A DNA stretch of 64,000 nt, from positions 1 through 64,000 of the forward strand of contig JAIXQP010000036.1 in NCBI GenBank assembly GCA_027485675.1, read 5' to 3'. The position numbers and the translations under genes are program-made. This DNA is from Terriglobales bacterium. GTDB lineage: Bacteria > Acidobacteriota > Terriglobia > Bryobacterales > Bryobacteraceae. The notes beneath the pieces were generated by a model. That model saw only the letters and a list, made by a program, of their open reading frames with translations. It searched no databases and had not been told where the DNA came from. Below, piece after piece: positions 1 through 64,000 of this stretch (positions are counted from its first letter, which is position 1; each line of letters begins with the position of its first letter).

Positions 1-26
1 AGTAGGGGCGAAGAGTGATCCGTCGT

Positions 27-59
27 CAGGTGTCCACTTCGGGATGAGGTGGACACCTG
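27..59. repeat. 11-bp perfect inverted repeat
   Basis: Two perfectly complementary 11-base arms (27-37 and 49-59, arm CAGGTGTCCAC) enclose an 11-base spacer. No T-run follows, so it is not a typical intrinsic terminator. It lies upstream of a broken ParE gene. It could be an operator-like site, a hairpin, or the trace of a mobile-element end; the sequence alone does not decide. Confidence 0.6.
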
Positions 60-118
60 CGGAAGAGCTAGCTCAAAAACGGTGGGTGGCGCAAGACGGT
101 GACGGCCGGACGTTTACG

Positions 119-419
119 ATGAAGCGAGTGATCCTAATCGGAGAAGGCGCAACGGGAGATCGCTGAGATCTGGTTGTATTGGGCGGAACGGGTATCCGAG
201 GCGGTGGCGACCCGGCAGGTGGATCGAATATGGGCGGGGTTGGGGGTGCTACACGAACAACCTCAAGCGGGGCGGTCCGCCGATGAGATTGCGAACGACT
301 TCCGTGTCTTTTCGGTTGGTAAGTACCCAATTGATTATGTTCCAAGGGGGACGCAGATTTGGGTGGTTCCCGTGGTGGCAGGAGAGAGGGACCAGAAACA
401 GGCGGTTCTCGGACGGTAG
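119..419 (+). pseudogene. ParE/RelE-type toxin, frameshifted remnant
   Basis: An ATG at 119 opens the start of a ParE-family toxin (MKRVIL), but this frame stops after 15 codons. Skipping one base at 137 restores a frame reading SEKAQREIAEIWLYW and continuing to a stop at 417-419. The restored protein of about 99 residues aligns along its length with the intact ParE-like toxin at 3094-3390: both begin MKR, have a W.YWA segment, a FS/FPAGKY-type core and a GERDQ ending. ParE toxins act on DNA gyrase; this copy is very likely dead unless translation starts at an internal TTG (174). No convincing antitoxin remains in the 118 bases before it. A sequencing error at 137 is the alternative explanation. 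Confidence 0.7.
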
Positions 420-444
420 CGCCGCGAGTGGGACGTGGCTTACC

Positions 445-501
445 TTGAGAGGGCTGGGCTTGAGAGGGCTGGGCTTGAGAGGGCTGGGCTTGAGAGGGCT
501 G
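445..501. repeat. 15-bp tandem repeat, about 3.8 copies
   Basis: The unit TTGAGAGGGCTGGGC is repeated head to tail without mismatch from 445 to 489, and a fourth copy breaks off at 501. It lies just after the ParE remnant in DNA with no credible gene. The 15-base period would keep a reading frame, but no supported protein crosses it. Confidence 0.85.
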
Positions 502-567
502 AAATGGGTGCGGCAATAGCCTGTGGCTGAAAGAGACGGGGCGATGCCGGCATTCAGCCGGGTTCGG

Positions 568-841
568 ATGGTGAAGATGGCGACCCCCTGGGGTTATTGC
601 TACGGAAGGGTTTGCGGGAATTGAAAAGTTGCCGGAGGTTTGCGGGGGATCGGCGCGGGTGGCGGGAACGCGGATTCCGGTTTGGCTGTTGGAGCAGGCG
701 AGGCGGTTGGGGACGGCGGAAACGGAACGGCTCGCGGCTTACCCAAGCTGGCGGGAGGGAGATTGGGCTGCGGTTTGGGCGTATGCGCGCGATACTCGGG
801 ACGAGAGGGAGCGGGAGATGGCGGAGAACGAAGCGGGTTAG
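568..841 (+). pseudogene. DUF433 family antitoxin-like protein, apparent frameshift
   Basis: From a TTG at 629 an open frame encodes a DUF433-type protein (PEVCGGSARVAGTRIPVW, then LLEQARRLGTAE and a WAYARDTRDE helix), ending at 841. The family normally has more N-terminal sequence. Here an ATG at 568 starts MVKMATP in another frame, and dropping one T at 589 joins it to GVIATEGFAGIEKLPEVCGG, which is what the family looks like. DUF433 proteins are small DNA-binding-like antitoxins, usually next to a PIN-like toxin; no partner is visible in the 130 bases downstream. Either the gene is inactivated, it starts at an internal codon, or the C-run beside 589 hides a sequencing error. Confidence 0.6.
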
Positions 842-918
842 GTGGTTCGGGTGGGCTCGAGGGGCCTCGCTGTAGGGCGATGTCATACGGAAAAAGTTGT
901 TAACGAACGGCTTACGAC

Positions 919-948
919 TTGCAGGGAGTAGGCCTTTTAGCCTATAAC
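919..948 (+). promoter_or_regulatory. Candidate sigma-70 promoter of the FecR-like gene
   Basis: TTGCAG (919-924) and TATAAC (943-948) are separated by 18 bases and lie 27 bases before the ATG at 976. The spacer also contains a small inverted repeat (TAGGC/GCCTA). The match to the vegetative consensus is fair, not perfect. Confidence 0.45.
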
Positions 949-975
949 TGATGATGAGGAGCAGCCTAAGCAAAA

Positions 976-1446
976 ATGAAAACAGCTCTGTTGGCAGTGA
1001 TGGTCGGGGGAACGATGTTGGCGGCGAGCGCGGAACAACGCGGCACGGCGGCGGCAACGGCGGGATTGCAAGTGAACGGCGCGGCGGTTCCGCAGACCGG
1101 CGCGAAGGCCTGGCCCGTGATGGCCGGGGACGAGATTCGGACGGCGGGCGCACCCACGGTGTTGACGCTGCGGGATGGATCGAAGATTATGCTGGGCGCG
1201 AATAGCGCGGCCAAACTGGAAACGACGGCGGCGGGCGCAGAAAGCCTGCGGTTGGTGAGCGGCGGGATGCAGTACCAAATGTCCAACGAGGCGAAGACGC
1301 AGCTGGTGGTGAACAACCAACCGCTGGTGGTGACGCCCGGGGCGACGGGTACGGTGGGCCTGGACGCGGCGGCGACGCCGAAAGTGAGCGCGCAGACTCC
1401 GCAGAGAGCGGTGGTGCCGCTGCCTCCTTTGTCGCGGCGCCGGTAG
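976..1446 (+). CDS. Secreted FecR-like domain protein
   Basis: A 156-residue protein with an N-terminal signal peptide (hydrophobic stretch after MKTALL, cleavage likely near residue 19) followed by a compact beta-rich segment. The stretch GDEIRTAGAPTVLTLRDGS and the following residues resemble FecR-domain proteins, which in this phylum are often stand-alone envelope proteins and not true iron-citrate regulators. The tail is rich in Ala, Thr and Pro and ends in LSRRR. No FecI-type sigma factor is adjacent, so a regulatory role is not supported. It sits alone between a candidate promoter and a strong intrinsic terminator, so it is probably transcribed by itself. Confidence 0.6.
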   Translation: MKTALLAVMVGGTMLAASAEQRGTAAATAGLQVNGAAVPQTGAKAWPVMAGDEIRTAGAPTVLTLRDGSKIMLGANSAAKLETTAAGAESLRLVSGGMQYQMSNEAKTQLVVNNQPLVVTPGATGTVGLDAAATPKVSAQTPQRAVVPLPPLSRRR

Positions 1447-1470
1447 GCCGGGAACAGTTAGAATCAAAGG

Positions 1471-1501
1471 CCCGGAGGCGGTGACGCTTCCGGGTCTTTT
1501 T
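1471..1501 (+). terminator. Rho-independent terminator
   Basis: A 10-base GC-rich arm (1471-1480) pairs with 1485-1494 across a 4-base loop, with one G-T wobble, followed at once by TCTTTTT. It lies 25 bases after the FecR-like gene and separates it from the O-antigen ligase-like gene. Confidence 0.85.
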
Positions 1502-1531
1502 GCGTTTCGGGAGAGAAGGGGGGAAGGGGCG

Positions 1532-2809
1532 ATGGGATTGAGCTGGGTGGCGCTGGGGATGCTGGGGGTGTGCCTGTGGGGGGTGACGCTGGCGCAGGGG
1601 GGCGTTTATGTGGCGGACTCGGCGTGGGCGGTGCTGGGGATGGGGCTGGCGGGGGTGGCGGCGTTTGGGAGAAGGGAGCTGCATCCGGGGGGATGGTGGG
1701 GCGTGGGGTTGGCGGCGGGGTTTTGGGGGGTGGGGGCGTGGCAGTGGGCGGCGGGGGTGACGCAGGTGCCGGTACGGACGGCGGAGGCGGTGATGGAGGT
1801 GGGGGGATATGTGGTGGCGTTTGCGGTGGCGCGGGAGCTGGTTTGGAGTTTCCGGCGGAACTTGTGGTGGGTGGCGGCGCCGGTGATTGGGATTGGGACG
1901 GTGCAGGCGGGGTTGGGGTTGGTGCAGTGGTGGTTGCAGCGGGCGGCGGGGCAGAGCCCGATGGCGGTGGGGAGTTATAACTCGCGGAATAGCTATGCGG
2001 GGCTGTTGGAGATGACGCTGCCGCTGGCGGTGTGGGCGGGGGTGTGGGTGTATGTGCGGGAGAGGAAGCGGGGGGAGACGGGGGTGAGGGAGAGTTTGGG
2101 GGCGAGCGCGTTGTTTGCGATGGGGGCGGCGATGTTGGTGGGGACGGTGATTAGTTTGAGTCGAATGGGGTTTTTGGCGGCGTTGAGCGGGATGGTGGCG
2201 ACGGGGGTGGTGGCGGCGGGGGGGCGCGGGGGGAAGCGGGTTTGGCCGGCGCTGATGGCGGTGGGGGTGGGGGTGGCGGCGTTTGTGTTTTTGCCGACGG
2301 ATGAGTGGATTGCGCGGTTTGCGGGGTTGGCGGTGACGGAGGATGTGAGTAGCGAGACAAGGGTGCAGTTATGGAAGGAGACGTGGCCGGCGATTGTGGC
2401 GTATGGGTGGAAGGGGTGCGGGTTGGGGGGGTACGAGAGCTGTTTTTATGCGTTTAAGAAAGTGGCTCCGGATAGTACGGCGGATTATGCGCATAACGAT
2501 TATTTGCAGGTGTTGTTGGAGATGGGATGGGTGGGGTTTGCGGTGGGGATGGGGTTAGTGGGGCGGGTGGTGGGGCGGTTGTGGTGGGTGACGCAGCGGA
2601 GCGAGGGGGGGGCGTGGTATTTGGGGGTGGGGTGTATGGGGGCGATGGTGGCGTTGGGGTTGCATTCGTTGGTGGATTTTAACTTGTATTTTCCGGCGAA
2701 TGCGATGGTGGCGGCGTGGGTGTTGGGGATGGGGGAGGGGTTGCCGGCGGTGGCGAAGTGGGAGATTGGGCGGATGCAGAGGCTGGGGGAGAAGGTGGTG
2801 GAGGGGTAG
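1532..2809 (+). CDS. O-antigen ligase / Wzy-type polytopic membrane protein
   Basis: A 425-residue integral membrane protein with about ten hydrophobic segments and a large loop in the C-terminal half. The loop has features of the O-antigen ligase/polymerase (Wzy_C) family: an LWKETWPAI segment, a GxGLGGYES turn and the DYAHNDYLQVLLEMG motif, whose His-Asn pair is typical. Members join or polymerise lipid-linked glycans, or act in exopolysaccharide export, at the outer face of the inner membrane. The start at ATG 1532 is chosen because a purine-rich AGGGG site precedes it; an in-frame GTG at 1481 lies inside the terminator hairpin. No glycan gene cluster surrounds it. The coding strand is extremely rich in G, with many GGG, GCG and TTG codons. 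Confidence 0.8.
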   Translation: MGLSWVALGMLGVCLWGVTLAQGGVYVADSAWAVLGMGLAGVAAFGRRELHPGGWWGVGLAAGFWGVGAWQWAAGVTQVPVRTAEAVMEVGGYVVAFAVARELVWSFRRNLWWVAAPVIGIGTVQAGLGLVQWWLQRAAGQSPMAVGSYNSRNSYAGLLEMTLPLAVWAGVWVYVRERKRGETGVRESLGASALFAMGAAMLVGTVISLSRMGFLAALSGMVATGVVAAGGRGGKRVWPALMAVGVGVAAFVFLPTDEWIARFAGLAVTEDVSSETRVQLWKETWPAIVAYGWKGCGLGGYESCFYAFKKVAPDSTADYAHNDYLQVLLEMGWVGFAVGMGLVGRVVGRLWWVTQRSEGGAWYLGVGCMGAMVALGLHSLVDFNLYFPANAMVAAWVLGMGEGLPAVAKWEIGRMQRLGEKVVEG

Positions 2810-2836
2810 TAGGATAGGGGGAGAAGGAGTTTTGTT

Positions 2837-3097
2837 ATGGCTGAGCTGCGGATTCGGTTGTCGGAGGAGTGGGTAGGGTTTGTGGAGGGGCGGGTGAAGG
2901 AGGGGGGGTACGCGGATAGTGGGGAGGTGGTGGAGGCGGCGCTGCGGGCGTGGGCGGGGGAGGAGGCGTTTCGGTTGTCGTTAGAGGAGGCGGCGGCGGA
3001 GATAGACCGGGGAGAGTATGAAGAGTATGACTTTTCGGATGGGGGAGCGAAGTTCTGGGCCGGGGTGCGGGAACGGGGCGGACGGCCAGCGGAATGA
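2837..3097 (+). CDS. ParD/CopG-like ribbon-helix-helix antitoxin
   Basis: An 86-residue protein opening with AELRIRLSEEWVGFV and GGYADSGEVVEAALR, the beta-strand/helix/helix pattern of ParD-type ribbon-helix-helix antitoxins. The C-terminal half is acidic (EEYDFSDGG), as expected for the toxin-neutralising tail. A GAGAAGGAG ribosome site precedes the ATG. The stop overlaps the toxin start by 4 bases (ATGA), so the two are translationally coupled. Such antitoxins normally bind their own promoter together with the toxin and repress it. Confidence 0.8.
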   Translation: MAELRIRLSEEWVGFVEGRVKEGGYADSGEVVEAALRAWAGEEAFRLSLEEAAAEIDRGEYEEYDFSDGGAKFWAGVRERGGRPAE

Positions 3098-3390
3098 AGC
3101 GGTTGGTGGTTTCGAAGCGGGCGAAGCGGGATCTGGATGGCATTTGGCGGTACTGGGCGGGGCGGAGTTCGGCGGAGGTGGCGGAGGGACAGGTGGGCCG
3201 GATACGGGAGAGTCTTCCGCTTCTGGTGCAGCAGGAGGAGGCGGGGCGGTTAGTGGAGCGCTGGGGTGCGGGGATACGGGTGTTTCCGGCGGGTAAGTAT
3301 TTGGTCTATTACGAGATTGGGCAAGGTGTGGTGAGGGTGCTGCGGGTGGTGTCAGGGGAGCGGGATCAGGAAGCGGCGTGGCGGGGGTAG
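3094..3390 (+). CDS. ParE/RelE-type toxin
   Basis: A 98-residue basic protein of the ParE/RelE fold: MKRLVVSKRAKRDLDGIWRYW forms the N-terminal strand and helix, followed by the GIRVFPAGKYLVYYE core and a RVLRVVSGERDQ ending typical of ParE. ParE members poison DNA gyrase, RelE members cut mRNA; this one looks closer to ParE because of its ribbon-helix-helix partner. It overlaps that antitoxin by 4 bases. A broken paralogue lies at 119-419, so the locus has hosted at least two such toxins. Confidence 0.8.
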   Translation: MKRLVVSKRAKRDLDGIWRYWAGRSSAEVAEGQVGRIRESLPLLVQQEEAGRLVERWGAGIRVFPAGKYLVYYEIGQGVVRVLRVVSGERDQEAAWRG

Positions 3391-3408
3391 TTGGGATATA
3401 CTGCGCGT

Positions 3409-5037
3409 ATGCAGACTACGGTTTATGACGCGGTGGTGGTGGGGAGTGGGGCGACGGGGGGTTGGGCGGCGAAACGGTTGACTGAGGCGGGGCTGCGGGT
3501 GGCGATGGTGGAGGCGGGGGCGAAGGTGACTCCGAAGGAGTTTACGGAGCATAACCAGCCGTCGCAGTACCAGTTTTTGGGGATGTCGCCGAAGGTGATG
3601 GAAGACCGGCCGATTCAGGGGCTATGTTACGCGTGCCGGGAGGGGAACCATAAGTGGTTTGTCAGTGACAAAGAGAACCCTTATGTGCAGGAGAAGCCGT
3701 TTAATTGGATCCGGATGCGGGTGCTGGGGGGGCGGAGCCTGAGTTGGGGGCGGCAGAGTTACCGGATGTCGAAGTTGGACTTGACGGGGAAGAGTCATGA
3801 CGGGTATGGGGATGACTGGCCGGTGACGTATGAGGAGTTGGTTCCTTATTACGAGTTGGTGGAGCGGTATGTGGGGATTTCGGGGCGGGCGGAGGGGTTG
3901 GAGCATTTGCCGGATGGGATTTTTCAGCCGCCGATGGAGTTGACGTGCGGGGAGACGATTCTGCGGGATTCGATGAAGAAGAATTTCGGGCGGACGTTGA
4001 CGATTGGGCGGACGGCGATTTTGACGAAGCCGCATAACGGGCGGCAGGCTTGCCATTACTGTGGGCCGTGCGAGCAGGGGTGTTCGACGTTTTCGTATTT
4101 TTCGAGCCCGTTTACGACGGTGGCGGATGCGCAGAAGACGGGGCGGTTGACGTTGGTGACGGATGCGGTGGCGGCGAAGGTGTTGACGAAGGATGGGAAG
4201 GCGGACCGGCTGATGTATATCGACCGGGTGACGCGGGAGGTGCGGGAGGTTAAGGCGAAGGTGTTTGTGTTGTGCGCGTCGACGCTCGAATCGACGCGGT
4301 TGCTGATGAATTCGGGGATTTGCGGGGATAACGATGCGTTGGGGAAGAACCTGATGGACCACATCTATCAGGGGGGGGCGTCGGGGGTGATGCCGCAGGT
4401 GGAGGCGAAGCCGTGGGCGGGGATGCCGCGGCGGCCGAATGGGGTGTATATTCCGCGGTTCCGGAATTTGAAGGAGCGGGAGACGAAGGGGTTCATTCGG
4501 GGGTATGGGTACCAGGGGGGGAGCGCGCCGGCGTTTGACTTTGGGGCTCCGGGATTTGGGAAGGAGTACAAAGAGGCCGTGCGGAAGGGGATCTTTGGGA
4601 TCAGTATTAACTTGTGGGGGGAGTGCTTGGCGCGGCCGGAGAACCATGTTTCGATTGACCCGAACCGGGTGGATGCGTGGGGGATTCCGATTTTGAAGAT
4701 TTCGGCGGAGTGGGGGGAGAACGAGAAGAAGCTGTGGCAGGACGGCAGGGAGCAGGCGGCCGAGATGTTAGAAGCGGCGGGGGCGAAGAATGTGCGGCAG
4801 ACGGGGCAGTATTCGATTCCGGGGTTCTGTATTCATGAGACGGGGACGGCGCGGATGGGTACGGATAAGAAGAAGAGCGTGTTGAATAAGTGGTGCCAGG
4901 CGCATGAGGTGAATAACTTGTTTGTGACGGATGGGGCGGCGTGGGTGAGTTCGGGGTGTCAGAATCCGACGTTGACGATGATGGCGCTGACGGTGCGGGC
5001 TTGTGATTATATTGTGCGGGAGATGGGGAAGGCGTGA
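3409..5037 (+). CDS. GMC-family FAD oxidoreductase with a ferredoxin-like cysteine motif
   Basis: A 542-residue flavoenzyme. The N-terminus carries the Rossmann FAD motif VVVGSGATGG and the distal E of VAMVEAG. The C-terminal GMC domain has the expected catalytic His (H476, in HETGTARMG) and Asn (N519, in GCQNPTLTMMAL). Unusually for the family, C215, C218, C221 and C225 form a CxxCxxCxxxC motif, suggesting an Fe-S cluster as in glucoside 3-dehydrogenase-type GMC enzymes. There is no signal peptide or Tat motif. ATG 3409 is preferred to an upstream TTG because the flavin motif then begins at the normal distance. The stop overlaps the next start (TGATG), so it probably works with the aldo/keto reductase in sugar or polyol oxidation; the substrate is unknown. 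Confidence 0.82.
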   Translation: MQTTVYDAVVVGSGATGGWAAKRLTEAGLRVAMVEAGAKVTPKEFTEHNQPSQYQFLGMSPKVMEDRPIQGLCYACREGNHKWFVSDKENPYVQEKPFNWIRMRVLGGRSLSWGRQSYRMSKLDLTGKSHDGYGDDWPVTYEELVPYYELVERYVGISGRAEGLEHLPDGIFQPPMELTCGETILRDSMKKNFGRTLTIGRTAILTKPHNGRQACHYCGPCEQGCSTFSYFSSPFTTVADAQKTGRLTLVTDAVAAKVLTKDGKADRLMYIDRVTREVREVKAKVFVLCASTLESTRLLMNSGICGDNDALGKNLMDHIYQGGASGVMPQVEAKPWAGMPRRPNGVYIPRFRNLKERETKGFIRGYGYQGGSAPAFDFGAPGFGKEYKEAVRKGIFGISINLWGECLARPENHVSIDPNRVDAWGIPILKISAEWGENEKKLWQDGREQAAEMLEAAGAKNVRQTGQYSIPGFCIHETGTARMGTDKKKSVLNKWCQAHEVNNLFVTDGAAWVSSGCQNPTLTMMALTVRACDYIVREMGKA

Positions 5038-6071
5038 TGAGAGAGATTGGGGCGGATAAGTTTGCGTTCGGATGTCACCGGTTTGGGTTTGGGCCGGCGC
5101 CGGGGGGCGGGCCGGTGGATACGGAGCGGCATGTGGTGCCGATGGTGAAGGCGGCGCTGGATTTGGGGATCCGGACGTTTGATTCGGCGGTGTTGTACCG
5201 GGCGACGTTGCAGTTGGGGCGGGCGTTGGAGATTTTGGGGGTGGCGCCGGAGGAGATCCGGTTTCAGACGAAGTGTTTGCGGTATTTGGGGTTGGCGGGG
5301 GAGGATGCGAAGGAGCATCAGCCGGAGGCGTTGTTGACGGGGATTCCGAAGCGGTATCAGGGGTTGACGGATAAGTGGGCCGGGAGTGAGGAGGGGACGG
5401 AGGAGCAGATTTGTAGGGAGCGGATTGAGTTGGGGGGTGGGACGTTGTACGGGGTGGCGCTGCATGATGGGCCGGATAAAGAAGCGCAGGTGGGGCTCGA
5501 TTGGGAGAAAGATATACGGCCGGCGGTGCGGATGTTGCAGCGGGCGAAGCGGCAGGGGTTTGTGGAGCGGATTGGGTTGGGGGTGAAGGTTCCGGGGTTT
5601 GTGGGGCGGTTTGTGAAGGAGGAGCCGGGGGTGCTGGATTATGCGGGGGTGACGTTTTGCCCGGCGATATTGCACGAGATGATGGGGGTGTTTGCGGAGG
5701 CGGAGCGGGAGAGGTATCAGGTGACGTTGATGGGGATCAACTATGGGCAGGCGTTTACGTTGACGGAGGATCCGGCGGGGGCGGGGCCGTTTTTGTATAA
5801 CTATGCGGTGGCGAATGCGGGGGAGCGGGAGTTGATGAGCCGGTTTTATCGGGCTTGCGGGTCGACGCCGTTGTTGCATTTGGCGGCGGCGGTGGCGGGG
5901 TTGTTGGTGGTGAACTTCCCCGGCGTGGTGACGCAGATTGTGACGTCGACGATGACGCCGGGGCGGTTGGTGGAGACGGTGAAGTTGATTCGGGAGGCGG
6001 AGGTGCCGGCTCCGGTATGGGCGGAGTTGAAGGCGATGGAGCTGATTCCGCGGGAGTTTCCGGTGAGTTAG
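5037..6071 (+). CDS. Aldo/keto reductase family protein
   Basis: A 344-residue protein of the aldo/keto reductase fold, closest in general look to the D-threo-aldose dehydrogenase group. The catalytic tetrad can be placed: D49 (in IRTFDSA), Y54, K79 (in RFQTK) and H143 (in ALHDGP). It is expected to be a cytoplasmic NAD(P)-dependent oxidoreductase acting on a carbonyl or sugar. The ATG shares one base with the stop of the GMC oxidoreductase, so the two genes are coupled and may perform successive redox steps. It ends just before a symmetric hairpin shared with the converging operon. Confidence 0.8.
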   Translation: MREIGADKFAFGCHRFGFGPAPGGGPVDTERHVVPMVKAALDLGIRTFDSAVLYRATLQLGRALEILGVAPEEIRFQTKCLRYLGLAGEDAKEHQPEALLTGIPKRYQGLTDKWAGSEEGTEEQICRERIELGGGTLYGVALHDGPDKEAQVGLDWEKDIRPAVRMLQRAKRQGFVERIGLGVKVPGFVGRFVKEEPGVLDYAGVTFCPAILHEMMGVFAEAERERYQVTLMGINYGQAFTLTEDPAGAGPFLYNYAVANAGERELMSRFYRACGSTPLLHLAAAVAGLLVVNFPGVVTQIVTSTMTPGRLVETVKLIREAEVPAPVWAELKAMELIPREFPVS

Positions 6072-6075
6072 GGGG

Positions 6076-6096
6076 GGAGAAGGGGTTACCTTCTCC
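6076..6096. terminator. Hairpin between convergent genes
   Basis: An 8-base perfect stem (GGAGAAGG at 6076-6083, CCTTCTCC at 6089-6096) with a 5-base loop sits between the aldo/keto reductase gene and the converging gene whose stop is at 6086-6088. No T-run follows on either strand, so a role as a two-way terminator is only likely. Confidence 0.45.
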
Positions 6097-6895
6097 TCCG
6101 TTGGGTGATGGGCATGTCGGTGACGCTGGAGGCGACGCGTCCGGCGACGGTTTTGTCGGTGTCGGTTTTCTTGAGGACGCGGCGGGTGAGGTTGCGTCCG
6201 AGGCGGGACTGGGCGAGGGTGAGGGGCAGGGTGGGAGGGACGAAGAGGGAGGTGGCGAGGACGGCGGAGTCCAGGAAGATGGGATGGCGGAGGGCCTTGA
6301 GGAAACGGTTCCGCTTGGGGGGCGGCGGGGGGTCGAGTTTCGCGGTGACGGTGGGGGCGGGTGGGGGTTCGGGTGATGGGACGGGGGCTACGGGGGCGGT
6401 GGCGGTAGCGGGTTCGTTTTGCGCCTGGGTGGCCGGGGCGGGGGGAGCGGCGGGGCGCTGAGCGGGCGTTGAGGCGACGCGGCGGGAGAGGCGAGCGCGT
6501 TCGGCGAGGGCGGCGCGGGTGGCGGCGAGTTCGACCTCCAGAGCGGATTTTTCCTGTTGGAGGGCGGCGATGTTTTCGTCTTTGTGGCGAAGGTTTTCCT
6601 GCCAGAGGTTGACGAGTTGGGTGGTGCGGCCGGCTTCGGCGACGGACTGTTCGCGGAGGGAGTGGATCTCCTGTTGGAGGGCGGTTTGGGAGTCGCGGAG
6701 GGTGTCGTACCAGGCGTTGAGACCGTAAAGGAAGAGGCTCGAGGCGAGGAGGACGGCGGCGACCGTGGCGGCGAGGAAGCGCTTGGGGAGCGATTGCTGG
6801 ATGATGATGGTGGGCGGGGGGACCTGGAGGGCGTGATGCGCGGCGTCGGAGACGACGGCGACTTCCAGGGTGGTGTAGGGGTGGTGGTTGTTCAT
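6086..6895 (-). CDS. Single-pass membrane protein with coiled coil and Pro/Ala-rich linker
   Basis: A 269-residue protein not matched to a named family. After a short cytoplasmic N-terminus comes one membrane segment (about residues 39-60), then a coiled coil of roughly 80 residues (heptads such as LQQEIHSLREQ and LQQEKSALEVELAATRAAL). A Pro/Ala-rich linker follows, and then a hydrophobic, basic C-terminus (KRNRFLKALRHPIF ... LFVPPTLPL). The last gene of the seven-gene operon, its ATG overlaps the stop of the M14 peptidase gene by 4 bases. It could anchor or scaffold an envelope complex; function unknown. Confidence 0.6.
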   Translation of the reverse strand: MNNHHPYTTLEVAVVSDAAHHALQVPPPTIIIQQSLPKRFLAATVAAVLLASSLFLYGLNAWYDTLRDSQTALQQEIHSLREQSVAEAGRTTQLVNLWQENLRHKDENIAALQQEKSALEVELAATRAALAERARLSRRVASTPAQRPAAPPAPATQAQNEPATATAPVAPVPSPEPPPAPTVTAKLDPPPPPKRNRFLKALRHPIFLDSAVLATSLFVPPTLPLTLAQSRLGRNLTRRVLKKTDTDKTVAGRVASSVTDMPITQRRRR

Positions 6896-8085
6896 GATAA
6901 GGCCTCGATATAGGACGTTTCGGTCAGGTTGGTGATGCGGCGGACGGAATGATTCTGGTGGAGGCCGAAGGAGGATTCGGCTTCGAGGAGGAGGGCGAGG
7001 AGGGGGCCGGTGGCGGGGGTGACGGGGATGAGTTGGCAGCCGGGGATGGGGCTGGGGGCGGTGGGGAAGATGCCGTGGCGGCGGAGGAGGGCGAGGATGG
7101 TGGTTTCGGTGCGCGGGACGGCGTAGGCGAGGGGTAGGGAGACGGAGCGGCGGCCCTGGACGGAGGGGCGGTATGGGGCGGAGAGGAGGAGCTCGGGCTG
7201 GCCGGTGGCGAGTTGGATGACGGGGATGGGAAGGGGCGAAGCGGCTTTGCGGCGGCGGGAGCGGAGCGGGACGCGGGTGGGGGCGGGGGGAGGAGCGAGG
7301 AGGGAGGCGGCGTGGGCGGTGGCCCAGCGGAGGAGTTCGTGGCAGGCGAGGAGGGTGGCGCGGCGGATGTGGCGCGGGTCGTGGGGAGCGTTGCGCGCGG
7401 AGGGGTTGCGGGCTTCGAGGAGGACAACGGGGGCGCCGTAGCGGAGAGCCAGGACGTTGCGGGCGTCGAGGCGTTGGGGGGTGCCGTGGCGGGAGCTGCC
7501 GTTGGGTTCGACCATGGTGTAGCGGCCGAAGCGGAAGCCGGCGGCGGAGAGCCGCTGGTCGAGGGTTTCCGAGAGCGAGGCGAAGAGGGGGTGGCCGTCG
7601 CGGAGGGGGACGGCGGGATTGGTGGGGAAGTCGAGGCAGAGGTCCCAGGCGAGGCGGACGCCGCGGTTGAGGAGATGGAGGCGGCGGGAGGGGAAGTTGT
7701 GCATGTCGACGGTGAGGTGGGGACGCCACTGGGCGACAAAGCGGTGGATGGCTTGGGTTTCCGGGGTGAGGAGGTGGAGGTGGTCGCGATTGAGGTCGAG
7801 GCCCTGGGCGTTGTGGCGGGTGCGGAGGGCGGTGCCGTCGGGGTTGGCGGATGGGAGGATGGCGACTTGGAGTTGGTGGCCGAGGAGTTCGGGGGAGGCT
7901 TCGAGGGCGAGGGAGAAGCGTTCGGCGGCGCGCTGGACGGCCCGTTCGTCGCCGTGTTGTCCGCAGAGGAAGAACAGGCGCAGGGGGGCTTGGGGGGAGC
8001 CGTGATGGTAGACGAGGAGGGGGCGTCCGAGGCTGGAGTGGCCGATGGCCTCGATACGGGTGGGAGATGGGGTGGGATTCGGCAT
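6892..8085 (-). CDS. M14-family zinc carboxypeptidase
   Basis: A 397-residue protein with the M14 zinc-carboxypeptidase signature: H44-x-x-E47 in GQHGDE, H129 as third zinc ligand in VDMHNF, the ANPDG and LDLNRD segments around the substrate site, and E224 (VVLLEARNP) as probable catalytic base. It should remove a C-terminal residue or hydrolyse a related amide. No signal peptide is evident, so it is probably cytoplasmic. The roughly 110-residue C-terminal extension matches nothing I recognise. The start at 8085 is the first ATG after the conserved end of the DCC gene (8093); the longer upstream frame only reads antisense to nothing and overlaps that gene. In an operon with an ABC exporter it could trim an exported peptide (inference). 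Confidence 0.78.
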   Translation of the reverse strand: MPNPTPSPTRIEAIGHSSLGRPLLVYHHGSPQAPLRLFFLCGQHGDERAVQRAAERFSLALEASPELLGHQLQVAILPSANPDGTALRTRHNAQGLDLNRDHLHLLTPETQAIHRFVAQWRPHLTVDMHNFPSRRLHLLNRGVRLAWDLCLDFPTNPAVPLRDGHPLFASLSETLDQRLSAAGFRFGRYTMVEPNGSSRHGTPQRLDARNVLALRYGAPVVLLEARNPSARNAPHDPRHIRRATLLACHELLRWATAHAASLLAPPPAPTRVPLRSRRRKAASPLPIPVIQLATGQPELLLSAPYRPSVQGRRSVSLPLAYAVPRTETTILALLRRHGIFPTAPSPIPGCQLIPVTPATGPLLALLLEAESSFGLHQNHSVRRITNLTETSYIEALS

Positions 8086-8092
8086 GGGGCGG

Positions 8093-8524
8093 CTAGTGGA
8101 GGTGGCAGGTACCGCCGTCGCATTGGACACGGCCGAAGCGGTAGCGGACCTGGGCGACGCGGTTATAGAGCCATTGCCAGACGGGACGGGACCCGGGAAT
8201 ATGGAGCAGGGGAGCGACCGGTCAGAGAAGCGGCAGGAGTTTGGAGAGATGGCGAAAGGCATCGGCGCCCGTGTGCCGATGATAGTTCTGGTCGATGAGA
8301 ATGATGGCCTTCATGCGCTGCTCGAAGGAAACGTCGGGCAGGACGAGATCGGCCAGGCAGTCGTGGAGCGAGAGGAAGGCGAGACTGCCGCTGCAATCCA
8401 ATTTGGCCAGGATGCGCATTTGGGCGATGCAGAAGCGGCAGCGTCCGTCGTAGACGATGATCTGGGCGTGGGGCCGTTCGACGAGGCCGGGCAGCCCTTG
8501 GCTCTGGGGAGGGGTCTGGCTCAT
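8093..8524 (-). pseudogene. DCC-family (DUF393) thiol protein gene interrupted by an in-frame TGA
   Basis: From ATG 8524 the frame encodes a DCC/DUF393 protein with the hallmark YDGRCRFC (C29 and C32). It stops at a TGA (8222-8224) after 100 residues. The same frame stays open for another 42 codons to a TAG at 8093-8095, and that extension has the family ending: hydrophobic PVAPLLHIPG, then WQWLYNRVAQVRYRFG and CDGGTCHLH. Relatives commonly have Trp near the interruption, so a TGG-to-TGA change is the simplest explanation. The TAG is only 7 bases before the M14 gene, matching the tight spacing of the operon. Its ATG overlaps the HTTM stop by 4 bases. The truncated protein may still be made; readthrough or a sequencing error cannot be excluded. 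Confidence 0.72.
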
Positions 8525-9504
8525 AGGGCCTCTTGAATGGGCGTCGGCGGCGCGTTCTGGTGGCGACTGCGGCGGAGGGAGGCGAGGAGGCGTTCGATGG
8601 GTTCGGCGATCCGTTCCACAGGGAAGAAGCACAGGAAGACGAAGCCCAGGAGCTGGTAACGGAAGGTGATGCCCATGACGAAGAGAATTCCCCAGTGCAT
8701 GGCGAAAGCGTTCAGCGCCCAGAACATGCCGAGGCGGCGGCTGAGAAAAGCGGCGGGGGCGAGCAGTTCGGTGACCATGGAGAGCACGCCGATGATGGTG
8801 AAGAGCCAGAGGTGCTCGTAGAGAGCGAAGGCGAGTTCGGGCGGGGCTTCGCCGAGGAGGGCCTTGCGAATGGCGTCGACGGCGACCTGGCTGCGGAGGG
8901 CGTCGCCACTGACCCATCCCCAGCCGAGTTCCCCGGCGAGTTTGGCGGCGCCGGAGAGGAAGTAGGTGGAGAGGGTGACGGCGCAGAGGAGTTGGATGGG
9001 CCAACCGTAGCGCCAGTGGATGGCGGGTAGGGTGTAGCGGGAGCGGAAGTGGGAGCGGGTATGGGCGCGGAGCCAGGAGTCGACTGACCAGGCGTCGGCG
9101 GCAGCGGTGAAGCCGAGGATGAGGATCTGCAGGACCATGGCGTTGTCGCTGTGGTAGATCATGGTCCAGGAGTTGCGGTAGCACAGGAGGGCGAGGAGGA
9201 GGAGGCTAAAGAGCGGACCGGTGAGGCGGAATCGCCATCCGGCGATGAAGGCCACGTTGGCGAGGAGGGTAGCCGTGAGCAGGGCTTTCAGGGCGCTCAA
9301 GGGGAGGGGGGCGACGAGCCACCAGACGGCGCCGAGGGGTTTGAAATAGAACGGGTCGTTGGCGTTCATCTCGAGGAACATCGTGAGGCGCTGGGCGATG
9401 TAGACGAAGGCGAACAGACCGACAGCGATGCGAATCAGGGCCAGACGGGTGGCCGGCATGGCGGGGAACCAGAGTTGATTGAGCCATTCGGATAGGCGGG
9501 GCAT
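8521..9504 (-). CDS. HTTM-domain membrane protein (vitamin K-dependent carboxylase-like)
   Basis: A 327-residue polytopic membrane protein with about seven or eight hydrophobic segments. The layout fits the HTTM (horizontally transferred transmembrane) family related to vitamin K-dependent gamma-carboxylase: an N-terminal TRLALIRIAVGLFAF helix, the YHSDN segment, AIHWRYGWPIQLL and the FLSGAAKL motif. Bacterial members are often next to DCC thiol proteins, as here, with a 4-base ATGA overlap. The preceding small membrane protein ends 2 bases upstream. Catalysis is not established for most bacterial homologues, so the name indicates fold only. Confidence 0.78.
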   Translation of the reverse strand: MPRLSEWLNQLWFPAMPATRLALIRIAVGLFAFVYIAQRLTMFLEMNANDPFYFKPLGAVWWLVAPLPLSALKALLTATLLANVAFIAGWRFRLTGPLFSLLLLALLCYRNSWTMIYHSDNAMVLQILILGFTAAADAWSVDSWLRAHTRSHFRSRYTLPAIHWRYGWPIQLLCAVTLSTYFLSGAAKLAGELGWGWVSGDALRSQVAVDAIRKALLGEAPPELAFALYEHLWLFTIIGVLSMVTELLAPAAFLSRRLGMFWALNAFAMHWGILFVMGITFRYQLLGFVFLCFFPVERIAEPIERLLASLRRSRHQNAPPTPIQEAL

Positions 9505-9506
9505 GG

Positions 9507-10022
9507 TTATTTAACCTCTCTTTTCGACTTTTTGGGTTCGGGGACGGGGCAGGCGGCGTGGAGCTTTTCGGCTACCGGGGTTTGGTCGCCGGCGAAGAAG
9601 GAATCGACGTGATGGGTGGCGGTGATGACCTGGACGGAGGTGAGGCGGGGGCCGGTATATCGTTTGGAGCGCGACAGGCGCTTGGCGACGGCGTTGCAGG
9701 TTTCGAGCGCCCGATCTTCCTTCACGGCGGCGTAGATTTGACGGCGGACCTGGTTGAAGCCGCCGGTGCCGGCGAAGGTGTGGCGGATGCGGTGTCGGTT
9801 GCCTTCGGCATCGATGCCGACGAGGGTTTGGCCCGAGAAGTGAGCGCTTCGCTTGGCGGAGAACATGGGGTAGTGGGAGAGGGGGAAGTTGTCGTTGGGC
9901 CGCCGCTCAAAGTTCTGGACGATGGGGGAGAGCACCGTGAGGAGCGTGGCGACGATGACCAGGGCCGGGCCGAGTTTGCTCGGGCGTGGGGTATAGACGG
10001 GGAGGATGGTGGAGTCAGTCAT
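9507..10022 (-). CDS. Small membrane protein with YPMFS motif, HTTM partner
   Basis: A 171-residue protein with one N-terminal membrane segment (about residues 18-36) and a soluble domain expected outside the cytoplasm. Just after the membrane helix comes FPLSHYPMFS, a motif seen in small proteins that accompany HTTM genes. A single internal Cys (ETCNAVA), another near the end (AACPVP) and a Lys-rich tail (KKSKREVK) are visible. It lies 35 bases after the ABC exporter gene and 2 bases before the HTTM gene. Probably a partner subunit of the HTTM protein; biochemical role unknown. Confidence 0.6.
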   Translation of the reverse strand: MTDSTILPVYTPRPSKLGPALVIVATLLTVLSPIVQNFERRPNDNFPLSHYPMFSAKRSAHFSGQTLVGIDAEGNRHRIRHTFAGTGGFNQVRRQIYAAVKEDRALETCNAVAKRLSRSKRYTGPRLTSVQVITATHHVDSFFAGDQTPVAEKLHAACPVPEPKKSKREVK

Positions 10023-10057
10023 GGCGTTGGTTCTTCCGGAGTTGGGATTGCCAGGGG

Positions 10058-11842
10058 TTACCGGCGACGCTGCATTGCGGCGGCGGAGAGGAGCGTTTGC
10101 CGGATGATGCCGGCTTCGAGTTCCATCACGTGATGGAGCGTGCTTTGGGATCGCAGAGAGTTGGCGGCGATCACGATGGTCAGGTTGGGCGTGAGGGCGG
10201 CCAAGCTGTCGAGAAGATGGGTCTCCGCATCGGGATCGAGGGCGGCGGTGGGCTCATCGAGGAGCAGCACCTTCGGCCGGCGCAGCAGTGCGCGGGCGAT
10301 GGCCAGGCGTTGGAGCTGTCCATTCGAGAGCCGGACGCCACCGTCGCCAAGGGTGGAGGCGAGGCCGTCGGGAAGGGAGCGCAGCGTGGCGCCGAGACCA
10401 GCGATTTCGCAGGCGCTGATCATTTCGGCCTCCGTGGCGTTCTCCCGGCCAAGAGAGAGATTTTCGGCGACGGTGCCCGTGAAGATGGCCGCCTGTTGCG
10501 GGACGAGAACGATATGGCGCCGGACGGATGCGACCTTACATTCGGCGAGATCCTGGCCGTCGACGAAGATGTGTCCGCCGTGGGGCGGCTCGAAGCCGGC
10601 GAGTAAGCGCAACAGGGTGGTTTTTCCTGATCCACTACGGCCCTTGATCCAGATCATGTTTCCCGGGGGGAAGGTTGCGGAGGCGCCATCGAGAATCGTG
10701 TGGCCTTGGAGCACCATCCGGAGATCCCGAATGGAGATATGACCGGCGATGGGATCGAGTTCCTCGGTTCCCTGCTCGTTTTGGCCGTTGGCGGTATCGA
10801 CCAGGTGGAGAAGCCGCTGGAGGCGGGTCAATTGGCGGCGGGTTTCCTTAGCGGCGCCACCGAGGCGGCGGAGGGGAACGTTGAGATAGCCGACGAAGCC
10901 GACGAAGGCGACCAGGGATCCGGAGGAGATCTCACCGGCCAGGACGCGATGGCCGCCGGCCCACCAGGAGCCGCCGAGGGCCAGAATCGAAAGGCTCCAT
11001 ACGGAGGCGGTGAGCAGGGAGCTGTAGACTCCTGTTTTGCCGGACTCCTCGAGCAGGCTATCGGACTCCGCGTTGATGCGGGACAGAACGACGGACTGCG
11101 CCCCGAGGGCCTGGATGGTGTCGATGCCGTCGAGGCGCTCGCGGATGCCTCTCTTGAAGTGCGCCTTGCGTTGTTGCCAGGAGCCGGTGTAGTCCTCCTC
11201 GCAGCGCTCGGCCAGTTGAATCAGAAGGAATTGGACCGGCAGCGAGGCGATAGGAAATACGGCCATCCAGGGATCGATGGCGACCAGGACGGCGGCCGGG
11301 TAGAGGAACCGGATGATTTCGGCGCCCCCTTCGACGACCGAGGTGCGGGCGAGATGACCGATGCTGCGGGTATCGGAGAGGGTGTGGTCGGAGAGGGCTG
11401 AGGCGCCGTGACGCCGATGGAACGAGGGGGAGGCGTACGCCCAGGCGGTGAGGACCTGCAGCCGGAAGTTGCGGACGACGAGTCGATGGAGCAAGCCGGC
11501 CGACCGCGCGCTGGCATAGGCGGCGATTCCGGTGAGGATGGCGATGGCGGTGAGCGCGAGACCCAAGCGTTCGACCAGGGCATAAGGGTGGGGACCGGAG
11601 AGGTCGAGTCCCCAGAGGTGGGTGGGCCGTCCGCTGAGGCCATCGACCAGGACCCCGGCCAGCAAGGGGACCTGGACGGGGAGCAGACGGAAGAGAATGC
11701 GCCAGGAGGCGGCGATGGCAAGCTGGCGACGGTACGGCTGGAGTTGGCGCAGGAGGGTGCGCCAAGCCGTGGCCGTTACTCGTGGTGCTTTGTTGCTGGG
11801 CATCGCCATAACCGACTCCGAGGAGGGCAAACTACGCAACAT
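10058..11842 (-). CDS. ABC exporter, fused permease and ATPase
   Basis: A 594-residue half-transporter: a six-helix exporter-type membrane domain in the first 330 residues, then a nucleotide-binding domain with Walker A GRSGSGKTT, a Q-loop in LVPQQAA, signature LSNGQLQR (Asn in place of the usual Gly) and Walker B VLLLDEPTAALD. Such proteins work as dimers and export lipids, peptides or thiols. The membrane part recalls CydC/MsbA-type exporters without being diagnostic, and no N-terminal peptidase (C39) domain is present. The ATG at 11842 overlaps the end of the NTPase gene by 11 bases; ATGs at 11809 and 11803 are alternatives. Presumably exports the product handled by the operon. Confidence 0.85.
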   Translation of the reverse strand: MLRSLPSSESVMAMPSNKAPRVTATAWRTLLRQLQPYRRQLAIAASWRILFRLLPVQVPLLAGVLVDGLSGRPTHLWGLDLSGPHPYALVERLGLALTAIAILTGIAAYASARSAGLLHRLVVRNFRLQVLTAWAYASPSFHRRHGASALSDHTLSDTRSIGHLARTSVVEGGAEIIRFLYPAAVLVAIDPWMAVFPIASLPVQFLLIQLAERCEEDYTGSWQQRKAHFKRGIRERLDGIDTIQALGAQSVVLSRINAESDSLLEESGKTGVYSSLLTASVWSLSILALGGSWWAGGHRVLAGEISSGSLVAFVGFVGYLNVPLRRLGGAAKETRRQLTRLQRLLHLVDTANGQNEQGTEELDPIAGHISIRDLRMVLQGHTILDGASATFPPGNMIWIKGRSGSGKTTLLRLLAGFEPPHGGHIFVDGQDLAECKVASVRRHIVLVPQQAAIFTGTVAENLSLGRENATEAEMISACEIAGLGATLRSLPDGLASTLGDGGVRLSNGQLQRLAIARALLRRPKVLLLDEPTAALDPDAETHLLDSLAALTPNLTIVIAANSLRSQSTLHHVMELEAGIIRQTLLSAAAMQRRR

Positions 11843-12971
11843 TGACGGCGGACTGCCGTCGGAGATTCAGCGTGGCGGCGACCGTTTCGCCCAGTTCGGT
11901 GGCATCGCCGGCGGAGGTAGCGACCGGCGTAGCGGCGATTTCGGCGAACTCGCGCATGCAGAGCGGGGAAGAGGTCAGAACGCCGGTGACGGCGAGGACG
12001 CGGTGGCCGAGGCTCTCGAGACGGCTAACGGCGTAGCGGGCGGATAGCGCATTGTCGGCGGCAAGCACGACCCCGGACAGTTGCTGCCGGAGGTTTTCGT
12101 CTTCGAGGAGCATGGCCGTTTCGCGCTGCAAGATGCCGTCGGCGATTTCCATTACGGTGACGTCGGCGTTGGCCGTCTCAAGCCCCGCCATCATGGAGCG
12201 GTACAGATCGAGCAACTCCTGCTTGCCGCACAGATAGGTGGACGGAAACCCGAAGTCGCTGAAGTCCAGGACCTGAGCGGCGGAGGCGGAGCGCATTTCG
12301 TCCTGGTCCCGGTTGGACACGCTGCCCGTGAGTTTGCAGGCGGCCACGCGCAAACCTTGCTGCGAGAGGGCCTTGATGAGCTTGACGCAAGAGGTGGTCT
12401 TGCCCGCATTCATTCCGGTGCCGACGACGGCGACGAGATTCCGGGGTGACTGGATGGGCGCCACTTTCTCGAATGCGGCTGCCTTCAAGTTGATGACTTG
12501 CCCGGCTGAGTTGGCGACGTAGCCGAGGAACCGAACGCGAGTAGGGCGCTTGACGGAGCGGTGGCGGGAGCGGACGGTGCCGATCATGCCGCCGGCGGTA
12601 AGCAGGCTCAGGTTGTCGAGGCCATCGACTTCGCCTTCGTAGGCGTCGGTCGCATAGCGATTGCCGAAGACGCCGACGATGCAGTCTCCGGGATAGATGC
12701 GGAGGCGAAGATTGTCCTGCGTGGTGATGCGCTCGTGATACCCCATCTCCTCCACTTGCACGACCGCGAGGTCGCCAGCGGCGGGCACGTAGCCCATGGG
12801 GCGCGAAATCAGTTGCGTGGCGCCGGGATCCATGATCCGGCAGGCCCAGGACCAGCGGGGAAGGGTGGCTTCGGTGGTCAGGGTGCTGAGTTGGGTATTC
12901 GGCAGGGACAGGGTAGGTAGAGCGATGCTGGGGATGGGCAGAATGGGATTGAGGACGATGGCTGGTGACAT
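11832..12971 (-). CDS. P-loop NTPase of dethiobiotin-synthetase/MobB-like type
   Basis: A 379-residue protein, first gene of the seven-gene operon. Residues 184-192 (GTGMNAGKT) are a Walker A loop inside a domain resembling SIMIBI-class NTPases such as dethiobiotin synthetase and MobB, with a following ACKLTGSVSNRDQDE segment and VMEIADGIL where a Walker B-like strand is expected. The first 180 residues form a separate beta-rich domain that I do not recognise; the very N-terminus is a low-complexity Pro/Leu/Ile stretch. The ATG has an AAGGAG site 6 bases upstream. It may supply an ATP-dependent ligation or activation step; the substrate is unknown. Confidence 0.6.
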   Translation of the reverse strand: MSPAIVLNPILPIPSIALPTLSLPNTQLSTLTTEATLPRWSWACRIMDPGATQLISRPMGYVPAAGDLAVVQVEEMGYHERITTQDNLRLRIYPGDCIVGVFGNRYATDAYEGEVDGLDNLSLLTAGGMIGTVRSRHRSVKRPTRVRFLGYVANSAGQVINLKAAAFEKVAPIQSPRNLVAVVGTGMNAGKTTSCVKLIKALSQQGLRVAACKLTGSVSNRDQDEMRSASAAQVLDFSDFGFPSTYLCGKQELLDLYRSMMAGLETANADVTVMEIADGILQRETAMLLEDENLRQQLSGVVLAADNALSARYAVSRLESLGHRVLAVTGVLTSSPLCMREFAEIAATPVATSAGDATELGETVAATLNLRRQSAVNVA

Positions 12972-13327
12972 AGTATCTCCTTGGGGGTAATGGGCCTGTC
13001 TTTGGGTTTGAGGTGGCGCCGGTGCGGGGCGATTCCCCCGCTGGCGGCGTCTGCGCCTTCCGTGGCGCTACCTCCCAACGGCCTACAACTCTTTAGGGAC
13101 ACCCAACTGGGAGAAAATATAGGGGCGTAAGGAAAAATATGGTTTATTGGGGGCGGGTAATTGGCGTATCCTGATTTCTGCTTGGGCAGCACGCTGCGCA
13201 CCGCGTTATGTTTGACCGCGATGCTATCCTCGGTTCAAGACAAGCCGGTGGTGGGTGCAGCTAGTGAGTCCAGGCTTCGAATAGTGCGACGCGAAGACAA
13301 TACTGGGGCAGCGGAGGACGGTGGGGC
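12972..13327. promoter_or_regulatory. Divergent intergenic region with GC-rich leader and spaced A/T boxes
   Basis: These 356 bases separate the divergent NTPase operon and ECF sigma gene and hold no credible gene. On the NTPase side, 12985-13085 is very GC-rich with several possible hairpins (for example GCGCC/GGCGC), suggesting a structured 5' leader; it matches no riboswitch that I know. At 13111-13120 and 13131-13140 lie two similar boxes (GAGAAAATAT and GGAAAAATAT) spaced exactly 20 bases, two helical turns, in otherwise GC-rich DNA. They are good candidates for a promoter or regulator site serving one or both directions. Confidence 0.45.
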
Positions 13328-13945
13328 ATGACCGACTTGGCGTCTACGATCAGCGAAGCTCTCCATGGTGCGCCCGACCGTTCCTGGCCGGATGAGCGTC
13401 TATTGACGGCGTGCCGGAATGGAGATCAGCGGGCTTGGGAAGCCCTTATTGCGAAGTACCAGAGCATGGTGTATTCGATCCCGTACCGCTACGGCGCGAC
13501 CGCGGACGATGCGGCCGACATTTTCCAGGGGGTGTGGATGGACCTGTATCAGGAACTGCCGCACCTGCGGAATGCCGAGGCGTTACGGTCGTGGTTGGCG
13601 ACGGTGGCGGGACGGCGTTCGCTGCGCTGGAAGCGCAGTCTGCAGCGGCGCGGCGAAGTAGATCTTCCCGACGAGGACCGGGACGAGCCCGAGAACGCCG
13701 ATCCCTTGCCGCCGGAGGCGATGGCCGAGGTGGAACGGGACCAAACGGTTCGCGAGGCGATTGCGGGGCTGCCGCCGCGTTGCCGGGAGTTGGTGGAGCT
13801 TCTGTTCTTCAAGGACCCGCCGATCTCGTACACGGAAGCGGCGGCTCATTTTGGTCTGGCTACCGGGTCAATTGGGTTTGTAAGAGGCCGATGTATCCGG
13901 AAGCTGCAGCAGGCGCTGGAGGAACGGGGCCTGGGCCCGAGCTAG
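13328..13945 (+). CDS. ECF sigma-70 factor
   Basis: A 205-residue ECF-family sigma factor. Region 2 is seen in WEALIAKYQSMVYSIPYRYG and ADDAADIFQGVWMDLY (about residues 38-80), and region 4 as a helix-turn-helix near the C-terminus (ISYTEAAAHFGLATGSIGFVRGRCIRKLQQAL). Between them is an acidic linker rich in Asp, Glu and Pro. It should direct RNA polymerase to an envelope- or metabolite-responsive regulon. The likely anti-sigma gene lies 117 bases downstream, and A/T-rich boxes flank the gene on both sides, which fits autoregulation (inference). Confidence 0.85.
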   Translation: MTDLASTISEALHGAPDRSWPDERLLTACRNGDQRAWEALIAKYQSMVYSIPYRYGATADDAADIFQGVWMDLYQELPHLRNAEALRSWLATVAGRRSLRWKRSLQRRGEVDLPDEDRDEPENADPLPPEAMAEVERDQTVREAIAGLPPRCRELVELLFFKDPPISYTEAAAHFGLATGSIGFVRGRCIRKLQQALEERGLGPS

Positions 13946-13980
13946 GCGATGGCGAAACGAAGGCGAGGGTCTCGAGAGTA

Positions 13981-14027
13981 GGAAAATTTTCCATACTTTT
14001 TTTCCCGGCTAGGTATATTTTTCATAC
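13981..14027. promoter_or_regulatory. 12-bp palindrome and repeated TTTT(C/T)CATAC boxes
   Basis: Between the sigma gene and its downstream neighbour, 13981-13992 is a perfect palindrome (GGAAAATTTTCC). TTTTCCATAC (13987-13996) recurs as TTTTTCATAC (14018-14027), 31 bases on. The reverse strand of these boxes resembles the A/T boxes at 13111-13140. They may be binding or promoter sites; a GGTATATT sequence inside could serve as a -10 element for the downstream gene. Confidence 0.45.
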
Positions 14028-14062
14028 AGGGTGCCTCCCCTGAGGAGGTGGAAGGCAAAAAC

Positions 14063-14722
14063 GTGCACTATAGCGAAGGACAATGGATTGATTTCGTGCG
14101 GGGGCTGACGGAAACAGCGGCGGCCCGCGAGATGCAGACGCACCTGGGTTCAAACTGCGCCGATTGTCAGGCGCTGGTCGATTCCCTGAGCGTGGTGGAG
14201 CGGACTGCCTTCCAGGACCGTGCGCTTCCGGTACCTACCGCGGCGATTGCGCGGGCCATGGCGATCTTTCGTCCTGCGCCGAGGGTGTCCTTTTTCGATC
14301 TCCCCCGCGTTCTTGCCGAGATCGTCTTCGACAGCAGGCACCAGCCGCTGCTCGCGGGAGTCCGCAAGATGGACCCCCAGGTGCGTCACGTGGTCTTTCG
14401 GTCGAGTGTCCTGCAGAGCGAAGTGCAGCTGGAAGTGCGGGCGCCGAAGCGGATTTTGGCGGTGACCGGGCAGTTGTCCACCCCGGCGAGCGACGAACTG
14501 CTTGCGAAGGGCATGCGCGTGGCCTTGACCGACGGCCAGTTGACTCTGGCCGAAGCTCCGGCGAATGAATTTGGGGAGTTCGAATTGGAGTGCAGCTTTC
14601 AGCGCGGTTTGCAATTAGTCGCGTGGTCGCCGCAGGGTCCCGAGGCCGTGGTGATGGACTTGGACGGTGTGTTGGGCAATTGGAAACAGAGTGTCGTCAC
14701 GGAGGACGGACCCCAGCAGTAG
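14063..14722 (+). CDS. Probable anti-sigma factor with zinc-binding N-terminus
   Basis: A 219-residue protein downstream of the ECF sigma gene. The N-terminus carries H27, C32 and C35 (HLGSNCADC), close to the H-x3-C-x2-C zinc motif of ZAS anti-sigma factors but with one extra residue. No membrane segment follows; the rest (from about residue 90) looks like a soluble beta-rich domain. The GTG at 14063 is preferred because GGAAGG lies 8 bases upstream; an earlier GTG (14048) lies inside the AGGAGG sequence itself. It probably holds the sigma factor inactive in the cytoplasm. The variant zinc spacing leaves some doubt. Confidence 0.6.
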   Translation: MHYSEGQWIDFVRGLTETAAAREMQTHLGSNCADCQALVDSLSVVERTAFQDRALPVPTAAIARAMAIFRPAPRVSFFDLPRVLAEIVFDSRHQPLLAGVRKMDPQVRHVVFRSSVLQSEVQLEVRAPKRILAVTGQLSTPASDELLAKGMRVALTDGQLTLAEAPANEFGEFELECSFQRGLQLVAWSPQGPEAVVMDLDGVLGNWKQSVVTEDGPQQ

Positions 14723-14823
14723 GCGCCTCGAACGGGCGGGACCACGAGTTGCACTCCGGCCTCCAAAGATGCCCCTCCCCAGCCGAATGCGGTCGATGGT
14801 CCCCTTCGCGATGACCCGGGCGG

Positions 14824-15459
14824 CTATTTGCGGACGACGAGGGTACCGGCGGCGAGGTCGTGCAGGGCTTGCTTTTTGTCCGTGAACAGGGCCATGAGGA
14901 AGCCGATCGAAAAGAACCAGCCGGAGAAGAGGTGCTTGACGAAGAAGCGGCCGAGGCTTTGGCCGCCGGAGATACGCTGGCCGGTTTGGGCGTCGACGAG
15001 CTTGATGCCGAGGATGAGTTTGCCGATGGTGGCTTGCTGGGGGCCCGATTCGAGTTTGACGAAGTAGAGCAGGTAGGCCAGGAAGGCGATGGGGACGGCG
15101 ATGAAGTAGGAGGCCAAGCCGGAGACAATGCCACCGGCGGCGCCGCCTTCGGTTTTGGTGGCGAGGCCGAGGAGGGCGAAGATCACGCCAGCGCCGACGA
15201 CGAGTCCTCCGGCGAGGCCCGCAGCCCCGAAGGCGAAGAACTCGTCGATGAGAAGGGCGACGAAGCGGAGGCCGAAGTTGGCGTGGGGGATAGCGGGCTG
15301 GGGAATGTACGCGGCGGGGGCAGGGGCGTGGTAGGGGTAGTAAGCGGCGGGAACGTGTGGCGCCGGGATGGGCGCCGCCGGTTGGGGAACCGGGGCGCCG
15401 CATTGGAGACAGTAGGGGCTAGCGGGGCTGGCGGCGAGGCCGCATTGCGTGCAGTTCAT
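14824..15459 (-). CDS. RDD-family membrane protein with N-terminal zinc ribbon
   Basis: A 211-residue protein. The first 22 residues form a zinc ribbon (CxxC in NCTQCG and CLQC), followed by a Pro/Ala/Tyr-rich linker. The RDD domain begins at FGLRFVALLIDEFF and has three or four membrane segments; the second conserved block is IGKLILGIKLVDAQTGQRISGGQSLGRFF. RDD proteins are widespread and mostly uncharacterised, some acting as cation antiporters. The kinase at 19185-21344 has the same kind of N-terminal zinc ribbon. It is the last gene of the nine-gene run, 27 bases after its neighbour, and converges with the anti-sigma gene. Confidence 0.8.
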   Translation of the reverse strand: MNCTQCGLAASPASPYCLQCGAPVPQPAAPIPAPHVPAAYYPYHAPAPAAYIPQPAIPHANFGLRFVALLIDEFFAFGAAGLAGGLVVGAGVIFALLGLATKTEGGAAGGIVSGLASYFIAVPIAFLAYLLYFVKLESGPQQATIGKLILGIKLVDAQTGQRISGGQSLGRFFVKHLFSGWFFSIGFLMALFTDKKQALHDLAAGTLVVRK

Positions 15460-15486
15460 GGTAGTGTCCTTGGGATGGCGTTGGGG

Positions 15487-17391
15487 TTAGCGGCAGACGA
15501 ACTCCGGGAAGGTAGTGCGCATCTGGTTGACGGGGCGGACCTGGCCGGTGGCGCCATCGATGGTGAAGACGTTCCAGATCTCTTCGGGACCGCTGGGAAC
15601 CGTGAAGGAGCTGACCTGGCGGTCTCCGCGGAAGACGGCGATCTGGGCCTGGCTTTGGGAAAGAAGATTCGCGCCGCCGGAGTAGTTGTCGACAAACAGG
15701 GTGTAGGTGCCGGGGAAGAGGCGGGCGATGCGGATGGTCTCGGTGGGCGGGACATCGGGGGTCGCGATGTTGTCGACTTCGAGTTGGGCGAACGGGTTGG
15801 AGTTGAGGAACCCGGTGGCGCCGAAGTAGACGCGGAAGCAGGAGGTACTGCCTTCCCGGGGGCCGTAAAGATGGAGGTCGAGGTCGCGCGGTTGGCCGCT
15901 GGGGTTGCGGAGCCAGTTGATGGTGATGCGGACCTGGCCCTCTTCGAGGATGGGGGAGACCGAGAGGCTGACCGTGGTGGTTTCGTTGGCCCGGACGGTG
16001 GCGTTCAGGGTGGAGGGGGCGAAGCCAGCTAGCGAGGTGGTGATGACGGTGTTGCCGACCGGGACGCCGGGGATCCGGAAGGCGCCGTTGACGGCGCTGA
16101 TGTCGAAGAGGGTGGAGTTGCTGAGCGACACGCGGACGCCACTGATGGCGGTGCCGGTGGCGGCGTTACGGACAAAGCCGGTGAGGGTGCCGGTGGCGAC
16201 GGGGGCGGCGGTGAGGGTGAAGTTAACCTGGATTTCCCCGGAGGCGGTCATCTCAATCGAGCGGTTTGCGGAGAGGAAGCCGGAGGCGGAGGCGGTGAGG
16301 GCGACATTGCCGGGGGGGACGCCGCTGAGGCGATAGGTGCCGTCAGCGGCGGTGCGAACGGAGAGGGAGCTGTTGCCGAGGGCGACGGTGGCTCCGGCGA
16401 TGGGGGCTTGGTTGGCGGCGTTGAGAACGCGGCCGAAGAAGACGCCGGAGAGGGTGGCGGGTGGCGGAGGGGCGTCGACGCGGGAGGCTTCGTCGCAGAC
16501 GCAGTCGTTCGACAGGAGGGTCTGGCTGACGTCGCGCACGGTGAGGTTATAGCCGAGGAAGGCGCTCTGATACTGGGCGGTGCGGCTGACGGGTTGGAGG
16601 AGGTTGTTGACATCGACGCCGGTGAGGCAGCCTTGGACGGCTTCGAGATCCCGGCGGTTGGAGACGATGAGTTCGTTGTAGAGATTGGAGACGGCCTGGT
16701 CGACGGTGTCGGAGCAGGTGAAGCAGGCGAAGATGCCGCCGGCGATACCGGTGGAGGCGGCGACGGAGGCGAGGTTGGGAATGATGGGGGAGGGGAGGAC
16801 GGGGCCATCGTTAAGCTGGCAGCAGGCGAGATTGGCGCTCGTGAGCTGCGCTTGATAGACGCTGAAGAGGGCGGCGAGATCTTCGCCGATGCTCTCGCCG
16901 GAGCGCTGGAGCATGCGGTCGGCGATGCCTTGGAAGGCGCCGAGGTCGAGGTTGACGATACCGGTGCGGTTGATGGTTTGCAGGTGCGGGCGGGCGCGTT
17001 CGAGGGTGGCGCGGAGGAAGTTGGCGCCGGTTTCGTCGGCCCGATTGGCGCCGAGGCAGAGGCTATAGGCGATGGTTTCGCCGAGGTAGTTCATGGCGAA
17101 CCAGACCGCGCTGAGAGTTTGGCGGGACATGCGGGCGCCGGGGATGGAGGCCTCGCGAAAGCGGGAGAAGGCCGAGGTGGGGCGGTTGAGCGGGAGGACT
17201 GGGGCGGAGACCACGCGGGACTTGGCGGAGGCCTCGGAGACGGTGGTCACGAGGCCTTTCAGGCACTCGCCGCCGGCACAGGCGGGCGTTTGCCGCTTGA
17301 GTTCGCGGACCCGGTGGAAGAGTTCGCCGAAGTCGGATTGGGCCGCGGCGGAAGCGGCCAGGAGGGCGATCGATAGCAGGATCTTGAGCAT
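15487..17391 (-). CDS. Secreted protein with two carboxypeptidase-regulatory-like domains
   Basis: A 634-residue exported protein with a signal peptide (MLKILLSIALLAASAAAQ). The first half is helical with scattered cysteines. It is followed by two tandem carboxypeptidase-regulatory-like (CarboxypepD_reg) beta-sandwiches, recognised by GATVALGNSSLSVRTAADGTYRLSG and by GVRVSLSNSTLFDIS with GAFRIPG. A final domain carries DLDLHLYGPREG and GTYTLFVDNYSGG, resembling the DUF2135-like domains of large secreted proteins. The start at 17391 gives the signal peptide; the frame is open further upstream but that part overlaps the next gene. Likely an extracytoplasmic adhesion or binding protein of the ECF-kinase operon. 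Confidence 0.7.
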   Translation of the reverse strand: MLKILLSIALLAASAAAQSDFGELFHRVRELKRQTPACAGGECLKGLVTTVSEASAKSRVVSAPVLPLNRPTSAFSRFREASIPGARMSRQTLSAVWFAMNYLGETIAYSLCLGANRADETGANFLRATLERARPHLQTINRTGIVNLDLGAFQGIADRMLQRSGESIGEDLAALFSVYQAQLTSANLACCQLNDGPVLPSPIIPNLASVAASTGIAGGIFACFTCSDTVDQAVSNLYNELIVSNRRDLEAVQGCLTGVDVNNLLQPVSRTAQYQSAFLGYNLTVRDVSQTLLSNDCVCDEASRVDAPPPPATLSGVFFGRVLNAANQAPIAGATVALGNSSLSVRTAADGTYRLSGVPPGNVALTASASGFLSANRSIEMTASGEIQVNFTLTAAPVATGTLTGFVRNAATGTAISGVRVSLSNSTLFDISAVNGAFRIPGVPVGNTVITTSLAGFAPSTLNATVRANETTTVSLSVSPILEEGQVRITINWLRNPSGQPRDLDLHLYGPREGSTSCFRVYFGATGFLNSNPFAQLEVDNIATPDVPPTETIRIARLFPGTYTLFVDNYSGGANLLSQSQAQIAVFRGDRQVSSFTVPSGPEEIWNVFTIDGATGQVRPVNQMRTTFPEFVCR

Positions 17392-17402
17392 GAAGCGGTT
17401 CC

Positions 17403-18425
17403 TTATTGGTGGAGGCGGAGATAAGTGAAGGTGCCGGCGGCATCGTGGCAGGCGTCGACGGAGCGGCCGGCCCGGCGGGCGGCGTTCAGCTTTTGGACGA
17501 ACTGGACGTAGAGCGGAGGCTTGACGGGACAGGTGGCGCAGAGGCGGGTGTCGCCGATGGTCACTTCGTCGGCGAGGCCTTGGGGGACAGGCGCGAGAGA
17601 GAAGATGATTTCGGTGACGGGTCCGGAGAGGCAGGTGAGGTCCGTGGGGAGCGGCTGCTGGGTATTGCCGCCGCCGCCCGCGGGAGGCGCCGAGGTGCTG
17701 GCGCGGACGGAGATCTGGACGGGTTGGCTGGCGCGGTTGTTCATGCGGAGGATCAGAGGGTGATCGCCGGAGGGCAGCGCGGGCACTTGGAGGTTGGCTT
17801 GGGCGAGGCCGACGCTGCCGGGGGTGAGGCCGAGGAACTGGATGGGGGCGTTGACGCCGCCGATGGTCGCGGTGCCGGCGAGGAGAGGTGTGGCGAGAGG
17901 AGAACCCGGGGCGGCCACGCCATCGGCAACGGCGGGGTTGGTGGCGCCGATGCCGGTGAGGTAGACGATGAGGGAGGAGCCGGCCGCGGCGGGGTTGGCG
18001 GCGGCGTTCAGCGAGTAGTCCTGGTTCTGGACGACGCCGCGATTGGCCCCATACTGGAAGACGCCGGGAGCGGCGGCGGCGACGGTGACGAGGAAGGAGT
18101 TGCTGGCCGTGCCGTTGACGGTGACGGCAAGGGTGGCGGGTCCCGGCGGGGCGGCGATGGGGACCTGGAAGTTGATCTGGGTGGCGGAGATGTAGGAGAG
18201 GCGCGCCGGGCGTCCACCGAGGGTGACGGAGACGCCGTTGAGCGTGGTGGGTAGCGGGAGGCTCGCGGCCGACGCGGTGGCGGGGGCGAGTCCGGTGCCG
18301 ACGACGGTGGCGAGCGAACCGGGGGCTACCGTGGGAGCGTAGTCGGCGGCGTTGCCGACGCCGGTGACGCGGGGTTGGGCGGCCAGGGTGGCCGCGAAGA
18401 GGAGCAGCAGGAGTGGGGTACGCAT
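17403..18425 (-). CDS. Secreted TIGR03437-domain protein with four-cysteine C-terminal domain
   Basis: A 340-residue exported protein (signal peptide MRTPLLLLLFAATLAAQ). Residues about 20-240 match the TIGR03437 domain typical of Solibacter relatives: APGSLATVVGTGL, PLPTTLNGVSVTLGG, SATQINFQVP, VYLTGIGATNPAV and LQVPALPSGDHP. After a Gly/Pro linker the last ~75 residues form a second domain (CLSG, DEVTIGDTRLCATC, VKPPLY, DACHDAAG) that is clearly shared with the next gene upstream (18434-19135). It has four conserved cysteines, which could form disulfides or bind metal. TIGR03437 domains are thought to be extracellular; function unknown. It starts 8 bases after the preceding gene. Confidence 0.72.
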   Translation of the reverse strand: MRTPLLLLLFAATLAAQPRVTGVGNAADYAPTVAPGSLATVVGTGLAPATASAASLPLPTTLNGVSVTLGGRPARLSYISATQINFQVPIAAPPGPATLAVTVNGTASNSFLVTVAAAAPGVFQYGANRGVVQNQDYSLNAAANPAAAGSSLIVYLTGIGATNPAVADGVAAPGSPLATPLLAGTATIGGVNAPIQFLGLTPGSVGLAQANLQVPALPSGDHPLILRMNNRASQPVQISVRASTSAPPAGGGGNTQQPLPTDLTCLSGPVTEIIFSLAPVPQGLADEVTIGDTRLCATCPVKPPLYVQFVQKLNAARRAGRSVDACHDAAGTFTYLRLHQ

Positions 18426-18433
18426 GGCGGCTC

Positions 18434-19135
18434 CTACGGGCGGACGAGTTTGAGCTGGAAGATATTGCCGGTCGAATCGTGGCAGGCTTCGACATTGGCT
18501 CCGGAGAGGAGGGCGCTTTCGAGGCGGTTGGTGATTTCGGGGTAGAGGGGCGGCTTGACGGTGCAGGCGGGGCAGGCGCGGACGCCGCCGATGGAGATTT
18601 CGTCGGGGAGGCCGGCGGCGATGAGTTGGAGGGAGTAGGTGATGGAGTCGACGCGGCCGGTGAGGCAGCCGGCGGTGGTGGGATTGGGTACGGCGATGGG
18701 GGTGCCTTGGGCGGTGACGCGGAGGGAGTAGTTGACGCCGGGACTGTCGAACTGGAGCCATACGAAGTAGGTTCCGGCAGCGGGTACCTGATAGGTAAAG
18801 GTCAGGCCATTCTCACTTGACCAATTGCTGCTATGGCGAGCGACGACCTGGTTTTCCGCAGCTTGGCCAAGAGTACGGGTGTTCGGGGGAAGCAACGCCA
18901 GCCACCAACGCTTGTTCGGGGCGGTCGAGTTCGCGGTGACACTGAACTGTTGGCCGCGAGCCAGAACGACCTTGTAGACCTTGTTTGGGACCTGCTGGCG
19001 GTCGCCGATATCGGTCACGGTTTGCCCGAAGAAGATTGGGATGGCCTTATCGATACTGCCGCCGTCCAGCTCCTGGGCGAGCCCTGGTGCGGCGAGAGCA
19101 AAGAGGGCGAGAGATAAAAGAGGGGTGTTTTTCAT
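18434..19135 (-). CDS. Secreted beta-sandwich protein with the same four-cysteine C-terminal domain
   Basis: A 233-residue exported protein (signal peptide MKNTPLLSLALFALAAPGLA). The middle, with KVVLARGQQFSVTANS and PAAGTYFVWLQF, resembles bacterial pre-peptidase C-terminal (PPC-like) beta-sandwiches. The last ~75 residues (CLTG, DEISIGGVRACPAC, VKPPLY, EACHDSTG) are paralogous to the C-terminus of the TIGR03437 protein at 17403-18425, keeping all four cysteines in register. The two genes are neighbours, so a domain duplication within the operon is likely. It lies 49 bases after the kinase gene. Function unknown. Confidence 0.65.
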   Translation of the reverse strand: MKNTPLLSLALFALAAPGLAQELDGGSIDKAIPIFFGQTVTDIGDRQQVPNKVYKVVLARGQQFSVTANSTAPNKRWWLALLPPNTRTLGQAAENQVVARHSSNWSSENGLTFTYQVPAAGTYFVWLQFDSPGVNYSLRVTAQGTPIAVPNPTTAGCLTGRVDSITYSLQLIAAGLPDEISIGGVRACPACTVKPPLYPEITNRLESALLSGANVEACHDSTGNIFQLKLVRP

Positions 19136-19184
19136 AGGTATCCTGTAAGCGAATCCGGCTAGCGGAAGTGTTCAAACTGTTTCT

Positions 19185-21344
19185 TCACCGCCCGGCGGCG
19201 CGGAGCACACGGGTGGCGAAGGCGTCGGCGGCATCGAGGCTGTCCCGGGCGGCGTCGATCCGACCCTCCCCGAACTGCTGCCGGGCGCGGAGCAAGGCGT
19301 TCCGCATCTGACTCAAGTCGGCGAGGATGACGGGGCTGAGCGTGAGCCCCTTCTGCTCCAGTTGGAGGCGCAAGGGTTCCAGGTTCTGCTCGGCATTTTG
19401 CGCCTTGGTGGAGACGCCGACGAGCCGCGACTCGACCTCTTCAACCTCCTGAGTCGAGTAGCGTGTGGTGGCCGGCCGCAGGATCTCCGCGGGTCCGGTC
19501 GGCGCCGGGGTGGCATGGGTCGCGGCAACCAGCGCGGCGGCCTTCGGCGCAGCCGCAGGCGCGGCGGCCACGCTGGGAGCGGGCGGGGAGGGAACCGAAT
19601 CGAGCGGCTTCCAGGGACCAAGGCGCTGCTCCAGGAAGTGGATCCGTTGTTCGACGGCGGTGAGGCGGAGCCGGTCCGGCGGAAGGACGCGAAGGAGCGC
19701 GGCGGCTGCCTGGTAGCTCGCCATGGCGCTCTCTCTGCCGGTGACGCCTTCCTGAAACGTCCCGATCTGCTGATAGGCGGCGGCGACCTCTTCGGCGAGC
19801 GCGGGGTTGCCGGCGGCGTCCTGCGCGAGTTTGGCGAGATAGCGGGAACTGCGGACGAGAATCTCCTGGCGCTCGGCCACGGCCTTCGGCTTCAGGGCCG
19901 CGGCTCGGGTCAGATCGGTCTCGAGGGTTTGCCGCAGTTTGGCCACGGAGGCCACTTGCGACTCGGCCTTTACGGGTTTCGCTTTTTCAAGAGAGTCCAG
20001 CATCTGCTGCATGGCGGCGAAGCGGAGATCGGCTTCGCGGCCCTGGGCATAGACCCGATACGTTTGCCAGGAGCCGATGCCGAGCAGCACCACGAAGCAG
20101 GCGGCGATCCCGACGGCGACCCGTTTGCGCACGACAAACTTCAATACTCGCGAGGGCAGGGAACCGGGCCGGGCGAGCACCGTCTCCCCGTTCAGGAACC
20201 GTTGCAGGTCATCGGCCATGCCGGCGGCGGTCGCATAGCGACCTTCCGGGCGGCGGCGCAGCGCCATGAGGATGATCTGATCGAGGTCGCCGATGAGACG
20301 GCGGCGGAATTGGCTGGTGGTTTCCGGGATGTTGAGCAGATCTTCAGAGAGCCGGGAACTGGGCAGCGGCGGGTCGGTACCCAGATGGATCTGGGCGAGC
20401 TTCTCCTGCGAGTTGTCGAAGGGGGTGCGGCCGGTGAGGAGCTTGTAGGCGATAACGCCGAGGGCATAGATGTCGGAAGCGGGTTGCAGCGTGGTGACGC
20501 CGGCCATCTGTTCGGGGCTGGCGTAGAGCGGGGTCATCGGCGCGCCCTGCACGGAGGTGAGTTCGACGGCGCCGACGGGTAGCGGCGTGAGCTGCTTGGC
20601 GATGCCGAAGTCGAGGAGCTTGACAGAGCCATCGTTGGTGACCAGGATGTTGGCCGGTTTGAGATCGCGATGGATGATCTGAGAACGGTGGAGATAATCG
20701 ACCGCGAGGCAGACCTGCTGGAGCAGCCGGATCCGGGCGGCGAGGGCCAGGCGGTTCTTTTCGCAGTAGCTATCGAGGGGCAGCCCTTCGACAAACTCCA
20801 TGACGTAGTAGGGCATGCCGTCGGGAGTATCGCCGCCGTCGAGGATGCGGGCGATCTGCGGGTGGTCGAGGGCGGCTAGGACCTGGCGTTCGTTGCGGAA
20901 ACGGAGGATGAAATCCGGTGAGACCTGATCCCGCAGGAGAACCTTGAGGGCGACCTGTTTTTCAAAGGCGCCATCGTCGCGGAGGGCGAGATAGACCACC
21001 CCCATGCCGCCGTGGCCGAGTTCGCGGAGGATGCGGTAGGGGCCGATGTAGCGGGCCGACGCGCCGGTGGGAGGAGGCGTTGAAGCCTCCGTGGCTTGGA
21101 GTTCGTTGCGGCGGAGAAGTTCCTGCAGTTGACTGATCAGGATGGCGTCGTTCGAGCAGGCGGCACGGGCCCACGCCGGGCGATGTTCCGTGGGGACACG
21201 CAGGGCGGCCTCAAAGAGCTGGCGCAGGAGTTGGAAGCGGTCCGTTTGGATGTTCGACAGGTCCACGCCCTGCGCGGGGGCGCCACACCGGGGGCAGGCG
21301 ACGGTGTGGAGGTTGAGTGGGGCGGAGCAGTGGAGGCAGGTCAT
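19185..21344 (-). CDS. Membrane Ser/Thr protein kinase (PknB type) with zinc ribbon
   Basis: A 719-residue kinase. Residues 1-25 form a zinc ribbon (C3, C6, C17, C20). The Hanks-type kinase domain runs from about 103 to 390: glycine loop LGHGGMGVVY (109-118), K134, HRDLKPAN with catalytic D227, and DFG at 245-247. A single membrane helix follows (VAVGIAACFVVLLGIGSW, about 410-428). The outer part of about 290 residues is helical with a Pro/Ala-rich linker, and its last ~90 residues resemble the secreted protein at 21361-22248. All catalytic residues are present, so it should be active. In the operon it likely senses an envelope signal; its targets are unknown. Confidence 0.88.
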   Translation of the reverse strand: MTCLHCSAPLNLHTVACPRCGAPAQGVDLSNIQTDRFQLLRQLFEAALRVPTEHRPAWARAACSNDAILISQLQELLRRNELQATEASTPPPTGASARYIGPYRILRELGHGGMGVVYLALRDDGAFEKQVALKVLLRDQVSPDFILRFRNERQVLAALDHPQIARILDGGDTPDGMPYYVMEFVEGLPLDSYCEKNRLALAARIRLLQQVCLAVDYLHRSQIIHRDLKPANILVTNDGSVKLLDFGIAKQLTPLPVGAVELTSVQGAPMTPLYASPEQMAGVTTLQPASDIYALGVIAYKLLTGRTPFDNSQEKLAQIHLGTDPPLPSSRLSEDLLNIPETTSQFRRRLIGDLDQIILMALRRRPEGRYATAAGMADDLQRFLNGETVLARPGSLPSRVLKFVVRKRVAVGIAACFVVLLGIGSWQTYRVYAQGREADLRFAAMQQMLDSLEKAKPVKAESQVASVAKLRQTLETDLTRAAALKPKAVAERQEILVRSSRYLAKLAQDAAGNPALAEEVAAAYQQIGTFQEGVTGRESAMASYQAAAALLRVLPPDRLRLTAVEQRIHFLEQRLGPWKPLDSVPSPPAPSVAAAPAAAPKAAALVAATHATPAPTGPAEILRPATTRYSTQEVEEVESRLVGVSTKAQNAEQNLEPLRLQLEQKGLTLSPVILADLSQMRNALLRARQQFGEGRIDAARDSLDAADAFATRVLRAAGR

Positions 21345-21360
21345 CGCAGTTGGTGGCGGG

Positions 21361-22248
21361 CTATTGGCCCAAGTGGCGAGCGAGCTTGCCGGCTTCGTAT
21401 TGGGCCTTTTCCAATTGGCGGCGGGCGTTGGCCCAGGACTCCTGTTCGAGGCTCGTAGCGGCGAGTTCGAGATAGAGCCGGAGGCGGCTCAGGGAGCTGG
21501 CAATGTCCCCGTGGATAGTGAGTCCCCGGGCGGCCAGGGACTGGCGGAGATCATCGACACTGCTCAGCAGCGCCTGGCCCCGGGCGGAGACGTTGGCGAA
21601 CTGCTCGACGAGTTCGACGCCTTCCGGCGAGGTGCCGCGCGGCGGCACGGGAAGTCCGGCGAGGGGCGGCGACGGTTGGAAGGATACAGGCGGGCGCGGC
21701 GGCGGCGCGGGGTTGGGATCGCTGAAGAGGCCTCCGCCACCGAGCAGAAAGGGAGCGTTGAGCAGCGTGAGGCGCATGGCGAGCGACTCCAGGCTTTCGT
21801 CAAAACCGCGAGGGTTGCGGCGTGAGCCGAAACCGCCCCCGAAGGAAGCGGACTGGGACTGGCCGACGAAAGGCCCGGCCCCGCCGAGCAGAAACATGGC
21901 TCGTTGATAGCAGCGGACGGCGGCGGCGGACTGCCCCAGGTTCCGCCCATATGGGCCGCCGAGCATGTCGCCGAGGTCGCGGTAGGTGTTGGCGAGTTCG
22001 AGACGATGGTCCGGGCTGGTTGCTCCGGCCTCGAAACCGCCGAGGTATCCGATGGCATCGTCCCACACGATCTGGGAAGAGCCGCGTTCGAGTTGCGGCC
22101 GGCTGCTCGATAGGGCCTGGCGGAAATTCCGCAGGTCCCGGGCTTCAAACGTGTTGGCGGTGCGTCTCTGTTGGAGGACGCGTTCCAGCGGAAGGGCGGG
22201 TTGCGCTTCGAGGCAGGCGGCGAACAGAAAGTAAGTAGCGAGTCGCAT
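21361..22248 (-). CDS. Secreted helical protein related to the kinase sensor tail
   Basis: A 295-residue exported protein (signal peptide ending near CLEAQP). It contains a TPR-like helical stretch (LELANTYRDLGDMLG, AAVRCYQRAMFLL), a Gly/Pro-rich linker and a C-terminal helical domain. Both helical parts can be aligned with the extracytoplasmic part of the kinase 16 bases downstream: the kinase has AAYQQIGTFQEG and ESAMASYQAAAALL, and both proteins end with a VE..VS..AQ, LR..L...GLT, AR..L pattern. This looks like duplication of a sensor domain into a free protein. It might compete with or present a ligand to the kinase (inference). Confidence 0.6.
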   Translation of the reverse strand: MRLATYFLFAACLEAQPALPLERVLQQRRTANTFEARDLRNFRQALSSSRPQLERGSSQIVWDDAIGYLGGFEAGATSPDHRLELANTYRDLGDMLGGPYGRNLGQSAAAVRCYQRAMFLLGGAGPFVGQSQSASFGGGFGSRRNPRGFDESLESLAMRLTLLNAPFLLGGGGLFSDPNPAPPPRPPVSFQPSPPLAGLPVPPRGTSPEGVELVEQFANVSARGQALLSSVDDLRQSLAARGLTIHGDIASSLSRLRLYLELAATSLEQESWANARRQLEKAQYEAGKLARHLGQ

Positions 22249-22266
22249 GGATGGCTTCCTCGGTGG

Positions 22267-23223
22267 CTACTTGCGGACGACGTCGCCGGCCCGGGGCGGT
22301 TGAGCGCCCTGGTAGGTGCCGATGGCGATGCGTTCGCGGACTGTGGTGATGGTCATGGTGCCGATGCGGTCGGTCTGGACATCGAGCACTTCGCCGGTGA
22401 CGGGGTCCTTCACCTCCTGGCCTTTGCGATAGACGGTGAAGGTCTGGCCGGGCGAGAGTCCGGCGTTGGCGCCGGCGTTGATGATGATCGAACCGTTCGA
22501 AAAGCTGGCCACGCGGGCGTCGAGGTCGTCCGTGCGGCTGGTGGCGACGCCGCCGGGGTTGGCCTGGCCATTGAGTTGGGCGCAGAGCTGGTTGACAGCG
22601 TCGATGGTGGCTTCGCCGATGATGGTTTCGGCGAAGTTGGACGAGCGCATGTCGACTGCGCCACCCGCCCCAAACGCGCCCCCGAAGAAGAAGCCGCCGG
22701 CGCCCTTGCTCACGCGCTTCGATTCGCCACGTGCTTCCCCGGTGAGGACGATCTCGCTGGTCTCCGTGTCCGCCAGACGGAAGTTGAGGACGACGACCGC
22801 TTTGTCCTCCTGCTTATACCCGCCGATGGCTCCTCCGACGCCGAGGACGCCCGCGCCGGCGACCCCGGCGCGGCGCCGGTCATCGCGGCCGAAGACGACG
22901 ATGTCGCCCATCAGGGTGAGGTCGGCGCCGCGGATGCGGCCGATGCGGGCGGCCGATCCGCGGGCCACGCGGCCGCTGGCGCCGAAGTCCTGCTCCTTCA
23001 TGAGGGTGTCGACCTTCTTGCGTTCGACGACGGTGAGCCGTCCGCCGGCCGCGATCCGCTGCACCATGAGGGCGCGGATGCCTTCGCCGAGCGGCACCTG
23101 GGTGCCGAAGATGGCCTGCGTGGCGGTGAGCACGGCGGAGTAGTCAAAGGCTTCCACCATGACGGAGCGCTTCTGCGCGAACACCGTGGAAGCGGCCAGT
23201 AGGAAAAGGATCAGAGTGCGCAT
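22267..23223 (-). CDS. CsgG-like outer-membrane secretion or assembly protein
   Basis: A 318-residue exported protein (signal peptide MRTLILFLLAASTVFAQ) of the CsgG / curli-assembly-like family. Family features are RLTVVERKKVDTLMKEQDFG, ARIGRIRGADLTLMGDI, a DTETSEIV strand and a SSNFAETIIGEATIDAVNQL helix. CsgG proper forms the outer-membrane pore for curli; many relatives only share the fold, and no curlin gene or lipobox cysteine is present here. The C-terminal ~80 residues form a beta domain with GQTFTVYRKGQ. It follows a longer paralogue by 3 bases. Confidence 0.72.
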   Translation of the reverse strand: MRTLILFLLAASTVFAQKRSVMVEAFDYSAVLTATQAIFGTQVPLGEGIRALMVQRIAAGGRLTVVERKKVDTLMKEQDFGASGRVARGSAARIGRIRGADLTLMGDIVVFGRDDRRRAGVAGAGVLGVGGAIGGYKQEDKAVVVLNFRLADTETSEIVLTGEARGESKRVSKGAGGFFFGGAFGAGGAVDMRSSNFAETIIGEATIDAVNQLCAQLNGQANPGGVATSRTDDLDARVASFSNGSIIINAGANAGLSPGQTFTVYRKGQEVKDPVTGEVLDVQTDRIGTMTITTVRERIAIGTYQGAQPPRAGDVVRK

Positions 23224-23226
23224 GAG

Positions 23227-24609
23227 TTAGTTCACCTTCCGTGCGGTGTAGCCCTTGGCGTAGTTCGGGTCGAGCCCGCCGCCGCTATAGCGGCCGACGG
23301 TGACCCGGTCGCGTACGTTGGTTATGGCGAGTTCGCCGACCTTCTGCGTGCGTTGGTCCAGGACCTCCTTGGTGACGGGATCTTGCACGGTCTCCAGAAT
23401 CTGGTGAATCTCGAAGCGGTCGGACGGCAGCACCCCATCGACGGAGCCCACGCTGAGGTAGAGCGTGCCATCGCCAACGATCTTGGCGACCCGGCCTTCG
23501 ATGTCCATCTGCTTGGCCGGAAGGGCCGGGATGCGGCGGTTCAACTCTTCGGCCAGTTTGTCGACAGCATCCTTGGTGGCTTCGCCGATGATGGTCTCCG
23601 CGAAGTTGGAGCTCTCCATGGACGCTCCGGCCCCGCCGACAGCACCAGGGGTACCGAGCACCGCGCCCCAGTTCTTACTCTTTCGGGAGGATTCGCCCCG
23701 CGCTTCGCCGGTCTCGATGACTTCGCTGGTTTCGGCATCGACGATGCGGAAGTTGATGACGACCACCGCCTTTTCTTCCTTCTTCAGTTGGGCCCAACCA
23801 CCCGCGAAATGGCCGAATAGCGCGCCGCCGATGCCTTGCTGCTTCTTCACATCATCACGGCCGAAGGTAACGATGTCGCCCATCAGAAGGGCGTCGGCTC
23901 CGATGATTTTGCCGATGCGTGCCTTGGTTCCCTGCGCCACCCGGTTGCTAGCGCCGAAGTCCTGCTCACCCATGATTTTGTCGACTTTTTCGCGTTCGAG
24001 GATCCGGATCTTGCCGGCGCGGCTGAGCCGATCGGTCAGCATGGCGCGGATGCCCTGGCCGATGTTGACGTCGTTCTTGAACCAGAAGGTGACGGCGGAA
24101 CGAACGGCGGAGTAGTCGAACGGGGAGACGGCCAGCCTGCGCTTGACTGGAGCGGGAGGCGTCGCCGGGGTGGAGGAAGCGGGAACGACGGCGGCGGCAG
24201 ACGCTTCCGGGGCCGGCGCCGGGGCAGGAGGCGGCGGGGGCGCTTCGGCGGCGACGGCGGATTTGGGGTCCAGCATGACGCGGAGGATGTTTTCCGAAAC
24301 GCCGGCCTTCTGCAGTTTGAGCGCATCGAGAGCCGAGAAGGTAAACACCTTTCCTTCGCGTCGCAGGGTTTGGATGATCATCGTCTCGGACATTCCGCCT
24401 TTGACGAGTTCGATGATCGTATCCATCGTGGTACCCGCGGCCGCCGCCGCAGGACGCTTGGGGGCCGAGGGGGGAGTGACCGCGGGTTTCGGCGCAGCCG
24501 GCTTTGCCGGGGCAATCGCGGAAGGCTTCGGGGTGACCGGTGCGGCCGGAGTCTGGGCGAGGAGCGGCAGGGCCGAGAGAGAGACCAGGAGCAGGTATCG
24601 AGAGTTCAT
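23227..24609 (-). CDS. CsgG-like protein with extra N-terminal domain
   Basis: A 460-residue exported protein, longer paralogue of its neighbour. After the signal peptide (MNSRYLLLVSLSALPLLAQ) comes a Pro/Ala linker, then a ~60-residue helical module (TIIELVKGGMSETMIIQTLRREGKVF ... ALKLQKAGVSENILRVML) and a second Pro/Ala linker. The CsgG-like domain follows, with RILEREKVDKIMGEQDFGAS, IGKIIGADALLMGDI and SSNFAETIIGEATKDAVDKL. The two CsgG-like genes share the block order and probably arose by duplication. The start at 24609 gives a clean signal peptide; an ATG 9 bases earlier (24618) is equally possible. It is the second gene of the ECF-led run. Confidence 0.7.
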   Translation of the reverse strand: MNSRYLLLVSLSALPLLAQTPAAPVTPKPSAIAPAKPAAPKPAVTPPSAPKRPAAAAAGTTMDTIIELVKGGMSETMIIQTLRREGKVFTFSALDALKLQKAGVSENILRVMLDPKSAVAAEAPPPPPAPAPAPEASAAAVVPASSTPATPPAPVKRRLAVSPFDYSAVRSAVTFWFKNDVNIGQGIRAMLTDRLSRAGKIRILEREKVDKIMGEQDFGASNRVAQGTKARIGKIIGADALLMGDIVTFGRDDVKKQQGIGGALFGHFAGGWAQLKKEEKAVVVINFRIVDAETSEVIETGEARGESSRKSKNWGAVLGTPGAVGGAGASMESSNFAETIIGEATKDAVDKLAEELNRRIPALPAKQMDIEGRVAKIVGDGTLYLSVGSVDGVLPSDRFEIHQILETVQDPVTKEVLDQRTQKVGELAITNVRDRVTVGRYSGGGLDPNYAKGYTARKVN

Positions 24610-24687
24610 GACATTCATCCGGAGTAGGCGTTTTGAGAGAAGGGGCATCCTCTCTCCCCGTGCAGCGGAGAGCGGAGAGGGAATTGG

Positions 24688-25275
24688 TCAATGTTTCGGC
24701 GAGGCTACGTCGAGCCGCTCGCGCAACCAGGCGCGAGCGAACTTCCAGTGGCGGCGGACGGTGGAGTGAGAGACGCCAAGGGCATGGGCGACCTCCTGAT
24801 CCGTCAGGCCCGAAAAGAACTTCAACTCCACCACCTGGCAGGCGGCGGGATCGGCGCGTTGCAGCCGGTCAAGGAGCGCTTCGAGCGCCTCCGGGTCGAC
24901 GCCGATCTCCGGGTTGGGCGCATCATGGTCGGTGAGCGATACCTTCCAGCCGAAGCCACGCTTGGCGGCACGGTGTTCGCGGCCATGGTCAATGAGCACC
25001 CGGCGCATCTGGCGAGCGGCAATCGCCAGGAAGTGTGTCCGGTTCTGCCATTCGATGCCTGCACCATGAAAGATGCGGAGAAACGCTTCATGGACGAGCG
25101 CGGTGGGTTGGAGCGTGTGGGAGGCGCGTTCGGAGGCCATGCACTGCCGGGCTCTCGCGCGCAGGTCCGCATAGACCGCCGCGAACAGTTCGCTTTCGAC
25201 AGCGGCGTTTCCACGCTGAAATTCACGCAGCAAATCGGTAATCAGTTGGGGCTCTGCAGGGCGCGAATGATTCAC
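24688..25275 (-). CDS. ECF-type sigma factor (TIGR02999-like)
   Basis: A 195-residue sigma factor of the ECF-like subgroup that often sits by Ser/Thr kinases. Recognisable blocks are LFAAVYADLRARARQCM and LQPTALVHEAFLRI (region 2), HFLAIAARQMRRVLIDH (a hallmark of this subgroup), and a C-terminal helix-turn-helix QEVAHALGVSHSTVRRHWKFARAWLRERL (region 4). The GTG at 25275 is chosen because a GGAGA site lies 8 bases upstream; the frame continues upstream without a good start. It heads the nine-gene run, so it may transcribe its own operon including the kinase (inference). Confidence 0.8.
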   Translation of the reverse strand: MNHSRPAEPQLITDLLREFQRGNAAVESELFAAVYADLRARARQCMASERASHTLQPTALVHEAFLRIFHGAGIEWQNRTHFLAIAARQMRRVLIDHGREHRAAKRGFGWKVSLTDHDAPNPEIGVDPEALEALLDRLQRADPAACQVVELKFFSGLTDQEVAHALGVSHSTVRRHWKFARAWLRERLDVASPKH

Positions 25276-25344
25276 GAACAGGTCTCCAGAAGGCCGGGCG
25301 GTTTTGTTGAGAAAGCCTAGTATCTTCGGGAGATGGTTCAAAAA

Positions 25345-25388
25345 GAAGTGAGCAGAAGTGAGTTCACGCCGGCCCGCCAATGTGAACT
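25345..25388. promoter_or_regulatory. Direct and inverted repeats between ECF gene and LuxI-like gene
   Basis: The 182-base gap between these divergent genes contains a direct repeat (GAAGTGAG at 25345-25352 and 25355-25362) and an inverted repeat (AGTTCAC at 25361-25367, GTGAACT at 25382-25388) whose arms are 21 bases apart, two helical turns. This suggests a dimeric regulator site, though it does not fit the classical 20-base lux box. Confidence 0.4.
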
Positions 25389-25457
25389 GTGACTGATTTT
25401 CGCCCGCACCGCCCGGTATCTTGACCAAAATGACTGCGCTAACCCGCTGCCGCGGGT

Positions 25458-26030
25458 ATGTCAGCAGAAACCGTTGTTGCTTTTGGAGTGACGGAGGATC
25501 GAGACCTCCTTGGCCAGTACTTCGCCCTGCGCCGGAGGCAGTATCACCGCCATTTCCCCACGTTGCCGGAGTGGTTCGGCGAGGAGGAGGAGGCCGACCG
25601 CGTGGCGGACATCGTGGTGGCCACGATGGGAGAGCGCGTGGTGGGCGGGGCGCGGATTTCCTATGCGGGGCCGGGTATGTCACGACGGCTACCGCTCGAA
25701 TCCGATCTGTTCGAACTGCCGCGCCTGTTTCCGGAACGGCGCCTCGGGGAACAACTGATCTGCGAGTTCTGCCGCCATGCGGTGGAGCCGGAGTTCGGCG
25801 CCCTGGTATCCCGCGGCCTAGCCGCGGCGATGGCCAAGACGGCGGCCCGCCGGGAGATTGCGCTGGCCTTCACGGTATGTCCGCGGGGGCAGACCGTTCT
25901 GAACCGCCGCCATTGCCGCGACCTGGGTCTCCAGTTCGAGGTCTTCCCCGCGCTGCTGCCGCCGAATCCGTTCAATCTCGAAATGGCGCTCTGTCTATAC
26001 CGGGGTTTCGCTTCCTTGCAAGAACCGTGA
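25458..26030 (+). CDS. LuxI-like autoinducer synthase / GNAT acyl-transferase
   Basis: A 190-residue protein with the layout of acyl-homoserine-lactone synthases: an N-terminal LRRRQY (R25), W39 followed by an acidic block (EEEADRVADI), the strand ERVVGGARI (G63 to R66), SRRLPLES, and a CEFCRHAVEP segment where LuxI-type enzymes have their E-x-x-R pair (here E103 and R106). Such enzymes make acyl-homoserine lactones from S-adenosylmethionine; related GNAT proteins make N-acyl amino acids, and the family resemblance alone does not separate these. No LuxR receptor is adjacent. The ATG lacks an evident ribosome site and may be leaderless. A repeat-rich region lies upstream. Confidence 0.65.
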   Translation: MSAETVVAFGVTEDRDLLGQYFALRRRQYHRHFPTLPEWFGEEEEADRVADIVVATMGERVVGGARISYAGPGMSRRLPLESDLFELPRLFPERRLGEQLICEFCRHAVEPEFGALVSRGLAAAMAKTAARREIALAFTVCPRGQTVLNRRHCRDLGLQFEVFPALLPPNPFNLEMALCLYRGFASLQEP

Positions 26031-26063
26031 CCAATTGCGGGATGGTAATCCGCTGCCTTGGTC

Positions 26064-26654
26064 ATGAACGCGAATCTGATCGTGATTGTGGCGGCGGCAG
26101 CCGTCTTGCTGAGCTTTGCCTGGGGAATGGTCTGGCACTTCCGCCGCCCCGGTCAGTTGAGTCCGGGAGCCAGGCGGACGGCCGCGTTGGGGTCGCTCAG
26201 CGCGGCCGTTCACCTGTACGGGGTAGCGACGCACGGCGAAGGTTGGCCGGGTCTCAGCGTTCCGCTCTATTGCGGCAGCGCGGTGCTGTTCTGGTGGGCG
26301 GTAACGGTTTCCCGGCAGCGCCTCCAGGCCTGTTTCTGCGGCGGCGGTGAGACGGAACTGGTTCTCGCCGGGCCATACCGATGGATCCGCCATCCCTTCT
26401 ATGCCGCCTACGGACTGGCCTGGCTGGCGGGCGTACTGGCTACACTGTGGTGGCCTACGCTGTTGACCGCCGCGGCGATGTGCCACATCTATTGGCGAGC
26501 AGCGCGAGCCGAAGAGGACGCCTTGCGGGAAGGGCCCGTGGGCAAACGCTACCGGGAGTATCAACGGCGGGCCGGCCAGTTCTGGCCCGCTTCGTGGCGG
26601 GGCTACGGTCTTGGCGAAGAGCGGATCAGGCCCAGGGACTCGATGAGCTCCTGA
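26064..26654 (+). CDS. Isoprenylcysteine-methyltransferase-like membrane protein
   Basis: A 196-residue membrane protein with four or five hydrophobic segments. The C-terminal third carries the ICMT/PEMT signature: GPYRWIRHPFYAAY and, after the last helix, AEEDALRE...GKRYREYQRR. Members methylate isoprenylated cysteines in eukaryotes; bacterial ones probably methylate lipids or unknown small molecules using S-adenosylmethionine. The ATG at 26064 is preferred over a TTG two codons upstream. It follows the LuxI-like gene by 33 bases on the same strand, so it may modify or process the signal made there (inference). Its 3' end overlaps the converging gene by 52 bases. Confidence 0.75.
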   Translation: MNANLIVIVAAAAVLLSFAWGMVWHFRRPGQLSPGARRTAALGSLSAAVHLYGVATHGEGWPGLSVPLYCGSAVLFWWAVTVSRQRLQACFCGGGETELVLAGPYRWIRHPFYAAYGLAWLAGVLATLWWPTLLTAAAMCHIYWRAARAEEDALREGPVGKRYREYQRRAGQFWPASWRGYGLGEERIRPRDSMSS

Positions 26655-27937
26655 TACTCCGGCTCCTCGTCGAGGTGGCGAAAAAACGGATAGGCATGGA
26701 ACCAGATGGCCAGCGGATCGCGTTCCTCGGCGCCGGCGCGCAGATGCCGGGCGGCGGCCGGAAGGTCGCCGAGCCCGAGGGCACAGGCGGCGAACTGGCT
26801 GCTGGGTACATGCTGGCCAGCGCGGCGAATGGCGGTGAGCCAGAGTTGCCGGCGCTGGGCGACCCGCTTCTGCCCCGCGCGTCCGGCAAAGAGGGCGCGG
26901 AGCCCCCAGGAGACGGGACGGTCCATCAGCCGGGCCGGGGCTTGATCGAGCACGCGGATCGCCCCGGCGTTGTCCCCGCGGGCTTCGAGCAGCGTCGCTT
27001 TGTTGATGTGGTGGAGATAATAGCCGGGCGCGGCTTCGAGGGCGCCGTTGATCGTGATCTCGGCCGAGTCATAGTCTCGCGCAAGCATCTCGATCATGCC
27101 GAGGTCGGCGAGATGAGTCGGGTTGAAGTAGCCGTACTGATTCACGGCGCGGCGCAGGTGGCCCACCGCGATACGGGCTCTGCCCCGGGCCACGAGAAAG
27201 GCGGTGTGCCAGGCGTGCGTCGCCGCCTCCTGGTCACTGAGCCGTAACGCGTTGGCGAAATCGACCTCAGCAGCCTGCCAGTTTCGATCGAGCGCTACAT
27301 GAGCCGCACCCATCGCAATCCAACCCTGCCAGGCGGGAGAGGGAGCACTAAGAGCCTGCTCGGCCAAGGCTCGGCACTCCGTCAAGGCCGGCAATGGCGG
27401 CGAGCCGTGCGCGGCCGAACTGGCCAGGGCTTCGGCCTTCAGGGCGAGGGCAAGAGACAGGCGGGGCGCTTCCGCGAGCACGCGGTCGAGGTGCGCGATC
27501 GCGGTGCGGAAGCCCGAGGTCGTCCGGGACTCGGCGGCAACGCGGGCACTCCAAAGATGACTGTTGGCGGCCGGCGAGAGTTGGTCCCGATAGGTGAACC
27601 GGGGCACATAGGACCCTTTCGGAAGTTCGATCAGCAGATGATCCGCCTGGCCTTCGCGCGAGTAGTAGGCCATGAGGTTGGTGCGCAAATTTGCCGTGGT
27701 GGTGCGGACGATCGAGTCGGCCTTGGGGTCGAAATGAACCAGGTCGCGGGCAAAGACATCGGCGGCAATGGTCTTCTGGTTGAGTTCCGAACCTCTGCCG
27801 GCCAGGGCCTGTTCCACCACATAGGCAAGGAGCCGCATTTCGGACGGAGGCAGCCGGGATTGGCGGCGAATCTCGTCCAACGCGTGAGTAACTTCGTGCT
27901 CTTCCGGTGCAACGGTTGCAGGGGTTAATTCGCGCAT
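26603..27937 (-). CDS. Putative regulator with winged-helix-like N-terminus and TPR-like C-terminus
   Basis: A 444-residue protein. Residues about 15-110 form a domain common in acidobacterial regulators: SEMRLLAYVVEQAL, IAADVFARDLVHFDPKADSIVRTTTANLRTNL and LLIELPKGSYVPRF. The same block occurs in the divergent gene at 27981. The rest is helical, with repeated 34-residue-like units (for example AWHTAFLVARGRARIAVGHL and NKATLLEARGDNAGAIRVL) suggesting TPRs. No enzyme signature is seen. The ATG at 27937 leaves 43 bases to the divergent gene. Probably a cytoplasmic DNA-binding or scaffold regulator. Confidence 0.6.
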   Translation of the reverse strand: MRELTPATVAPEEHEVTHALDEIRRQSRLPPSEMRLLAYVVEQALAGRGSELNQKTIAADVFARDLVHFDPKADSIVRTTTANLRTNLMAYYSREGQADHLLIELPKGSYVPRFTYRDQLSPAANSHLWSARVAAESRTTSGFRTAIAHLDRVLAEAPRLSLALALKAEALASSAAHGSPPLPALTECRALAEQALSAPSPAWQGWIAMGAAHVALDRNWQAAEVDFANALRLSDQEAATHAWHTAFLVARGRARIAVGHLRRAVNQYGYFNPTHLADLGMIEMLARDYDSAEITINGALEAAPGYYLHHINKATLLEARGDNAGAIRVLDQAPARLMDRPVSWGLRALFAGRAGQKRVAQRRQLWLTAIRRAGQHVPSSQFAACALGLGDLPAAARHLRAGAEERDPLAIWFHAYPFFRHLDEEPEYQELIESLGLIRSSPRP

Positions 27938-27980
27938 TATCCTCAAGACTGCCCGAACGTGAAGAATGGGATGACCTATC

Positions 27981-28862
27981 TTGTCACAATCGGCGAATAA
28001 TAGGGAACATCCGATATCAACAGAGATCGACGGGCGGCTGCTCCCGTGGCTGACCTGGCGCGAACAAGGTGAACTTGCGTTGCTGAACCATAACTCCATC
28101 CCAATTCTCGTGCAGGCACAGTATCTGGTGAAGGTCTTGCGCAGTGATACCTTCGCCCGGTCCGAACAACTGCGGCGGCTGTTGCATTGGCTGGGGGAAC
28201 GCTCATTCGTTGAGCATCCGAACGTTCCCACCGAACAGGAGGTTGCCGCGAGTGTGCTGGGACGGGTGGACTTCGATCCGCAAACGGATTCGCTGGTGCG
28301 TAAGGAGATGAGCCGCCTGCGGGAGAAACTGAGCCGGTACTACCAGGGAGAAGGCGCCCGGGACGCCGTGCAGATCGTTACTGGTGGTGGTTACTTGCTG
28401 CGATGCCAGGAGCGTCATCCGGGATCGACGCTGGAGCCGCCTTCGCGGGGGGCGCAATGCTTGCTGGTCCTGCCCATGATGGCGGACGGAATGAGTGTGA
28501 CCGAAGGCCGGAAGCTGCAGGAGGAGATTCAGTTCCGGCTGACGCGGGATAGCCAATTGGAACTGGTTTCCCCCACTACCGCGCGACGCTATGCCAATCA
28601 TCCCGGCGATGTCCGCGAGTTTGCTTCGCAATGCGGCGCCGACTATGTGCTGGAGGGATCGTCGTGGCGCTCCGAAAGCGGATTCGAGGCGGTCCTGTGG
28701 GTAGTAGACGGGCAAAGCGGACGTACCTCGCGTGCCTGCCGCAGCGGGTCTGAAAGCATGGAACAACTATCCCTGGAACTGGTGGCGCAGGTGTTGGGCG
28801 TCCTGGGGCGCCGCGTATGTCTGGATGCAAGGAACGTTTCGATTCCGGCAGTCCAAAGCTGA
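27981..28862 (+). CDS. Putative regulator: shared N-terminal domain plus TolB-like domain, apparently truncated
   Basis: A 293-residue protein. Residues about 45-140 carry the same domain as the divergent gene: LRRLLHWLGERSF, EVAASVLGRVDFDPQTDSLVR, SRLREKLSRYY and QIVTGGGYLLRC. A TolB-like N-terminal domain follows (LLVLPMMADG, LVSPTTARRYANHPGD, GADYVLEGSSWR), usually leading into TPRs that are missing here. Its last codons (IPAVQS) are read antisense through the remnant of a PQQ dehydrogenase gene (28842-28935), so the gene was probably cut by a rearrangement. The TTG start is uncertain; no ATG is available early in the frame. It may still encode a working DNA-binding protein. Confidence 0.55.
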   Translation: MSQSANNREHPISTEIDGRLLPWLTWREQGELALLNHNSIPILVQAQYLVKVLRSDTFARSEQLRRLLHWLGERSFVEHPNVPTEQEVAASVLGRVDFDPQTDSLVRKEMSRLREKLSRYYQGEGARDAVQIVTGGGYLLRCQERHPGSTLEPPSRGAQCLLVLPMMADGMSVTEGRKLQEEIQFRLTRDSQLELVSPTTARRYANHPGDVREFASQCGADYVLEGSSWRSESGFEAVLWVVDGQSGRTSRACRSGSESMEQLSLELVAQVLGVLGRRVCLDARNVSIPAVQS

Positions 28863-28935
28863 ACAGGACACCCGAGGCCAAGACGACAGGGAACGGCATG
28901 CCGTTGACGGCGTAGCCCATGAGGTAAGGAGGCAC
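28842..28935 (-). pseudogene. 3'-end remnant of a PQQ dehydrogenase gene
   Basis: On the minus strand this piece encodes MGYAVNGMPFPVV followed by ASGVLFSFGLPE, the C-terminus of the PQQ dehydrogenase at 31310-33655 (MSYAVDGKQFVAVS, then ASGVLFSFGLPE). The two DNA stretches (28851-28920 and 31321-31390) align without gaps, about three quarters identical by my hand count of 70 columns. The stop codon of the intact gene is replaced by TCG. Nothing upstream of about 28935 is recognisable, and no gene fits in 28936-29069. It marks an old rearrangement beside the truncated regulator. Confidence 0.75.
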
Positions 28936-29069
28936 TGCGCGCTTTTGACACTGGACTGCCTTCGACCCTGGCGGCAACCGTTCTGCGGCGGTGCCACGGT
29001 TCGATGGCCGGTCCTGTGGCGTCTGGTGGATCCGACGGTCGTCACCACCTTCAGCCATTGGCGCGCCGC

Positions 29070-31229
29070 CTACCGGCGTAGGGTATACCGCAGCTTCACC
29101 ACAAACGTCTCCGCATCCGGCGCCAGCGTCAAATCCCGCGTGCGCAACATCTGCCGCCAGCCACGGTTCCACACCGCACTCCACTCTACGTTCGGCCGTT
29201 GGAACCACTGCAGCCGCGTATTGCCACCCAATTGGCGCGACACCGAATCATACTGAAACAGGCTCACCATCGAAAGGTTTGCGTTTAACGACCAAACGTT
29301 CCGTGTCTGCCACACCCGCTGCACAATCGCCTGGTCCCCATTCAACCGGCCGGAGTTGATCTCCGCGGAGACGCTCAACTGCAATCGGCCATGCGGGTCG
29401 GTCCAATTCACATCGGCCAAATACTGGTCCAGATGGCCGTTGTAGAACGAGCCCCGCTCCACGGAAGCCTGCACCCGCACCGCCCGAAACCGCGAACTCT
29501 CCCAGCCGGCAAACTGCCGTAAAAACGGATACGACCCCGGCGCCAACACCACGCCATCGGCGATCGCAAACGGCACCGGCAGAAACTCATAGCGGGGAGA
29601 TAGGCTGACCGTCAACGAATCGCCCGACTGAAACTCCATGTCGATCAACGAGGGCCGAATCACCAGGGTCTCCAGCTTGCCCGCCGTGTTCACCACAAAC
29701 TCGCTCTCCGCCCCGTGGTAGCTCTGCCGCACCCAACGCCCCCACCGACCCCGCCGGGGCCGCGGCTGCCAAAAGCCGGCGCCCTCGTAACGGGTGACAC
29801 CCGCACGCGGCAGAAAGCCCATCTTCGGCTCAAGATTGTCTCCGAAATGGCTGACGCGCGCATAGCCGAACCAACGGTCATTCGGATACTCGACCGAGGC
29901 TCCCCAGCCGCTCTGCCCTCGCGACCGGCCCGATTGCGCCACCCACGCGCCCACCTGCAGGTTCTTATTGCCGCGAAACTTCGACGTCCGGTACACGGCA
30001 TCCGTGCCATACAGCGAGTCATTGCGGTCACTGGCTTCGGCGGGGTCCCCGTGCGTGAAGAGGCCGCCGACGCGAAACTCCGGCGTCACATCATAGGAAA
30101 CGCGACCCGCCGTTAAGTTAGTCGCCGCGACGTTCGCAATCGCCCGGGTCTGCACATTGAGCAAGGCGACATTCCAATTGCCCGCACGGCCCAGCAGCCG
30201 CGCGCCGACATCGATCGGCACCTGCTGTCCGTCCACTAAACCCACGCGCCGGCTGAAGAACGGAATGAAGTTTTGGCCGAGTCCCAAGCCGAATTCGAAC
30301 TGATTGGAACCTTCGAGAAAGAACTGGCGCCGCTCGGGAAAGAACAGCGGGAAGCGAGTGGTGTTCACCTGCCGCAGGTCCGCTTCTGTGTCGGCGAAGT
30401 CGGTGTTGCCCGTGATCACCGCGCTCAACTGCGGCGTGATGCGCCAGCCGAAATCCGCCCCGCCCGCCATCTGATAAGCCCGCCGGCCCTGGCCGAACGC
30501 TACCGGGGCACGGCCCAGCAAGTACGGCGTTAACTCCAGCCCTCGCCCCTGCTGCAGGCCCTCCACTCCGGTTAGCGTCCCCGCGCGACTCATATCCCAG
30601 GCCATCGCATCGAGCACTGGGGAGGACCACGTGAGCCGCACCCGCTCCCGCGCAATCCAGCGCACGAAGTTCAGCCCCCAGGCGCCGCCGTCGTGCCGGA
30701 AGTTCAGCGTTCGCGCCGGAATCACGACCTCGGCCGACCAGCCATCGGCATGGCGCGCCGTGTGGGCATCCCAAATGCCGTTCCAGTCGGTGGAGAGCTC
30801 GTCGGTGGCGCCCGCGATCAAGGCGTCTTGCCGCGCACCTGCGGCGTTTACGCGGAACCCATAGCCGGTGCGGCGGTCGCCGTAGGTGTCGAGGAAGATG
30901 CCCACGTGGTCATCGCCGGAAAACTCGCCATCGCGCGCTCTGGTATGCACGGCGATGCGTCCCGGCTCCGGGTCCACACAGTGAAACCCGATGTAGAGAT
31001 GGTCGCGATCCGCCAGCAGATAGACGCGGGTGCGGAACGCATGCGGCTGCCCGGGCTTCGGGTCGGCTTGCGTCAAGTCGGTGATGATTCCCGCCCCCGC
31101 CCACTCCTGCGGGTTGATTTTCCCATCGAGCTTGGGCGGCCGTTGCGTGACGCCAACCCGCACTTCAGGCGGCTGCGCGAGGGCAAAAGCCCCCGCCAGA
31201 TACAAGAACATGAATCGATGGAATGACAA
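29070..31229 (-). CDS. DUF5916 outer-membrane protein with CBM9-like N-terminal domain
   Basis: A 719-residue exported protein (signal peptide ending near FALAQP). The N-terminal ~200 residues are a CBM9-like sugar-binding-type domain (KLDGKINPQEWAGA, TRVYLLADRDHLYIGFHC, DDHVGIFLDTYGD). The remainder matches DUF5916: WGLNFVRWIARERV, RRQFFLEGSNQFEFG and many amphipathic strands ending in LRYTLRR, a probable outer-membrane beta-barrel closing with an aromatic/basic terminus. The family is uncharacterised and often found near TonB receptors and hydrolases. Its + strand is C-rich, unlike the G-rich DNA on both sides, and PQQ-gene 3' sequences lie at both flanks, so the segment may have been inserted. 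Confidence 0.8.
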   Translation of the reverse strand: MSFHRFMFLYLAGAFALAQPPEVRVGVTQRPPKLDGKINPQEWAGAGIITDLTQADPKPGQPHAFRTRVYLLADRDHLYIGFHCVDPEPGRIAVHTRARDGEFSGDDHVGIFLDTYGDRRTGYGFRVNAAGARQDALIAGATDELSTDWNGIWDAHTARHADGWSAEVVIPARTLNFRHDGGAWGLNFVRWIARERVRLTWSSPVLDAMAWDMSRAGTLTGVEGLQQGRGLELTPYLLGRAPVAFGQGRRAYQMAGGADFGWRITPQLSAVITGNTDFADTEADLRQVNTTRFPLFFPERRQFFLEGSNQFEFGLGLGQNFIPFFSRRVGLVDGQQVPIDVGARLLGRAGNWNVALLNVQTRAIANVAATNLTAGRVSYDVTPEFRVGGLFTHGDPAEASDRNDSLYGTDAVYRTSKFRGNKNLQVGAWVAQSGRSRGQSGWGASVEYPNDRWFGYARVSHFGDNLEPKMGFLPRAGVTRYEGAGFWQPRPRRGRWGRWVRQSYHGAESEFVVNTAGKLETLVIRPSLIDMEFQSGDSLTVSLSPRYEFLPVPFAIADGVVLAPGSYPFLRQFAGWESSRFRAVRVQASVERGSFYNGHLDQYLADVNWTDPHGRLQLSVSAEINSGRLNGDQAIVQRVWQTRNVWSLNANLSMVSLFQYDSVSRQLGGNTRLQWFQRPNVEWSAVWNRGWRQMLRTRDLTLAPDAETFVVKLRYTLRR

Positions 31230-31309
31230 CGGAACTCTCGTTAGACGAAAAAGTTGGTGTCTTGGGTGGGGCTGTGCGAGTGGTTTACGCCGGGCTGACT
31301 GGGTCGCTG

Positions 31310-33655
31310 CTACTCCGGAAGACCAAAGCTAAAGAGGACGCCGGAAGCCGAGACCGCGACGAACTGTTTGCCGTCGACGGCGTAGCTCATCGGCGACGAG
31401 GCGATGGGGCCTCCGGTCTGCATGGTCCACAGCGGCTGGGCGGTTTTGGAGTTGAGGGCGATGAGATTGCCTTCGGCCGTGGCAGCGAACAGGACGCCGG
31501 TGGAGGTGGCGAGCACACCGGCGGCGAGCGAACCGCGGGAGAGCTTGTAGTCCCATTTGACGTCGCCGGTGACCGTGTCAATGGCCTTGATGCCGGTCAG
31601 GACCGGGTCGCCGGTGGGGAGGGAACGGCCGCCCCAGAAGGCCTTGCCGGGCTCATAGACGGAGGGCTCGCGCAGGTAGCGCTGCGGAGCATCCGCGTAG
31701 ACGACGTACATCCAGCCGGTCTTGGGATCGTAGGAGGGCGACTGCCAATTGGTGCCGCCAACCAGGCTGGGGGCGACGACGCGGCCTTCGGGCGTGGAGT
31801 CCGAGCCGGGGCGGACGATGGGCCGGCCGTCGGGATGGAATCCGTCGTTCCAGGTCTGCGAGACGTAGGGCTTGCCGAGGAGAAGCTTGCCGTTCGAGCG
31901 GTCCAGAACGTAGAAGATGCCATTGCGGTTGGTTTGGACGAGAAGCTTCTGCGTGCCGCGGTTGAGGAGAATCAGGTCCTGGTTGGCGTCCCAGTCGTGG
32001 CTATCGTTCGGGGTGAACTGGTAGTGCCACTTGCGGGCCCCGGTATCAGGGTTGAGGGCGACCACGGAGCAGGAGAAGAGGTTGTCGCCTTTGCGGACCT
32101 CGGCGTCCATGTCGGGGCCGGGGTTGCCGGTGGCCCAGTAGAGGGTGTCGAGTTCAGGGTCGTAGGAACCGGTGAGCCAGGTGCCGCTGCCGCCGCGCTT
32201 CCAGGTGTCGTCTTTCCAGGTGTCGTTGCCGAACTCGCCGGGCCCGGGGGTCGTATTGAACCGCCAGAGGCGGCGGCCGGTTTGGGGGTCATAGGCGTCG
32301 AGGAAGCCGCGGATGCCGTGTTCCCCGCCGGCCACGCCGACGATGATCTTGTCCTTCACGGCGAGCGGGGCGGCGGTGACGGAGTAGCCTTCCATGGTGT
32401 CGGCGACCTGCGTCTCCCAGAGGGGCAGGCCGGTGCGGGCGTCGAGGCAAATGAGGACGGCGTCGAGCGTGCCGACGAAGACGCGGTTGCCCAGGACGGC
32501 GACGCCCCGATTGAACCGGTTGCTCTCAAAGGGATTGACAACCTTCTGTTTGCGCTCGTACTTCCAGATCTCCATGCCGGTGCGGGCGTCGAGCGCGAAC
32601 ACCTGGCCCGGCATACCGGCGGTGTACATGACGCCGTCGATGACGATGGGGGTGGACTGCAGAAGCGTATCGCCAGGCATTTGGGCGGCCCACTTGGTCT
32701 GCAGGTTTTTGACGTTGAGCGGGGTGATCTGGGAGAGCGTGGTAAAGTGCGTGCCCTGGTAGTCGCCCCAGTAGGTGAGCCAGTTGTGCGGCTCGGCGGT
32801 GGAGTTGCGCAGGCGTTCAAAGGTGAGGCCGCCGGCCAGCGGCGCCTGGCGGGTCTTGTTGAGATCGCGGGCGGAGTTCGATTTCAGAAAGGCGATGACA
32901 TCGGTGGTTTCACCGGGGGTGAGCTTGGCCGGGGGCATGAAGGAGCCGGGGGCGGTGGTGGCTGTAACCTTGCGCTTATCGAGCAGATGGAGCTTGCCGC
33001 TGGGCTCGGCGAGGTGCAGGGTGAAGGTGTCCTGGTTGCGGGCGATGCCGCGAACGGTGCGGCCGTCGGCGAATTTGACGGTGGTGATGGAGGGGCCAAC
33101 CATGCGGCGGCCACGGGCCCGGCCGACGGAGGCGGGGTCGGCAAGCTTCTGGCGAATGGTTTCCGCCGAGAGCGCGGCAGCCGCGGAGAGATCGGGCGCG
33201 AAGACGCCACCCCGGGCATGGACGGCGTGGCAGTTCGAGCAGCCGGCTTTGCCGAAGAAGAGGGCTTCGCCGGCGGCGGGATTCCCGGGGACGGTTTCGG
33301 CGGAGCGGACGCCGGCATCGGCGAGACTGCGGAGGTAGCTCACCATAGACCAGATCTGCTCTGCCTTCAAGCCCGCGAACGGTGGCATCTGGGTACCCTT
33401 GAGGCCGTTGCGGATATTGAGGAAGAGTTCGCCGTCCTTGCCGCCGTGCTTGAAGACTCCGGTGGACAGGGCGGGGCCGCGTTCGCTACCGGCCGCGTTA
33501 CCTCCGTGGCAGGCTTGGCAGGTCTGTTCGTAAAGGCGTTTGCCGGTGGCGATCGCTTCCGGTTTTCCGGCGAGGGGGTTCTTCTCGTTCTCGGGGATAT
33601 GCTCCTGAGCGGAGGCCAAAGCGGCGGCGAACAGTGCCAATACGATACGACGCAT
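31310..33655 (-). CDS. PQQ-dependent dehydrogenase with two cytochrome c domains
   Basis: A 781-residue periplasmic protein (signal peptide MRRIVLALFAAALASAQ). The first ~290 residues hold two c-heme sites, CQACH and CSNCH, with the Met-bearing segments GTQMPPF and GSFMPPAKL. An eight-bladed PQQ propeller follows: THFTTLSQITPLNV, STPIVIDGVMYTA, ALDARTGMEIW and WATGNPGPD with the metal-ligand Asn. The catalytic region reads HDWDA, the Asp at 31994-31996 followed two residues later by a second Asp (31988-31990). It should oxidise an alcohol or sugar and pass electrons to its own hemes. Unusually, the cytochrome is N-terminal. It diverges from the esterase gene. Confidence 0.85.
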   Translation of the reverse strand: MRRIVLALFAAALASAQEHIPENEKNPLAGKPEAIATGKRLYEQTCQACHGGNAAGSERGPALSTGVFKHGGKDGELFLNIRNGLKGTQMPPFAGLKAEQIWSMVSYLRSLADAGVRSAETVPGNPAAGEALFFGKAGCSNCHAVHARGGVFAPDLSAAAALSAETIRQKLADPASVGRARGRRMVGPSITTVKFADGRTVRGIARNQDTFTLHLAEPSGKLHLLDKRKVTATTAPGSFMPPAKLTPGETTDVIAFLKSNSARDLNKTRQAPLAGGLTFERLRNSTAEPHNWLTYWGDYQGTHFTTLSQITPLNVKNLQTKWAAQMPGDTLLQSTPIVIDGVMYTAGMPGQVFALDARTGMEIWKYERKQKVVNPFESNRFNRGVAVLGNRVFVGTLDAVLICLDARTGLPLWETQVADTMEGYSVTAAPLAVKDKIIVGVAGGEHGIRGFLDAYDPQTGRRLWRFNTTPGPGEFGNDTWKDDTWKRGGSGTWLTGSYDPELDTLYWATGNPGPDMDAEVRKGDNLFSCSVVALNPDTGARKWHYQFTPNDSHDWDANQDLILLNRGTQKLLVQTNRNGIFYVLDRSNGKLLLGKPYVSQTWNDGFHPDGRPIVRPGSDSTPEGRVVAPSLVGGTNWQSPSYDPKTGWMYVVYADAPQRYLREPSVYEPGKAFWGGRSLPTGDPVLTGIKAIDTVTGDVKWDYKLSRGSLAAGVLATSTGVLFAATAEGNLIALNSKTAQPLWTMQTGGPIASSPMSYAVDGKQFVAVSASGVLFSFGLPE

Positions 33656-33694
33656 GGCCCTATTATCTCTCCGGCGCAGTCGATACAATGCGCC

Positions 33695-34726
33695 TTGCTC
33701 AAAAACACCCTCTTCCTCATCGCCCTCACGGCTGCCGCGCAGGAGATCCATCCGGACCGGCGGGTGACCTTTTCGCTGGAGGCCCCGCAGGCCAAGGAGG
33801 TGAGTTTCTTTGGCGATTGGATGAAGGCCGGCGCCAAGGAGCCGATGACGAAGGACGCCAAGGGCGTCTGGCGAGTGACCGTGGGGCCGCTCGAGCCCAA
33901 TATCTACATCTACTCGTTCACCGTGGATGGCGTGACGATTGCTGATCCGGTGAATCCCCGGATGAAGCTGCGGGCGCGGACTTCGGCGAGCCTCGTCGAG
34001 GTACCGGCCGATACGGAGTTGCCGTGGCAAGCGCGGGACGTGCCGCACGGGGCCGTCGAGATCAACTGGCAGCACGCCAAGGCGATTGGCGGGGAGGCGC
34101 GGGCGTTCTGGGTCTATACCCCCCCAGGGTATGCACAGTCGAAGAAGAAATATCCCGTGCTGTACCTATTCCACGGCTCGAACGATACCGCCGGCGGCTG
34201 GGTGCTGGTGGGGCACGCCAACTTCATCCTCGACAATCTGATTGCCGCGGGCAAGGCCACGCCCATGATTGTCGTCATGCCATTTGGCCACGCCGTGCCG
34301 TTCGGTTCTCCGCGAGAGGTGCAGGCCAAGAACGTCACCGTCTTTGAGGACTACATTCTGCGGGACGTGATGCCGGCGGTGGAGGGGAAGTATCGCGTGA
34401 CGAAGGACCGTGCGATTGCGGGTCTATCGATGGGCGGCGGGCAGTCGATCCACATTGGCCTGCGGCATCCGGAGATGTTCTCGGCGCTCGGCGCCTTCAG
34501 CGCCGCGGTGCCGGAGAACGCCGGGGCGCTGTTGAACGCGGCGCCGCCGAAGCTCTTCTGGTTCGCCTGCGGCCGGCAGGACTTCCTGCTCGACCGCAAC
34601 CGCGGCTTCGATAAATTGTTGACGGAGCGTAAAGTAAAGCACGTCTACCGCGAGACGGAGGGGCCGCACACCTACAGCGTCTGGCGTCAGTATCTGGCGG
34701 AGTTTGTGCCGCTGCTGTTCCGCTAA
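33695..34726 (+). CDS. Secreted esterase, feruloyl-esterase-like alpha/beta hydrolase
   Basis: A 343-residue protein. After a short signal peptide comes an E-set/CBM48-like domain (VTFSLEAPQAKEVSFFGDW, NIYIYSFTVDGV), then an esterase D / XynZ-type alpha/beta-hydrolase: ARAFWVYTPPGY, VLYLFHGSND, the nucleophile elbow GLSMGGGQS, an acid probably in CGRQDF and the His of GPHTYSVW. It likely cleaves an ester of a plant polysaccharide or similar substrate in the periplasm. The start is a TTG (33695), chosen because it gives a signal peptide; an ATG at 33688 is out of frame. It diverges from the PQQ dehydrogenase gene across 39 bases. Confidence 0.82.
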   Translation: MLKNTLFLIALTAAAQEIHPDRRVTFSLEAPQAKEVSFFGDWMKAGAKEPMTKDAKGVWRVTVGPLEPNIYIYSFTVDGVTIADPVNPRMKLRARTSASLVEVPADTELPWQARDVPHGAVEINWQHAKAIGGEARAFWVYTPPGYAQSKKKYPVLYLFHGSNDTAGGWVLVGHANFILDNLIAAGKATPMIVVMPFGHAVPFGSPREVQAKNVTVFEDYILRDVMPAVEGKYRVTKDRAIAGLSMGGGQSIHIGLRHPEMFSALGAFSAAVPENAGALLNAAPPKLFWFACGRQDFLLDRNRGFDKLLTERKVKHVYRETEGPHTYSVWRQYLAEFVPLLFR

Positions 34727-34731
34727 ACGGC

Positions 34732-36333
34732 TTACTTCTTTTTGATTTCGATGACGGGTTGTTCAATCGGCACCGCCGGTTCGAACAGCCCGAATGCGAA
34801 GACGGCGCTGGCCGAGGCGATGGCCACGTACTGCTTGCCATCGATCGAATAGGTGATGGGAGAGGCCGTCAACATCTCCCCGACGTTGAAATGCCACAGG
34901 TGCTTGCCGTTTTTCGCGTTGAGCGCGAGCAGGTTGCCGTCGTCGTCGCCGCTGAAGATCACGCCGCCAGCCGTCGAGACGGTGCCGGTCCACATGCGGC
35001 CGAGGCCCGTCATCGGATACTCCCAGGCGCGCTTGCCGGTCTTGGGGTCGAGAGCGCGGAGGATCACCTGGCCGCCCTCTTCGGTGGCGCCGCCGCCGGA
35101 GAAGTTCTTCATCGGCTGGGGCTGCTGCGCGGAGCGGTAGAACATGCCGCACTGCTCCAGGGTCAACACATAGAGCAGGCCGGTGCCGGGGTTATAGGAT
35201 TGGCCCATCCAATTCGTGGCGCCCTTCACACTGGGGCAGATCCAATTGCCTTCGGCGTTCGGTTCAATGTTGGGCAGTTCCATCGGCCGTCCCTTCGCGT
35301 CAATGCCTTTGGCCCAGGTGACCTTGTCGATCAACTGGGTCGCGCGGAGGAACTCGCCGGTAACGCGGTCCAGCGCATAGAAGAAGCCATTGCGATTGGC
35401 GTGGAGCACGATCTTCCGCGGCTTGCCCGCGATCTCGGTATCGACGAGCACCGGCCAGCTCTGGGCATCCCAATCGTGGGTATCGTGCGGCGTGAACTGG
35501 AAGTACCACTTCATCTTGCCGGTGTCGAGATCGAGCGCCAGCAGCGAGCAGGAGTAGAGGTTGTCGCCGGGGCGAACACTGCCGTTGTAGTCCGGCCAGG
35601 GGTTGCCGGTGGTCCAATAGAGGGTGTTGAGAGCGGGGTCGTAGGTGCCGGAGAGCCAGGTGGCGCCGCCGCCCCAGTCGATCAGATCGCCCCAGGTCTC
35701 CGAGCCCTTCTCGCCCTTGGCCGGGATCGTATAGGTCTTCCACAGCTCTTCGCCGGTGTCGGCCGAAAGGGCCATCAGAAAGCCGCGCATGCCGCTATCG
35801 CCGCCGGAACTGCCGACGATCACTTTCCCCTTAGCGATGACGGGCGCCGAAGTCGAGGTGGTGCCTTTGGCGACGTCCGCGTACTGCTTGTTGAAGATCA
35901 ACGCGCCGGTGTGGCGATTCAGCGCGACCAGATAGTTGTCCGTGGTGGTGAAGTAGATCTTGTCTCCCCAGATGGCGGCGCCGCGGTTGGGGCCTTGGGA
36001 TTTCGCGCGCGGATCGGCGTAACGCCAGATGAGGCGGCCGGAGCGGCCATCGAGGGCATAGACCGAGTTCGGGGCCGTGACGTACAGGACGCCCTGATAA
36101 ACGATGGGCGAGCTCTGCAGACCTCGCGCTCCGGGGACGTGATAGACCCACTTGGGCACCACGTTGCGGGTGTTTTCGGCGTTGATCTGATTCAGCGGAC
36201 TATAGCGCCAGCCGGAGTAGGTGCCGGCATAGGTCAGCCAGTTTTGCCCGGCGCCCTGAGCGATATCCTCGTGGCGGACTTGTGCCAAGGCGCTGCCGAT
36301 GAGCAGTAGCGAGAGGGTGGCGATCCGGATCAT
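34732..36333 (-). CDS. PQQ-dependent dehydrogenase (soluble, no fused heme)
   Basis: A 533-residue exported quinoprotein (signal peptide ending ALAQ). The propeller is recognised by WLTYAGTYSGWRYSPLNQI, SSPIVYQGVLYV, WTTGNPWPD (metal-ligand Asn) and repeated DP.TG/TG blade motifs. The catalytic region reads HDWDAQ: the Asp at 35473-35475 is followed two positions later by another Asp (35467-35469), the arrangement associated with lanthanide-using enzymes. It has no heme motif of its own, but its ATG overlaps the preceding c-type cytochrome gene by 4 bases, so that protein is the likely electron acceptor. The C-terminus is a short Lys-rich tail. Confidence 0.87.
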   Translation of the reverse strand: MIRIATLSLLLIGSALAQVRHEDIAQGAGQNWLTYAGTYSGWRYSPLNQINAENTRNVVPKWVYHVPGARGLQSSPIVYQGVLYVTAPNSVYALDGRSGRLIWRYADPRAKSQGPNRGAAIWGDKIYFTTTDNYLVALNRHTGALIFNKQYADVAKGTTSTSAPVIAKGKVIVGSSGGDSGMRGFLMALSADTGEELWKTYTIPAKGEKGSETWGDLIDWGGGATWLSGTYDPALNTLYWTTGNPWPDYNGSVRPGDNLYSCSLLALDLDTGKMKWYFQFTPHDTHDWDAQSWPVLVDTEIAGKPRKIVLHANRNGFFYALDRVTGEFLRATQLIDKVTWAKGIDAKGRPMELPNIEPNAEGNWICPSVKGATNWMGQSYNPGTGLLYVLTLEQCGMFYRSAQQPQPMKNFSGGGATEEGGQVILRALDPKTGKRAWEYPMTGLGRMWTGTVSTAGGVIFSGDDDGNLLALNAKNGKHLWHFNVGEMLTASPITYSIDGKQYVAIASASAVFAFGLFEPAVPIEQPVIEIKKK

Positions 36334-37127
36334 TGCGCGGACTCCTTACTACGAACGTCCTGCTGGGCGAGATAGGCGAGCAGGTCGCGCAACTCGGCGC
36401 GGGAAAGGCGCTTGGCGAAATCAGTGGGCATGGGTGTGGTGTCGGAGACGGTCAACTTCTTGACGTTGCGCATCTCGATGAGATGGAGCGTTCCCTTGGT
36501 GTCGATGAGTTGTAAGGAGTAGTTGCTGCGGTTCTTGGCTACGCCCTGCAGGGTTTGGCCGTTCTTGAGTTCGACGGTGGCGGCCTCGTTGCCGAGGTAG
36601 TAGAGATCCTTGGCCGGTTCGACGATGGCTTCCCGGATCACCGCCAGCGGACGGCTGCCGCCGATGTTGGATAGGTCCGGGCCCATGCTGCCGCCTTGGC
36701 CGCGGACGGCGTGGCAATTGGAACAGCCGGCCTTCGCTCCCCAGTAGATGGCCTTGCCGGCCGTGGGGTCGCCGGGAACGGGGTTCGTGCTGGCGGGGCC
36801 GGTGAGCGCGTGGATGAAGGCGACCAGGCTCCAGGTCTGCTCGTCGGATAGTTTCGTGGGCGGCATGTCCGCCACGCCGTTGCGGATTACCGAAAAGATA
36901 GCGTCATCGCTGAGGGGATGCCATAGAGAGCGGCGGACGAGGTTGGGGCCGCGCGCCCCGCCGCCGCCGTCGGGTCCGTGGCAGCCGGCGCAGGATCCCA
37001 TGAAGAGCTTGGTTCCGGCGGCAATCGCCTGGGGATCGCCAATGGCTGCATTCTTCGAATCGCTGAGGTAGCGGCCATGCTGGGCCAGCAATGGAATGGC
37101 GAACAGGACAAGGGCGAGAACGCGCAT
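36330..37127 (-). CDS. Di-heme c-type cytochrome, partner of the PQQ dehydrogenase
   Basis: A 265-residue exported protein with two c-heme sites: CAGCH in the first domain, with VADMPPTKL as a likely Met ligand, and CSNCH in the second. Between and after them lie segments also present in the cytochrome part of the PQQ fusion at 31310-33655: a VELKNGQTLQGVAKNRSNYSLQL strand pair and TPMPTDFAKRLS. The pair thus looks like a split version of that fusion. Its stop overlaps the PQQ gene start by 4 bases. The ATG at 37127 gives a compact signal peptide; one at 37136 would add three residues. Periplasmic electron carrier. Confidence 0.85.
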   Translation of the reverse strand: MRVLALVLFAIPLLAQHGRYLSDSKNAAIGDPQAIAAGTKLFMGSCAGCHGPDGGGGARGPNLVRRSLWHPLSDDAIFSVIRNGVADMPPTKLSDEQTWSLVAFIHALTGPASTNPVPGDPTAGKAIYWGAKAGCSNCHAVRGQGGSMGPDLSNIGGSRPLAVIREAIVEPAKDLYYLGNEAATVELKNGQTLQGVAKNRSNYSLQLIDTKGTLHLIEMRNVKKLTVSDTTPMPTDFAKRLSRAELRDLLAYLAQQDVRSKESAQ

Positions 37128-37171
37128 AGTGTCCATAGTCTATTGCAGTCGGTGCATTGGAATCACCTGGG

Positions 37172-37187
37172 TGGTGCAAATGCACCA
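37172..37187. promoter_or_regulatory. 16-bp palindrome in a divergent promoter region
   Basis: TGGTGCA and TGCACCA flank two bases, giving a 7-base inverted repeat between the cytochrome/PQQ pair and the small secreted protein gene. A partial copy (GGTGCATTGG) lies at 37151-37160. The spacing suits binding by a dimeric repressor or activator. Confidence 0.45.
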
Positions 37188-37259
37188 AAAGACCGGCCGA
37201 AAGTGCGCTATGGGCCCGTGGCCCCAAATTTGCAGATCAGGAAAGCGAGGTACACAACC

Positions 37260-37595
37260 ATGAAAACCCTTCTCCTCGGCCTCGTCTTCGGCATCGCTCT
37301 CAGCGCGCAACCCTACGCGGGACGCGGCGCCGGTCCCAACGGCTATGGCCCTTCTTTTTCCGGCGCCCGCGACAACTTCGCCGCCCGGATTGCCTTCGGC
37401 GAACGCACCGGCCGCCTGACTCCGCGAGAGGCACGCCGCCTGTGGGATATGGAGCGCCACCTGCAGCGCGAGATTGGACGCGCCTCCCGCTTCGGCTTCT
37501 CCCGTGGCGAGCGCGAACGCATCGCCCGCCTCTCCGCACAACTCGATTTCGAGATCAGCCGGCAGATGCGGGACGGCGACCGGCGCCGCTGGTAA
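37260..37595 (+). CDS. Small secreted basic protein
   Basis: A 111-residue exported protein: signal peptide MKTLLLGLVFGIALSAQ, then a Gly-rich segment (GRGAGPNGYGP) and a highly charged helix rich in Arg and Glu (RTGRLTPREARRLWDMERHLQREI, SRGERERIARLSAQLDFEI). The TPREARRL element resembles short EF-hand-like or Spy/CpxP-like charged helices, but the match is not good enough to name it. A GCGAGG site precedes the ATG. It diverges from the cytochrome/PQQ pair across a palindrome and converges with the methyltransferase gene, separated by only 2 bases. Confidence 0.6.
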   Translation: MKTLLLGLVFGIALSAQPYAGRGAGPNGYGPSFSGARDNFAARIAFGERTGRLTPREARRLWDMERHLQREIGRASRFGFSRGERERIARLSAQLDFEISRQMRDGDRRRW

Positions 37596-37597
37596 CG

Positions 37598-38218
37598 CTA
37601 GCGGAACTCTAGGAAGTACTGATGAGGCAGGATGTCGTGACGGCGGCTCACTTGCAAGCCGGCGGCGGCAAACTCAGCGGTCAGCGCTTTTTCGGTGATT
37701 TTCATGGAGGGCGGCGGGCCCACCGGCAGCTTGCCCTCCTTGAAGTCGATGACGACGATCCGCCCGCCGGGCTTCAATGCCTGCTTCAGTTTCTGCAGAT
37801 ACGCCGGCCGGCCGTCGATGTGGTGCCAGACGTCGCAAATGAAAATCGTATCGACGCTGGCGGACGGAAGCGCCGGGTCATCCATCTTAGCGTGGACAAG
37901 TTTCAAGTTTGCCAGCTTGTTCTTCGCGGCGATCTCCAGCAGCTTGGGGTCGATGTCGACGGCAAAGACCGTGGCGGCGTGGCGGGCCAGGCGGCGGCTG
38001 AAGTATCCCGTGCCGGCGCCGATGTCCGCCACCACCTCCTTGCTCTGCAGGGCCAGCGCCATGATTACATCGTGCGGCTTCTGCCAGGCGTCCCGCGAAG
38101 GATCTTCGAGCACCTTGGCGTAGGTGTCGGCGTGCATGTGCTTATGATGCTCTTGATCGGGGACCTGAGCGAACAGGACAGCGTGCAGAAGGCAGGCAGC
38201 AAAAACGGTCTGGCGCAT
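37598..38218 (-). CDS. SAM-dependent methyltransferase with an apparent signal peptide
   Basis: A 206-residue class I methyltransferase: motif I VADIGAGTGYFSRRL, acidic VFAVDIDP at the end of strand 2, FICDVWHHI and LKPGGRIVVIDFKEG. The substrate is unknown; the fold resembles UbiE/COQ5-type enzymes. The N-terminus (MRQTVFAACLLHAVLFAQ) looks like a cleavable signal peptide, followed by a His-rich EHHKHMHAD segment. Export would place it where S-adenosylmethionine is normally absent. The ATG at 38218 is chosen because it begins the hydrophobic stretch and leaves 56 bases to the divergent gene; the frame is open further upstream without a better start. Confidence 0.72.
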   Translation of the reverse strand: MRQTVFAACLLHAVLFAQVPDQEHHKHMHADTYAKVLEDPSRDAWQKPHDVIMALALQSKEVVADIGAGTGYFSRRLARHAATVFAVDIDPKLLEIAAKNKLANLKLVHAKMDDPALPSASVDTIFICDVWHHIDGRPAYLQKLKQALKPGGRIVVIDFKEGKLPVGPPPSMKITEKALTAEFAAAGLQVSRRHDILPHQYFLEFR

Positions 38219-38274
38219 ACTCCAACCGTAGCAACTTCTCCTGCGTCGCTGGTCCGGTGCAGTAGTCTGAGGAG

Positions 38275-39693
38275 ATGCCACAGCTACAAGCAGGGACTGG
38301 CCGCAGCGATATCACCCCGGCTCCGGGCACGCCGCAGGGCATCTGGGGCGCGCAGTTGCATCAGCGCGGCGTCGGCGCGGACATGCCGCTCTATGCCACC
38401 GCACTGGCCCTCAGCGATGGCGAGACGACGGCCCTCGTGATCGACGTCGACGTGATCGGCTTTAACGAAGAGTGGGCCAAGCGCGTGATGGCTGCCGTCG
38501 CGGAGTTGACCGGCTTGCCGCCCGAGTCGATTCGCGTGGCCGCGTCCCATACGCATTCGGGACCCAAGACGCTTCGCCTGGAGGTGGTATCGGAAGGTCT
38601 GGACATGGGCCTCGAATATCTGGAGACGCTGCCGCGGCGGATCGCCGGCGCGGGTTGGCAGGCGTTGCAGAATCTCCGTCCGGTGCGCGTCGCGGCAGGG
38701 CAGGGCAGTTGCGCGATCAATCTGAACCGGCGGGTGATGGGGGAAGGCGGCCGCGTCCTGGTCGGGCGCAATTGGGACGTGCCGGTCGATCAAGCGGTAC
38801 GCGTTATCCGGGTGGACGATCTCGAGGAGCGGCCTGTCGCCGTGATCGTCCACTACGCTTGCCATCCGACGATTATGGCGTGGGAGAACGAGTGGTTCAC
38901 GCCGGACTTTCCGGGTGTGGTGCGGGAGGTCGTGGAACGCGAAATGGGCGGCCATTGCCTGTTTCTGCAGGGCGCCGCGGGATCGGTGGGGCCGGTGGAA
39001 GGCTTCACGGGGGACCGCGCTGTGTACCGGCGCCTGGGCCGCATTCTGGGCCTCGAGGCCGCGAAGGTCGCGCTGTCGATCGATACGCGCCGACGCGCGG
39101 AGCAGTTCGTCGGCGTGATGGAATCCGGCGCGCCAATCGCGCTGTACGAGGACGTCCCGGCGCCGGATGGGCCCGTGGCGTTCACGATGCGAAGCCGGAC
39201 GCTGCAACTGCCCGCCAACGAGTTCCCGCCGCACGCGGATCTGGTGGCGGCGGTGGCCCAACTCCGGGAGGCCTTGGACGCCGCGCGGGCCCGCGGCGCC
39301 GGCGTGCGCGAGGCGACGGCTGCCTTGACCCGCGCCACGATGAAAGAGGAGCGGGCGCGGATGGTGCGCGGCCAGGCGTTCGTCGAGCGCCAAATGCAGG
39401 CGATCCGCGTGGGCGACGTTGTTCTGGTCTCGATGCAGGACGAGCCGTTCGATGAGATTGGGGCGCGCATCGTGGCCGGGAGCCCCTTCCGGCACACCCT
39501 CGTGTCGGGCTATTCGAACGGCACCTTCGGCTACATGCCCACGCGGGCCGCATTTGCCGAGGGCGGCTACGAAGTCGATACGGCGCTCTACGGGCCGGAC
39601 ACGGAAGACATTGTCGTTGCAGCGGCGCTCGAGTTGCTACGGGAGTTGTGGGCGGCCGGCGTACCGGCGGGCCAGCACGCTGCAAACGAATAG
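38275..39693 (+). CDS. Neutral/alkaline ceramidase-like hydrolase
   Basis: A 472-residue protein of the neutral ceramidase N-terminal-like family. Family blocks are GRSDITPAPGTPQGIWG, VIDVDVIGF, the metal-binding ASHTHSGP, VHYACHPTIM with a second His site, and FLQGAAGSVGP (the family usually has GDVNP). The C-terminus has LVSGYSNGTFGYMPT. It probably hydrolyses an amide or a related bond using zinc. There is no signal peptide, so it is probably cytoplasmic, unlike classical neutral ceramidase; sphingolipids need not be the substrate. An AGGAG sequence abuts the ATG, too close to be a normal ribosome site. Its 3' end overlaps the converging symporter gene by 57 bases. Confidence 0.8.
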   Translation: MPQLQAGTGRSDITPAPGTPQGIWGAQLHQRGVGADMPLYATALALSDGETTALVIDVDVIGFNEEWAKRVMAAVAELTGLPPESIRVAASHTHSGPKTLRLEVVSEGLDMGLEYLETLPRRIAGAGWQALQNLRPVRVAAGQGSCAINLNRRVMGEGGRVLVGRNWDVPVDQAVRVIRVDDLEERPVAVIVHYACHPTIMAWENEWFTPDFPGVVREVVEREMGGHCLFLQGAAGSVGPVEGFTGDRAVYRRLGRILGLEAAKVALSIDTRRRAEQFVGVMESGAPIALYEDVPAPDGPVAFTMRSRTLQLPANEFPPHADLVAAVAQLREALDAARARGAGVREATAALTRATMKEERARMVRGQAFVERQMQAIRVGDVVLVSMQDEPFDEIGARIVAGSPFRHTLVSGYSNGTFGYMPTRAAFAEGGYEVDTALYGPDTEDIVVAAALELLRELWAAGVPAGQHAANE

Positions 39694-40599
39694 CTGAATC
39701 TGGTGGTAGACGATGATGGGCAGCAGGATGGGGCCCAGGCTCACGGATCCGGCGAAGATCAGTTTGGCCATGGGCGCGCCGGAAGCGAGCGTCTTCTTCG
39801 AACCACACAGCACGGCGACAATCTCGTCGGGCACGTTGAAGCGCAGCAGCCGCGCGAGCGTCGTCGTGAGCGCCAGCACGAAAGCCAGCAGGGCTGTGGT
39901 GGCCACGAAGGTCAGCGCGAGAACGCCGGGACCATAGGTGGTCCAGAGCCCGGCGTTCACCGAGTCCGAAAAGGCGGCGAACACCAGCAAGAGGATGATG
40001 CACTTGTCCGAGATCGCCGTGTACTTTTTATAGCGGCCGAAGAAGTGCCCGGCGAACGGCCGCAGCAGTTGGCCGAGAGCGAACGGGAGCAGGAGCAGCG
40101 TGGCCACCTTCGTCACGGTCTGGCTGAGCGGCGGCGCCTGGCCGGTGGTCTGCGCCACCAGGCTGACCAGCGCGGGCGTGAGGAACACGCCGAGCAGGCT
40201 GGACAGCGTGGCGTTGAAGATGGCGGCGGGAACGTTGCCACGGGCGATGGCCGTCATCGCCACGGAAGAAGAGATGGTGGACGGCAGCGCGCAGAGATAG
40301 AAGAAACCCAGCATCAGTTCCGCCGGCAGATAGGGTCCCGCCACGGCGCGAAAGGGGAGAAAGAGCAGCGGAAACAGGACGAAGGTGGACAACTGCACGA
40401 GCAGATGCAGCCGCCAGTTGACGAGGCCTGTGCGGAGGCTTTCGACGGAGAGATTCACCCCGTATAGAAAGAAGATGGCGAAGATGCCGTAGTCCGACAG
40501 CGTGTTGGCGTGAATGGCGGCGGCCCAGTGGGGGAACAGGCTGGCCAGCGTGACCATGCCGAGAATGGCCCACAGGAACCAGTCAGAGAGGATTTGCAT
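39637..40599 (-). CDS. Bile acid:sodium symporter-like transporter (SBF-like)
   Basis: A 320-residue polytopic membrane protein with about ten helices, fitting the SBF-like group that includes YfeH and P7-type proteins: LSDYGIFAIFFLYGVNLS near the N-terminus, FFYLCALPSTISSSVAMTA with the crossover-type small-residue motif, and CGSKKTLASGAPMAKLIF in the second half. Members use the sodium gradient to move organic anions; the substrate here is unknown. Its start is only 13 bases from the divergent MFS gene, so the two share a compact promoter region. Confidence 0.82.
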   Translation of the reverse strand: MQILSDWFLWAILGMVTLASLFPHWAAAIHANTLSDYGIFAIFFLYGVNLSVESLRTGLVNWRLHLLVQLSTFVLFPLLFLPFRAVAGPYLPAELMLGFFYLCALPSTISSSVAMTAIARGNVPAAIFNATLSSLLGVFLTPALVSLVAQTTGQAPPLSQTVTKVATLLLLPFALGQLLRPFAGHFFGRYKKYTAISDKCIILLLVFAAFSDSVNAGLWTTYGPGVLALTFVATTALLAFVLALTTTLARLLRFNVPDEIVAVLCGSKKTLASGAPMAKLIFAGSVSLGPILLPIIVYHQIQLFVCSVLARRYAGRPQLP

Positions 40600-40612
40600 A
40601 TGATTAACAGAA

Positions 40613-41839
40613 GTGCAATTTTTGGCGCTGCTACGGCAGAACCCAAATTATCGCTCGCTCTGGGTGGGCCAGTTGGTGAGCGAAACGGGCTACCACTTTA
40701 ATTCGATCGCGGCGCTCTCCTTCTCGCTCCATCTGACGGGTTCCGGCTCCACAGTTGGCGCTGTGATGATCGCGCGGATGCTGCCCGCGATTCTGGTGGC
40801 GCCGATGGCCGGGGTGTACCTCGACCGCTTGGACCGGCGGCGCGTGATGATGGCGAGTGAGCTGTTCCGGGCCCTGATTGCGCTGGGATTTCTGCTGCTG
40901 TTGTACTGGCCCGTGACGGCCCTCCTGTACGGCTTGAGCGCCATGTTGATGGTGGCGACGCCTTTCTTCACGGCGGGCAGATCCTCGATTCTTCCGGATC
41001 TGGCCGAAGGCGAGGAGTTGCACACAGCGAACGCGATGACGCAGACGACATCCTGGCTGACGCTCTCGCTCGGCACCATGCTGGGTGGCGCGGCCGTGGC
41101 GGCCTTTGGCTACGGGCCGGCGTTCGTGTTCAACGCGTGCGCCTTTCTGTTCAGCGCCTGGTCGATTTCGCGTCTGGTGGGTTCGTTTCGGGTGGTCCAT
41201 GAGGTGGAGCGGGACCAGGGAGTGCGTGAGTTTCTCGAAGGGTTGCAACTCCTGTGGCGGACGCCCCTGTTGCTGGCGATCGCACTGGCGGGGGTCGGCT
41301 GGGCCTCGGGAGGCGGTGCGGCGCAAATTCTCTTCACCCTGTTCGGCGAAGTGGTCTTTAAGGCGGGTCCGGCTGGCGTGGGGATCATCTGGGGTTTTGC
41401 CGGGGTGGGGCTCGTGCTGGGGGGATTCGTTGGCCTGCGCGCCGGGCGCGAGTTGAGCTTCAACCAGTACAAGTGGGCGATTGCCGTATGCTTCTTCGTG
41501 ATTGGCGGAGCGTACATGGCCTTCACGCAAATGGAGTCGATGGGGGCTGCGGTATTTTTCATTACGCTGTCCCGCGTCGCGATGGGCGCGAACAATGTGC
41601 TGAACCGCAGCATGCTGTTGCACCATGTGCCGGAGGCCTATCGCGGGCGGGTGTTCGCGACCGTGGAAATGCTGCTGAATGTCTCGATGATGTTGTCTAT
41701 GACGGTGGCGGCGTTGGCCGTGGACCGCTATCCGATCCGTTTGGTGGGACTGGTGGCCGGGGGGATGACCGCGTTGACGGCGGTGCTTTGGACGTGGGCC
41801 AACTTAGCGGGAAAGCTCCGGCCGATGTCCCGTCCATGA
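40613..41839 (+). CDS. MFS transporter, EntS-like exporter group
   Basis: A 408-residue major facilitator with twelve predicted membrane segments. The motif-A-like loop is VYLDRLDRRRVMMASE after helix 2. The general pattern (RSLWVGQLVSETGYHF at the N-terminus, RSSILPDLAEGEELHTANAM) fits the MFS_3/enterobactin-exporter-like group that exports small molecules or drugs. The start is a GTG (40613) with a weak ribosome site, chosen because it gives the usual cytoplasmic N-terminus LLRQNPNYRSLW. It converges with the hybrid kinase gene, leaving 7 bases. Confidence 0.82.
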   Translation: MQFLALLRQNPNYRSLWVGQLVSETGYHFNSIAALSFSLHLTGSGSTVGAVMIARMLPAILVAPMAGVYLDRLDRRRVMMASELFRALIALGFLLLLYWPVTALLYGLSAMLMVATPFFTAGRSSILPDLAEGEELHTANAMTQTTSWLTLSLGTMLGGAAVAAFGYGPAFVFNACAFLFSAWSISRLVGSFRVVHEVERDQGVREFLEGLQLLWRTPLLLAIALAGVGWASGGGAAQILFTLFGEVVFKAGPAGVGIIWGFAGVGLVLGGFVGLRAGRELSFNQYKWAIAVCFFVIGGAYMAFTQMESMGAAVFFITLSRVAMGANNVLNRSMLLHHVPEAYRGRVFATVEMLLNVSMMLSMTVAALAVDRYPIRLVGLVAGGMTALTAVLWTWANLAGKLRPMSRP

Positions 41840-41846
41840 CGAGCGG

Positions 41847-44800
41847 CTACGGCTGCGCCGGCGCGGAACAATGGTCGTAGACGACTTGCCGGAGCTGATC
41901 GAGGACGATCGGCTTGGTCAGGTAGTCGCACATGCCCGCGGCGAGGCAATCGGCGCGGTCGGATTCAAGAGCGTGCGCGGTGAGCGCAATGATAGGCGGA
42001 GCCGCGTCTCCCAGGTTCTGCCGGATGTGGCGTGTGGCGCCGTAGCCGTCGAGCATCGGCATCTGGCAGTCCATGAGCACGAGATCGAAACGCTCGCGCT
42101 GACAGGCGTCCACGGCCTCCATACCATTACTCACCAAGGTGGCCTCAATCCCGATCTTGCGGAGTAATCCCAAAATGACGCGCTGGTTGGTCAAGTTGTC
42201 TTCGGCGACCAGCACCCGCAGTCCGCGCGGGGTGACTGGACCGGTGGACAGAGCTGGAGCGGCCGGTCGCGGAGCGGCCGAGATGGGCAGGCGCACCGTG
42301 AACGTGGAGCCGAGGCCGGGGGTGCTGGAGCAGCCGATGGTCCCACCCATCGCTTCGGCCAGACGGCGGCAGATCGCCAACCCCAACCCGGTCCCGCCGT
42401 AGAGGCGGGTGGTCGAAGAATCGACCTGGACAAAGTTTTCGAATAGGAGCGGAAGCTTCTCTGCCGGGATGCCGATACCGCTGTCCCGCACGGACAGGAC
42501 CACCTCCCCGGGCCGCCACTCCGCGTGGAGAGCGACCTGGCCCGTTGGCGTGAACTTGATTGCATTGCTGAGCAAATTGAAAAGAATCTGCCGGATCCGC
42601 GCCGGGTCGCCTTCGATCCAGTCGATCGCCTCTCCCGCCGAGGACTGTACGAGTGCTAGCCCCTTCTTATCGGCCATCGGCTTGACCACCTGGCAGAGGT
42701 CCGCCATCAGTTCTGGGAGGGCTATCGGGATCCGTTCGATCAGCAGGCGGCCGGAGTCGATCTTTGAAAGGTCGAGAATGTCATTCACGACGGCGAGCAG
42801 CGATTCGCCAGAGGTCCGCAACGTGGCCAGAAGTTCTTGCTGGGTCTCGTCAAGCCGGGTGCCGGCGAGCAGTTCGGCGATCCCGAGCACCCCATTCATC
42901 GGCGTTCGGAGTTCGTGGCTCATGGTGGCCAGAAACTCCGATTTCACCCGGGCCGCTGCCTCGGCCGCGGCCTTGGCCGCCTCGAGCTCGCGCGTTCGCT
43001 CTGCCACGCGAGATTCGAGTTCCGCCGTGCGGTAGGCGATCTTTTGAGCCCGGCGTCGCAGCCCCCAGAGGAGAATTGACGGCACGAGCGCCAACGAAAT
43101 TCCCCGGAACCAGATGGTCTGATAGAAGTGCGGCGGGATGCTCCAGGCGAGCGTCGTCTCCCGCTGGCTGGAGCCGTCCGCCCACGACGACCGGAGATGA
43201 AATCGATACGATCCCGGCGCCAGATTGTTGTACAGGATCGATCGACGGGATTCGGCCGATTGCCATTCCTCGTCGACCCCTTCCAGGCGGTATTCGACTC
43301 GGATGGAACGAGGGGTAGAGATCGAGAAGGCATCGAAATCGACCTCGACATGGGACGTCCCCGCGCCCAAGACGGGGGTCCCTTCGATGGCCACGGAGAC
43401 GCCGTTACTCTGCAGCGCGGCGATCACTGGCGTCGGGCCGAATACGGGTGCTGGAATGCGCCGCGGATTGACGGCCACCACCCCTTCGAGCGACGCAAAC
43501 AGCAGCCGTCCGTCGGCCAAGGTGATCGCGCCTTGGCCGCGCACCATGCCAAAATTCAGGTTCTGCAGGCCATCGGCGTGGGTCAGGCGCAGGTCCGCAC
43601 CCGGAGCGCCCGCCATCCATTGGCCCGGCCGAATCCGCAGGATTCCTTGGCGCGTTCCGGCCCATATGTTCCCCTCGAGGTCCCGCGTGATCGAGAAGAT
43701 CGAATCCTCCTTGAGTCCCCAGGCGCCCCACTGCCCGAGCTTAAAGTTCCAGGTCAGCAGTCCGCGATTGGTGCCCACCCACAGCACCTGGGACGAACCG
43801 TCCCAAAAAATGGTGTGGATCTGTTGGTCGGTCTGGCGCTCGGGCGGCGCCAGCGCCTTTTCGCCATGCCCGTCCCATTGCCACAGACCTTCGCCATCCG
43901 ACGCCCAGACAATGCTCTGCGGGCCGAGCGCCAGCAATGTCAGGTTGCCGACCGCGCTCAGCTTCCGGGCCGCACTCGCGCTGTGCAGGGAGGGCTGCGA
44001 GTAGAGTCCCGACTTCCTGGCTACTAACATGCGGTTCCCGGCGCGGTCGACCCACCACCCCGTGCGGAAGCCGAGCGCCTCCGCGTCGGCGTCGGGCAGC
44101 GGCACCGGCCGGCCATCGCGCAATTCGAAAGTGCGGGAGCCATTGCCGAATACGATATTGCGGGATTGTGGGTCGCGCGCCAGATACCAGAGATTGCCCT
44201 CGGCCGCCGGATAGATGACCCGTTCGCCGCTCCGCCAGCGCGCGAGACCGGAATTCATGGAGTGGGTCCAAATGTCTCCGTTCTCTTCCTCAAGCAGCGA
44301 GTTCACGGAGCTCAGGTTGAACTCGTCGAGCGCCCCCAGGGTCGAGGCCGGAGAGTCGCGAAAGCGGAGGAGATCGCCTGTCAACGTCCCGATCCAGAGC
44401 GCGCCCTCCCGGTCTTCAAATACCGACGTCACCGCCTTGCTCTCGAACTTGTCCGGCAATGGAACGGTTTCCACTTTTCCCCGATGCAGCCGGAGAAGCC
44501 TGCCTCGCCCGCCCATCCAGACCACCCCATGGCGGTCCTCCACCAGCGGATTGTATGAGCTTGAAGAGTAGTGATCCTCCGGCAGGGGCCAACTCTCCGA
44601 TTTGCCGTTGTGCCAGCCCACCAGTGCTTTCACCGAACGAAACCAAACCTTACCTTTGGGCCCCACATGGAGCCAACCAGCGAAGGGCCAGGCGGTGGGC
44701 TCCACCGTTGACTCGTCGCGCGCGAGAGGACGATAACCCTTACCGGGCTCCCATTTGCCCAACCAACCGTCCGCCGAAATCCTCCAGGCCGCCCCGTCCG

Positions 44801-45371
44801 GGCTAAACGTTGCGGGTCCCCACTCGGCCGGCCAGGCGTGTTGCAACTGCGGCGCTCCGCCGGATCCCGTATGATCGACGATCCCCTGCGGACCACTTAC
44901 CCGAATCACATCCCCCACCGCCAGCACCGATGCCTTCGAGGGGAGTACCCGCGATTTGGGATCGGCCCCCCAGACCACCTCCACGGGTGTTCCGGCGGGC
45001 GACAGGCTCGACGGGTTTACGCGAATGAGCGTCCCTGTTACCGTCATCGCCCAGATCACACCGCTCGCGTCGATCGTGAGAGTACGCAGGCTGCGGTCCA
45101 TCGCCCGGCGCTCCGGCCAAACCGATGGAATCGCCCGCGTCCCGTTGAACCGCACCAACCCATCCGCGTGGGCGATCCACAGATGGCCGTCCGGCGCCTG
45201 TACCATCCCCGTGATCGTCTCCTCGGGCATGCCGTGCGTCCAGTTCCAGTGGTCGATCACGTACTGGCTGGTCGGCAAAGTAGGATCGAGTCCATAGATA
45301 GCGGACGACCAGAGTGTGCACACGAGGACGCACGCGCGGACGCAGTCGCGAAACTGATGCGCTCTTCGCAC
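41847..45371 (-). CDS. Hybrid histidine kinase with two-component propeller sensor
   Basis: A 1174-residue membrane sensor. After a signal-like segment come two-component regulator propeller repeats (patterns such as APDGHLWIAHADGLVRFNG and EDREGALWIGTLTGDLLRF), then a Y_Y_Y beta domain (VEYRLEGVDEEW, LAPGSYRFHLR) and one membrane helix. The cytoplasmic part has HisKA with the phospho-accepting His in MSHELRTPMNG, a HATPase with N box FNLLSNAIKF and G boxes DSGIGIP and GGTGLGLAI, and a receiver domain (VLVAEDN, LVLMDCQMPMLDG, K in LTKP). The layout matches glycan-sensing hybrid systems, but no output domain is attached. The GTG at 45371 is the likely start. It diverges from a PQQ/cytochrome gene across 84 bases and may control it. 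Confidence 0.87.
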   Translation of the reverse strand: MRRAHQFRDCVRACVLVCTLWSSAIYGLDPTLPTSQYVIDHWNWTHGMPEETITGMVQAPDGHLWIAHADGLVRFNGTRAIPSVWPERRAMDRSLRTLTIDASGVIWAMTVTGTLIRVNPSSLSPAGTPVEVVWGADPKSRVLPSKASVLAVGDVIRVSGPQGIVDHTGSGGAPQLQHAWPAEWGPATFSPDGAAWRISADGWLGKWEPGKGYRPLARDESTVEPTAWPFAGWLHVGPKGKVWFRSVKALVGWHNGKSESWPLPEDHYSSSSYNPLVEDRHGVVWMGGRGRLLRLHRGKVETVPLPDKFESKAVTSVFEDREGALWIGTLTGDLLRFRDSPASTLGALDEFNLSSVNSLLEEENGDIWTHSMNSGLARWRSGERVIYPAAEGNLWYLARDPQSRNIVFGNGSRTFELRDGRPVPLPDADAEALGFRTGWWVDRAGNRMLVARKSGLYSQPSLHSASAARKLSAVGNLTLLALGPQSIVWASDGEGLWQWDGHGEKALAPPERQTDQQIHTIFWDGSSQVLWVGTNRGLLTWNFKLGQWGAWGLKEDSIFSITRDLEGNIWAGTRQGILRIRPGQWMAGAPGADLRLTHADGLQNLNFGMVRGQGAITLADGRLLFASLEGVVAVNPRRIPAPVFGPTPVIAALQSNGVSVAIEGTPVLGAGTSHVEVDFDAFSISTPRSIRVEYRLEGVDEEWQSAESRRSILYNNLAPGSYRFHLRSSWADGSSQRETTLAWSIPPHFYQTIWFRGISLALVPSILLWGLRRRAQKIAYRTAELESRVAERTRELEAAKAAAEAAARVKSEFLATMSHELRTPMNGVLGIAELLAGTRLDETQQELLATLRTSGESLLAVVNDILDLSKIDSGRLLIERIPIALPELMADLCQVVKPMADKKGLALVQSSAGEAIDWIEGDPARIRQILFNLLSNAIKFTPTGQVALHAEWRPGEVVLSVRDSGIGIPAEKLPLLFENFVQVDSSTTRLYGGTGLGLAICRRLAEAMGGTIGCSSTPGLGSTFTVRLPISAAPRPAAPALSTGPVTPRGLRVLVAEDNLTNQRVILGLLRKIGIEATLVSNGMEAVDACQRERFDLVLMDCQMPMLDGYGATRHIRQNLGDAAPPIIALTAHALESDRADCLAAGMCDYLTKPIVLDQLRQVVYDHCSAPAQP

Positions 45372-45455
45372 ATTGCCTATATCGGCCACTTGCGACGGGG
45401 TATTAGAAGCGAAAAAGAGGAGGTCGTCCTCCGGTTGCGATAAAATCAAGCGGCC

Positions 45456-47771
45456 ATGACAAGCCGTCTGATCTATTTCCTCGCTCTCGGGTGCCTTAGC
45501 AGCCTGCTCGCCCAGGAAATGCCCGCCAGCTACAAGAAGTACTGTGCCGCTTGCCATGCGGATTCCGCCACGGGCACCGATCGCGGTCCGGGGCTGGTCG
45601 ATACGCGCTCCCTGCGCTCCCGGTCCGCCAAACAGATTCGCGATGTCATCCGCAACGGCACCCAGGGTGGCATGCCACCCTTCGCCCTCCCCGACAAGGA
45701 ACTCGACGAACTCGCCGCCGCTGTCCACTCCTGGAACGCCTCCGCCTTCGACGCCCACCCGCCCGGCGACCAGGCCGCCGGTGCGAAGATCTTCGCCCAA
45801 CAGTGCCAAAACTGCCATACCGCCAACGGTCGCGGCGGCGCCAACGGCCCGGACCTCTCCGCCGCCGGACGCGAACTGACCCTCAAGGAACTGGACCAGA
45901 CTCTCATCAACCCCAGCTCCCGCAAAGGGCAGCGCAGCGGCGCCAGTTGTCCCAGTTGGGCCTTCTGCCCCGATGATCCCTGGGCCGTCGTCACCGCCCA
46001 TCTCCGCGACGGCCGGAAGCTTCGCGGATTCGCCCGCAGCCGCGGCCAGCACGATCTGCAACTCCAAACCCTCGACGGCAAAATGGTCTCGCTCACGGCA
46101 ACCGAGTACGTCCGGCTCGAGTTCGAAAAGGCATCCCTGATGCCTCGCTTCGAAGGCACTCCGCAGCAACGCCAGGACCTGATTGCGTATCTCAGCTCCC
46201 TCGGCGGCGTCGCCGCCGGCCCCGTCCGCGGCCCCGTCCCCTCGGCCACCCCGGCCGAGATCACCCGCGTCCAGCGTCCAGCCTCCGGCGAGTGGCCCGG
46301 CTATCACGGCCTCCCCAGCGGGAACCGCCACAGCGCGTTGAAACAGATCCACACCGGCAACGCCACCAACCTCCAGCCCGCCTGGAGTTACTCACTGCCC
46401 CACCTCGGCCTGCAGACCACTCCTCTCGTCATGGACGGCATCCTGTACGTCACCGCGCCCAACCAGGTCTGCGCCCTCGATGCCCGCACTGGCCGCGAAA
46501 TCTGGTGCTACGTCCGCCCCCGCGCGCAGGCCACTAAAATCTCGGGCGACGCCGCCAAGGGCGCCCAACGCGGCGTGGCCATGCTCGGCGACCGTGTCTT
46601 CTTCCTCACCGACGACGCCCACATGATCGCCCTCCACCGGCTCACCGGCGCTCTGCTCTGGCAGGTCTACATGCCCGCCCCCGGAGCCCCCGGCGCCTAT
46701 GGCGCCACCGCCGCCCCGCTCGTCGTCGGCGACCTCGTCATTGGCGGCGTCGGCGGCGGCGATGCCCCGCTGCTCGGCTTCATCGCCGCCTACCGCGCCA
46801 CCACGGGCGAAGAGGTGTGGCGCTTCCGCACCATCCCCCAGCGCGGCGAAAAGGGCTCCGAAACCTGGGGCGGCAAGGCCGTCGAGTACGGCGGCGGCGC
46901 CACCTGGCTCACCGGCTCCTACGACCCCGAGACCGATACCCTCTACTGGCCCACCGGCAACCCCTACCCCGATACCGACGGCACCGACCGCACCGGCGAC
47001 AATCTCTACACCGATTGCGTCGTCGCCCTCGACGCCAAGACCGGCAAACTGAAATGGCACTTCCAATTCACCCCGCATGACCTGTGGGACTGGGACGCCA
47101 CTGAACCGCTCCTCCTCGTCGATGCCAAGTTCCAAGGCCGCGATCGCAAGCTGCTCCTGCAAGCCAACCGCAACGGCTACTTCTATGTCCTCGATCGCCT
47201 TACCGGTGAGTTCCTCCTCGGCAAGCCCTTTGTCGAGCGGCTCACCTGGTCGAGCGGCCTCGACGCCAAGGGCCGGCCGATTCTCACGGCCAACAGCAAA
47301 CCCACCCCCGGTGGCACAAAAACCTGCCCGGCCGTCCGCGGCGCGACGAACTGGTACGCCACCGCCTACAACCCGGACACCAAACTCTTCTACGTCATGG
47401 CCGTCGAAGACTGCAATCTCTACCGTCAGGCCGGAAGCTGGTTCGTCCCGTACAACGATCCCGCCAATCCGCCCGTGAAGCTTCTCCGGGCCATCGACAT
47501 CGAAACCGGCAAAATCGCCTGGGAAGTGCCGCAGGTCGGCGCACCGGAAGGCAACTACTCCGGCGTCCTCTCCACCGCCGGCGGCCTGCTGTTCTACGGC
47601 GAGTCCGGCGGCACCTTCGCCGCCGCCGATGCCAAAACCGGCAAGACCCTTTGGCACTTCAACACCGGCCAGGTGTGGAAAGCCTCGCCGATGACCTACA
47701 CCGTCAACGGCAAGCAGTATGTTGCGATCGCCGCTGGGGGCAATGTTCTCTCGTTCGCCTTGCGCGACTAG
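45456..47771 (+). CDS. PQQ-dependent dehydrogenase with two cytochrome c domains
   Basis: A 771-residue periplasmic protein (signal peptide ending SSLLAQ). Two c-heme sites precede the propeller: CAACH (C30 to H34) and CQNCH, with GGMPPF as a likely Met ligand. The second cytochrome has an unusual Cys-bearing insert (GASCPSWAFCPDDPW). The PQQ propeller shows STALKQIHTGN-like and TPLVMDGILYVT blades, GNPYPD with the metal Asn, and the catalytic WDWDA: Asp at 47088-47090, then a second Asp at 47094-47096. Same architecture as 31310-33655. Codons here end mostly in C, unlike that gene. The kinase gene diverges from it. Confidence 0.86.
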   Translation: MTSRLIYFLALGCLSSLLAQEMPASYKKYCAACHADSATGTDRGPGLVDTRSLRSRSAKQIRDVIRNGTQGGMPPFALPDKELDELAAAVHSWNASAFDAHPPGDQAAGAKIFAQQCQNCHTANGRGGANGPDLSAAGRELTLKELDQTLINPSSRKGQRSGASCPSWAFCPDDPWAVVTAHLRDGRKLRGFARSRGQHDLQLQTLDGKMVSLTATEYVRLEFEKASLMPRFEGTPQQRQDLIAYLSSLGGVAAGPVRGPVPSATPAEITRVQRPASGEWPGYHGLPSGNRHSALKQIHTGNATNLQPAWSYSLPHLGLQTTPLVMDGILYVTAPNQVCALDARTGREIWCYVRPRAQATKISGDAAKGAQRGVAMLGDRVFFLTDDAHMIALHRLTGALLWQVYMPAPGAPGAYGATAAPLVVGDLVIGGVGGGDAPLLGFIAAYRATTGEEVWRFRTIPQRGEKGSETWGGKAVEYGGGATWLTGSYDPETDTLYWPTGNPYPDTDGTDRTGDNLYTDCVVALDAKTGKLKWHFQFTPHDLWDWDATEPLLLVDAKFQGRDRKLLLQANRNGYFYVLDRLTGEFLLGKPFVERLTWSSGLDAKGRPILTANSKPTPGGTKTCPAVRGATNWYATAYNPDTKLFYVMAVEDCNLYRQAGSWFVPYNDPANPPVKLLRAIDIETGKIAWEVPQVGAPEGNYSGVLSTAGGLLFYGESGGTFAAADAKTGKTLWHFNTGQVWKASPMTYTVNGKQYVAIAAGGNVLSFALRD

Positions 47772-49259
47772 TTGCCACGGCTGCGGAGGAGGCCTATCAT
47801 CTGGAAGCAACATCTGCTGCTCTTCTGCATGGCCGCCACCGCGGCTGGTGCGGAGTCTCCGTGTCTGCCCTGCCATGCAAAGCAGGTGGAGGCTTACGCG
47901 CGAACGCCGATGGGAAATTCGTTTGGGCCGGCCGTGCCCGTACCACCCGTTGCCTTTACTCATGTGGAATCGCAGACCCGGTTTCGGGTTTTGAGTCGTG
48001 ACGGACGTCTCGTCCAGGAGATATCCCGGAACGGTCTCGCGGCGGAACACCCAGTGGAGTACCGCATCGGTAGTGGCAATCATGCCACCGGCTATCTCGT
48101 GCGTATAGGGCAGTGGCTGTTCCAGTCGCCGATCGCCTCGTATCGGCGCCAAGGGATGTGGGCTATGGCGCCGGGGTACGAAAAAATGCAGCGTCCCGAT
48201 TTCAACCGGCGCGTGGAGGCCGATTGCCTGAACTGCCACGCCAGCGGCAGTGCGGCAGCGCCGGAGCCGATCGGGTGCGCGGCGTGTCACGGTTCGCCGG
48301 CTCCTCATCTCCAAGCCCCGTCCCGCGGGAACATTCTGAATCCTTCCCGCTTTCCCTCCGCGGCGCGCAACGCCATCTGCGAACAATGCCACTTGAACGG
48401 GGAGGCGCGCATCTCCCAACCAGACAAGAGCGGCGGACCGGCCGCGGTCGTGGTGTACGACCGGCCCGGCAACGATTTGCGCGTGGTGAGCCACGTGGAG
48501 CAATTGGCCCTCAGCGCCTGCGCCCGTCAAAGCAGGGAGAAGCTTTGGTGTGGCAGTTGCCATCAGCCGCACGGCGCGGCTATTGATGTCAACACGCAGT
48601 GCCGGAACTGTCACGCCAGCGGTCTGCCGGACTCGCACCGCGCCCAAACGGAATGCACGTCCTGCCACATGCCCAAGCGGGACGCCGTGGACGGTGGGCA
48701 TACGGCGTTTACCGACCACCGGATCCAACGAAGCGCCGCCACGCCCGCCGGTGGCAGCGCATCCCGATTGCGGCTTTGGCGGGACGTCGCGGACCCCGGC
48801 TTGCGAGAGCGGCATCTGGGACTCGCCTCCATCCTCGTGGGCGAGCGCGACGGATCCACCGCGCTGATCAACGAAGGCTACCGCCGGCTCTCCGCGGTCT
48901 TCAGCCGATGGCCGCGCGACCCCGACGTCTTGGCCGGTTTGGGCATGGTGCTGTTCCTCAAGGACCAGCAGCCGGACGCCGTGAAACTACTGCGGGCCGC
49001 CGTGGCGCAAAGGCCGGGCGATGCGGTCCTACATGAAAAGTTCGCCCTGCTCCGCCGGGCCGCGGGGGACAAGGCGGGGGCCATCGAAAGCCTGGAGCGT
49101 TCCATCGCGCTGGATCCCGGCAGACAGAGTCCCTACTTCTTTCTCGCGGAAACGCAGCCAGACCAAGCGGCGCGGCGGCGTACCTTGGAGCGACTGCTCC
49201 TCCTGTTCCCCAGAAGCCTGATCGGCCGCGAGGCGCTGCGAGAGTTAACGCGGCCCTGA
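47772..49259 (+). CDS. Seven-heme c-type cytochrome with TPR-like tail
   Basis: A protein of up to 495 residues with seven CxxCH sites (CLPCH, CLNCH, CAACH, CEQCH, CGSCH, CRNCH, CTSCH) in the first 320 residues and a helical TPR-like C-terminus (DPDVLAGLGMVLFLKDQQPDAVKLL, AGAIESLERSIALDPG). A signal peptide is present (HLLLFCMAATAAGA), so it is periplasmic or on the outer face. The start is unclear: TTG 47772 lies ahead of a strong GGAGGAGG site (47788-47795) that has no standard start codon behind it; ATG 47829 would cut into the signal peptide. It follows the PQQ/cytochrome gene directly and is paralogous to the converging gene. Confidence 0.8.
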   Translation: MPRLRRRPIIWKQHLLLFCMAATAAGAESPCLPCHAKQVEAYARTPMGNSFGPAVPVPPVAFTHVESQTRFRVLSRDGRLVQEISRNGLAAEHPVEYRIGSGNHATGYLVRIGQWLFQSPIASYRRQGMWAMAPGYEKMQRPDFNRRVEADCLNCHASGSAAAPEPIGCAACHGSPAPHLQAPSRGNILNPSRFPSAARNAICEQCHLNGEARISQPDKSGGPAAVVVYDRPGNDLRVVSHVEQLALSACARQSREKLWCGSCHQPHGAAIDVNTQCRNCHASGLPDSHRAQTECTSCHMPKRDAVDGGHTAFTDHRIQRSAATPAGGSASRLRLWRDVADPGLRERHLGLASILVGERDGSTALINEGYRRLSAVFSRWPRDPDVLAGLGMVLFLKDQQPDAVKLLRAAVAQRPGDAVLHEKFALLRRAAGDKAGAIESLERSIALDPGRQSPYFFLAETQPDQAARRRTLERLLLLFPRSLIGREALRELTRP

Positions 49260-50840
49260 AACTTGCTGGAGCAACTTCCGGACGAAGTCGTCTTCCGGGA
49301 ACCGCTCCACATATTGTTCGAGCGCGGTCTTCGCCTGCTCATAGCGTTTGAGTTGGATGTAACGAAGGGCGAGCGCCTTATAGAGAACAGGAGTGAACGG
49401 AGCCGTTTGAATCCCCTGTTGCAGCACGGCGGCGGAGTCCTCCAGCCGCCCGGAACGGCCCAGCGCATCGCCAAGATCTTCGAATGTCGTCGAGCTTTTC
49501 GAACCGGCCTTGAGCGCCGCCTGCAGATGCGTTACCGCTTCCGGGAGTTGGTTGGCGCGAAGCGCCCGCCGCCCCAGCGTGGCCAGCACCAACGGATGTG
49601 CGGGCTCCGTCGTGGCCGCTTGATCGAGCAGCCGGTTGAATCGGTCCAGATAGCCGGGTTGGCGGTCCGCCATCTCGCCATAGGCCTGCAGTTCGGTCAG
49701 CAACGGCAGCGCCTGCCCCGCAATTCGATTGCTGTGCACCAGGTCGGGTCCGGAGAAGGCCGAAGCGGGCAGCGGCTGATTGGGCTCGCGAATGATCCGG
49801 TGATTGGTGAGCGCGGAGTGCGCTATGACGTCGACGTTCCGTTTGGGCATGTGGCAGCCGACGCAATCGCTGGAACGGCCAGGGTGCGTGGCGGCCCCAA
49901 TCTTCTTGTCATGACAGATGAGGCATTTGGCCCGGTAGTCGATCTGGCTGGCATGTGGGTTGTGGCAGGTCTGGCACGACATGGCCCCGCTTTTCGAGAA
50001 ACACTGGCTGAGGCGCATGGACTCGTGGTGTTCCAGCAGGTCGGTATCCTTTGCGTTCTCGCGGCTGCGCGGAAGACGGAAGATGGCGACGATATCGTTG
50101 AGCCTCATGCCGGGACGAAAGTCCTGCTCGGTCTTGCCAGGCTGTAGGATTCTGGTATCGCCAGCTTGATGGCAGTTCATGCAGATCTCATCGGCGCGCG
50201 CAGCCGGTAGGCGTGCGGGGTTCACGATGGCCGCGCGTGCCCCTTTCTGAGCGATGTGCCGTTGCCCAGGTCCATGACAGTTTTCGCACCCGATCGCCAG
50301 CTCCGTGAAAGGCGGGTTCGCATACTTGCCGTTGGCGCCAGCCACGGGCCGGGGCCGGCCGCTATGGCAACTGATGCACGCTGCCGGGATCGTCCGATTG
50401 AACCCATAGTCGGCGAACTCATAGCCCGGGGAAAGCTCCCATTTCCCGATCTTCGAGTAGTAGGAAAGCGGAGCTTGAAACAAGTGGTCGCCGCGTTGCA
50501 GCACGAAGCTGAGGCCGTTCATGCCAGAGCCGATCGCCCAGGAAAGCGTATGTTCGTTCCTGAAGCCATCGCCGGATTCCCGCTGCTTCAGTGCGCCGCC
50601 TTCGGCAAACACGGCAAAGTCGCGCCGCAGTTTCTCGCTACGCACGGTAGCTTGGTTGGCGGCTTTCTCCAAGTGGCTCGCCGCCGGGCTCATTGAGCGG
50701 CCCATGGCCGACCGCGTCCAGTGGTCATAGATCGCCTTGTGACAGGTCGAGCAAGCCTGGGAGCCGACGTACTCCTGCGCCGCCAGTCCGGCGATCCATC
50801 CGAACGCGCCCAACCACAGTGCTTTGGTGCAGGCCCTCAT
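49245..50840 (-). CDS. Seven-heme c-type cytochrome with TPR tail
   Basis: A 531-residue exported protein with seven CxxCH motifs (CSTCH, CISCH, CENCH, CMNCH, CQTCH, CLICH, CVGCH) and TPRs in the last 130 residues (for example TFEDLGDALGRSGRLEDSAAVLQQGI). Its opening EYVGSQACSTCHKAIYDHW and the order of hemes match the protein converging with it at 47772-49259, so these are paralogues; their 3' ends overlap by 15 bases. It is the last gene of the five-gene operon and overlaps the CRTAC1 gene by 4 bases. A probable periplasmic or surface electron carrier or multiheme oxidoreductase. Confidence 0.82.
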   Translation of the reverse strand: MRACTKALWLGAFGWIAGLAAQEYVGSQACSTCHKAIYDHWTRSAMGRSMSPAASHLEKAANQATVRSEKLRRDFAVFAEGGALKQRESGDGFRNEHTLSWAIGSGMNGLSFVLQRGDHLFQAPLSYYSKIGKWELSPGYEFADYGFNRTIPAACISCHSGRPRPVAGANGKYANPPFTELAIGCENCHGPGQRHIAQKGARAAIVNPARLPAARADEICMNCHQAGDTRILQPGKTEQDFRPGMRLNDIVAIFRLPRSRENAKDTDLLEHHESMRLSQCFSKSGAMSCQTCHNPHASQIDYRAKCLICHDKKIGAATHPGRSSDCVGCHMPKRNVDVIAHSALTNHRIIREPNQPLPASAFSGPDLVHSNRIAGQALPLLTELQAYGEMADRQPGYLDRFNRLLDQAATTEPAHPLVLATLGRRALRANQLPEAVTHLQAALKAGSKSSTTFEDLGDALGRSGRLEDSAAVLQQGIQTAPFTPVLYKALALRYIQLKRYEQAKTALEQYVERFPEDDFVRKLLQQVSGPR

Positions 50841-52603
50841 CCCTTCTTCGGCGGAAACGGGGTCGCCTTCACGATCCCGGAGCCCTCGCGAATGGTCACC
50901 AACTGATTGGCAGCCACCCTGCGCAGCGTCTCGGTCGCTCCGTTCGGCCAGCGGATATCCAGGTCCGCCTCGGCGGCCGCGCCCAAGCCGAAATGAAGAC
51001 GGAAGTCGTTCACCGAATAGAAGCTCGATTGGCTCAACACCTCTTGGACCTGCTTGCGGCCGCCGTAGTGGGCGGTGACCCGACCGCCGATCGCGCTCCG
51101 GTTGGACTTCACACCTTCAAGTTTCACTTTCAACCAGTGAGGATTACCGCCGAGGTCGTTCCGCAGTAACGACGGCGGCTCATGCAGATTCAGGATCAGG
51201 ATGTCGATGTCACCATCGTTGTCGAAGTCTCCGAAGGCGCAGCCGCGGCTCGAGTGGGCCGCGCCGATACCGGGGCCGGCCAGATCGAAGATCTCCTCCA
51301 TCTTCCCTCCGCCGAGATTGCGGAATAGTACGCGGGGAGTCTGAAACGGATAGGCGGGCAGCTTCGCTTCAATCTCCGGGTAAACATTCCCGGTTACGTA
51401 GAACAAATCGGGCAGGCCGTCGTTATCCAGGTCCACAATGCCCGCGCCCCAGTTCACATAGCGGGTCTCCACGGCCACGCCGCTGCGCGCCGTCACATCT
51501 TCAAACATGCCCTTCCCATCGTTCCGGTAGAGGATGTTTGAGTCGTCAGCGAAGTGCGTCTTGAAGATGTCCAGATGCCCATCCAGGTCAAAGTCGCCCA
51601 CCCCAACGCCCATTCCAGCCTGCTCCATCCCATCCTCGTTCAGGGCCACCCCGCGTTCAAGGCCGGTCTCTGTGAAAGTGCCGTCGTGGTTGTTGCGAAA
51701 CAGAAAACTGGAGGTGGAGTCGCAGGCGACGTAGATATCGGGCCAGCCGTCGTTATCGAAGTCTGCTGCCACCGCGGTCATTCCATAGCTCCCTTTGGCC
51801 TTGGCGATGCCGGACCGTTCACTCACATCGGTGAAGGTGCCGTCGCCGTTGTTGTGATAAAGCGAATGGTATCCCGGCGGCAACCCCCTGGGCCCGCAGT
51901 TCACCGGGATTCCCTTCCAGTTGCAGAACGAGTTCTGGCCGGGACGGGGAACCTTCTCGGGGTCGAAGTCGACGTAGTTCGATACAAACAAGTCCAGGCG
52001 GCCATCGCGATCATAGTCGACGAATGTGCACCCGGCGCCCCAGCGCCGCTGCTTGTCGACGAGGCCCGCCTGCTCGGTCACGTCCGTGAAGGTCACCACG
52101 CCTTTCGCGTTTGGTCCGTTGTTGCGATAGAGAACGTTCTGGCCCCAGTAAGTGACGAAGAGGTCGTCCCAGCCATCGTTGTTGTAGTCTCCGGCGCAAA
52201 CGGCCGACGCCCAACCCGTCCGCGTCAGTCCCGCTTGCTCGGTCACGTCGGTGAAGGTCCCATCGCGGTTGTTCTTGTAAAGGCGGTTTGACGCCTTCGA
52301 GCCTTCGAGCAACGTGCCGTTCAAAAGGAAGATATCGAGCCAGCCGTCGTTATCGTAGTCGACGAAGGCCACCCCGCAACCAATCGTTTCGAGCAGATAC
52401 TGCTTGGCCTCACGGCCGCCGTAGGTGCACGGCTCCAGCAAACCCGCCTGCTTGGCAATGTCAGTAAACTTCGCCAGAAAAGGCAGACCCGAAGGCTTTC
52501 CGCGCCGTTGCGGTTGCACCACCCGCGAAACAACGCCCTGTCCCATCGCGCCGTAGCCCGCCGCGAGCAGAGCGAACAAACTGCGTCGAGTGGGTTTATC
52601 CAT
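50837..52603 (-). CDS. CRTAC1-type protein: FG-GAP/VCBS repeats plus ASPIC/UnbV domain
   Basis: A 588-residue exported protein with a Tat-like leader (TRRSLFALLAAG). The body is a chain of calcium-binding FG-GAP/VCBS repeats (VDYDNDGWLDIFL, GDYNNDGWDDLFV, VDYDRDGRLDLFV, ADFDNDGWPDIYV, GDFDLDGHLDIF), forming a propeller. The C-terminal ~80 residues are the ASPIC/UnbV domain (SAIGGRVTAHYGG, DFRLHFGLG, LDIRWPNG). Such proteins are common in Acidobacteria and Planctomycetes and are thought to bind glycans or matrix; no activity is established. It overlaps the DUF1501 gene upstream by 8 bases and the cytochrome downstream by 4. Confidence 0.85.
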   Translation of the reverse strand: MDKPTRRSLFALLAAGYGAMGQGVVSRVVQPQRRGKPSGLPFLAKFTDIAKQAGLLEPCTYGGREAKQYLLETIGCGVAFVDYDNDGWLDIFLLNGTLLEGSKASNRLYKNNRDGTFTDVTEQAGLTRTGWASAVCAGDYNNDGWDDLFVTYWGQNVLYRNNGPNAKGVVTFTDVTEQAGLVDKQRRWGAGCTFVDYDRDGRLDLFVSNYVDFDPEKVPRPGQNSFCNWKGIPVNCGPRGLPPGYHSLYHNNGDGTFTDVSERSGIAKAKGSYGMTAVAADFDNDGWPDIYVACDSTSSFLFRNNHDGTFTETGLERGVALNEDGMEQAGMGVGVGDFDLDGHLDIFKTHFADDSNILYRNDGKGMFEDVTARSGVAVETRYVNWGAGIVDLDNDGLPDLFYVTGNVYPEIEAKLPAYPFQTPRVLFRNLGGGKMEEIFDLAGPGIGAAHSSRGCAFGDFDNDGDIDILILNLHEPPSLLRNDLGGNPHWLKVKLEGVKSNRSAIGGRVTAHYGGRKQVQEVLSQSSFYSVNDFRLHFGLGAAAEADLDIRWPNGATETLRRVAANQLVTIREGSGIVKATPFPPKKG

Positions 52604-54059
52604 GAGTCAATTTTTGCAGCAGACCGCCCCCTCCTCCGACATCGGTCAGCCGGAACTCCCGGCCCTGGAAGAAGTACGTCAGTTTTTTGTGGTCCAGCCC
52701 CAGCAGTCCCAGCATCGACCCGTGCAGGTCGTGCATTGTCACCGGATCGGCCACGGCCTTCAGCCCGATCTCATCCGTGCCGCCAATCACCTGGCCGCCC
52801 CGCACTCCTCCGCCCGCCATCCATACCGTGAATCCATACGGATTGTGGTCGCGGCCATTGCGATTGCCGCCTCCCCCCTCGGCCCCATCGGTGAAGGGAG
52901 TCCGGCCAAAATCGCCTCCCCACAGGACCACCGTGCTTTCGAGCAGGCCGCGAGCTTTCAGGTCCGACAGCAACCCGGCGATCGGCCGGTCCACCTTGCG
53001 CGCCATGTATTCATGATTCTGGTCGCATTCGTTATGGCCATCCCAGCCCACCTCGGCCCCCTTCTTGCCGCCCGAGTAGAGTTGCACGAACCGGACTCCC
53101 TTCTCCACCAGGCGCCTGGCCATCAGGCATTGCGTGCCGAACTCCCGCGACATCGGGTCGTCCATCCCGTAGAGGGTCCGGGTTGCCGCGGACTCCTTCG
53201 CCAGGTCGGTGACCTCCGGGACGGACATCTGCATCTTGAAGGCGAGTTCGTAGGACGCCATGCGCGCCGCCAGTTCGGAATCCTCGCTGCGGGTTTGCCG
53301 GTGGGCCTCGTTGTAGTCGCGCAGCAGATCGAGCATCTGCCTTTGGTCGCCGTCGGTAATGCCGTCCGGCCGGCGGATGTTCAGAATCGGCGGACCTTCA
53401 CTGCGCAGCACAGTTCCCTGATAGGCGGCGGGAAGGAACCCGGAGCCATAGGCCGGAGCCCCAGCCTTGATGCCCCCATCGAGCATTACCACGTACGCTG
53501 GCAGATTCTCACTCTCGTTCCCGAGACCGTAAACAACCCAGGAGCCCACGCTCGGACGGCCAACGCGAGCCCACCCGGTGTTGAGCCATGTCTGTCCGGT
53601 AACGTGCGTGAAACCATCGTGGTGGCAGGACCGGATCACGGCCAGATCGTCCGCATGCGCCGCCACACTCTCGAACAGATCCGAGATTTCAATACCGGAC
53701 TGCCCGCGCCGGCTGAACTTTCGAGGCGAGCCCATCAACGGCGTCTTCGCCATGTTGGAAAACTGAAAGTCCACCTTGCCGAAACTGGCTGGAATCGGTT
53801 GGCCATGCATGCGGTTCAACTCCGGCTTAGGGTCGAACGTATCGATGTGGCTCGGTCCCCCATGCATGAAGAGGAAGATCACGCTCTTGCCCTTGGCTTC
53901 GAAGTGGCGGGGCTTCGGCGCGAACGGGTTGGCACTCGGGTTGGCCGCCGGAGCGCCCAGGAGCGAGGACGCCGCCAAGGCGCCGAACCCAAGTCCACTC
54001 GCTTCAAGGAAATTCCGCCGGGAGAGCGCGCGAATTGTTTTGGGGCAATATCCTGGCAT
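52596..54059 (-). CDS. DUF1501 protein (sulfatase-like fold, Tat-exported)
   Basis: A 487-residue protein with a twin-arginine signal (SRRNFLEASGLG). The DUF1501 family belongs to the alkaline phosphatase/sulfatase-like superfamily; visible blocks are VIFLFMHGGPSHIDTFDPKPE, DLAVIRSCHHDGFTH, VQLYSGG, VVLWGGDFGRTP and GRDHNPYGFTVWMAGGGVRGG, with the Asp/His residues that could hold metal. No member has a settled function; the family pairs with PSD1 proteins, as here (9 bases apart). It is exported folded to the periplasm. Probably a hydrolase or metal-binding partner of the PSD1 protein. Confidence 0.85.
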   Translation of the reverse strand: MPGYCPKTIRALSRRNFLEASGLGFGALAASSLLGAPAANPSANPFAPKPRHFEAKGKSVIFLFMHGGPSHIDTFDPKPELNRMHGQPIPASFGKVDFQFSNMAKTPLMGSPRKFSRRGQSGIEISDLFESVAAHADDLAVIRSCHHDGFTHVTGQTWLNTGWARVGRPSVGSWVVYGLGNESENLPAYVVMLDGGIKAGAPAYGSGFLPAAYQGTVLRSEGPPILNIRRPDGITDGDQRQMLDLLRDYNEAHRQTRSEDSELAARMASYELAFKMQMSVPEVTDLAKESAATRTLYGMDDPMSREFGTQCLMARRLVEKGVRFVQLYSGGKKGAEVGWDGHNECDQNHEYMARKVDRPIAGLLSDLKARGLLESTVVLWGGDFGRTPFTDGAEGGGGNRNGRDHNPYGFTVWMAGGGVRGGQVIGGTDEIGLKAVADPVTMHDLHGSMLGLLGLDHKKLTYFFQGREFRLTDVGGGGGLLQKLTHG

Positions 54060-54068
54060 GGCCTTCTC

Positions 54069-56534
54069 CTAATCGACGTAAAGAAATTCGTTGGTGTTCA
54101 ACAAGACCAGGCACAAACGGTCCAGCCCAGCATCGTCCCGCAAAGTATTCAGCGCCTTGTTCTGCTCCGCCACGGTCGGCGATCGGCCTAGCGCCTGGCG
54201 CCAAATGAACGCGATACGATCATTGTTTTCCGCGGCCTGTCGGCGGGCAAGCGCCGCCAGTTGCTTGGCCTGCTGCACCATGAACTCCCCGTTCATCAAT
54301 GTCAGCGCCTGCGGAGCGACGGTCGTATTATCCCGGCGGGCGCAGCTGAGCGACGTGTCGGGCGCATCGAATGTCGACAACATCGGCAGCGGGAACGTCC
54401 GCTTCACGTAGAGGTAGACGCTACGGCGGGCATGCTCACGAGGGTCCATCGCCTCCGGCCACTGACTGCGCGACCACATCACGGTGTACTCTTCCTGGCT
54501 CAATTTGGGAACTACCGGACGGCCGCCCATCTTCCCGTTCAACTCACCGCTGACCTTCAAAACGGCATCGCGCAGCGTCTCGGCATCCAGCCGTTGCCGG
54601 TTCATGCGCCAGAGGAACCGGTTGTTGGCATCGATGCCGGCGTTGGCCTCCTTGAACTCGCTAGAACGCTGATAGGCGTCCGAGAGCAGAATCATCCGGT
54701 GGAGCTTCTTGAGGCTCCATCCTTGCGCCACAAACTCGCTCGCCAACCACTCCAGCAACTCCGGATGCGTGGGCTCCTCGCCCTGCCGTCCAAAGTCGCT
54801 GGGTGTGGCGACAATGCCCCGGCCGAAGTGCCAATGCCACACGCGGTTCACCATCACGCGTGCTGTCAGTGGATGGTCCGGCTCCGTCAGCCACTGGGCC
54901 AAGGCGGAACGGCGCCGCAGTTTCTGCCCTGGTTCCTCGGTGATGACCTTCCCCTCGGCCAGGATGGCCGGCATCGCCGGGGGGACCGGTTCTCCCGTCG
55001 CGCGCCAATCACCGCGATGCGTCATCCGTACGACGGGGGTCACTGCCGCATGGCCCAGCACCGTGGCCGTCTGGGGCACGGGATTGGCTTTCAGCGCCGC
55101 CTTCCCCAGTTCCAGCACCAGACGGTCCCGTTCTGCGCTTTCTGACGGAGTCAGCGGGATGTCTGCCTCCTTCCCCTCCGCGTTCTCCTGCAGGCCGGCC
55201 TGCGTCATCGCTGCCTCTAACTGGGCGGCCAACTGCCGTTGGGCTGGCGTCCGCTGGTCTGTCGGGGTGTCGTACGCTGCCAGAACAGCGGCGGAGAAGC
55301 GCTGCCGCACCGTATCCACCACGCGCTTCTTCGCCCCCTGGTCGATTCGCTGGATCGCTCCCTTAATCTCCTCGACACGGATCCAATTCGGATAGCCCGA
55401 CTTAAATCCGAACGTCGAGAACTGGCTTACGACCGGAATCTCTTTCTCCTCGCTGCCCGCGAAAACCGCCATCATGCTGTGGTAATCCCGCTGCGTGATC
55501 GGGTCGAACTTATGGTTGTGGCAGCGGGAGCAACCCAGGGTCAGCCCCAGGAACGCTTCGCCCGTCGTGTCGACGACGTCGGTCAGCCACTCGTAGCGAA
55601 TCTGTCCGCCGAATAGTGCCGCTTCGTGATACACCGGCCCCACCGTGTACATCCCCGTCGCTATGCGCGCATTGAGGTTTTGCAGCTTGCTGGGAGCGAC
55701 TTTGAAACCGCCGTCGAGGTCGAGATCATCAGGGAACAATTCGTCTCCAGCAATCTGTTCCTGCACGAAACGGTTGTAGGGCTTGTCTTCGTTGAAGCTT
55801 TGAATGACGTAGTCGCGATAACGCCACGCGTTCGGGAAATAGATGTCGGTCTCGAATCCTCCCGTATCGGCGTAGCGCACGACGTCCAGCCAATGGCGGC
55901 CCCAACGCTCGCCATAGTGCGGAGAGGCAAGCAGCCGGTCGACTACTCTTTCAAATGCGTTGGGCGCTGTATCGCCAGCGAAGGCCGCCAGCTCCTCCGC
56001 CGTCGGTGGCAGCCCCAGCAGATCGAACGTCACCCGGCGCAACAACGTTCGCCGATCCGCTCTTCCTACCGGCTGCAGCTTCTGCTCCCGCAGTTTGGAC
56101 AAAATGAAGGCGTCCACCGGATTCGTAGCGCCCACGGCGGGCAACCCCGGCCGTTTCAATTTCTGAAAAGACCACCAGGACGGTTGCGTCGGCGCCGCCT
56201 GCTTCGTCCAATTGGCGCCGCTGTCGATCCAAGTCCGCAGGACCGCGATCTCCTCCGCCGACAGGCCCTTCTTGCCGGGTGGCATTGACAGCGGCCCATT
56301 GCGCAGCACTGCCTGGTACAGCCGGCTCTCCGCGGCCTTGCCGGGCACCACCACGGCCCCGTGTGCGCCGCCCTGCAGCATCGCCTCGCGCTGGCGCAGG
56401 TCCAGGCCGCCCATCTTTGCTGCGCCGTGGCAGGAGGCACAGTGGGTAACTAGAATCCGCTGCGCGGCCTCGTCGTCAGCCAGACCGGCCACCACGCCGA
56501 ACATTGCGGCCAACAAAACTCTCATGGACATCAT
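54069..56534 (-). CDS. PSD1 protein: cytochrome-type PSCyt1, DUF1549 and DUF1553 domains
   Basis: An 821-residue exported protein. After the signal peptide (start at the MMSM repeat, 56534) comes a PSCyt1 cytochrome-like domain with one CASCH motif (HCASCHGAAKMGGLDLR), then DUF1549/PSCyt2 (VDAFILSKLREQKLQPVGRADRRTLLRRVTFDLLGLPPT, HYGERWGRHWLDVVRYADT) and DUF1553/PSD1 in the C-terminal third (RSALAQWLTEPDHPLTARVMVNRVWHWHFGRGIVATPSDFG, LKKLHRMILLSDAYQRSSEF). This family abounds in Planctomycetes and Acidobacteria and is uncharacterised. The DUF1501 gene follows 9 bases on, a recurring pairing. Likely a heme protein acting with its multiheme neighbours. Confidence 0.88.
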   Translation of the reverse strand: MMSMRVLLAAMFGVVAGLADDEAAQRILVTHCASCHGAAKMGGLDLRQREAMLQGGAHGAVVVPGKAAESRLYQAVLRNGPLSMPPGKKGLSAEEIAVLRTWIDSGANWTKQAAPTQPSWWSFQKLKRPGLPAVGATNPVDAFILSKLREQKLQPVGRADRRTLLRRVTFDLLGLPPTAEELAAFAGDTAPNAFERVVDRLLASPHYGERWGRHWLDVVRYADTGGFETDIYFPNAWRYRDYVIQSFNEDKPYNRFVQEQIAGDELFPDDLDLDGGFKVAPSKLQNLNARIATGMYTVGPVYHEAALFGGQIRYEWLTDVVDTTGEAFLGLTLGCSRCHNHKFDPITQRDYHSMMAVFAGSEEKEIPVVSQFSTFGFKSGYPNWIRVEEIKGAIQRIDQGAKKRVVDTVRQRFSAAVLAAYDTPTDQRTPAQRQLAAQLEAAMTQAGLQENAEGKEADIPLTPSESAERDRLVLELGKAALKANPVPQTATVLGHAAVTPVVRMTHRGDWRATGEPVPPAMPAILAEGKVITEEPGQKLRRRSALAQWLTEPDHPLTARVMVNRVWHWHFGRGIVATPSDFGRQGEEPTHPELLEWLASEFVAQGWSLKKLHRMILLSDAYQRSSEFKEANAGIDANNRFLWRMNRQRLDAETLRDAVLKVSGELNGKMGGRPVVPKLSQEEYTVMWSRSQWPEAMDPREHARRSVYLYVKRTFPLPMLSTFDAPDTSLSCARRDNTTVAPQALTLMNGEFMVQQAKQLAALARRQAAENNDRIAFIWRQALGRSPTVAEQNKALNTLRDDAGLDRLCLVLLNTNEFLYVD

Positions 56535-56547
56535 GTTTATCCCACCC

Positions 56548-58245
56548 CTAGGGTTTTCGCAAGGATGAACCGGCCGGGCGGCGCCAAGCCTGCAGGCTCC
56601 GGGCGAGCCAGCGGTCGTCCCGGTCCGCATGACAACCCAGGCACGCGTTCGGACTCTCCTGCCGTCCGAACCGCTGCACCGGAGCCGCTTGCGGCCGGTC
56701 GTCGATCTCATGGGTCCGAGCCAGGAACAACAGACTGTTCATGATCTTTGGCATGTGGCAGTTCACGCAGCGGCTGGCTTCTCCGGCGGTGTGGCGCGTG
56801 TGACTCTCCTCCTGATAGCGGTTCGGGTGACACTGCAGGCACATCTGGTCCGAGTCCGGGGCGAACTTTAGCGAGGTGGGGTTCCTGCTGGCGTCCCGCG
56901 GGTGAGGGTTGTGGCAATGGCCGCAGTGCGCTTCTCCCTTTTGAAAACACGCTGACCGCTCGAACGCTTCGACAATGAATGTCGTCTCCCGAAAACGTCC
57001 GTCGCGATAAAACGCCTTGCGCGAGAATTCGCTGTATGGCCGCCGCTGGTAGCGCGGCGGAAACCCCTGCGGTTCGCGGACGGCGGACTGGGCATGGCAC
57101 TGTGCGCACACTTCGACATAGTCCCGGTGATTCACCTTCGGGAAGCTCCACCTTGCCGGCTCGCCCTTCGCATGGGCCGCTCCCGGGCCATGACACATCT
57201 CGCAGTTCACGCCGGGTTCGAGAAAGCCCTTCTCGCTGCTTTGGCTCGTGTGGCAAGCGGCGCAGTTCTTCTGGTAGGACGTCACTTCCCGCAGACGATG
57301 GAAGTCGCCGGACTCGCTCCGAGGGGAGTTGGGCGGGTCGATCATCCGCCAATAGTTAATCCACGTTGACGTCAAACGATTGAACTGGAGCGGCAGCACA
57401 TGCAGTTCTCCATTGGGTGCCTTCGTGGCATAGGCTTGCTGCCACTTCGATCCAATGGTGTAGTCCACCGGGAAGCGATCGGTTCGGCCGTCCCGGCGCC
57501 GCAGGTCCACGAAGAACTTTCCCTCGCTGTGGCTGCCCTTCGCGGCGATGGCCCCGTCCTCGCGATACTCCCCCAATCGAACAAAATCACCCATCACGCG
57601 ACCCGCTTCCACCGGACGAAGCATGTTCGCCATCCCGGTCGATCGCCACGCATCCCATTGTTCTCTGTGACAACGCTGGCAGGCGGCACTGCCGGCGAAC
57701 TCGTCCGTCCGGTTCGTGGGATTCGCCGTCAGTGGCTTCGGGGCTTGCCCCAATACTCGATGGGCCGTTTCGCGAAGCCGCTCTTCGGCAGATCGCCATT
57801 GCCGGGCGTTACCGCCCGCCGGAGGCCGAAATCGATCCAGGTGCTGCAGCGTCTTGCTCGCCAACTCTCGCGCTCTGGAGCGGTCCCCTCGATTTGCCAG
57901 CACCGCGGCCATCGTGCCGGTCAGCAGCGGATTTTCCGGATAAAGCTTCATCGATTCCTCCGCGTAATACATGCCGGTGGCTTGGTCATCGAGTTCAAAG
58001 CTCGCGCGCGCCCCGGCCTCATACACCTGGGCCAGGAGCCAGGAGGAGGGAAATCGCCGCAGGAACGCGCTCACTTTTGTCCGCCGGACCACCAGATCCC
58101 CTTCGCGGTATAACTCTTCAAATGCACGCCGCTCCAGGGGATCGTCCACTTGGTCAAGCACCGAGCGGGCATCTCCGTATCCATTGCCTCCTGCAACGTC
58201 GAGCTCTTGCGCGAAGAAAAGGAAGAAGGGGAAGAGATATTTCAC
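56548..58245 (-). CDS. Eight-heme c-type cytochrome with N-terminal TPR
   Basis: A 565-residue exported protein with a short signal peptide (MKYLFPFFLFFAQ) and a TPR-like N-terminal region (GMYYAEESMKLYPENPLLTGTMAAVLANRGDRSRARE). It then has eight CxxCH sites: CQRCH, CAACH, CEMCH, CAQCH, CGHCH, CLQCH, CVNCH and CLGCH. The start is a GTG (58245), supported by the following hydrophobic segment and by the inverted repeat just upstream. First gene of the operon, 13 bases before the PSD1 gene. Unlike the two seven-heme proteins, its TPR part is N-terminal. Probably an electron-transfer protein or a multiheme reductase. Confidence 0.82.
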   Translation of the reverse strand: MKYLFPFFLFFAQELDVAGGNGYGDARSVLDQVDDPLERRAFEELYREGDLVVRRTKVSAFLRRFPSSWLLAQVYEAGARASFELDDQATGMYYAEESMKLYPENPLLTGTMAAVLANRGDRSRARELASKTLQHLDRFRPPAGGNARQWRSAEERLRETAHRVLGQAPKPLTANPTNRTDEFAGSAACQRCHREQWDAWRSTGMANMLRPVEAGRVMGDFVRLGEYREDGAIAAKGSHSEGKFFVDLRRRDGRTDRFPVDYTIGSKWQQAYATKAPNGELHVLPLQFNRLTSTWINYWRMIDPPNSPRSESGDFHRLREVTSYQKNCAACHTSQSSEKGFLEPGVNCEMCHGPGAAHAKGEPARWSFPKVNHRDYVEVCAQCHAQSAVREPQGFPPRYQRRPYSEFSRKAFYRDGRFRETTFIVEAFERSACFQKGEAHCGHCHNPHPRDASRNPTSLKFAPDSDQMCLQCHPNRYQEESHTRHTAGEASRCVNCHMPKIMNSLLFLARTHEIDDRPQAAPVQRFGRQESPNACLGCHADRDDRWLARSLQAWRRPAGSSLRKP

Positions 58246-58253
58246 ACCGCCAA

Positions 58254-58271
58254 ATTCGCACTCCTGCGAAT
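58254..58271. promoter_or_regulatory. Inverted repeat upstream of the cytochrome operon
   Basis: ATTCGCA and TGCGAAT are separated by 4 bases, a perfect 7-base inverted repeat beginning 9 bases from the GTG of the eight-heme cytochrome gene. It could be an operator or a leader hairpin at the translation start of that operon. Confidence 0.45.
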
Positions 58272-58285
58272 ACTATTTCATACGA

Positions 58286-58314
58286 TTGGCATCGGCCGAA
58301 ACTTTATGTATACT
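58286..58314 (+). promoter_or_regulatory. Sigma-70 promoter of the TonB receptor gene
   Basis: TTGGCA (58286-58291) and TATACT (58309-58314) are spaced by exactly 17 bases, close to the vegetative consensus. The element lies about 80 bases before the ATG at 58393, pointing toward the receptor gene, in a gap shared with the divergent cytochrome operon. Confidence 0.7.
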
Positions 58315-58392
58315 TGCCCCTGCTTTCCGCGATGGCTTCGTTGTTTGCATCGCCGGGTTAGCACACCACACCAGGAGTTCGGAGGTTCGGCG

Positions 58393-61300
58393 ATGTTGCA
58401 ACGCGCAATTCAGGTTTTAATCATTGGAATTCTCGGAGCGGCCGCGGCCTTCCCGCAAGCATCGACCGCCACCATTAACGGTACGCTCCGCGACTCCTCG
58501 GGAAGCGTCATTCCCGCCGCGGAACTGGTATTGCGGAATGCCGCCACGTCGGTCGAGTCCAGAACCCAGACCAATGAGGCCGGCTACTACGCCTTCCTCA
58601 ACATCCAGCCCGGCCAGTACACTCTCCAGATTTCGAAGGAAGGCTTCCGAACCAACCGTCTTAGCCAGTTCGCCTTGTCGGTGAACCAGACCGCCACTAT
58701 CGACGTCGTCATGGAAGTCGGCTCCGTCGAGCAGTCTGTGAACGTCGAAGCGGTTGGCGCTGAGGTGCAGGCCTCCACTTCGGAAATCGGCGCCGTCGTC
58801 TCCCGGCAGCAAGTTGTTGACCTCCCGCTGAACGGCAGGAACTTTACGCAACTGCTTTCGCTCACCCCTGGCGTGGCGCCAGTCAGCGTCTCGCAAAATA
58901 CCGGCTCCGGCTTCGCCCACCCCGGTATTGGAGCGTTCATCTTTCCGGCCATCAACGGCCAGACCAACCGCTCCAACTTCTGGACGCTCGACGGCATCAC
59001 CAATCAAGGACTGATGCTCTCCACCCCCGCCGTTAATCCTATCGTCGACGCCATCGCCGAATTCAAGGTTCAGTCGCATAACGATCAGGCGGAGTTCGGT
59101 GGCGTGCTTGGCGGCGTGATCAACGTAGCCACGCAGAGCGGAACCAACCAGCTTCACGGTTCGGCCTGGGAGTACGTCCGCAACAGTGCCTTCGACGCTC
59201 GCAATACGTTCCTTCCCGAGGTCACGCCCTTCCGCCAGAATCAGTTTGGTTTCGCCGTCGGTGCTCCCGTGGTCATCCCCAAACTCTTCAACGGAAAGAA
59301 CACAACCTTCATCCACGGCTCCTATCAGGGCTGGCGCTTCCGGCGCGCGAACAACACCCTCTTCCGGGTCCCCACCGCCGCCAATCTCGCGGGCGACCTC
59401 AGCGATGAAGCCCGCCAAATCTTCGATCCTTTCAGCACACGCGCCAATCCGAATGGTCCTGGTTACGTCCGCGACCCCTTCCCCGGCAACCGGATCCCCA
59501 CCAGCCGCATCAGCTCCGGCAACCTCCTCTACGCCCGGGAAACCTTCCCCGCAGGGGGCGCGCCTATCACGGCCGACCGTAATGCCATCGACCCTTCGCC
59601 CTTCAGCCAGGATCAGGAAGAGTATTCAATTCGCGTCGATCGCGTGCTCGGGCCGAGAGACAACGTTTTCTTCCGCATCAGCCAGTCCATGCTCGACCAG
59701 ACCTCGTCCGGCGGCCGTCCCCTGCTGGCCAGCTTCCGCGAGTTCAATGCCATCAATATCGGCACAAGCTGGGTGCATACCTTCAGCCCCTCCACCGTAC
59801 TTCAGGCGCAGTTCGGCCGCCTCGAGAACGTGGACAATAGCGGTAACCGGTTCCGCAGCCTGCCGGCTAACTTCGTCCGCGACGTGGGCTACAACCCGGC
59901 CTTCTGCTGTAGCTTTTTGGACGGTCAGACTCTCGTCCCGGCGCTAAACATCGACGGCTGGGTCGGCGGTGCCGAAAGCGTCTCCTTCAATCGGCCTTCC
60001 GATGTTTGGCAGTACAAGGGTTCGCTCACCAAGATCAAGGGTAACCATCAGCTGAAAATGGGCGCCGAGTGGAACAACATGGACTTCCTGGGTTCGCCCC
60101 GGAACGCCAGCGCTACGTTCCGTCCGCTGCAGACGGCGAATCCGCTCAACCCGGGAACCACGGGCAGCCAGTTGGCCAGCTTCCTGTTGGACGTTCCGGA
60201 TGCCGCCGGATTCCGGAACCGGTCCACCACCGTCCGCCGCGGCGGCCACATGGCCTTCTACTTCCAGGATCAATGGAAGTTCTCGCAGAATCTCACGATC
60301 AACCTCGGCTTCCGGTACGACAAGACCTTCATCCCGCCGCTCGGCCAGGAAGGCAACGAGAACATCTTCACCGGCGGCTACGACCTGCAACGCGGCGTCT
60401 ACATCATCCAGAAGCAGCCGGGCTCCTGTGAAGAGCTCAAGAAGGCGCCCTGCGTCCCCGGCGGGGTGTTGCCCGCGAACGTTGAAGTCGATCCACGAGG
60501 CAAGCTCTATCACAACGTAAATGACAACTGGCAGCCCCGCGTCGGCTTGGCCTATCGCCTTGGCCAACGTACCGCCATCCGCTCCTCCTTCGGCATCTTC
60601 TTCGATAACTATGCCGCTGTCGTTCAGACCGCGCAGAACTACTCGGCGCAATGGCCGAGCGTTGGCGAACAGCTCCAGGAGAATCTGAACAATCCCACCG
60701 CCACACAGACCACGCCAACTTTCAGCGGACGCAACCCTTTCCCTTCCGGAGCCTTGCCGCAAGCGACCCCCTTCAATCAGGTCCAGTGGTACATGGACCC
60801 CCGCGCGAAGAATCCCTACTCCTTGCAGTGGAACTTCGGAATCCAGCACCAGATCAGCTCGGATACGGTCGTCACTGTCAACTACGTCGGCTCCGGGTCC
60901 CGCAGGCTCGATATCGGCGGATTCTATAATGTCGCCACCACCCCTGGGCCGGGCGACTTCCGGCAAAGAGCGCCGTTCCCCTATATTCGGCCCACTTACT
61001 ACGATCGCAGCTGGGGCCGCGGCAACTATCAGAGCCTCCAACTCCTACTCGACAAGAAGTTCAAAAACGGCTTCGCCTACATGATCAACTACACCTATTC
61101 GAAATCCATCGACATCGGCTGCTCCGGCTGGTATGGCGTCGAAGGTTGCTCGATTCAGGATCCGTATAAGTTCAACAACGATCGCAGCGTCTCCGGCTTC
61201 GACCTCACACATGTGGCGACCATGAACTTCGTCTACGACGTCCCCTTCGGCCGAGGGAAACGGTTTCAGACCGGCAGCGGCGCCGCCGACTACATCCTTG

Positions 61301-61752
61301 GCGGATGGCGCGTCAACGGGATCATCCGGCTCAGTTCCGGCCAACCCTACAACCTGCAGATCAATGGAGACTTGGCCAATACCGGGAACTCCAACTATCT
61401 GCGTCTCAACTTCCTCGGCAACCCCGAACTTGAGAATCCAACCACCGGCCAGTGGTTCGACACCACCAAAGTCGCCGCCCCCGCGCTCTTCACCTTCGGA
61501 AACTCGGGCCGCTTCCGGATGCGCTCTGACGGTTGGGAGAACTTCGATCTCTCGCTCTTCCGTGAGTTCGCCCTGCCTTTCCTTGGCGAAGGACGCCGGT
61601 TTGAGTTCCGCGTGGAAGGCTTCAATATGTTCAACCATGCCATTTACGCGCCGCCCAATGCGAACCTTTCGAACGCGCAGCTGTTTGGACGGGTGACCGG
61701 TACGGCCAACCAGCCGCGCCAACTCCAACTGGGTGGTAGATTCGTATTCTGA
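58393..61752 (+). CDS. TonB-dependent receptor, Oar-like, with carboxypeptidase-regulatory domain
   Basis: A 1119-residue outer-membrane protein. The signal peptide (VLIIGILGAAAAFPQ) is followed by a carboxypeptidase-regulatory-like domain (INGTLRDSSGSVIPAAELVL ... YYAFLNIQPGQYTLQISKEGF, residues about 30-110). The plug carries the acidobacterial hallmark VVDLPLNGRNFTQLLSLTPGV, and the long beta-barrel ends in QLQLGGRFVF with a terminal aromatic residue. These Oar-like receptors are expanded in Acidobacteria and probably import oligosaccharides, peptides or metals with TonB energy. The ATG at 58393 gives the signal peptide; the frame is open upstream only by chance. It shares one base with the next start (TGATG). 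Confidence 0.88.
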   Translation: MLQRAIQVLIIGILGAAAAFPQASTATINGTLRDSSGSVIPAAELVLRNAATSVESRTQTNEAGYYAFLNIQPGQYTLQISKEGFRTNRLSQFALSVNQTATIDVVMEVGSVEQSVNVEAVGAEVQASTSEIGAVVSRQQVVDLPLNGRNFTQLLSLTPGVAPVSVSQNTGSGFAHPGIGAFIFPAINGQTNRSNFWTLDGITNQGLMLSTPAVNPIVDAIAEFKVQSHNDQAEFGGVLGGVINVATQSGTNQLHGSAWEYVRNSAFDARNTFLPEVTPFRQNQFGFAVGAPVVIPKLFNGKNTTFIHGSYQGWRFRRANNTLFRVPTAANLAGDLSDEARQIFDPFSTRANPNGPGYVRDPFPGNRIPTSRISSGNLLYARETFPAGGAPITADRNAIDPSPFSQDQEEYSIRVDRVLGPRDNVFFRISQSMLDQTSSGGRPLLASFREFNAINIGTSWVHTFSPSTVLQAQFGRLENVDNSGNRFRSLPANFVRDVGYNPAFCCSFLDGQTLVPALNIDGWVGGAESVSFNRPSDVWQYKGSLTKIKGNHQLKMGAEWNNMDFLGSPRNASATFRPLQTANPLNPGTTGSQLASFLLDVPDAAGFRNRSTTVRRGGHMAFYFQDQWKFSQNLTINLGFRYDKTFIPPLGQEGNENIFTGGYDLQRGVYIIQKQPGSCEELKKAPCVPGGVLPANVEVDPRGKLYHNVNDNWQPRVGLAYRLGQRTAIRSSFGIFFDNYAAVVQTAQNYSAQWPSVGEQLQENLNNPTATQTTPTFSGRNPFPSGALPQATPFNQVQWYMDPRAKNPYSLQWNFGIQHQISSDTVVTVNYVGSGSRRLDIGGFYNVATTPGPGDFRQRAPFPYIRPTYYDRSWGRGNYQSLQLLLDKKFKNGFAYMINYTYSKSIDIGCSGWYGVEGCSIQDPYKFNNDRSVSGFDLTHVATMNFVYDVPFGRGKRFQTGSGAADYILGGWRVNGIIRLSSGQPYNLQINGDLANTGNSNYLRLNFLGNPELENPTTGQWFDTTKVAAPALFTFGNSGRFRMRSDGWENFDLSLFREFALPFLGEGRRFEFRVEGFNMFNHAIYAPPNANLSNAQLFGRVTGTANQPRQLQLGGRFVF

Positions 61753-64000
61753 TGCGTTTCTGTTTGCTCCTGATAGCCTCCTCCGCCTTCGCGCAAAGCG
61801 TCTGCCAGGGGCCTGCCGAACTGGAGCAGCAACGAAAGACCAAACCCGCCGCGAGCACGTTCAACGCTCTCGGCGGGTTCTTTCTTTCTCGCCAACAGGT
61901 GGACTGTGCCCTATCGGCCTACCGCGAGGCGATCCGCCTGGACCCGGCGAACCGGTCCGCCCGCCTGGCCCTGGGCGAATTGCTGATCGAGAAGAACAAC
62001 CTCGCCGCGGCGCAGGAACAGTTCCGGGCCGTTCTCACATCCCAGCCGAAGGAGCCGCGAGCCTTACGCGGTATGGCGCGCGCGCTGATCCTCGGCGCGA
62101 AGTTGGCCGCTGCAATCCCGTACCTCGAACAGGCGCTGGCGCTGGAACCGCGCGAGTTGGGGCACTATCTTGCCCTCGGCTACGCCTACGGCGAAACCGG
62201 GAAATCCGCCCAAGCTGTCCAAATTCTGGAACGCGCCCGGCAGGCTCATCCCGGTGTCGAACAGGTCGACTTCCACCTGGGACAGGCTCTGGCCCGGCAG
62301 CAGCGCTACGAAGAGGCCATCGCCTCTTTTGATCAGGTACTGCGGAAGAACCCTGGCAACTTCGACGCCCGCCTCTCCCTGGCCAAGGCCCTCGTCGCCC
62401 ACCGTGGTTATGATCGTGCCCTCGCCGAACTCCAGGCCTATCGCGGTCCGGATCCATTTGAACCGGCCTATCTCTCCGGGCTTGCCCTCCGGGCGCTCGA
62501 TCGCTTGCCCGAGGCCGAGGCCTCTTTCCGGCGGGCCATCGCCGCCACCCCACAACATCCGGACGCCAACTACCAACTCGGCCTGGTCCTCCTGCGCCAG
62601 CGCAAAGCCGCCGAGGCGCGAACGGTTCTCGAAAAGGCGAAGGCCTTGAATCCGGAGTCTTCGGAAGTTCGCTTCCAGTTGGCTGCCGCCTTCCGGCAAC
62701 TCAATGAGCCTGGCATGGCGTCAGCGGAACTCAAGGTATTCCAGGAACAGAAAGCCAAAAGCGCCAGCGTCGCGGTCGCCGGTACCGTGGCGGACCGGGC
62801 CAGCGGCGAACTGCTCACCGGAGATCCCCGCCGCGCGCTCGCCACCTATCAGGAGTCCTTGCGTCTCGATCCCCAAAACCCGAAGACCCACTTCAATATC
62901 GCCCTGGCTCATGCCCGCCTGAACGATCGTCCGGCCGAGCGGCGGTCTCTCGAACAGGCCTTGGCTCTCGACCCGCGCTTCGCCGCCGCCCACCACCGGC
63001 TGGGCCGCAACTCACTCGACGCCAGTGAATGGGCCCGCGCCGAAGCCAGCTTCCGCAAGGCCATCGCATTCGATCCGCAGTTTGCGGAAGCCCACACCGA
63101 CCTCGGCGTGCTGCTCGGCCGCCAGTCCCGCTTTGCCGAGGCCGAACAGCACTTCCGCAGCAGCACCGAGCTGGACCCTACTTCTGGGTTCGCCTTTCTT
63201 AACCTGGGGCTCACCCGCGCCAGCCAGCAGCGCTTCGCCGAGGCCTTTCGCGACATTAGCCAAGCACAGCGTCTCCTGCCCGGCAACCCGCGCGTGCTCA
63301 GCTCCCTGGGCATGGTCGCCGCCCGCCTGAACCGTTGGAAGGAGGCCCTGGGCCTCTTTGAGAAGGTGGTGGAGCTGGAGCCGCAGTCCGCCGAAGCGCA
63401 TCTCAATCTCGGCATCGCCCGCGCCGATCAGTTCGATTTGAGTGCTGCGCGCAAGTCGTTCGCCGAGGCGGTCCGGCTCGCCCCGCAAAGCTCCGCCGCG
63501 CAGTACAACCTCGGCCGAGCCATGTTCGATCTGCGCGAGTACGATGCGGCTCAGACCCACTTGGAGTTGGCCTTGAAACTGGATCCCCAGTCCGATCCGG
63601 CAACTTATCTTCTCGCCTTTACGCACAAGCACCTCGAACGTCCCCAAGAAGCCATCGCGCTTCTTGATCGTCTCCTCAGCCGGCAACCCAACGACCAGGA
63701 TGCTCTCTTCCTCCTCGGCCAATCCTGCGTCCAGGCGGGAGACCGGCCCCGCGCCGCGCGAGCCTGGGAGAAGCTGCTGCAGCTAAACGCGGAACATCAT
63801 GAGGCGCTCTATGCGCTCTCACGGCTGCTTCAACCCACCAGCCCGGCGCGGGCCGCGGAGTATCGCCAAAAACTCGCCAGCCTGCAGCAATCCCGCCAAG
63901 TGGCTGAACAGGCCGAAGCCATGGCAAACTTCGGCCTCAGCGCTGCACAGTCCCGCGATTGGCCCCGGGCCATCGAGCGGCTCAACGAAGCCATCACCCT
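61752..64000 (+). CDS. Secreted TPR-repeat protein, cut by the window end
   Basis: A frame open from the ATG at 61752 to the end of the window, at least 749 codons with no stop. It begins with a signal peptide (MRFCLLLIASSAFAQ) and then has about twenty tetratricopeptide repeats, seen as recurring units such as AYREAIRLDPANRSARLALGE and AEAHTDLGVLLGRQSRFAEAEQHF. One Cys-bearing segment (SVCQGPAELEQQ) precedes them. The ATG overlaps the receptor stop by one base, so the two are coupled. TPR proteins act as protein-binding scaffolds; next to a TonB receptor it may serve substrate capture or outer-membrane assembly. The C-terminus lies beyond the window. Confidence 0.83.
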   Translation, partial: MRFCLLLIASSAFAQSVCQGPAELEQQRKTKPAASTFNALGGFFLSRQQVDCALSAYREAIRLDPANRSARLALGELLIEKNNLAAAQEQFRAVLTSQPKEPRALRGMARALILGAKLAAAIPYLEQALALEPRELGHYLALGYAYGETGKSAQAVQILERARQAHPGVEQVDFHLGQALARQQRYEEAIASFDQVLRKNPGNFDARLSLAKALVAHRGYDRALAELQAYRGPDPFEPAYLSGLALRALDRLPEAEASFRRAIAATPQHPDANYQLGLVLLRQRKAAEARTVLEKAKALNPESSEVRFQLAAAFRQLNEPGMASAELKVFQEQKAKSASVAVAGTVADRASGELLTGDPRRALATYQESLRLDPQNPKTHFNIALAHARLNDRPAERRSLEQALALDPRFAAAHHRLGRNSLDASEWARAEASFRKAIAFDPQFAEAHTDLGVLLGRQSRFAEAEQHFRSSTELDPTSGFAFLNLGLTRASQQRFAEAFRDISQAQRLLPGNPRVLSSLGMVAARLNRWKEALGLFEKVVELEPQSAEAHLNLGIARADQFDLSAARKSFAEAVRLAPQSSAAQYNLGRAMFDLREYDAAQTHLELALKLDPQSDPATYLLAFTHKHLERPQEAIALLDRLLSRQPNDQDALFLLGQSCVQAGDRPRAARAWEKLLQLNAEHHEALYALSRLLQPTSPARAAEYRQKLASLQQSRQVAEQAEAMANFGLSAAQSRDWPRAIERLNEAIT

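Follow-up and report, generated by a model that had tools for sequence, protein, structure and literature searches.

A conserved seven-gene operon of Acidobacteriota as a candidate acylate-export-hydrolyse system, and the sister clade of its NTPase as a probable N-acetylglutamate synthase

Several described proteins resemble parts of the operon reported here. DgcN is the N-acetyltransferase of the DgcN-DgcA pathway from D-Glu to L-Glu (PMC10845958, PMC12363236). Its structure (7xrj) is the only one of the fold of the operon NTPase titled as an N-acetyltransferase, and the P-loop domains of the two proteins are similarly folded (Z 14.5 over 176 residues, 3.1 Å), a score that other SIMIBI proteins also reach. 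At the level of sequence, however, a PDB profile search gave no match between them at E <1. The N-terminal domain of the NTPase was unmatched, and the operon NTPase differs from DgcN in standing with an exporter and a peptidase. The DUF1611 proteins (PF07755; 2g0t, Z 16.1; 2obn, Z 15.5) have a similar P-loop domain and MNxGKT-like motif region; plasmid relatives of the operon NTPase carry the DUF1611 annotation, but the operon protein itself fell below the Pfam cut-off (22.1 of 25 bits), with 36 matching residues confined to the P-loop stretch. BioD has the SIMIBI P-loop fold in common with the NTPase and gave the highest structural scores (Z up to 17.8), but in the NTPase a further domain of about 165 residues precedes this fold, and the protein scored only 14 bits with the NCBIfam bioD model (cut-off 83.3); its identification as a dethiobiotin synthetase was rejected. 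The original prediction of a dethiobiotin-synthetase-like NTPase is refined here.

The operon occupies positions 6086-12971 on the minus strand of the window, the whole 64,000-nucleotide stretch of DNA that was analysed. The host is a soil Acidobacteriota genome. As originally predicted, the seven genes lie on one strand and are tightly packed, neighbours either overlapping or standing no more than 35 bases apart, with the widest gap between the ABC exporter and YPMFS genes. The identical seven genes were found in identical order in three relatives (L005, L006 and L010; proteins 44-83% identical) and in rearranged form in a fourth (L007), while the core trio of NTPase, ABC exporter and M14 peptidase was found in two archaeal metagenome-assembled genomes (L008 and L009). 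Since the gene order was kept in L005, L006 and L010 despite differing flanks, and the trio recurs in L008 and L009, the linkage is more than chance; the scattering of orthologues that had been named beforehand as evidence against an operon was not seen. Indeed, comparison of the window with L005 indicated purifying selection on every gene of the operon (dN/dS 0.11-0.54), and among 61 related genomes the 2 with the NTPase were also the 2 with a full-length HTTM protein. The seven genes are a real, conserved unit. Archaeal carriers were single genomes only (2 of 250, one distant relative included, and 1 of 293), and no viral copies were found. The composition of the operon was not described in the literature that could be searched, as the original prediction had held, and that literature contained nothing on DUF1611 within arginine or exporter operons.

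Upstream of the operon, the leader and promoter region (12972..13327, minus strand) contains a stretch at about 13050-13120 whose conservation extends only to L005. Rfam searches of this region gave no family above threshold, and a riboswitch was rejected. Divergent from the operon on the plus strand (13328..14722) are genes for an ECF sigma factor (13328-13945) and a putative anti-sigma protein (14048-14722). Because sigma genes are also found near the NTPase in L005, L007, L092, L094 and L097, this pair is possibly a regulatory partner of the operon.

The first gene (11832..12971, minus strand) encodes the P-loop NTPase, a predicted N-acyltransferase of 379 residues with a disordered N-terminus (residues 1-35), a beta-rich domain (about 39-165) and the SIMIBI P-loop domain (170-375). 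The family to which it belongs has no name and lies close to DUF1611 and DgcN among P-loop proteins. Its P-loop domain resembles many SIMIBI NTPases, among them BioD, HypB, CTP synthase and MinD-like proteins, so the fold does not fix its chemistry. The NTPase tree resolved into two clades, one linked to exporters and hydrolases, which includes the operon protein, and one inside arginine clusters; the P-loop and residues K213, D222, E275 and D278 are common to both.

Members of the arginine clade were located inside arginine clusters in 25 of 26 inspected loci, between argG and argC and together with argB, argD, argF and argR. Four loci (L057, L060, L076 and L077) consisted just of NTPase-argC-argD-argB, in which the three arg genes cover steps 2-4 of the acetylated pathway and the NTPase is the one gene without an assigned step. 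The argF product of these clusters was identified by NCBIfam as N-acetylornithine carbamoyltransferase (459 bits, cut-off 288), and argB likewise matched an N-acetyl pathway model. Among 396 Acidobacteriota genomes, the arginine-clade NTPase was present in 102 and ArgJ in 144, and none had both, counts that represent species and not independent events. Consistent with this result, a search of ten arginine-clade genomes with TIGR01890 found no ArgJ in any of them, and a strong N-acetylglutamate synthase GNAT domain was likewise absent from all ten, which gave nothing beyond the kinase part or weak matches to GNAT. The location of the clade inside arginine clusters and its failure ever to occur together with ArgJ indicate that it is probably an N-acetylglutamate synthase. 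It would thus catalyse the step performed by ArgA and ArgJ, to which no sequence relation was found. The case differs from the succinylated arginine synthesis that GapMind treats in Bacteroidetes.

By homology to this sister clade, to which it is about 26-30% identical, the operon NTPase is probably an N-acyltransferase acting on a glutamate-like amine. It was rejected as an N-acetylglutamate synthase itself: no arg genes lie nearby, its own genome has ArgJ, and it falls in the other clade. The principal alternative, in which the NTPase would act as an ATP-dependent carboxylase of the BioD kind or as a ligase forming amides, instead of as an acyltransferase, and would supply another N-protecting group in the arginine clusters, draws on the top fold scores of BioD and on a P-loop accompanied by invariant Lys, Asp and Glu residues. 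It was considered unlikely given that argF and argB of the arginine clusters match N-acetyl pathway models and that DgcN belongs to a glutamate pathway. The sister clade has the behaviour of an N-acylglutamate synthase, which makes acylation more plausible for the operon NTPase than a biotin-like carboxylation.

The favoured reading, to which we assign a probability of roughly 0.4, is that the operon encodes a system that acylates, exports and cuts an amino-acid-derived small molecule, probably one with glutamate or a comparable acidic residue in it. Acyl transfer by the P-loop protein to the alpha-amine of an amino acid or short peptide would take place in the cytosol, and the MsbA-like half-transporter would carry the acylated product out. 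The cytosolic M14 zinc enzyme would cleave an amide of the same compound, by deacylation or peptide trimming, much as ArgE undoes the acylation introduced by N-acetylglutamate synthase. The remaining four proteins (YPMFS, HTTM, DCC and coiled-coil) would make up an accessory module of the envelope by which the exported compound is modified or handed on. The acyl transfer itself, the resemblance of the substrate to glutamate and the sequence of steps are inferred; what the analysis shows is the conserved linkage, the family relations, the tree of two clades, the P-loop residues common to both and the mutual exclusion of the arginine clade and ArgJ. The reading fits the earlier view of a pathway that makes or modifies a compound and then exports it, and the linkage extends to members of the exporter-linked NTPase clade on Alphaproteobacteria (Rhodobacterales) plasmids.

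Members of the exporter-linked clade usually have a hydrolase partner, which is the M14 enzyme in the first tier of loci; in nine others (L044, L047, L050, L091-L094, L096 and L097) the partner belongs to a single alpha/beta-hydrolase family. On a Priestia plasmid, a distant relative of the NTPase adjoins two ATP-grasp genes and an M20 peptidase. In the middle-tier locus L047, a 7TM_transglut domain fused to ATP-grasp and a YheCD ATP-grasp protein are encoded near the NTPase, recalling the RloABC and 7TM-transglutaminase systems with ATP-grasp enzymes (PMC12239564); such genes are all absent from the window operon.

The exporter gene (10058..11842, minus strand, with a start at 11842 or 11809) overlaps the NTPase gene by 11 bases when counted from the upstream start. 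Its family assignment was confirmed: the product is an MsbA-like half-exporter of ordinary architecture (TMD and NBD) without a C39 peptidase domain. It was rejected as the lipid A exporter MsbA by its curated NCBIfam score (242 versus 602). In the window protein the ABC signature reads LSNGQ and the H-loop histidine is replaced by asparagine, whereas L005 has LSGGQ and histidine.

The M14 zinc peptidase (6892..8085, minus strand, about 397 residues) matched Pfam PF00246 at 31.2 bits (cut-off 21.6). The first ATG of its reading frame (8262) falls within the DCC gene in a different frame, and the true start is probably the ATG at 8085. The HxxE, LNRDH and DxH motifs and Glu225 (H45, E48, R101, H130 and E225) are invariant across seven orthologues. 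Inspection by eye found no signal peptide in the M14 proteins, so their action would precede export or follow re-import. Its best solved relatives are structures of the murein tripeptide amidase MpaA (E 1e-9), and Dpp/Opp-type oligopeptide importer genes adjoin the operon in L005, L006 and (ATPases) L010 and are also found near L043, both of which would suit the uptake and recycling of peptides from the cell wall or elsewhere. This alternative is improbable, however: the enzyme scored far below the cut-off of the NCBIfam MpaA model (44.1 of 157 bits) and was rejected as MpaA, the core trio occurs in two archaeal genomes while archaea lack murein, the window operon and L007 have no adjoining importer, and the conserved transporter is an exporter.

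The accessory membrane module begins with the YPMFS protein (9507..10022, minus strand, about 171 residues), in which one N-terminal membrane segment was recognised by eye and for which Pfam and PDB searches gave no family, only chance-level matches to a designed protein. Two bases further on is the HTTM-family membrane protein (8521..9504, minus strand, 327 residues; pLDDT of the predicted structure 43). The HTTM domain of the vitamin K-dependent gamma-carboxylase family (PF05090) was matched by two of five orthologues (best E 5.6e-9) but not by the window protein, the VKGC lumenal domain was found neither in it nor in the orthologues, and its profile matched no solved gamma-carboxylase at E 10. 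The HTTM protein is fused to DCC in L006 and to an M48-like peptidase in L007. The DCC (DUF393) thiol-disulfide oxidoreductase-like gene (8093..8524, minus strand) overlaps the HTTM gene by 4 bases and matched PF04134 at 40.6 bits (cut-off 27.8), with its frame interrupted at codon 101 by an in-frame TGA (8222-8224). This codon is Trp in L005 and L007, and homologous sequence continues to the stop at 8093-8095, for which reason a gene of 100 residues was rejected. The quinol- or thiol-linked modification originally suggested was therefore not supported, the HTTM protein lacking the lumenal domain and any gamma-carboxylase match and the DCC gene being broken in this genome. Given the in-frame stop and the loss of the H-loop histidine from the exporter, the window copy may be decaying, unless these changes are sequencing errors. 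The last gene (6086..6895, minus strand), overlapping the M14 gene by 4 bases, encodes a membrane-anchored coiled-coil protein whose C-terminal half is conserved.

The exporter, the carboxypeptidase and an HTTM protein, from a family that includes peptidyl-Glu carboxylases, could also be arranged into a RiPP-like pathway in which the NTPase and HTTM/DCC modify a ribosomal peptide, the ABC protein exports it and the M14 enzyme trims its C-terminus. Indeed, a Paracoccus albus plasmid carries a full HTTM and VKGC-lumenal protein, a DCC protein and a secreted Asp-rich EF-hand-like protein near its NTPase-ABC pair. A search of seven loci for ORFs of 18-110 residues with known genes masked, however, found no conserved short ORF outside known genes, in keeping with the earlier remark that no precursor peptide gene was visible; matches obtained before masking proved to be antisense shadows of conserved genes, and what was left after masking was the non-coding leader stretch of the window and L005. 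With an exporter devoid of a C39 domain and arginine-clade relatives acting in small-molecule metabolism, a RiPP-like pathway is slightly less probable even than peptide recycling.

Least probable of all is a peptidic metallophore or similar compound that is made with the NTPase, leaves the cell through the ABC protein, is retrieved by an Opp-type importer and is opened by the M14 enzyme. In its favour, three of the five bacterial tier-1 loci have both exporter and Opp-type importer genes, and M14 is cytosolic; against it, no metal-linked regulator or receptor was seen, and the window, L007, L008 and L009 have no importer. An Opp-type importer was rejected as a constant component of the system, since not all loci have one; in the window genome, the closest counterpart of the L005 binding protein lies on a different contig (45% identity).

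The acylate, export and cut reading of the operon forms part of a broader proposal, a shade less probable, that this SIMIBI P-loop family contains a new class of amino-acid N-acyltransferases. Its arginine clade would be the missing N-acetylglutamate synthase in about one quarter of Acidobacteriota, and its other clade would drive an undescribed acylate-export-hydrolyse system in Acidobacteriota, archaeal metagenome-assembled genomes and Rhodobacterales plasmids, recurrently joined by HTTM and DCC. Bacterial HTTM proteins mostly have no known function, and this recurring association provides a genetic handle on them. The operon itself suggests the export of an undescribed metabolite. The proposal addresses which enzyme opens the arginine pathway in the numerous Acidobacteriota without ArgJ or a recognisable ArgA. 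Rescue of an argA mutant by the arginine clade would establish a further, unrelated fold for the N-acetylglutamate synthase step and would give a strong lead on the chemistry of the operon.

The seven genes occupy 6086-12971 on the minus strand, where adjacent genes either overlap or lie no more than 35 bases apart. The ABC half-exporter, M14 peptidase and DCC protein were confirmed with Pfam and NCBIfam, the HTTM assignment comes from only two of five orthologues, and the YPMFS and coiled-coil proteins had no family match. The packing and the gene order conserved in relatives confirmed the seven-gene operon of the original prediction, of which two gene models were corrected. The DCC gene contains an in-frame TGA at codon 101 (8222-8224), where L005, the locus of the congeneric genome G017, and L007 encode tryptophan, and the M14 gene most likely starts at 8085. 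The DCC sequence downstream of the TGA is still constrained (dN/dS 0.15, 42 codons). The window exporter (10058-11842) has lost the H-loop histidine and carries LSNGQ in place of LSGGQ, both being normal in L005. These changes could reflect either decay of the window copy of the operon or errors in the sequence. GC skew across window positions 1-20000 was very strongly positive (0.17 to 0.57), with the same sign across plus- and minus-strand genes.

The complete gene set was found in the same order in L005 (68-83% identity) and in L006 and L010 from more distant Bryobacterales MAGs (44-68%). L007 has the order NTPase-ABC-M14-YPMFS-HTTM-DCC, and L008 and L009, MAG contigs binned as Nitrososphaera and Thermoplasmata, carry NTPase-ABC-M14 alone. 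Among 61 relatives, the NTPase (two chance-level matches aside) and the full-length HTTM were confined to the same two genomes, G000 and G017, indicating that the block was gained or lost together. All seven genes are under purifying selection relative to L005, strongest for the NTPase (dN/dS 0.11). HTTM is fused to DCC in L006 (13288-14622); the L007 HTTM (14706-17372) is joined to a repeat-containing, M48-like peptidase. L007 also contains a SAM-alpha riboswitch (17901-17974), which lies 5′ of a gene resembling threonine synthase, and, close to the operon, an Acido-Lenti-1 RNA (7930-7974). Dpp/Opp-type peptide importer genes adjoin or lie near the operon in some relatives (L005 4364-9710; L006 16839-19808; L010 100-1784; the reversed locus L043, about 12651-15672); none is present at the window.

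Single-sequence searches with the NTPase returned weak P-loop matches only (CbiA, DUF1611, MobB), and assignment as bioD was rejected at a score far under the NCBIfam cut-off. With a profile, 111 of the 396 Acidobacteriota genomes searched yielded relatives; twenty loci were inspected first and further ones later. A middle tier of nine genomes had relatives at 34-37% identity, several with an ABC exporter directly after. For the other relatives (E about 1e-20 to 1e-49), 25 of the 26 loci inspected had the gene within an arginine cluster. In a maximum-likelihood tree, the exporter/hydrolase and arginine clades separated with full support, a few long branches being unsure. Residues G184, M187, G190-K191-T192, K213, D222, E275 and D278-G279 are common to both clades, and H79, D236, A277 and T285 differ consistently, a sequence pattern as expected for one chemistry acting on different substrates. 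In middle-tier loci L044 and L047 the NTPase lies close to a YheCD ATP-grasp gene and HlyD, and one nearby L047 protein joins 7TM_transglut to an ATP-grasp domain. L070 (genome G465, from the Nitrososphaera phylum search) has two adjacent relatives on opposite strands (6598-7659 plus, 7834-8676 minus), with no arg genes beside them.

The predicted NTPase model (mean pLDDT 76) has a good P-loop domain, a disordered N-terminal 35 residues and a partly poor middle domain. Its best fold match was BioD, followed by DUF1611 proteins and DgcN, whose crystal structure is titled N-acetyltransferase. Many SIMIBI proteins scored nearly equally, so the modelled match supports placement in the SIMIBI fold class and not an activity; a BioD-like carboxylation by the NTPase was kept as a rival to acylation.

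The arginine clusters (L051-L060, L071-L085; NTPase at, for example, L054 7963-9069 minus and L058 8030-9085 plus) usually run argR-argG-NTPase-argC-argD-argF-argB, with a minimal NTPase-argC-argD-argB set in L057, L060, L076 and L077. The sole step absent is the first, glutamate N-acylation. Their argF matches the N-acetylornithine carbamoyltransferase model, a label that, GapMind cautions, has been wrongly given to succinylornithine enzymes. Across the 396 genomes, the arginine-clade NTPase occurred in 102, ArgJ in 144, both in 0 and neither in 150 (Fisher p about 1e-24, kinship ignored). In ten genomes examined, the ArgA profile matched nothing beyond the kinase half (argB) or weakly scoring GNAT proteins. 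The arginine-cluster members of this unnamed P-loop family are probably the missing N-acetylglutamate synthase of the ArgJ-lacking Acidobacteriota that carry them. The window genome and four middle-tier genomes have their own ArgJ, which shows that the exporter clade serves no arginine synthesis.

The NTPase-ABC pair also occurs with an alpha/beta hydrolase on named plasmids of Paracoccus liaowanqingii, P. albus, Sulfitobacter and Tritonibacter, three of which carry ECF sigma and putative anti-sigma genes nearby, with an S8 peptidase. Genes for such regulators are found repeatedly around the NTPase system, across two phyla, together with either S8 or a large TPR protein judged CHAT-like on inspection (window 13328-14722; L005 104-4367; L007 913-7045; L092; L094; L097). 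In P. albus (L094, plasmid NZ_CP115776.1, 5248-11525), hydrolase-NTPase-ABC has as close neighbours a DCC protein and a true HTTM protein with the VKGC-lumenal domain, indicating that HTTM and DCC joined the pair in another phylum, at ~33% NTPase identity. The same stretch encodes a secreted, Asp-rich, EF-hand-like protein of 150 aa, possibly forming a carboxylase/acidic-protein pair with the HTTM/VKGC-lumenal protein. In Microvirga, NTPase and hydrolase adjoin a cyanophycin-synthase-like, an ATP-grasp and a PGA_cap protein. A distant relative in Priestia megaterium lies inside a putative natural-product cluster (L095, plasmid NZ_CP085446.1, 5724-14412) with PEP mutase-like, TPP and OTC-like enzymes, two ATP-grasp ligases and an M20 peptidase. 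These wider contexts share a theme of amino-acid ligation or acidic amino acids.

The original prediction of a pathway that makes, modifies and exports a small molecule or peptide was partly supported. The conserved linkage and the family relations are shown; for the chemistry, we infer from the sister clade that the operon NTPase would N-acylate a glutamate-like amine. The ABC protein would then export the product, M14 would act in hydrolysis, and YPMFS, HTTM, DCC and the coiled-coil protein would form an envelope module. Metallophore production was retained as a rival, as was peptide recycling, against whose murein form the archaeal NTPase-ABC-M14 core counts. A RiPP pathway was also retained; that no precursor gene turned up in the seven loci searched counts against it. 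The most valuable outcome is a sharply testable prediction on the arginine-cluster relatives, which in turn lends the operon a plausible chemistry.
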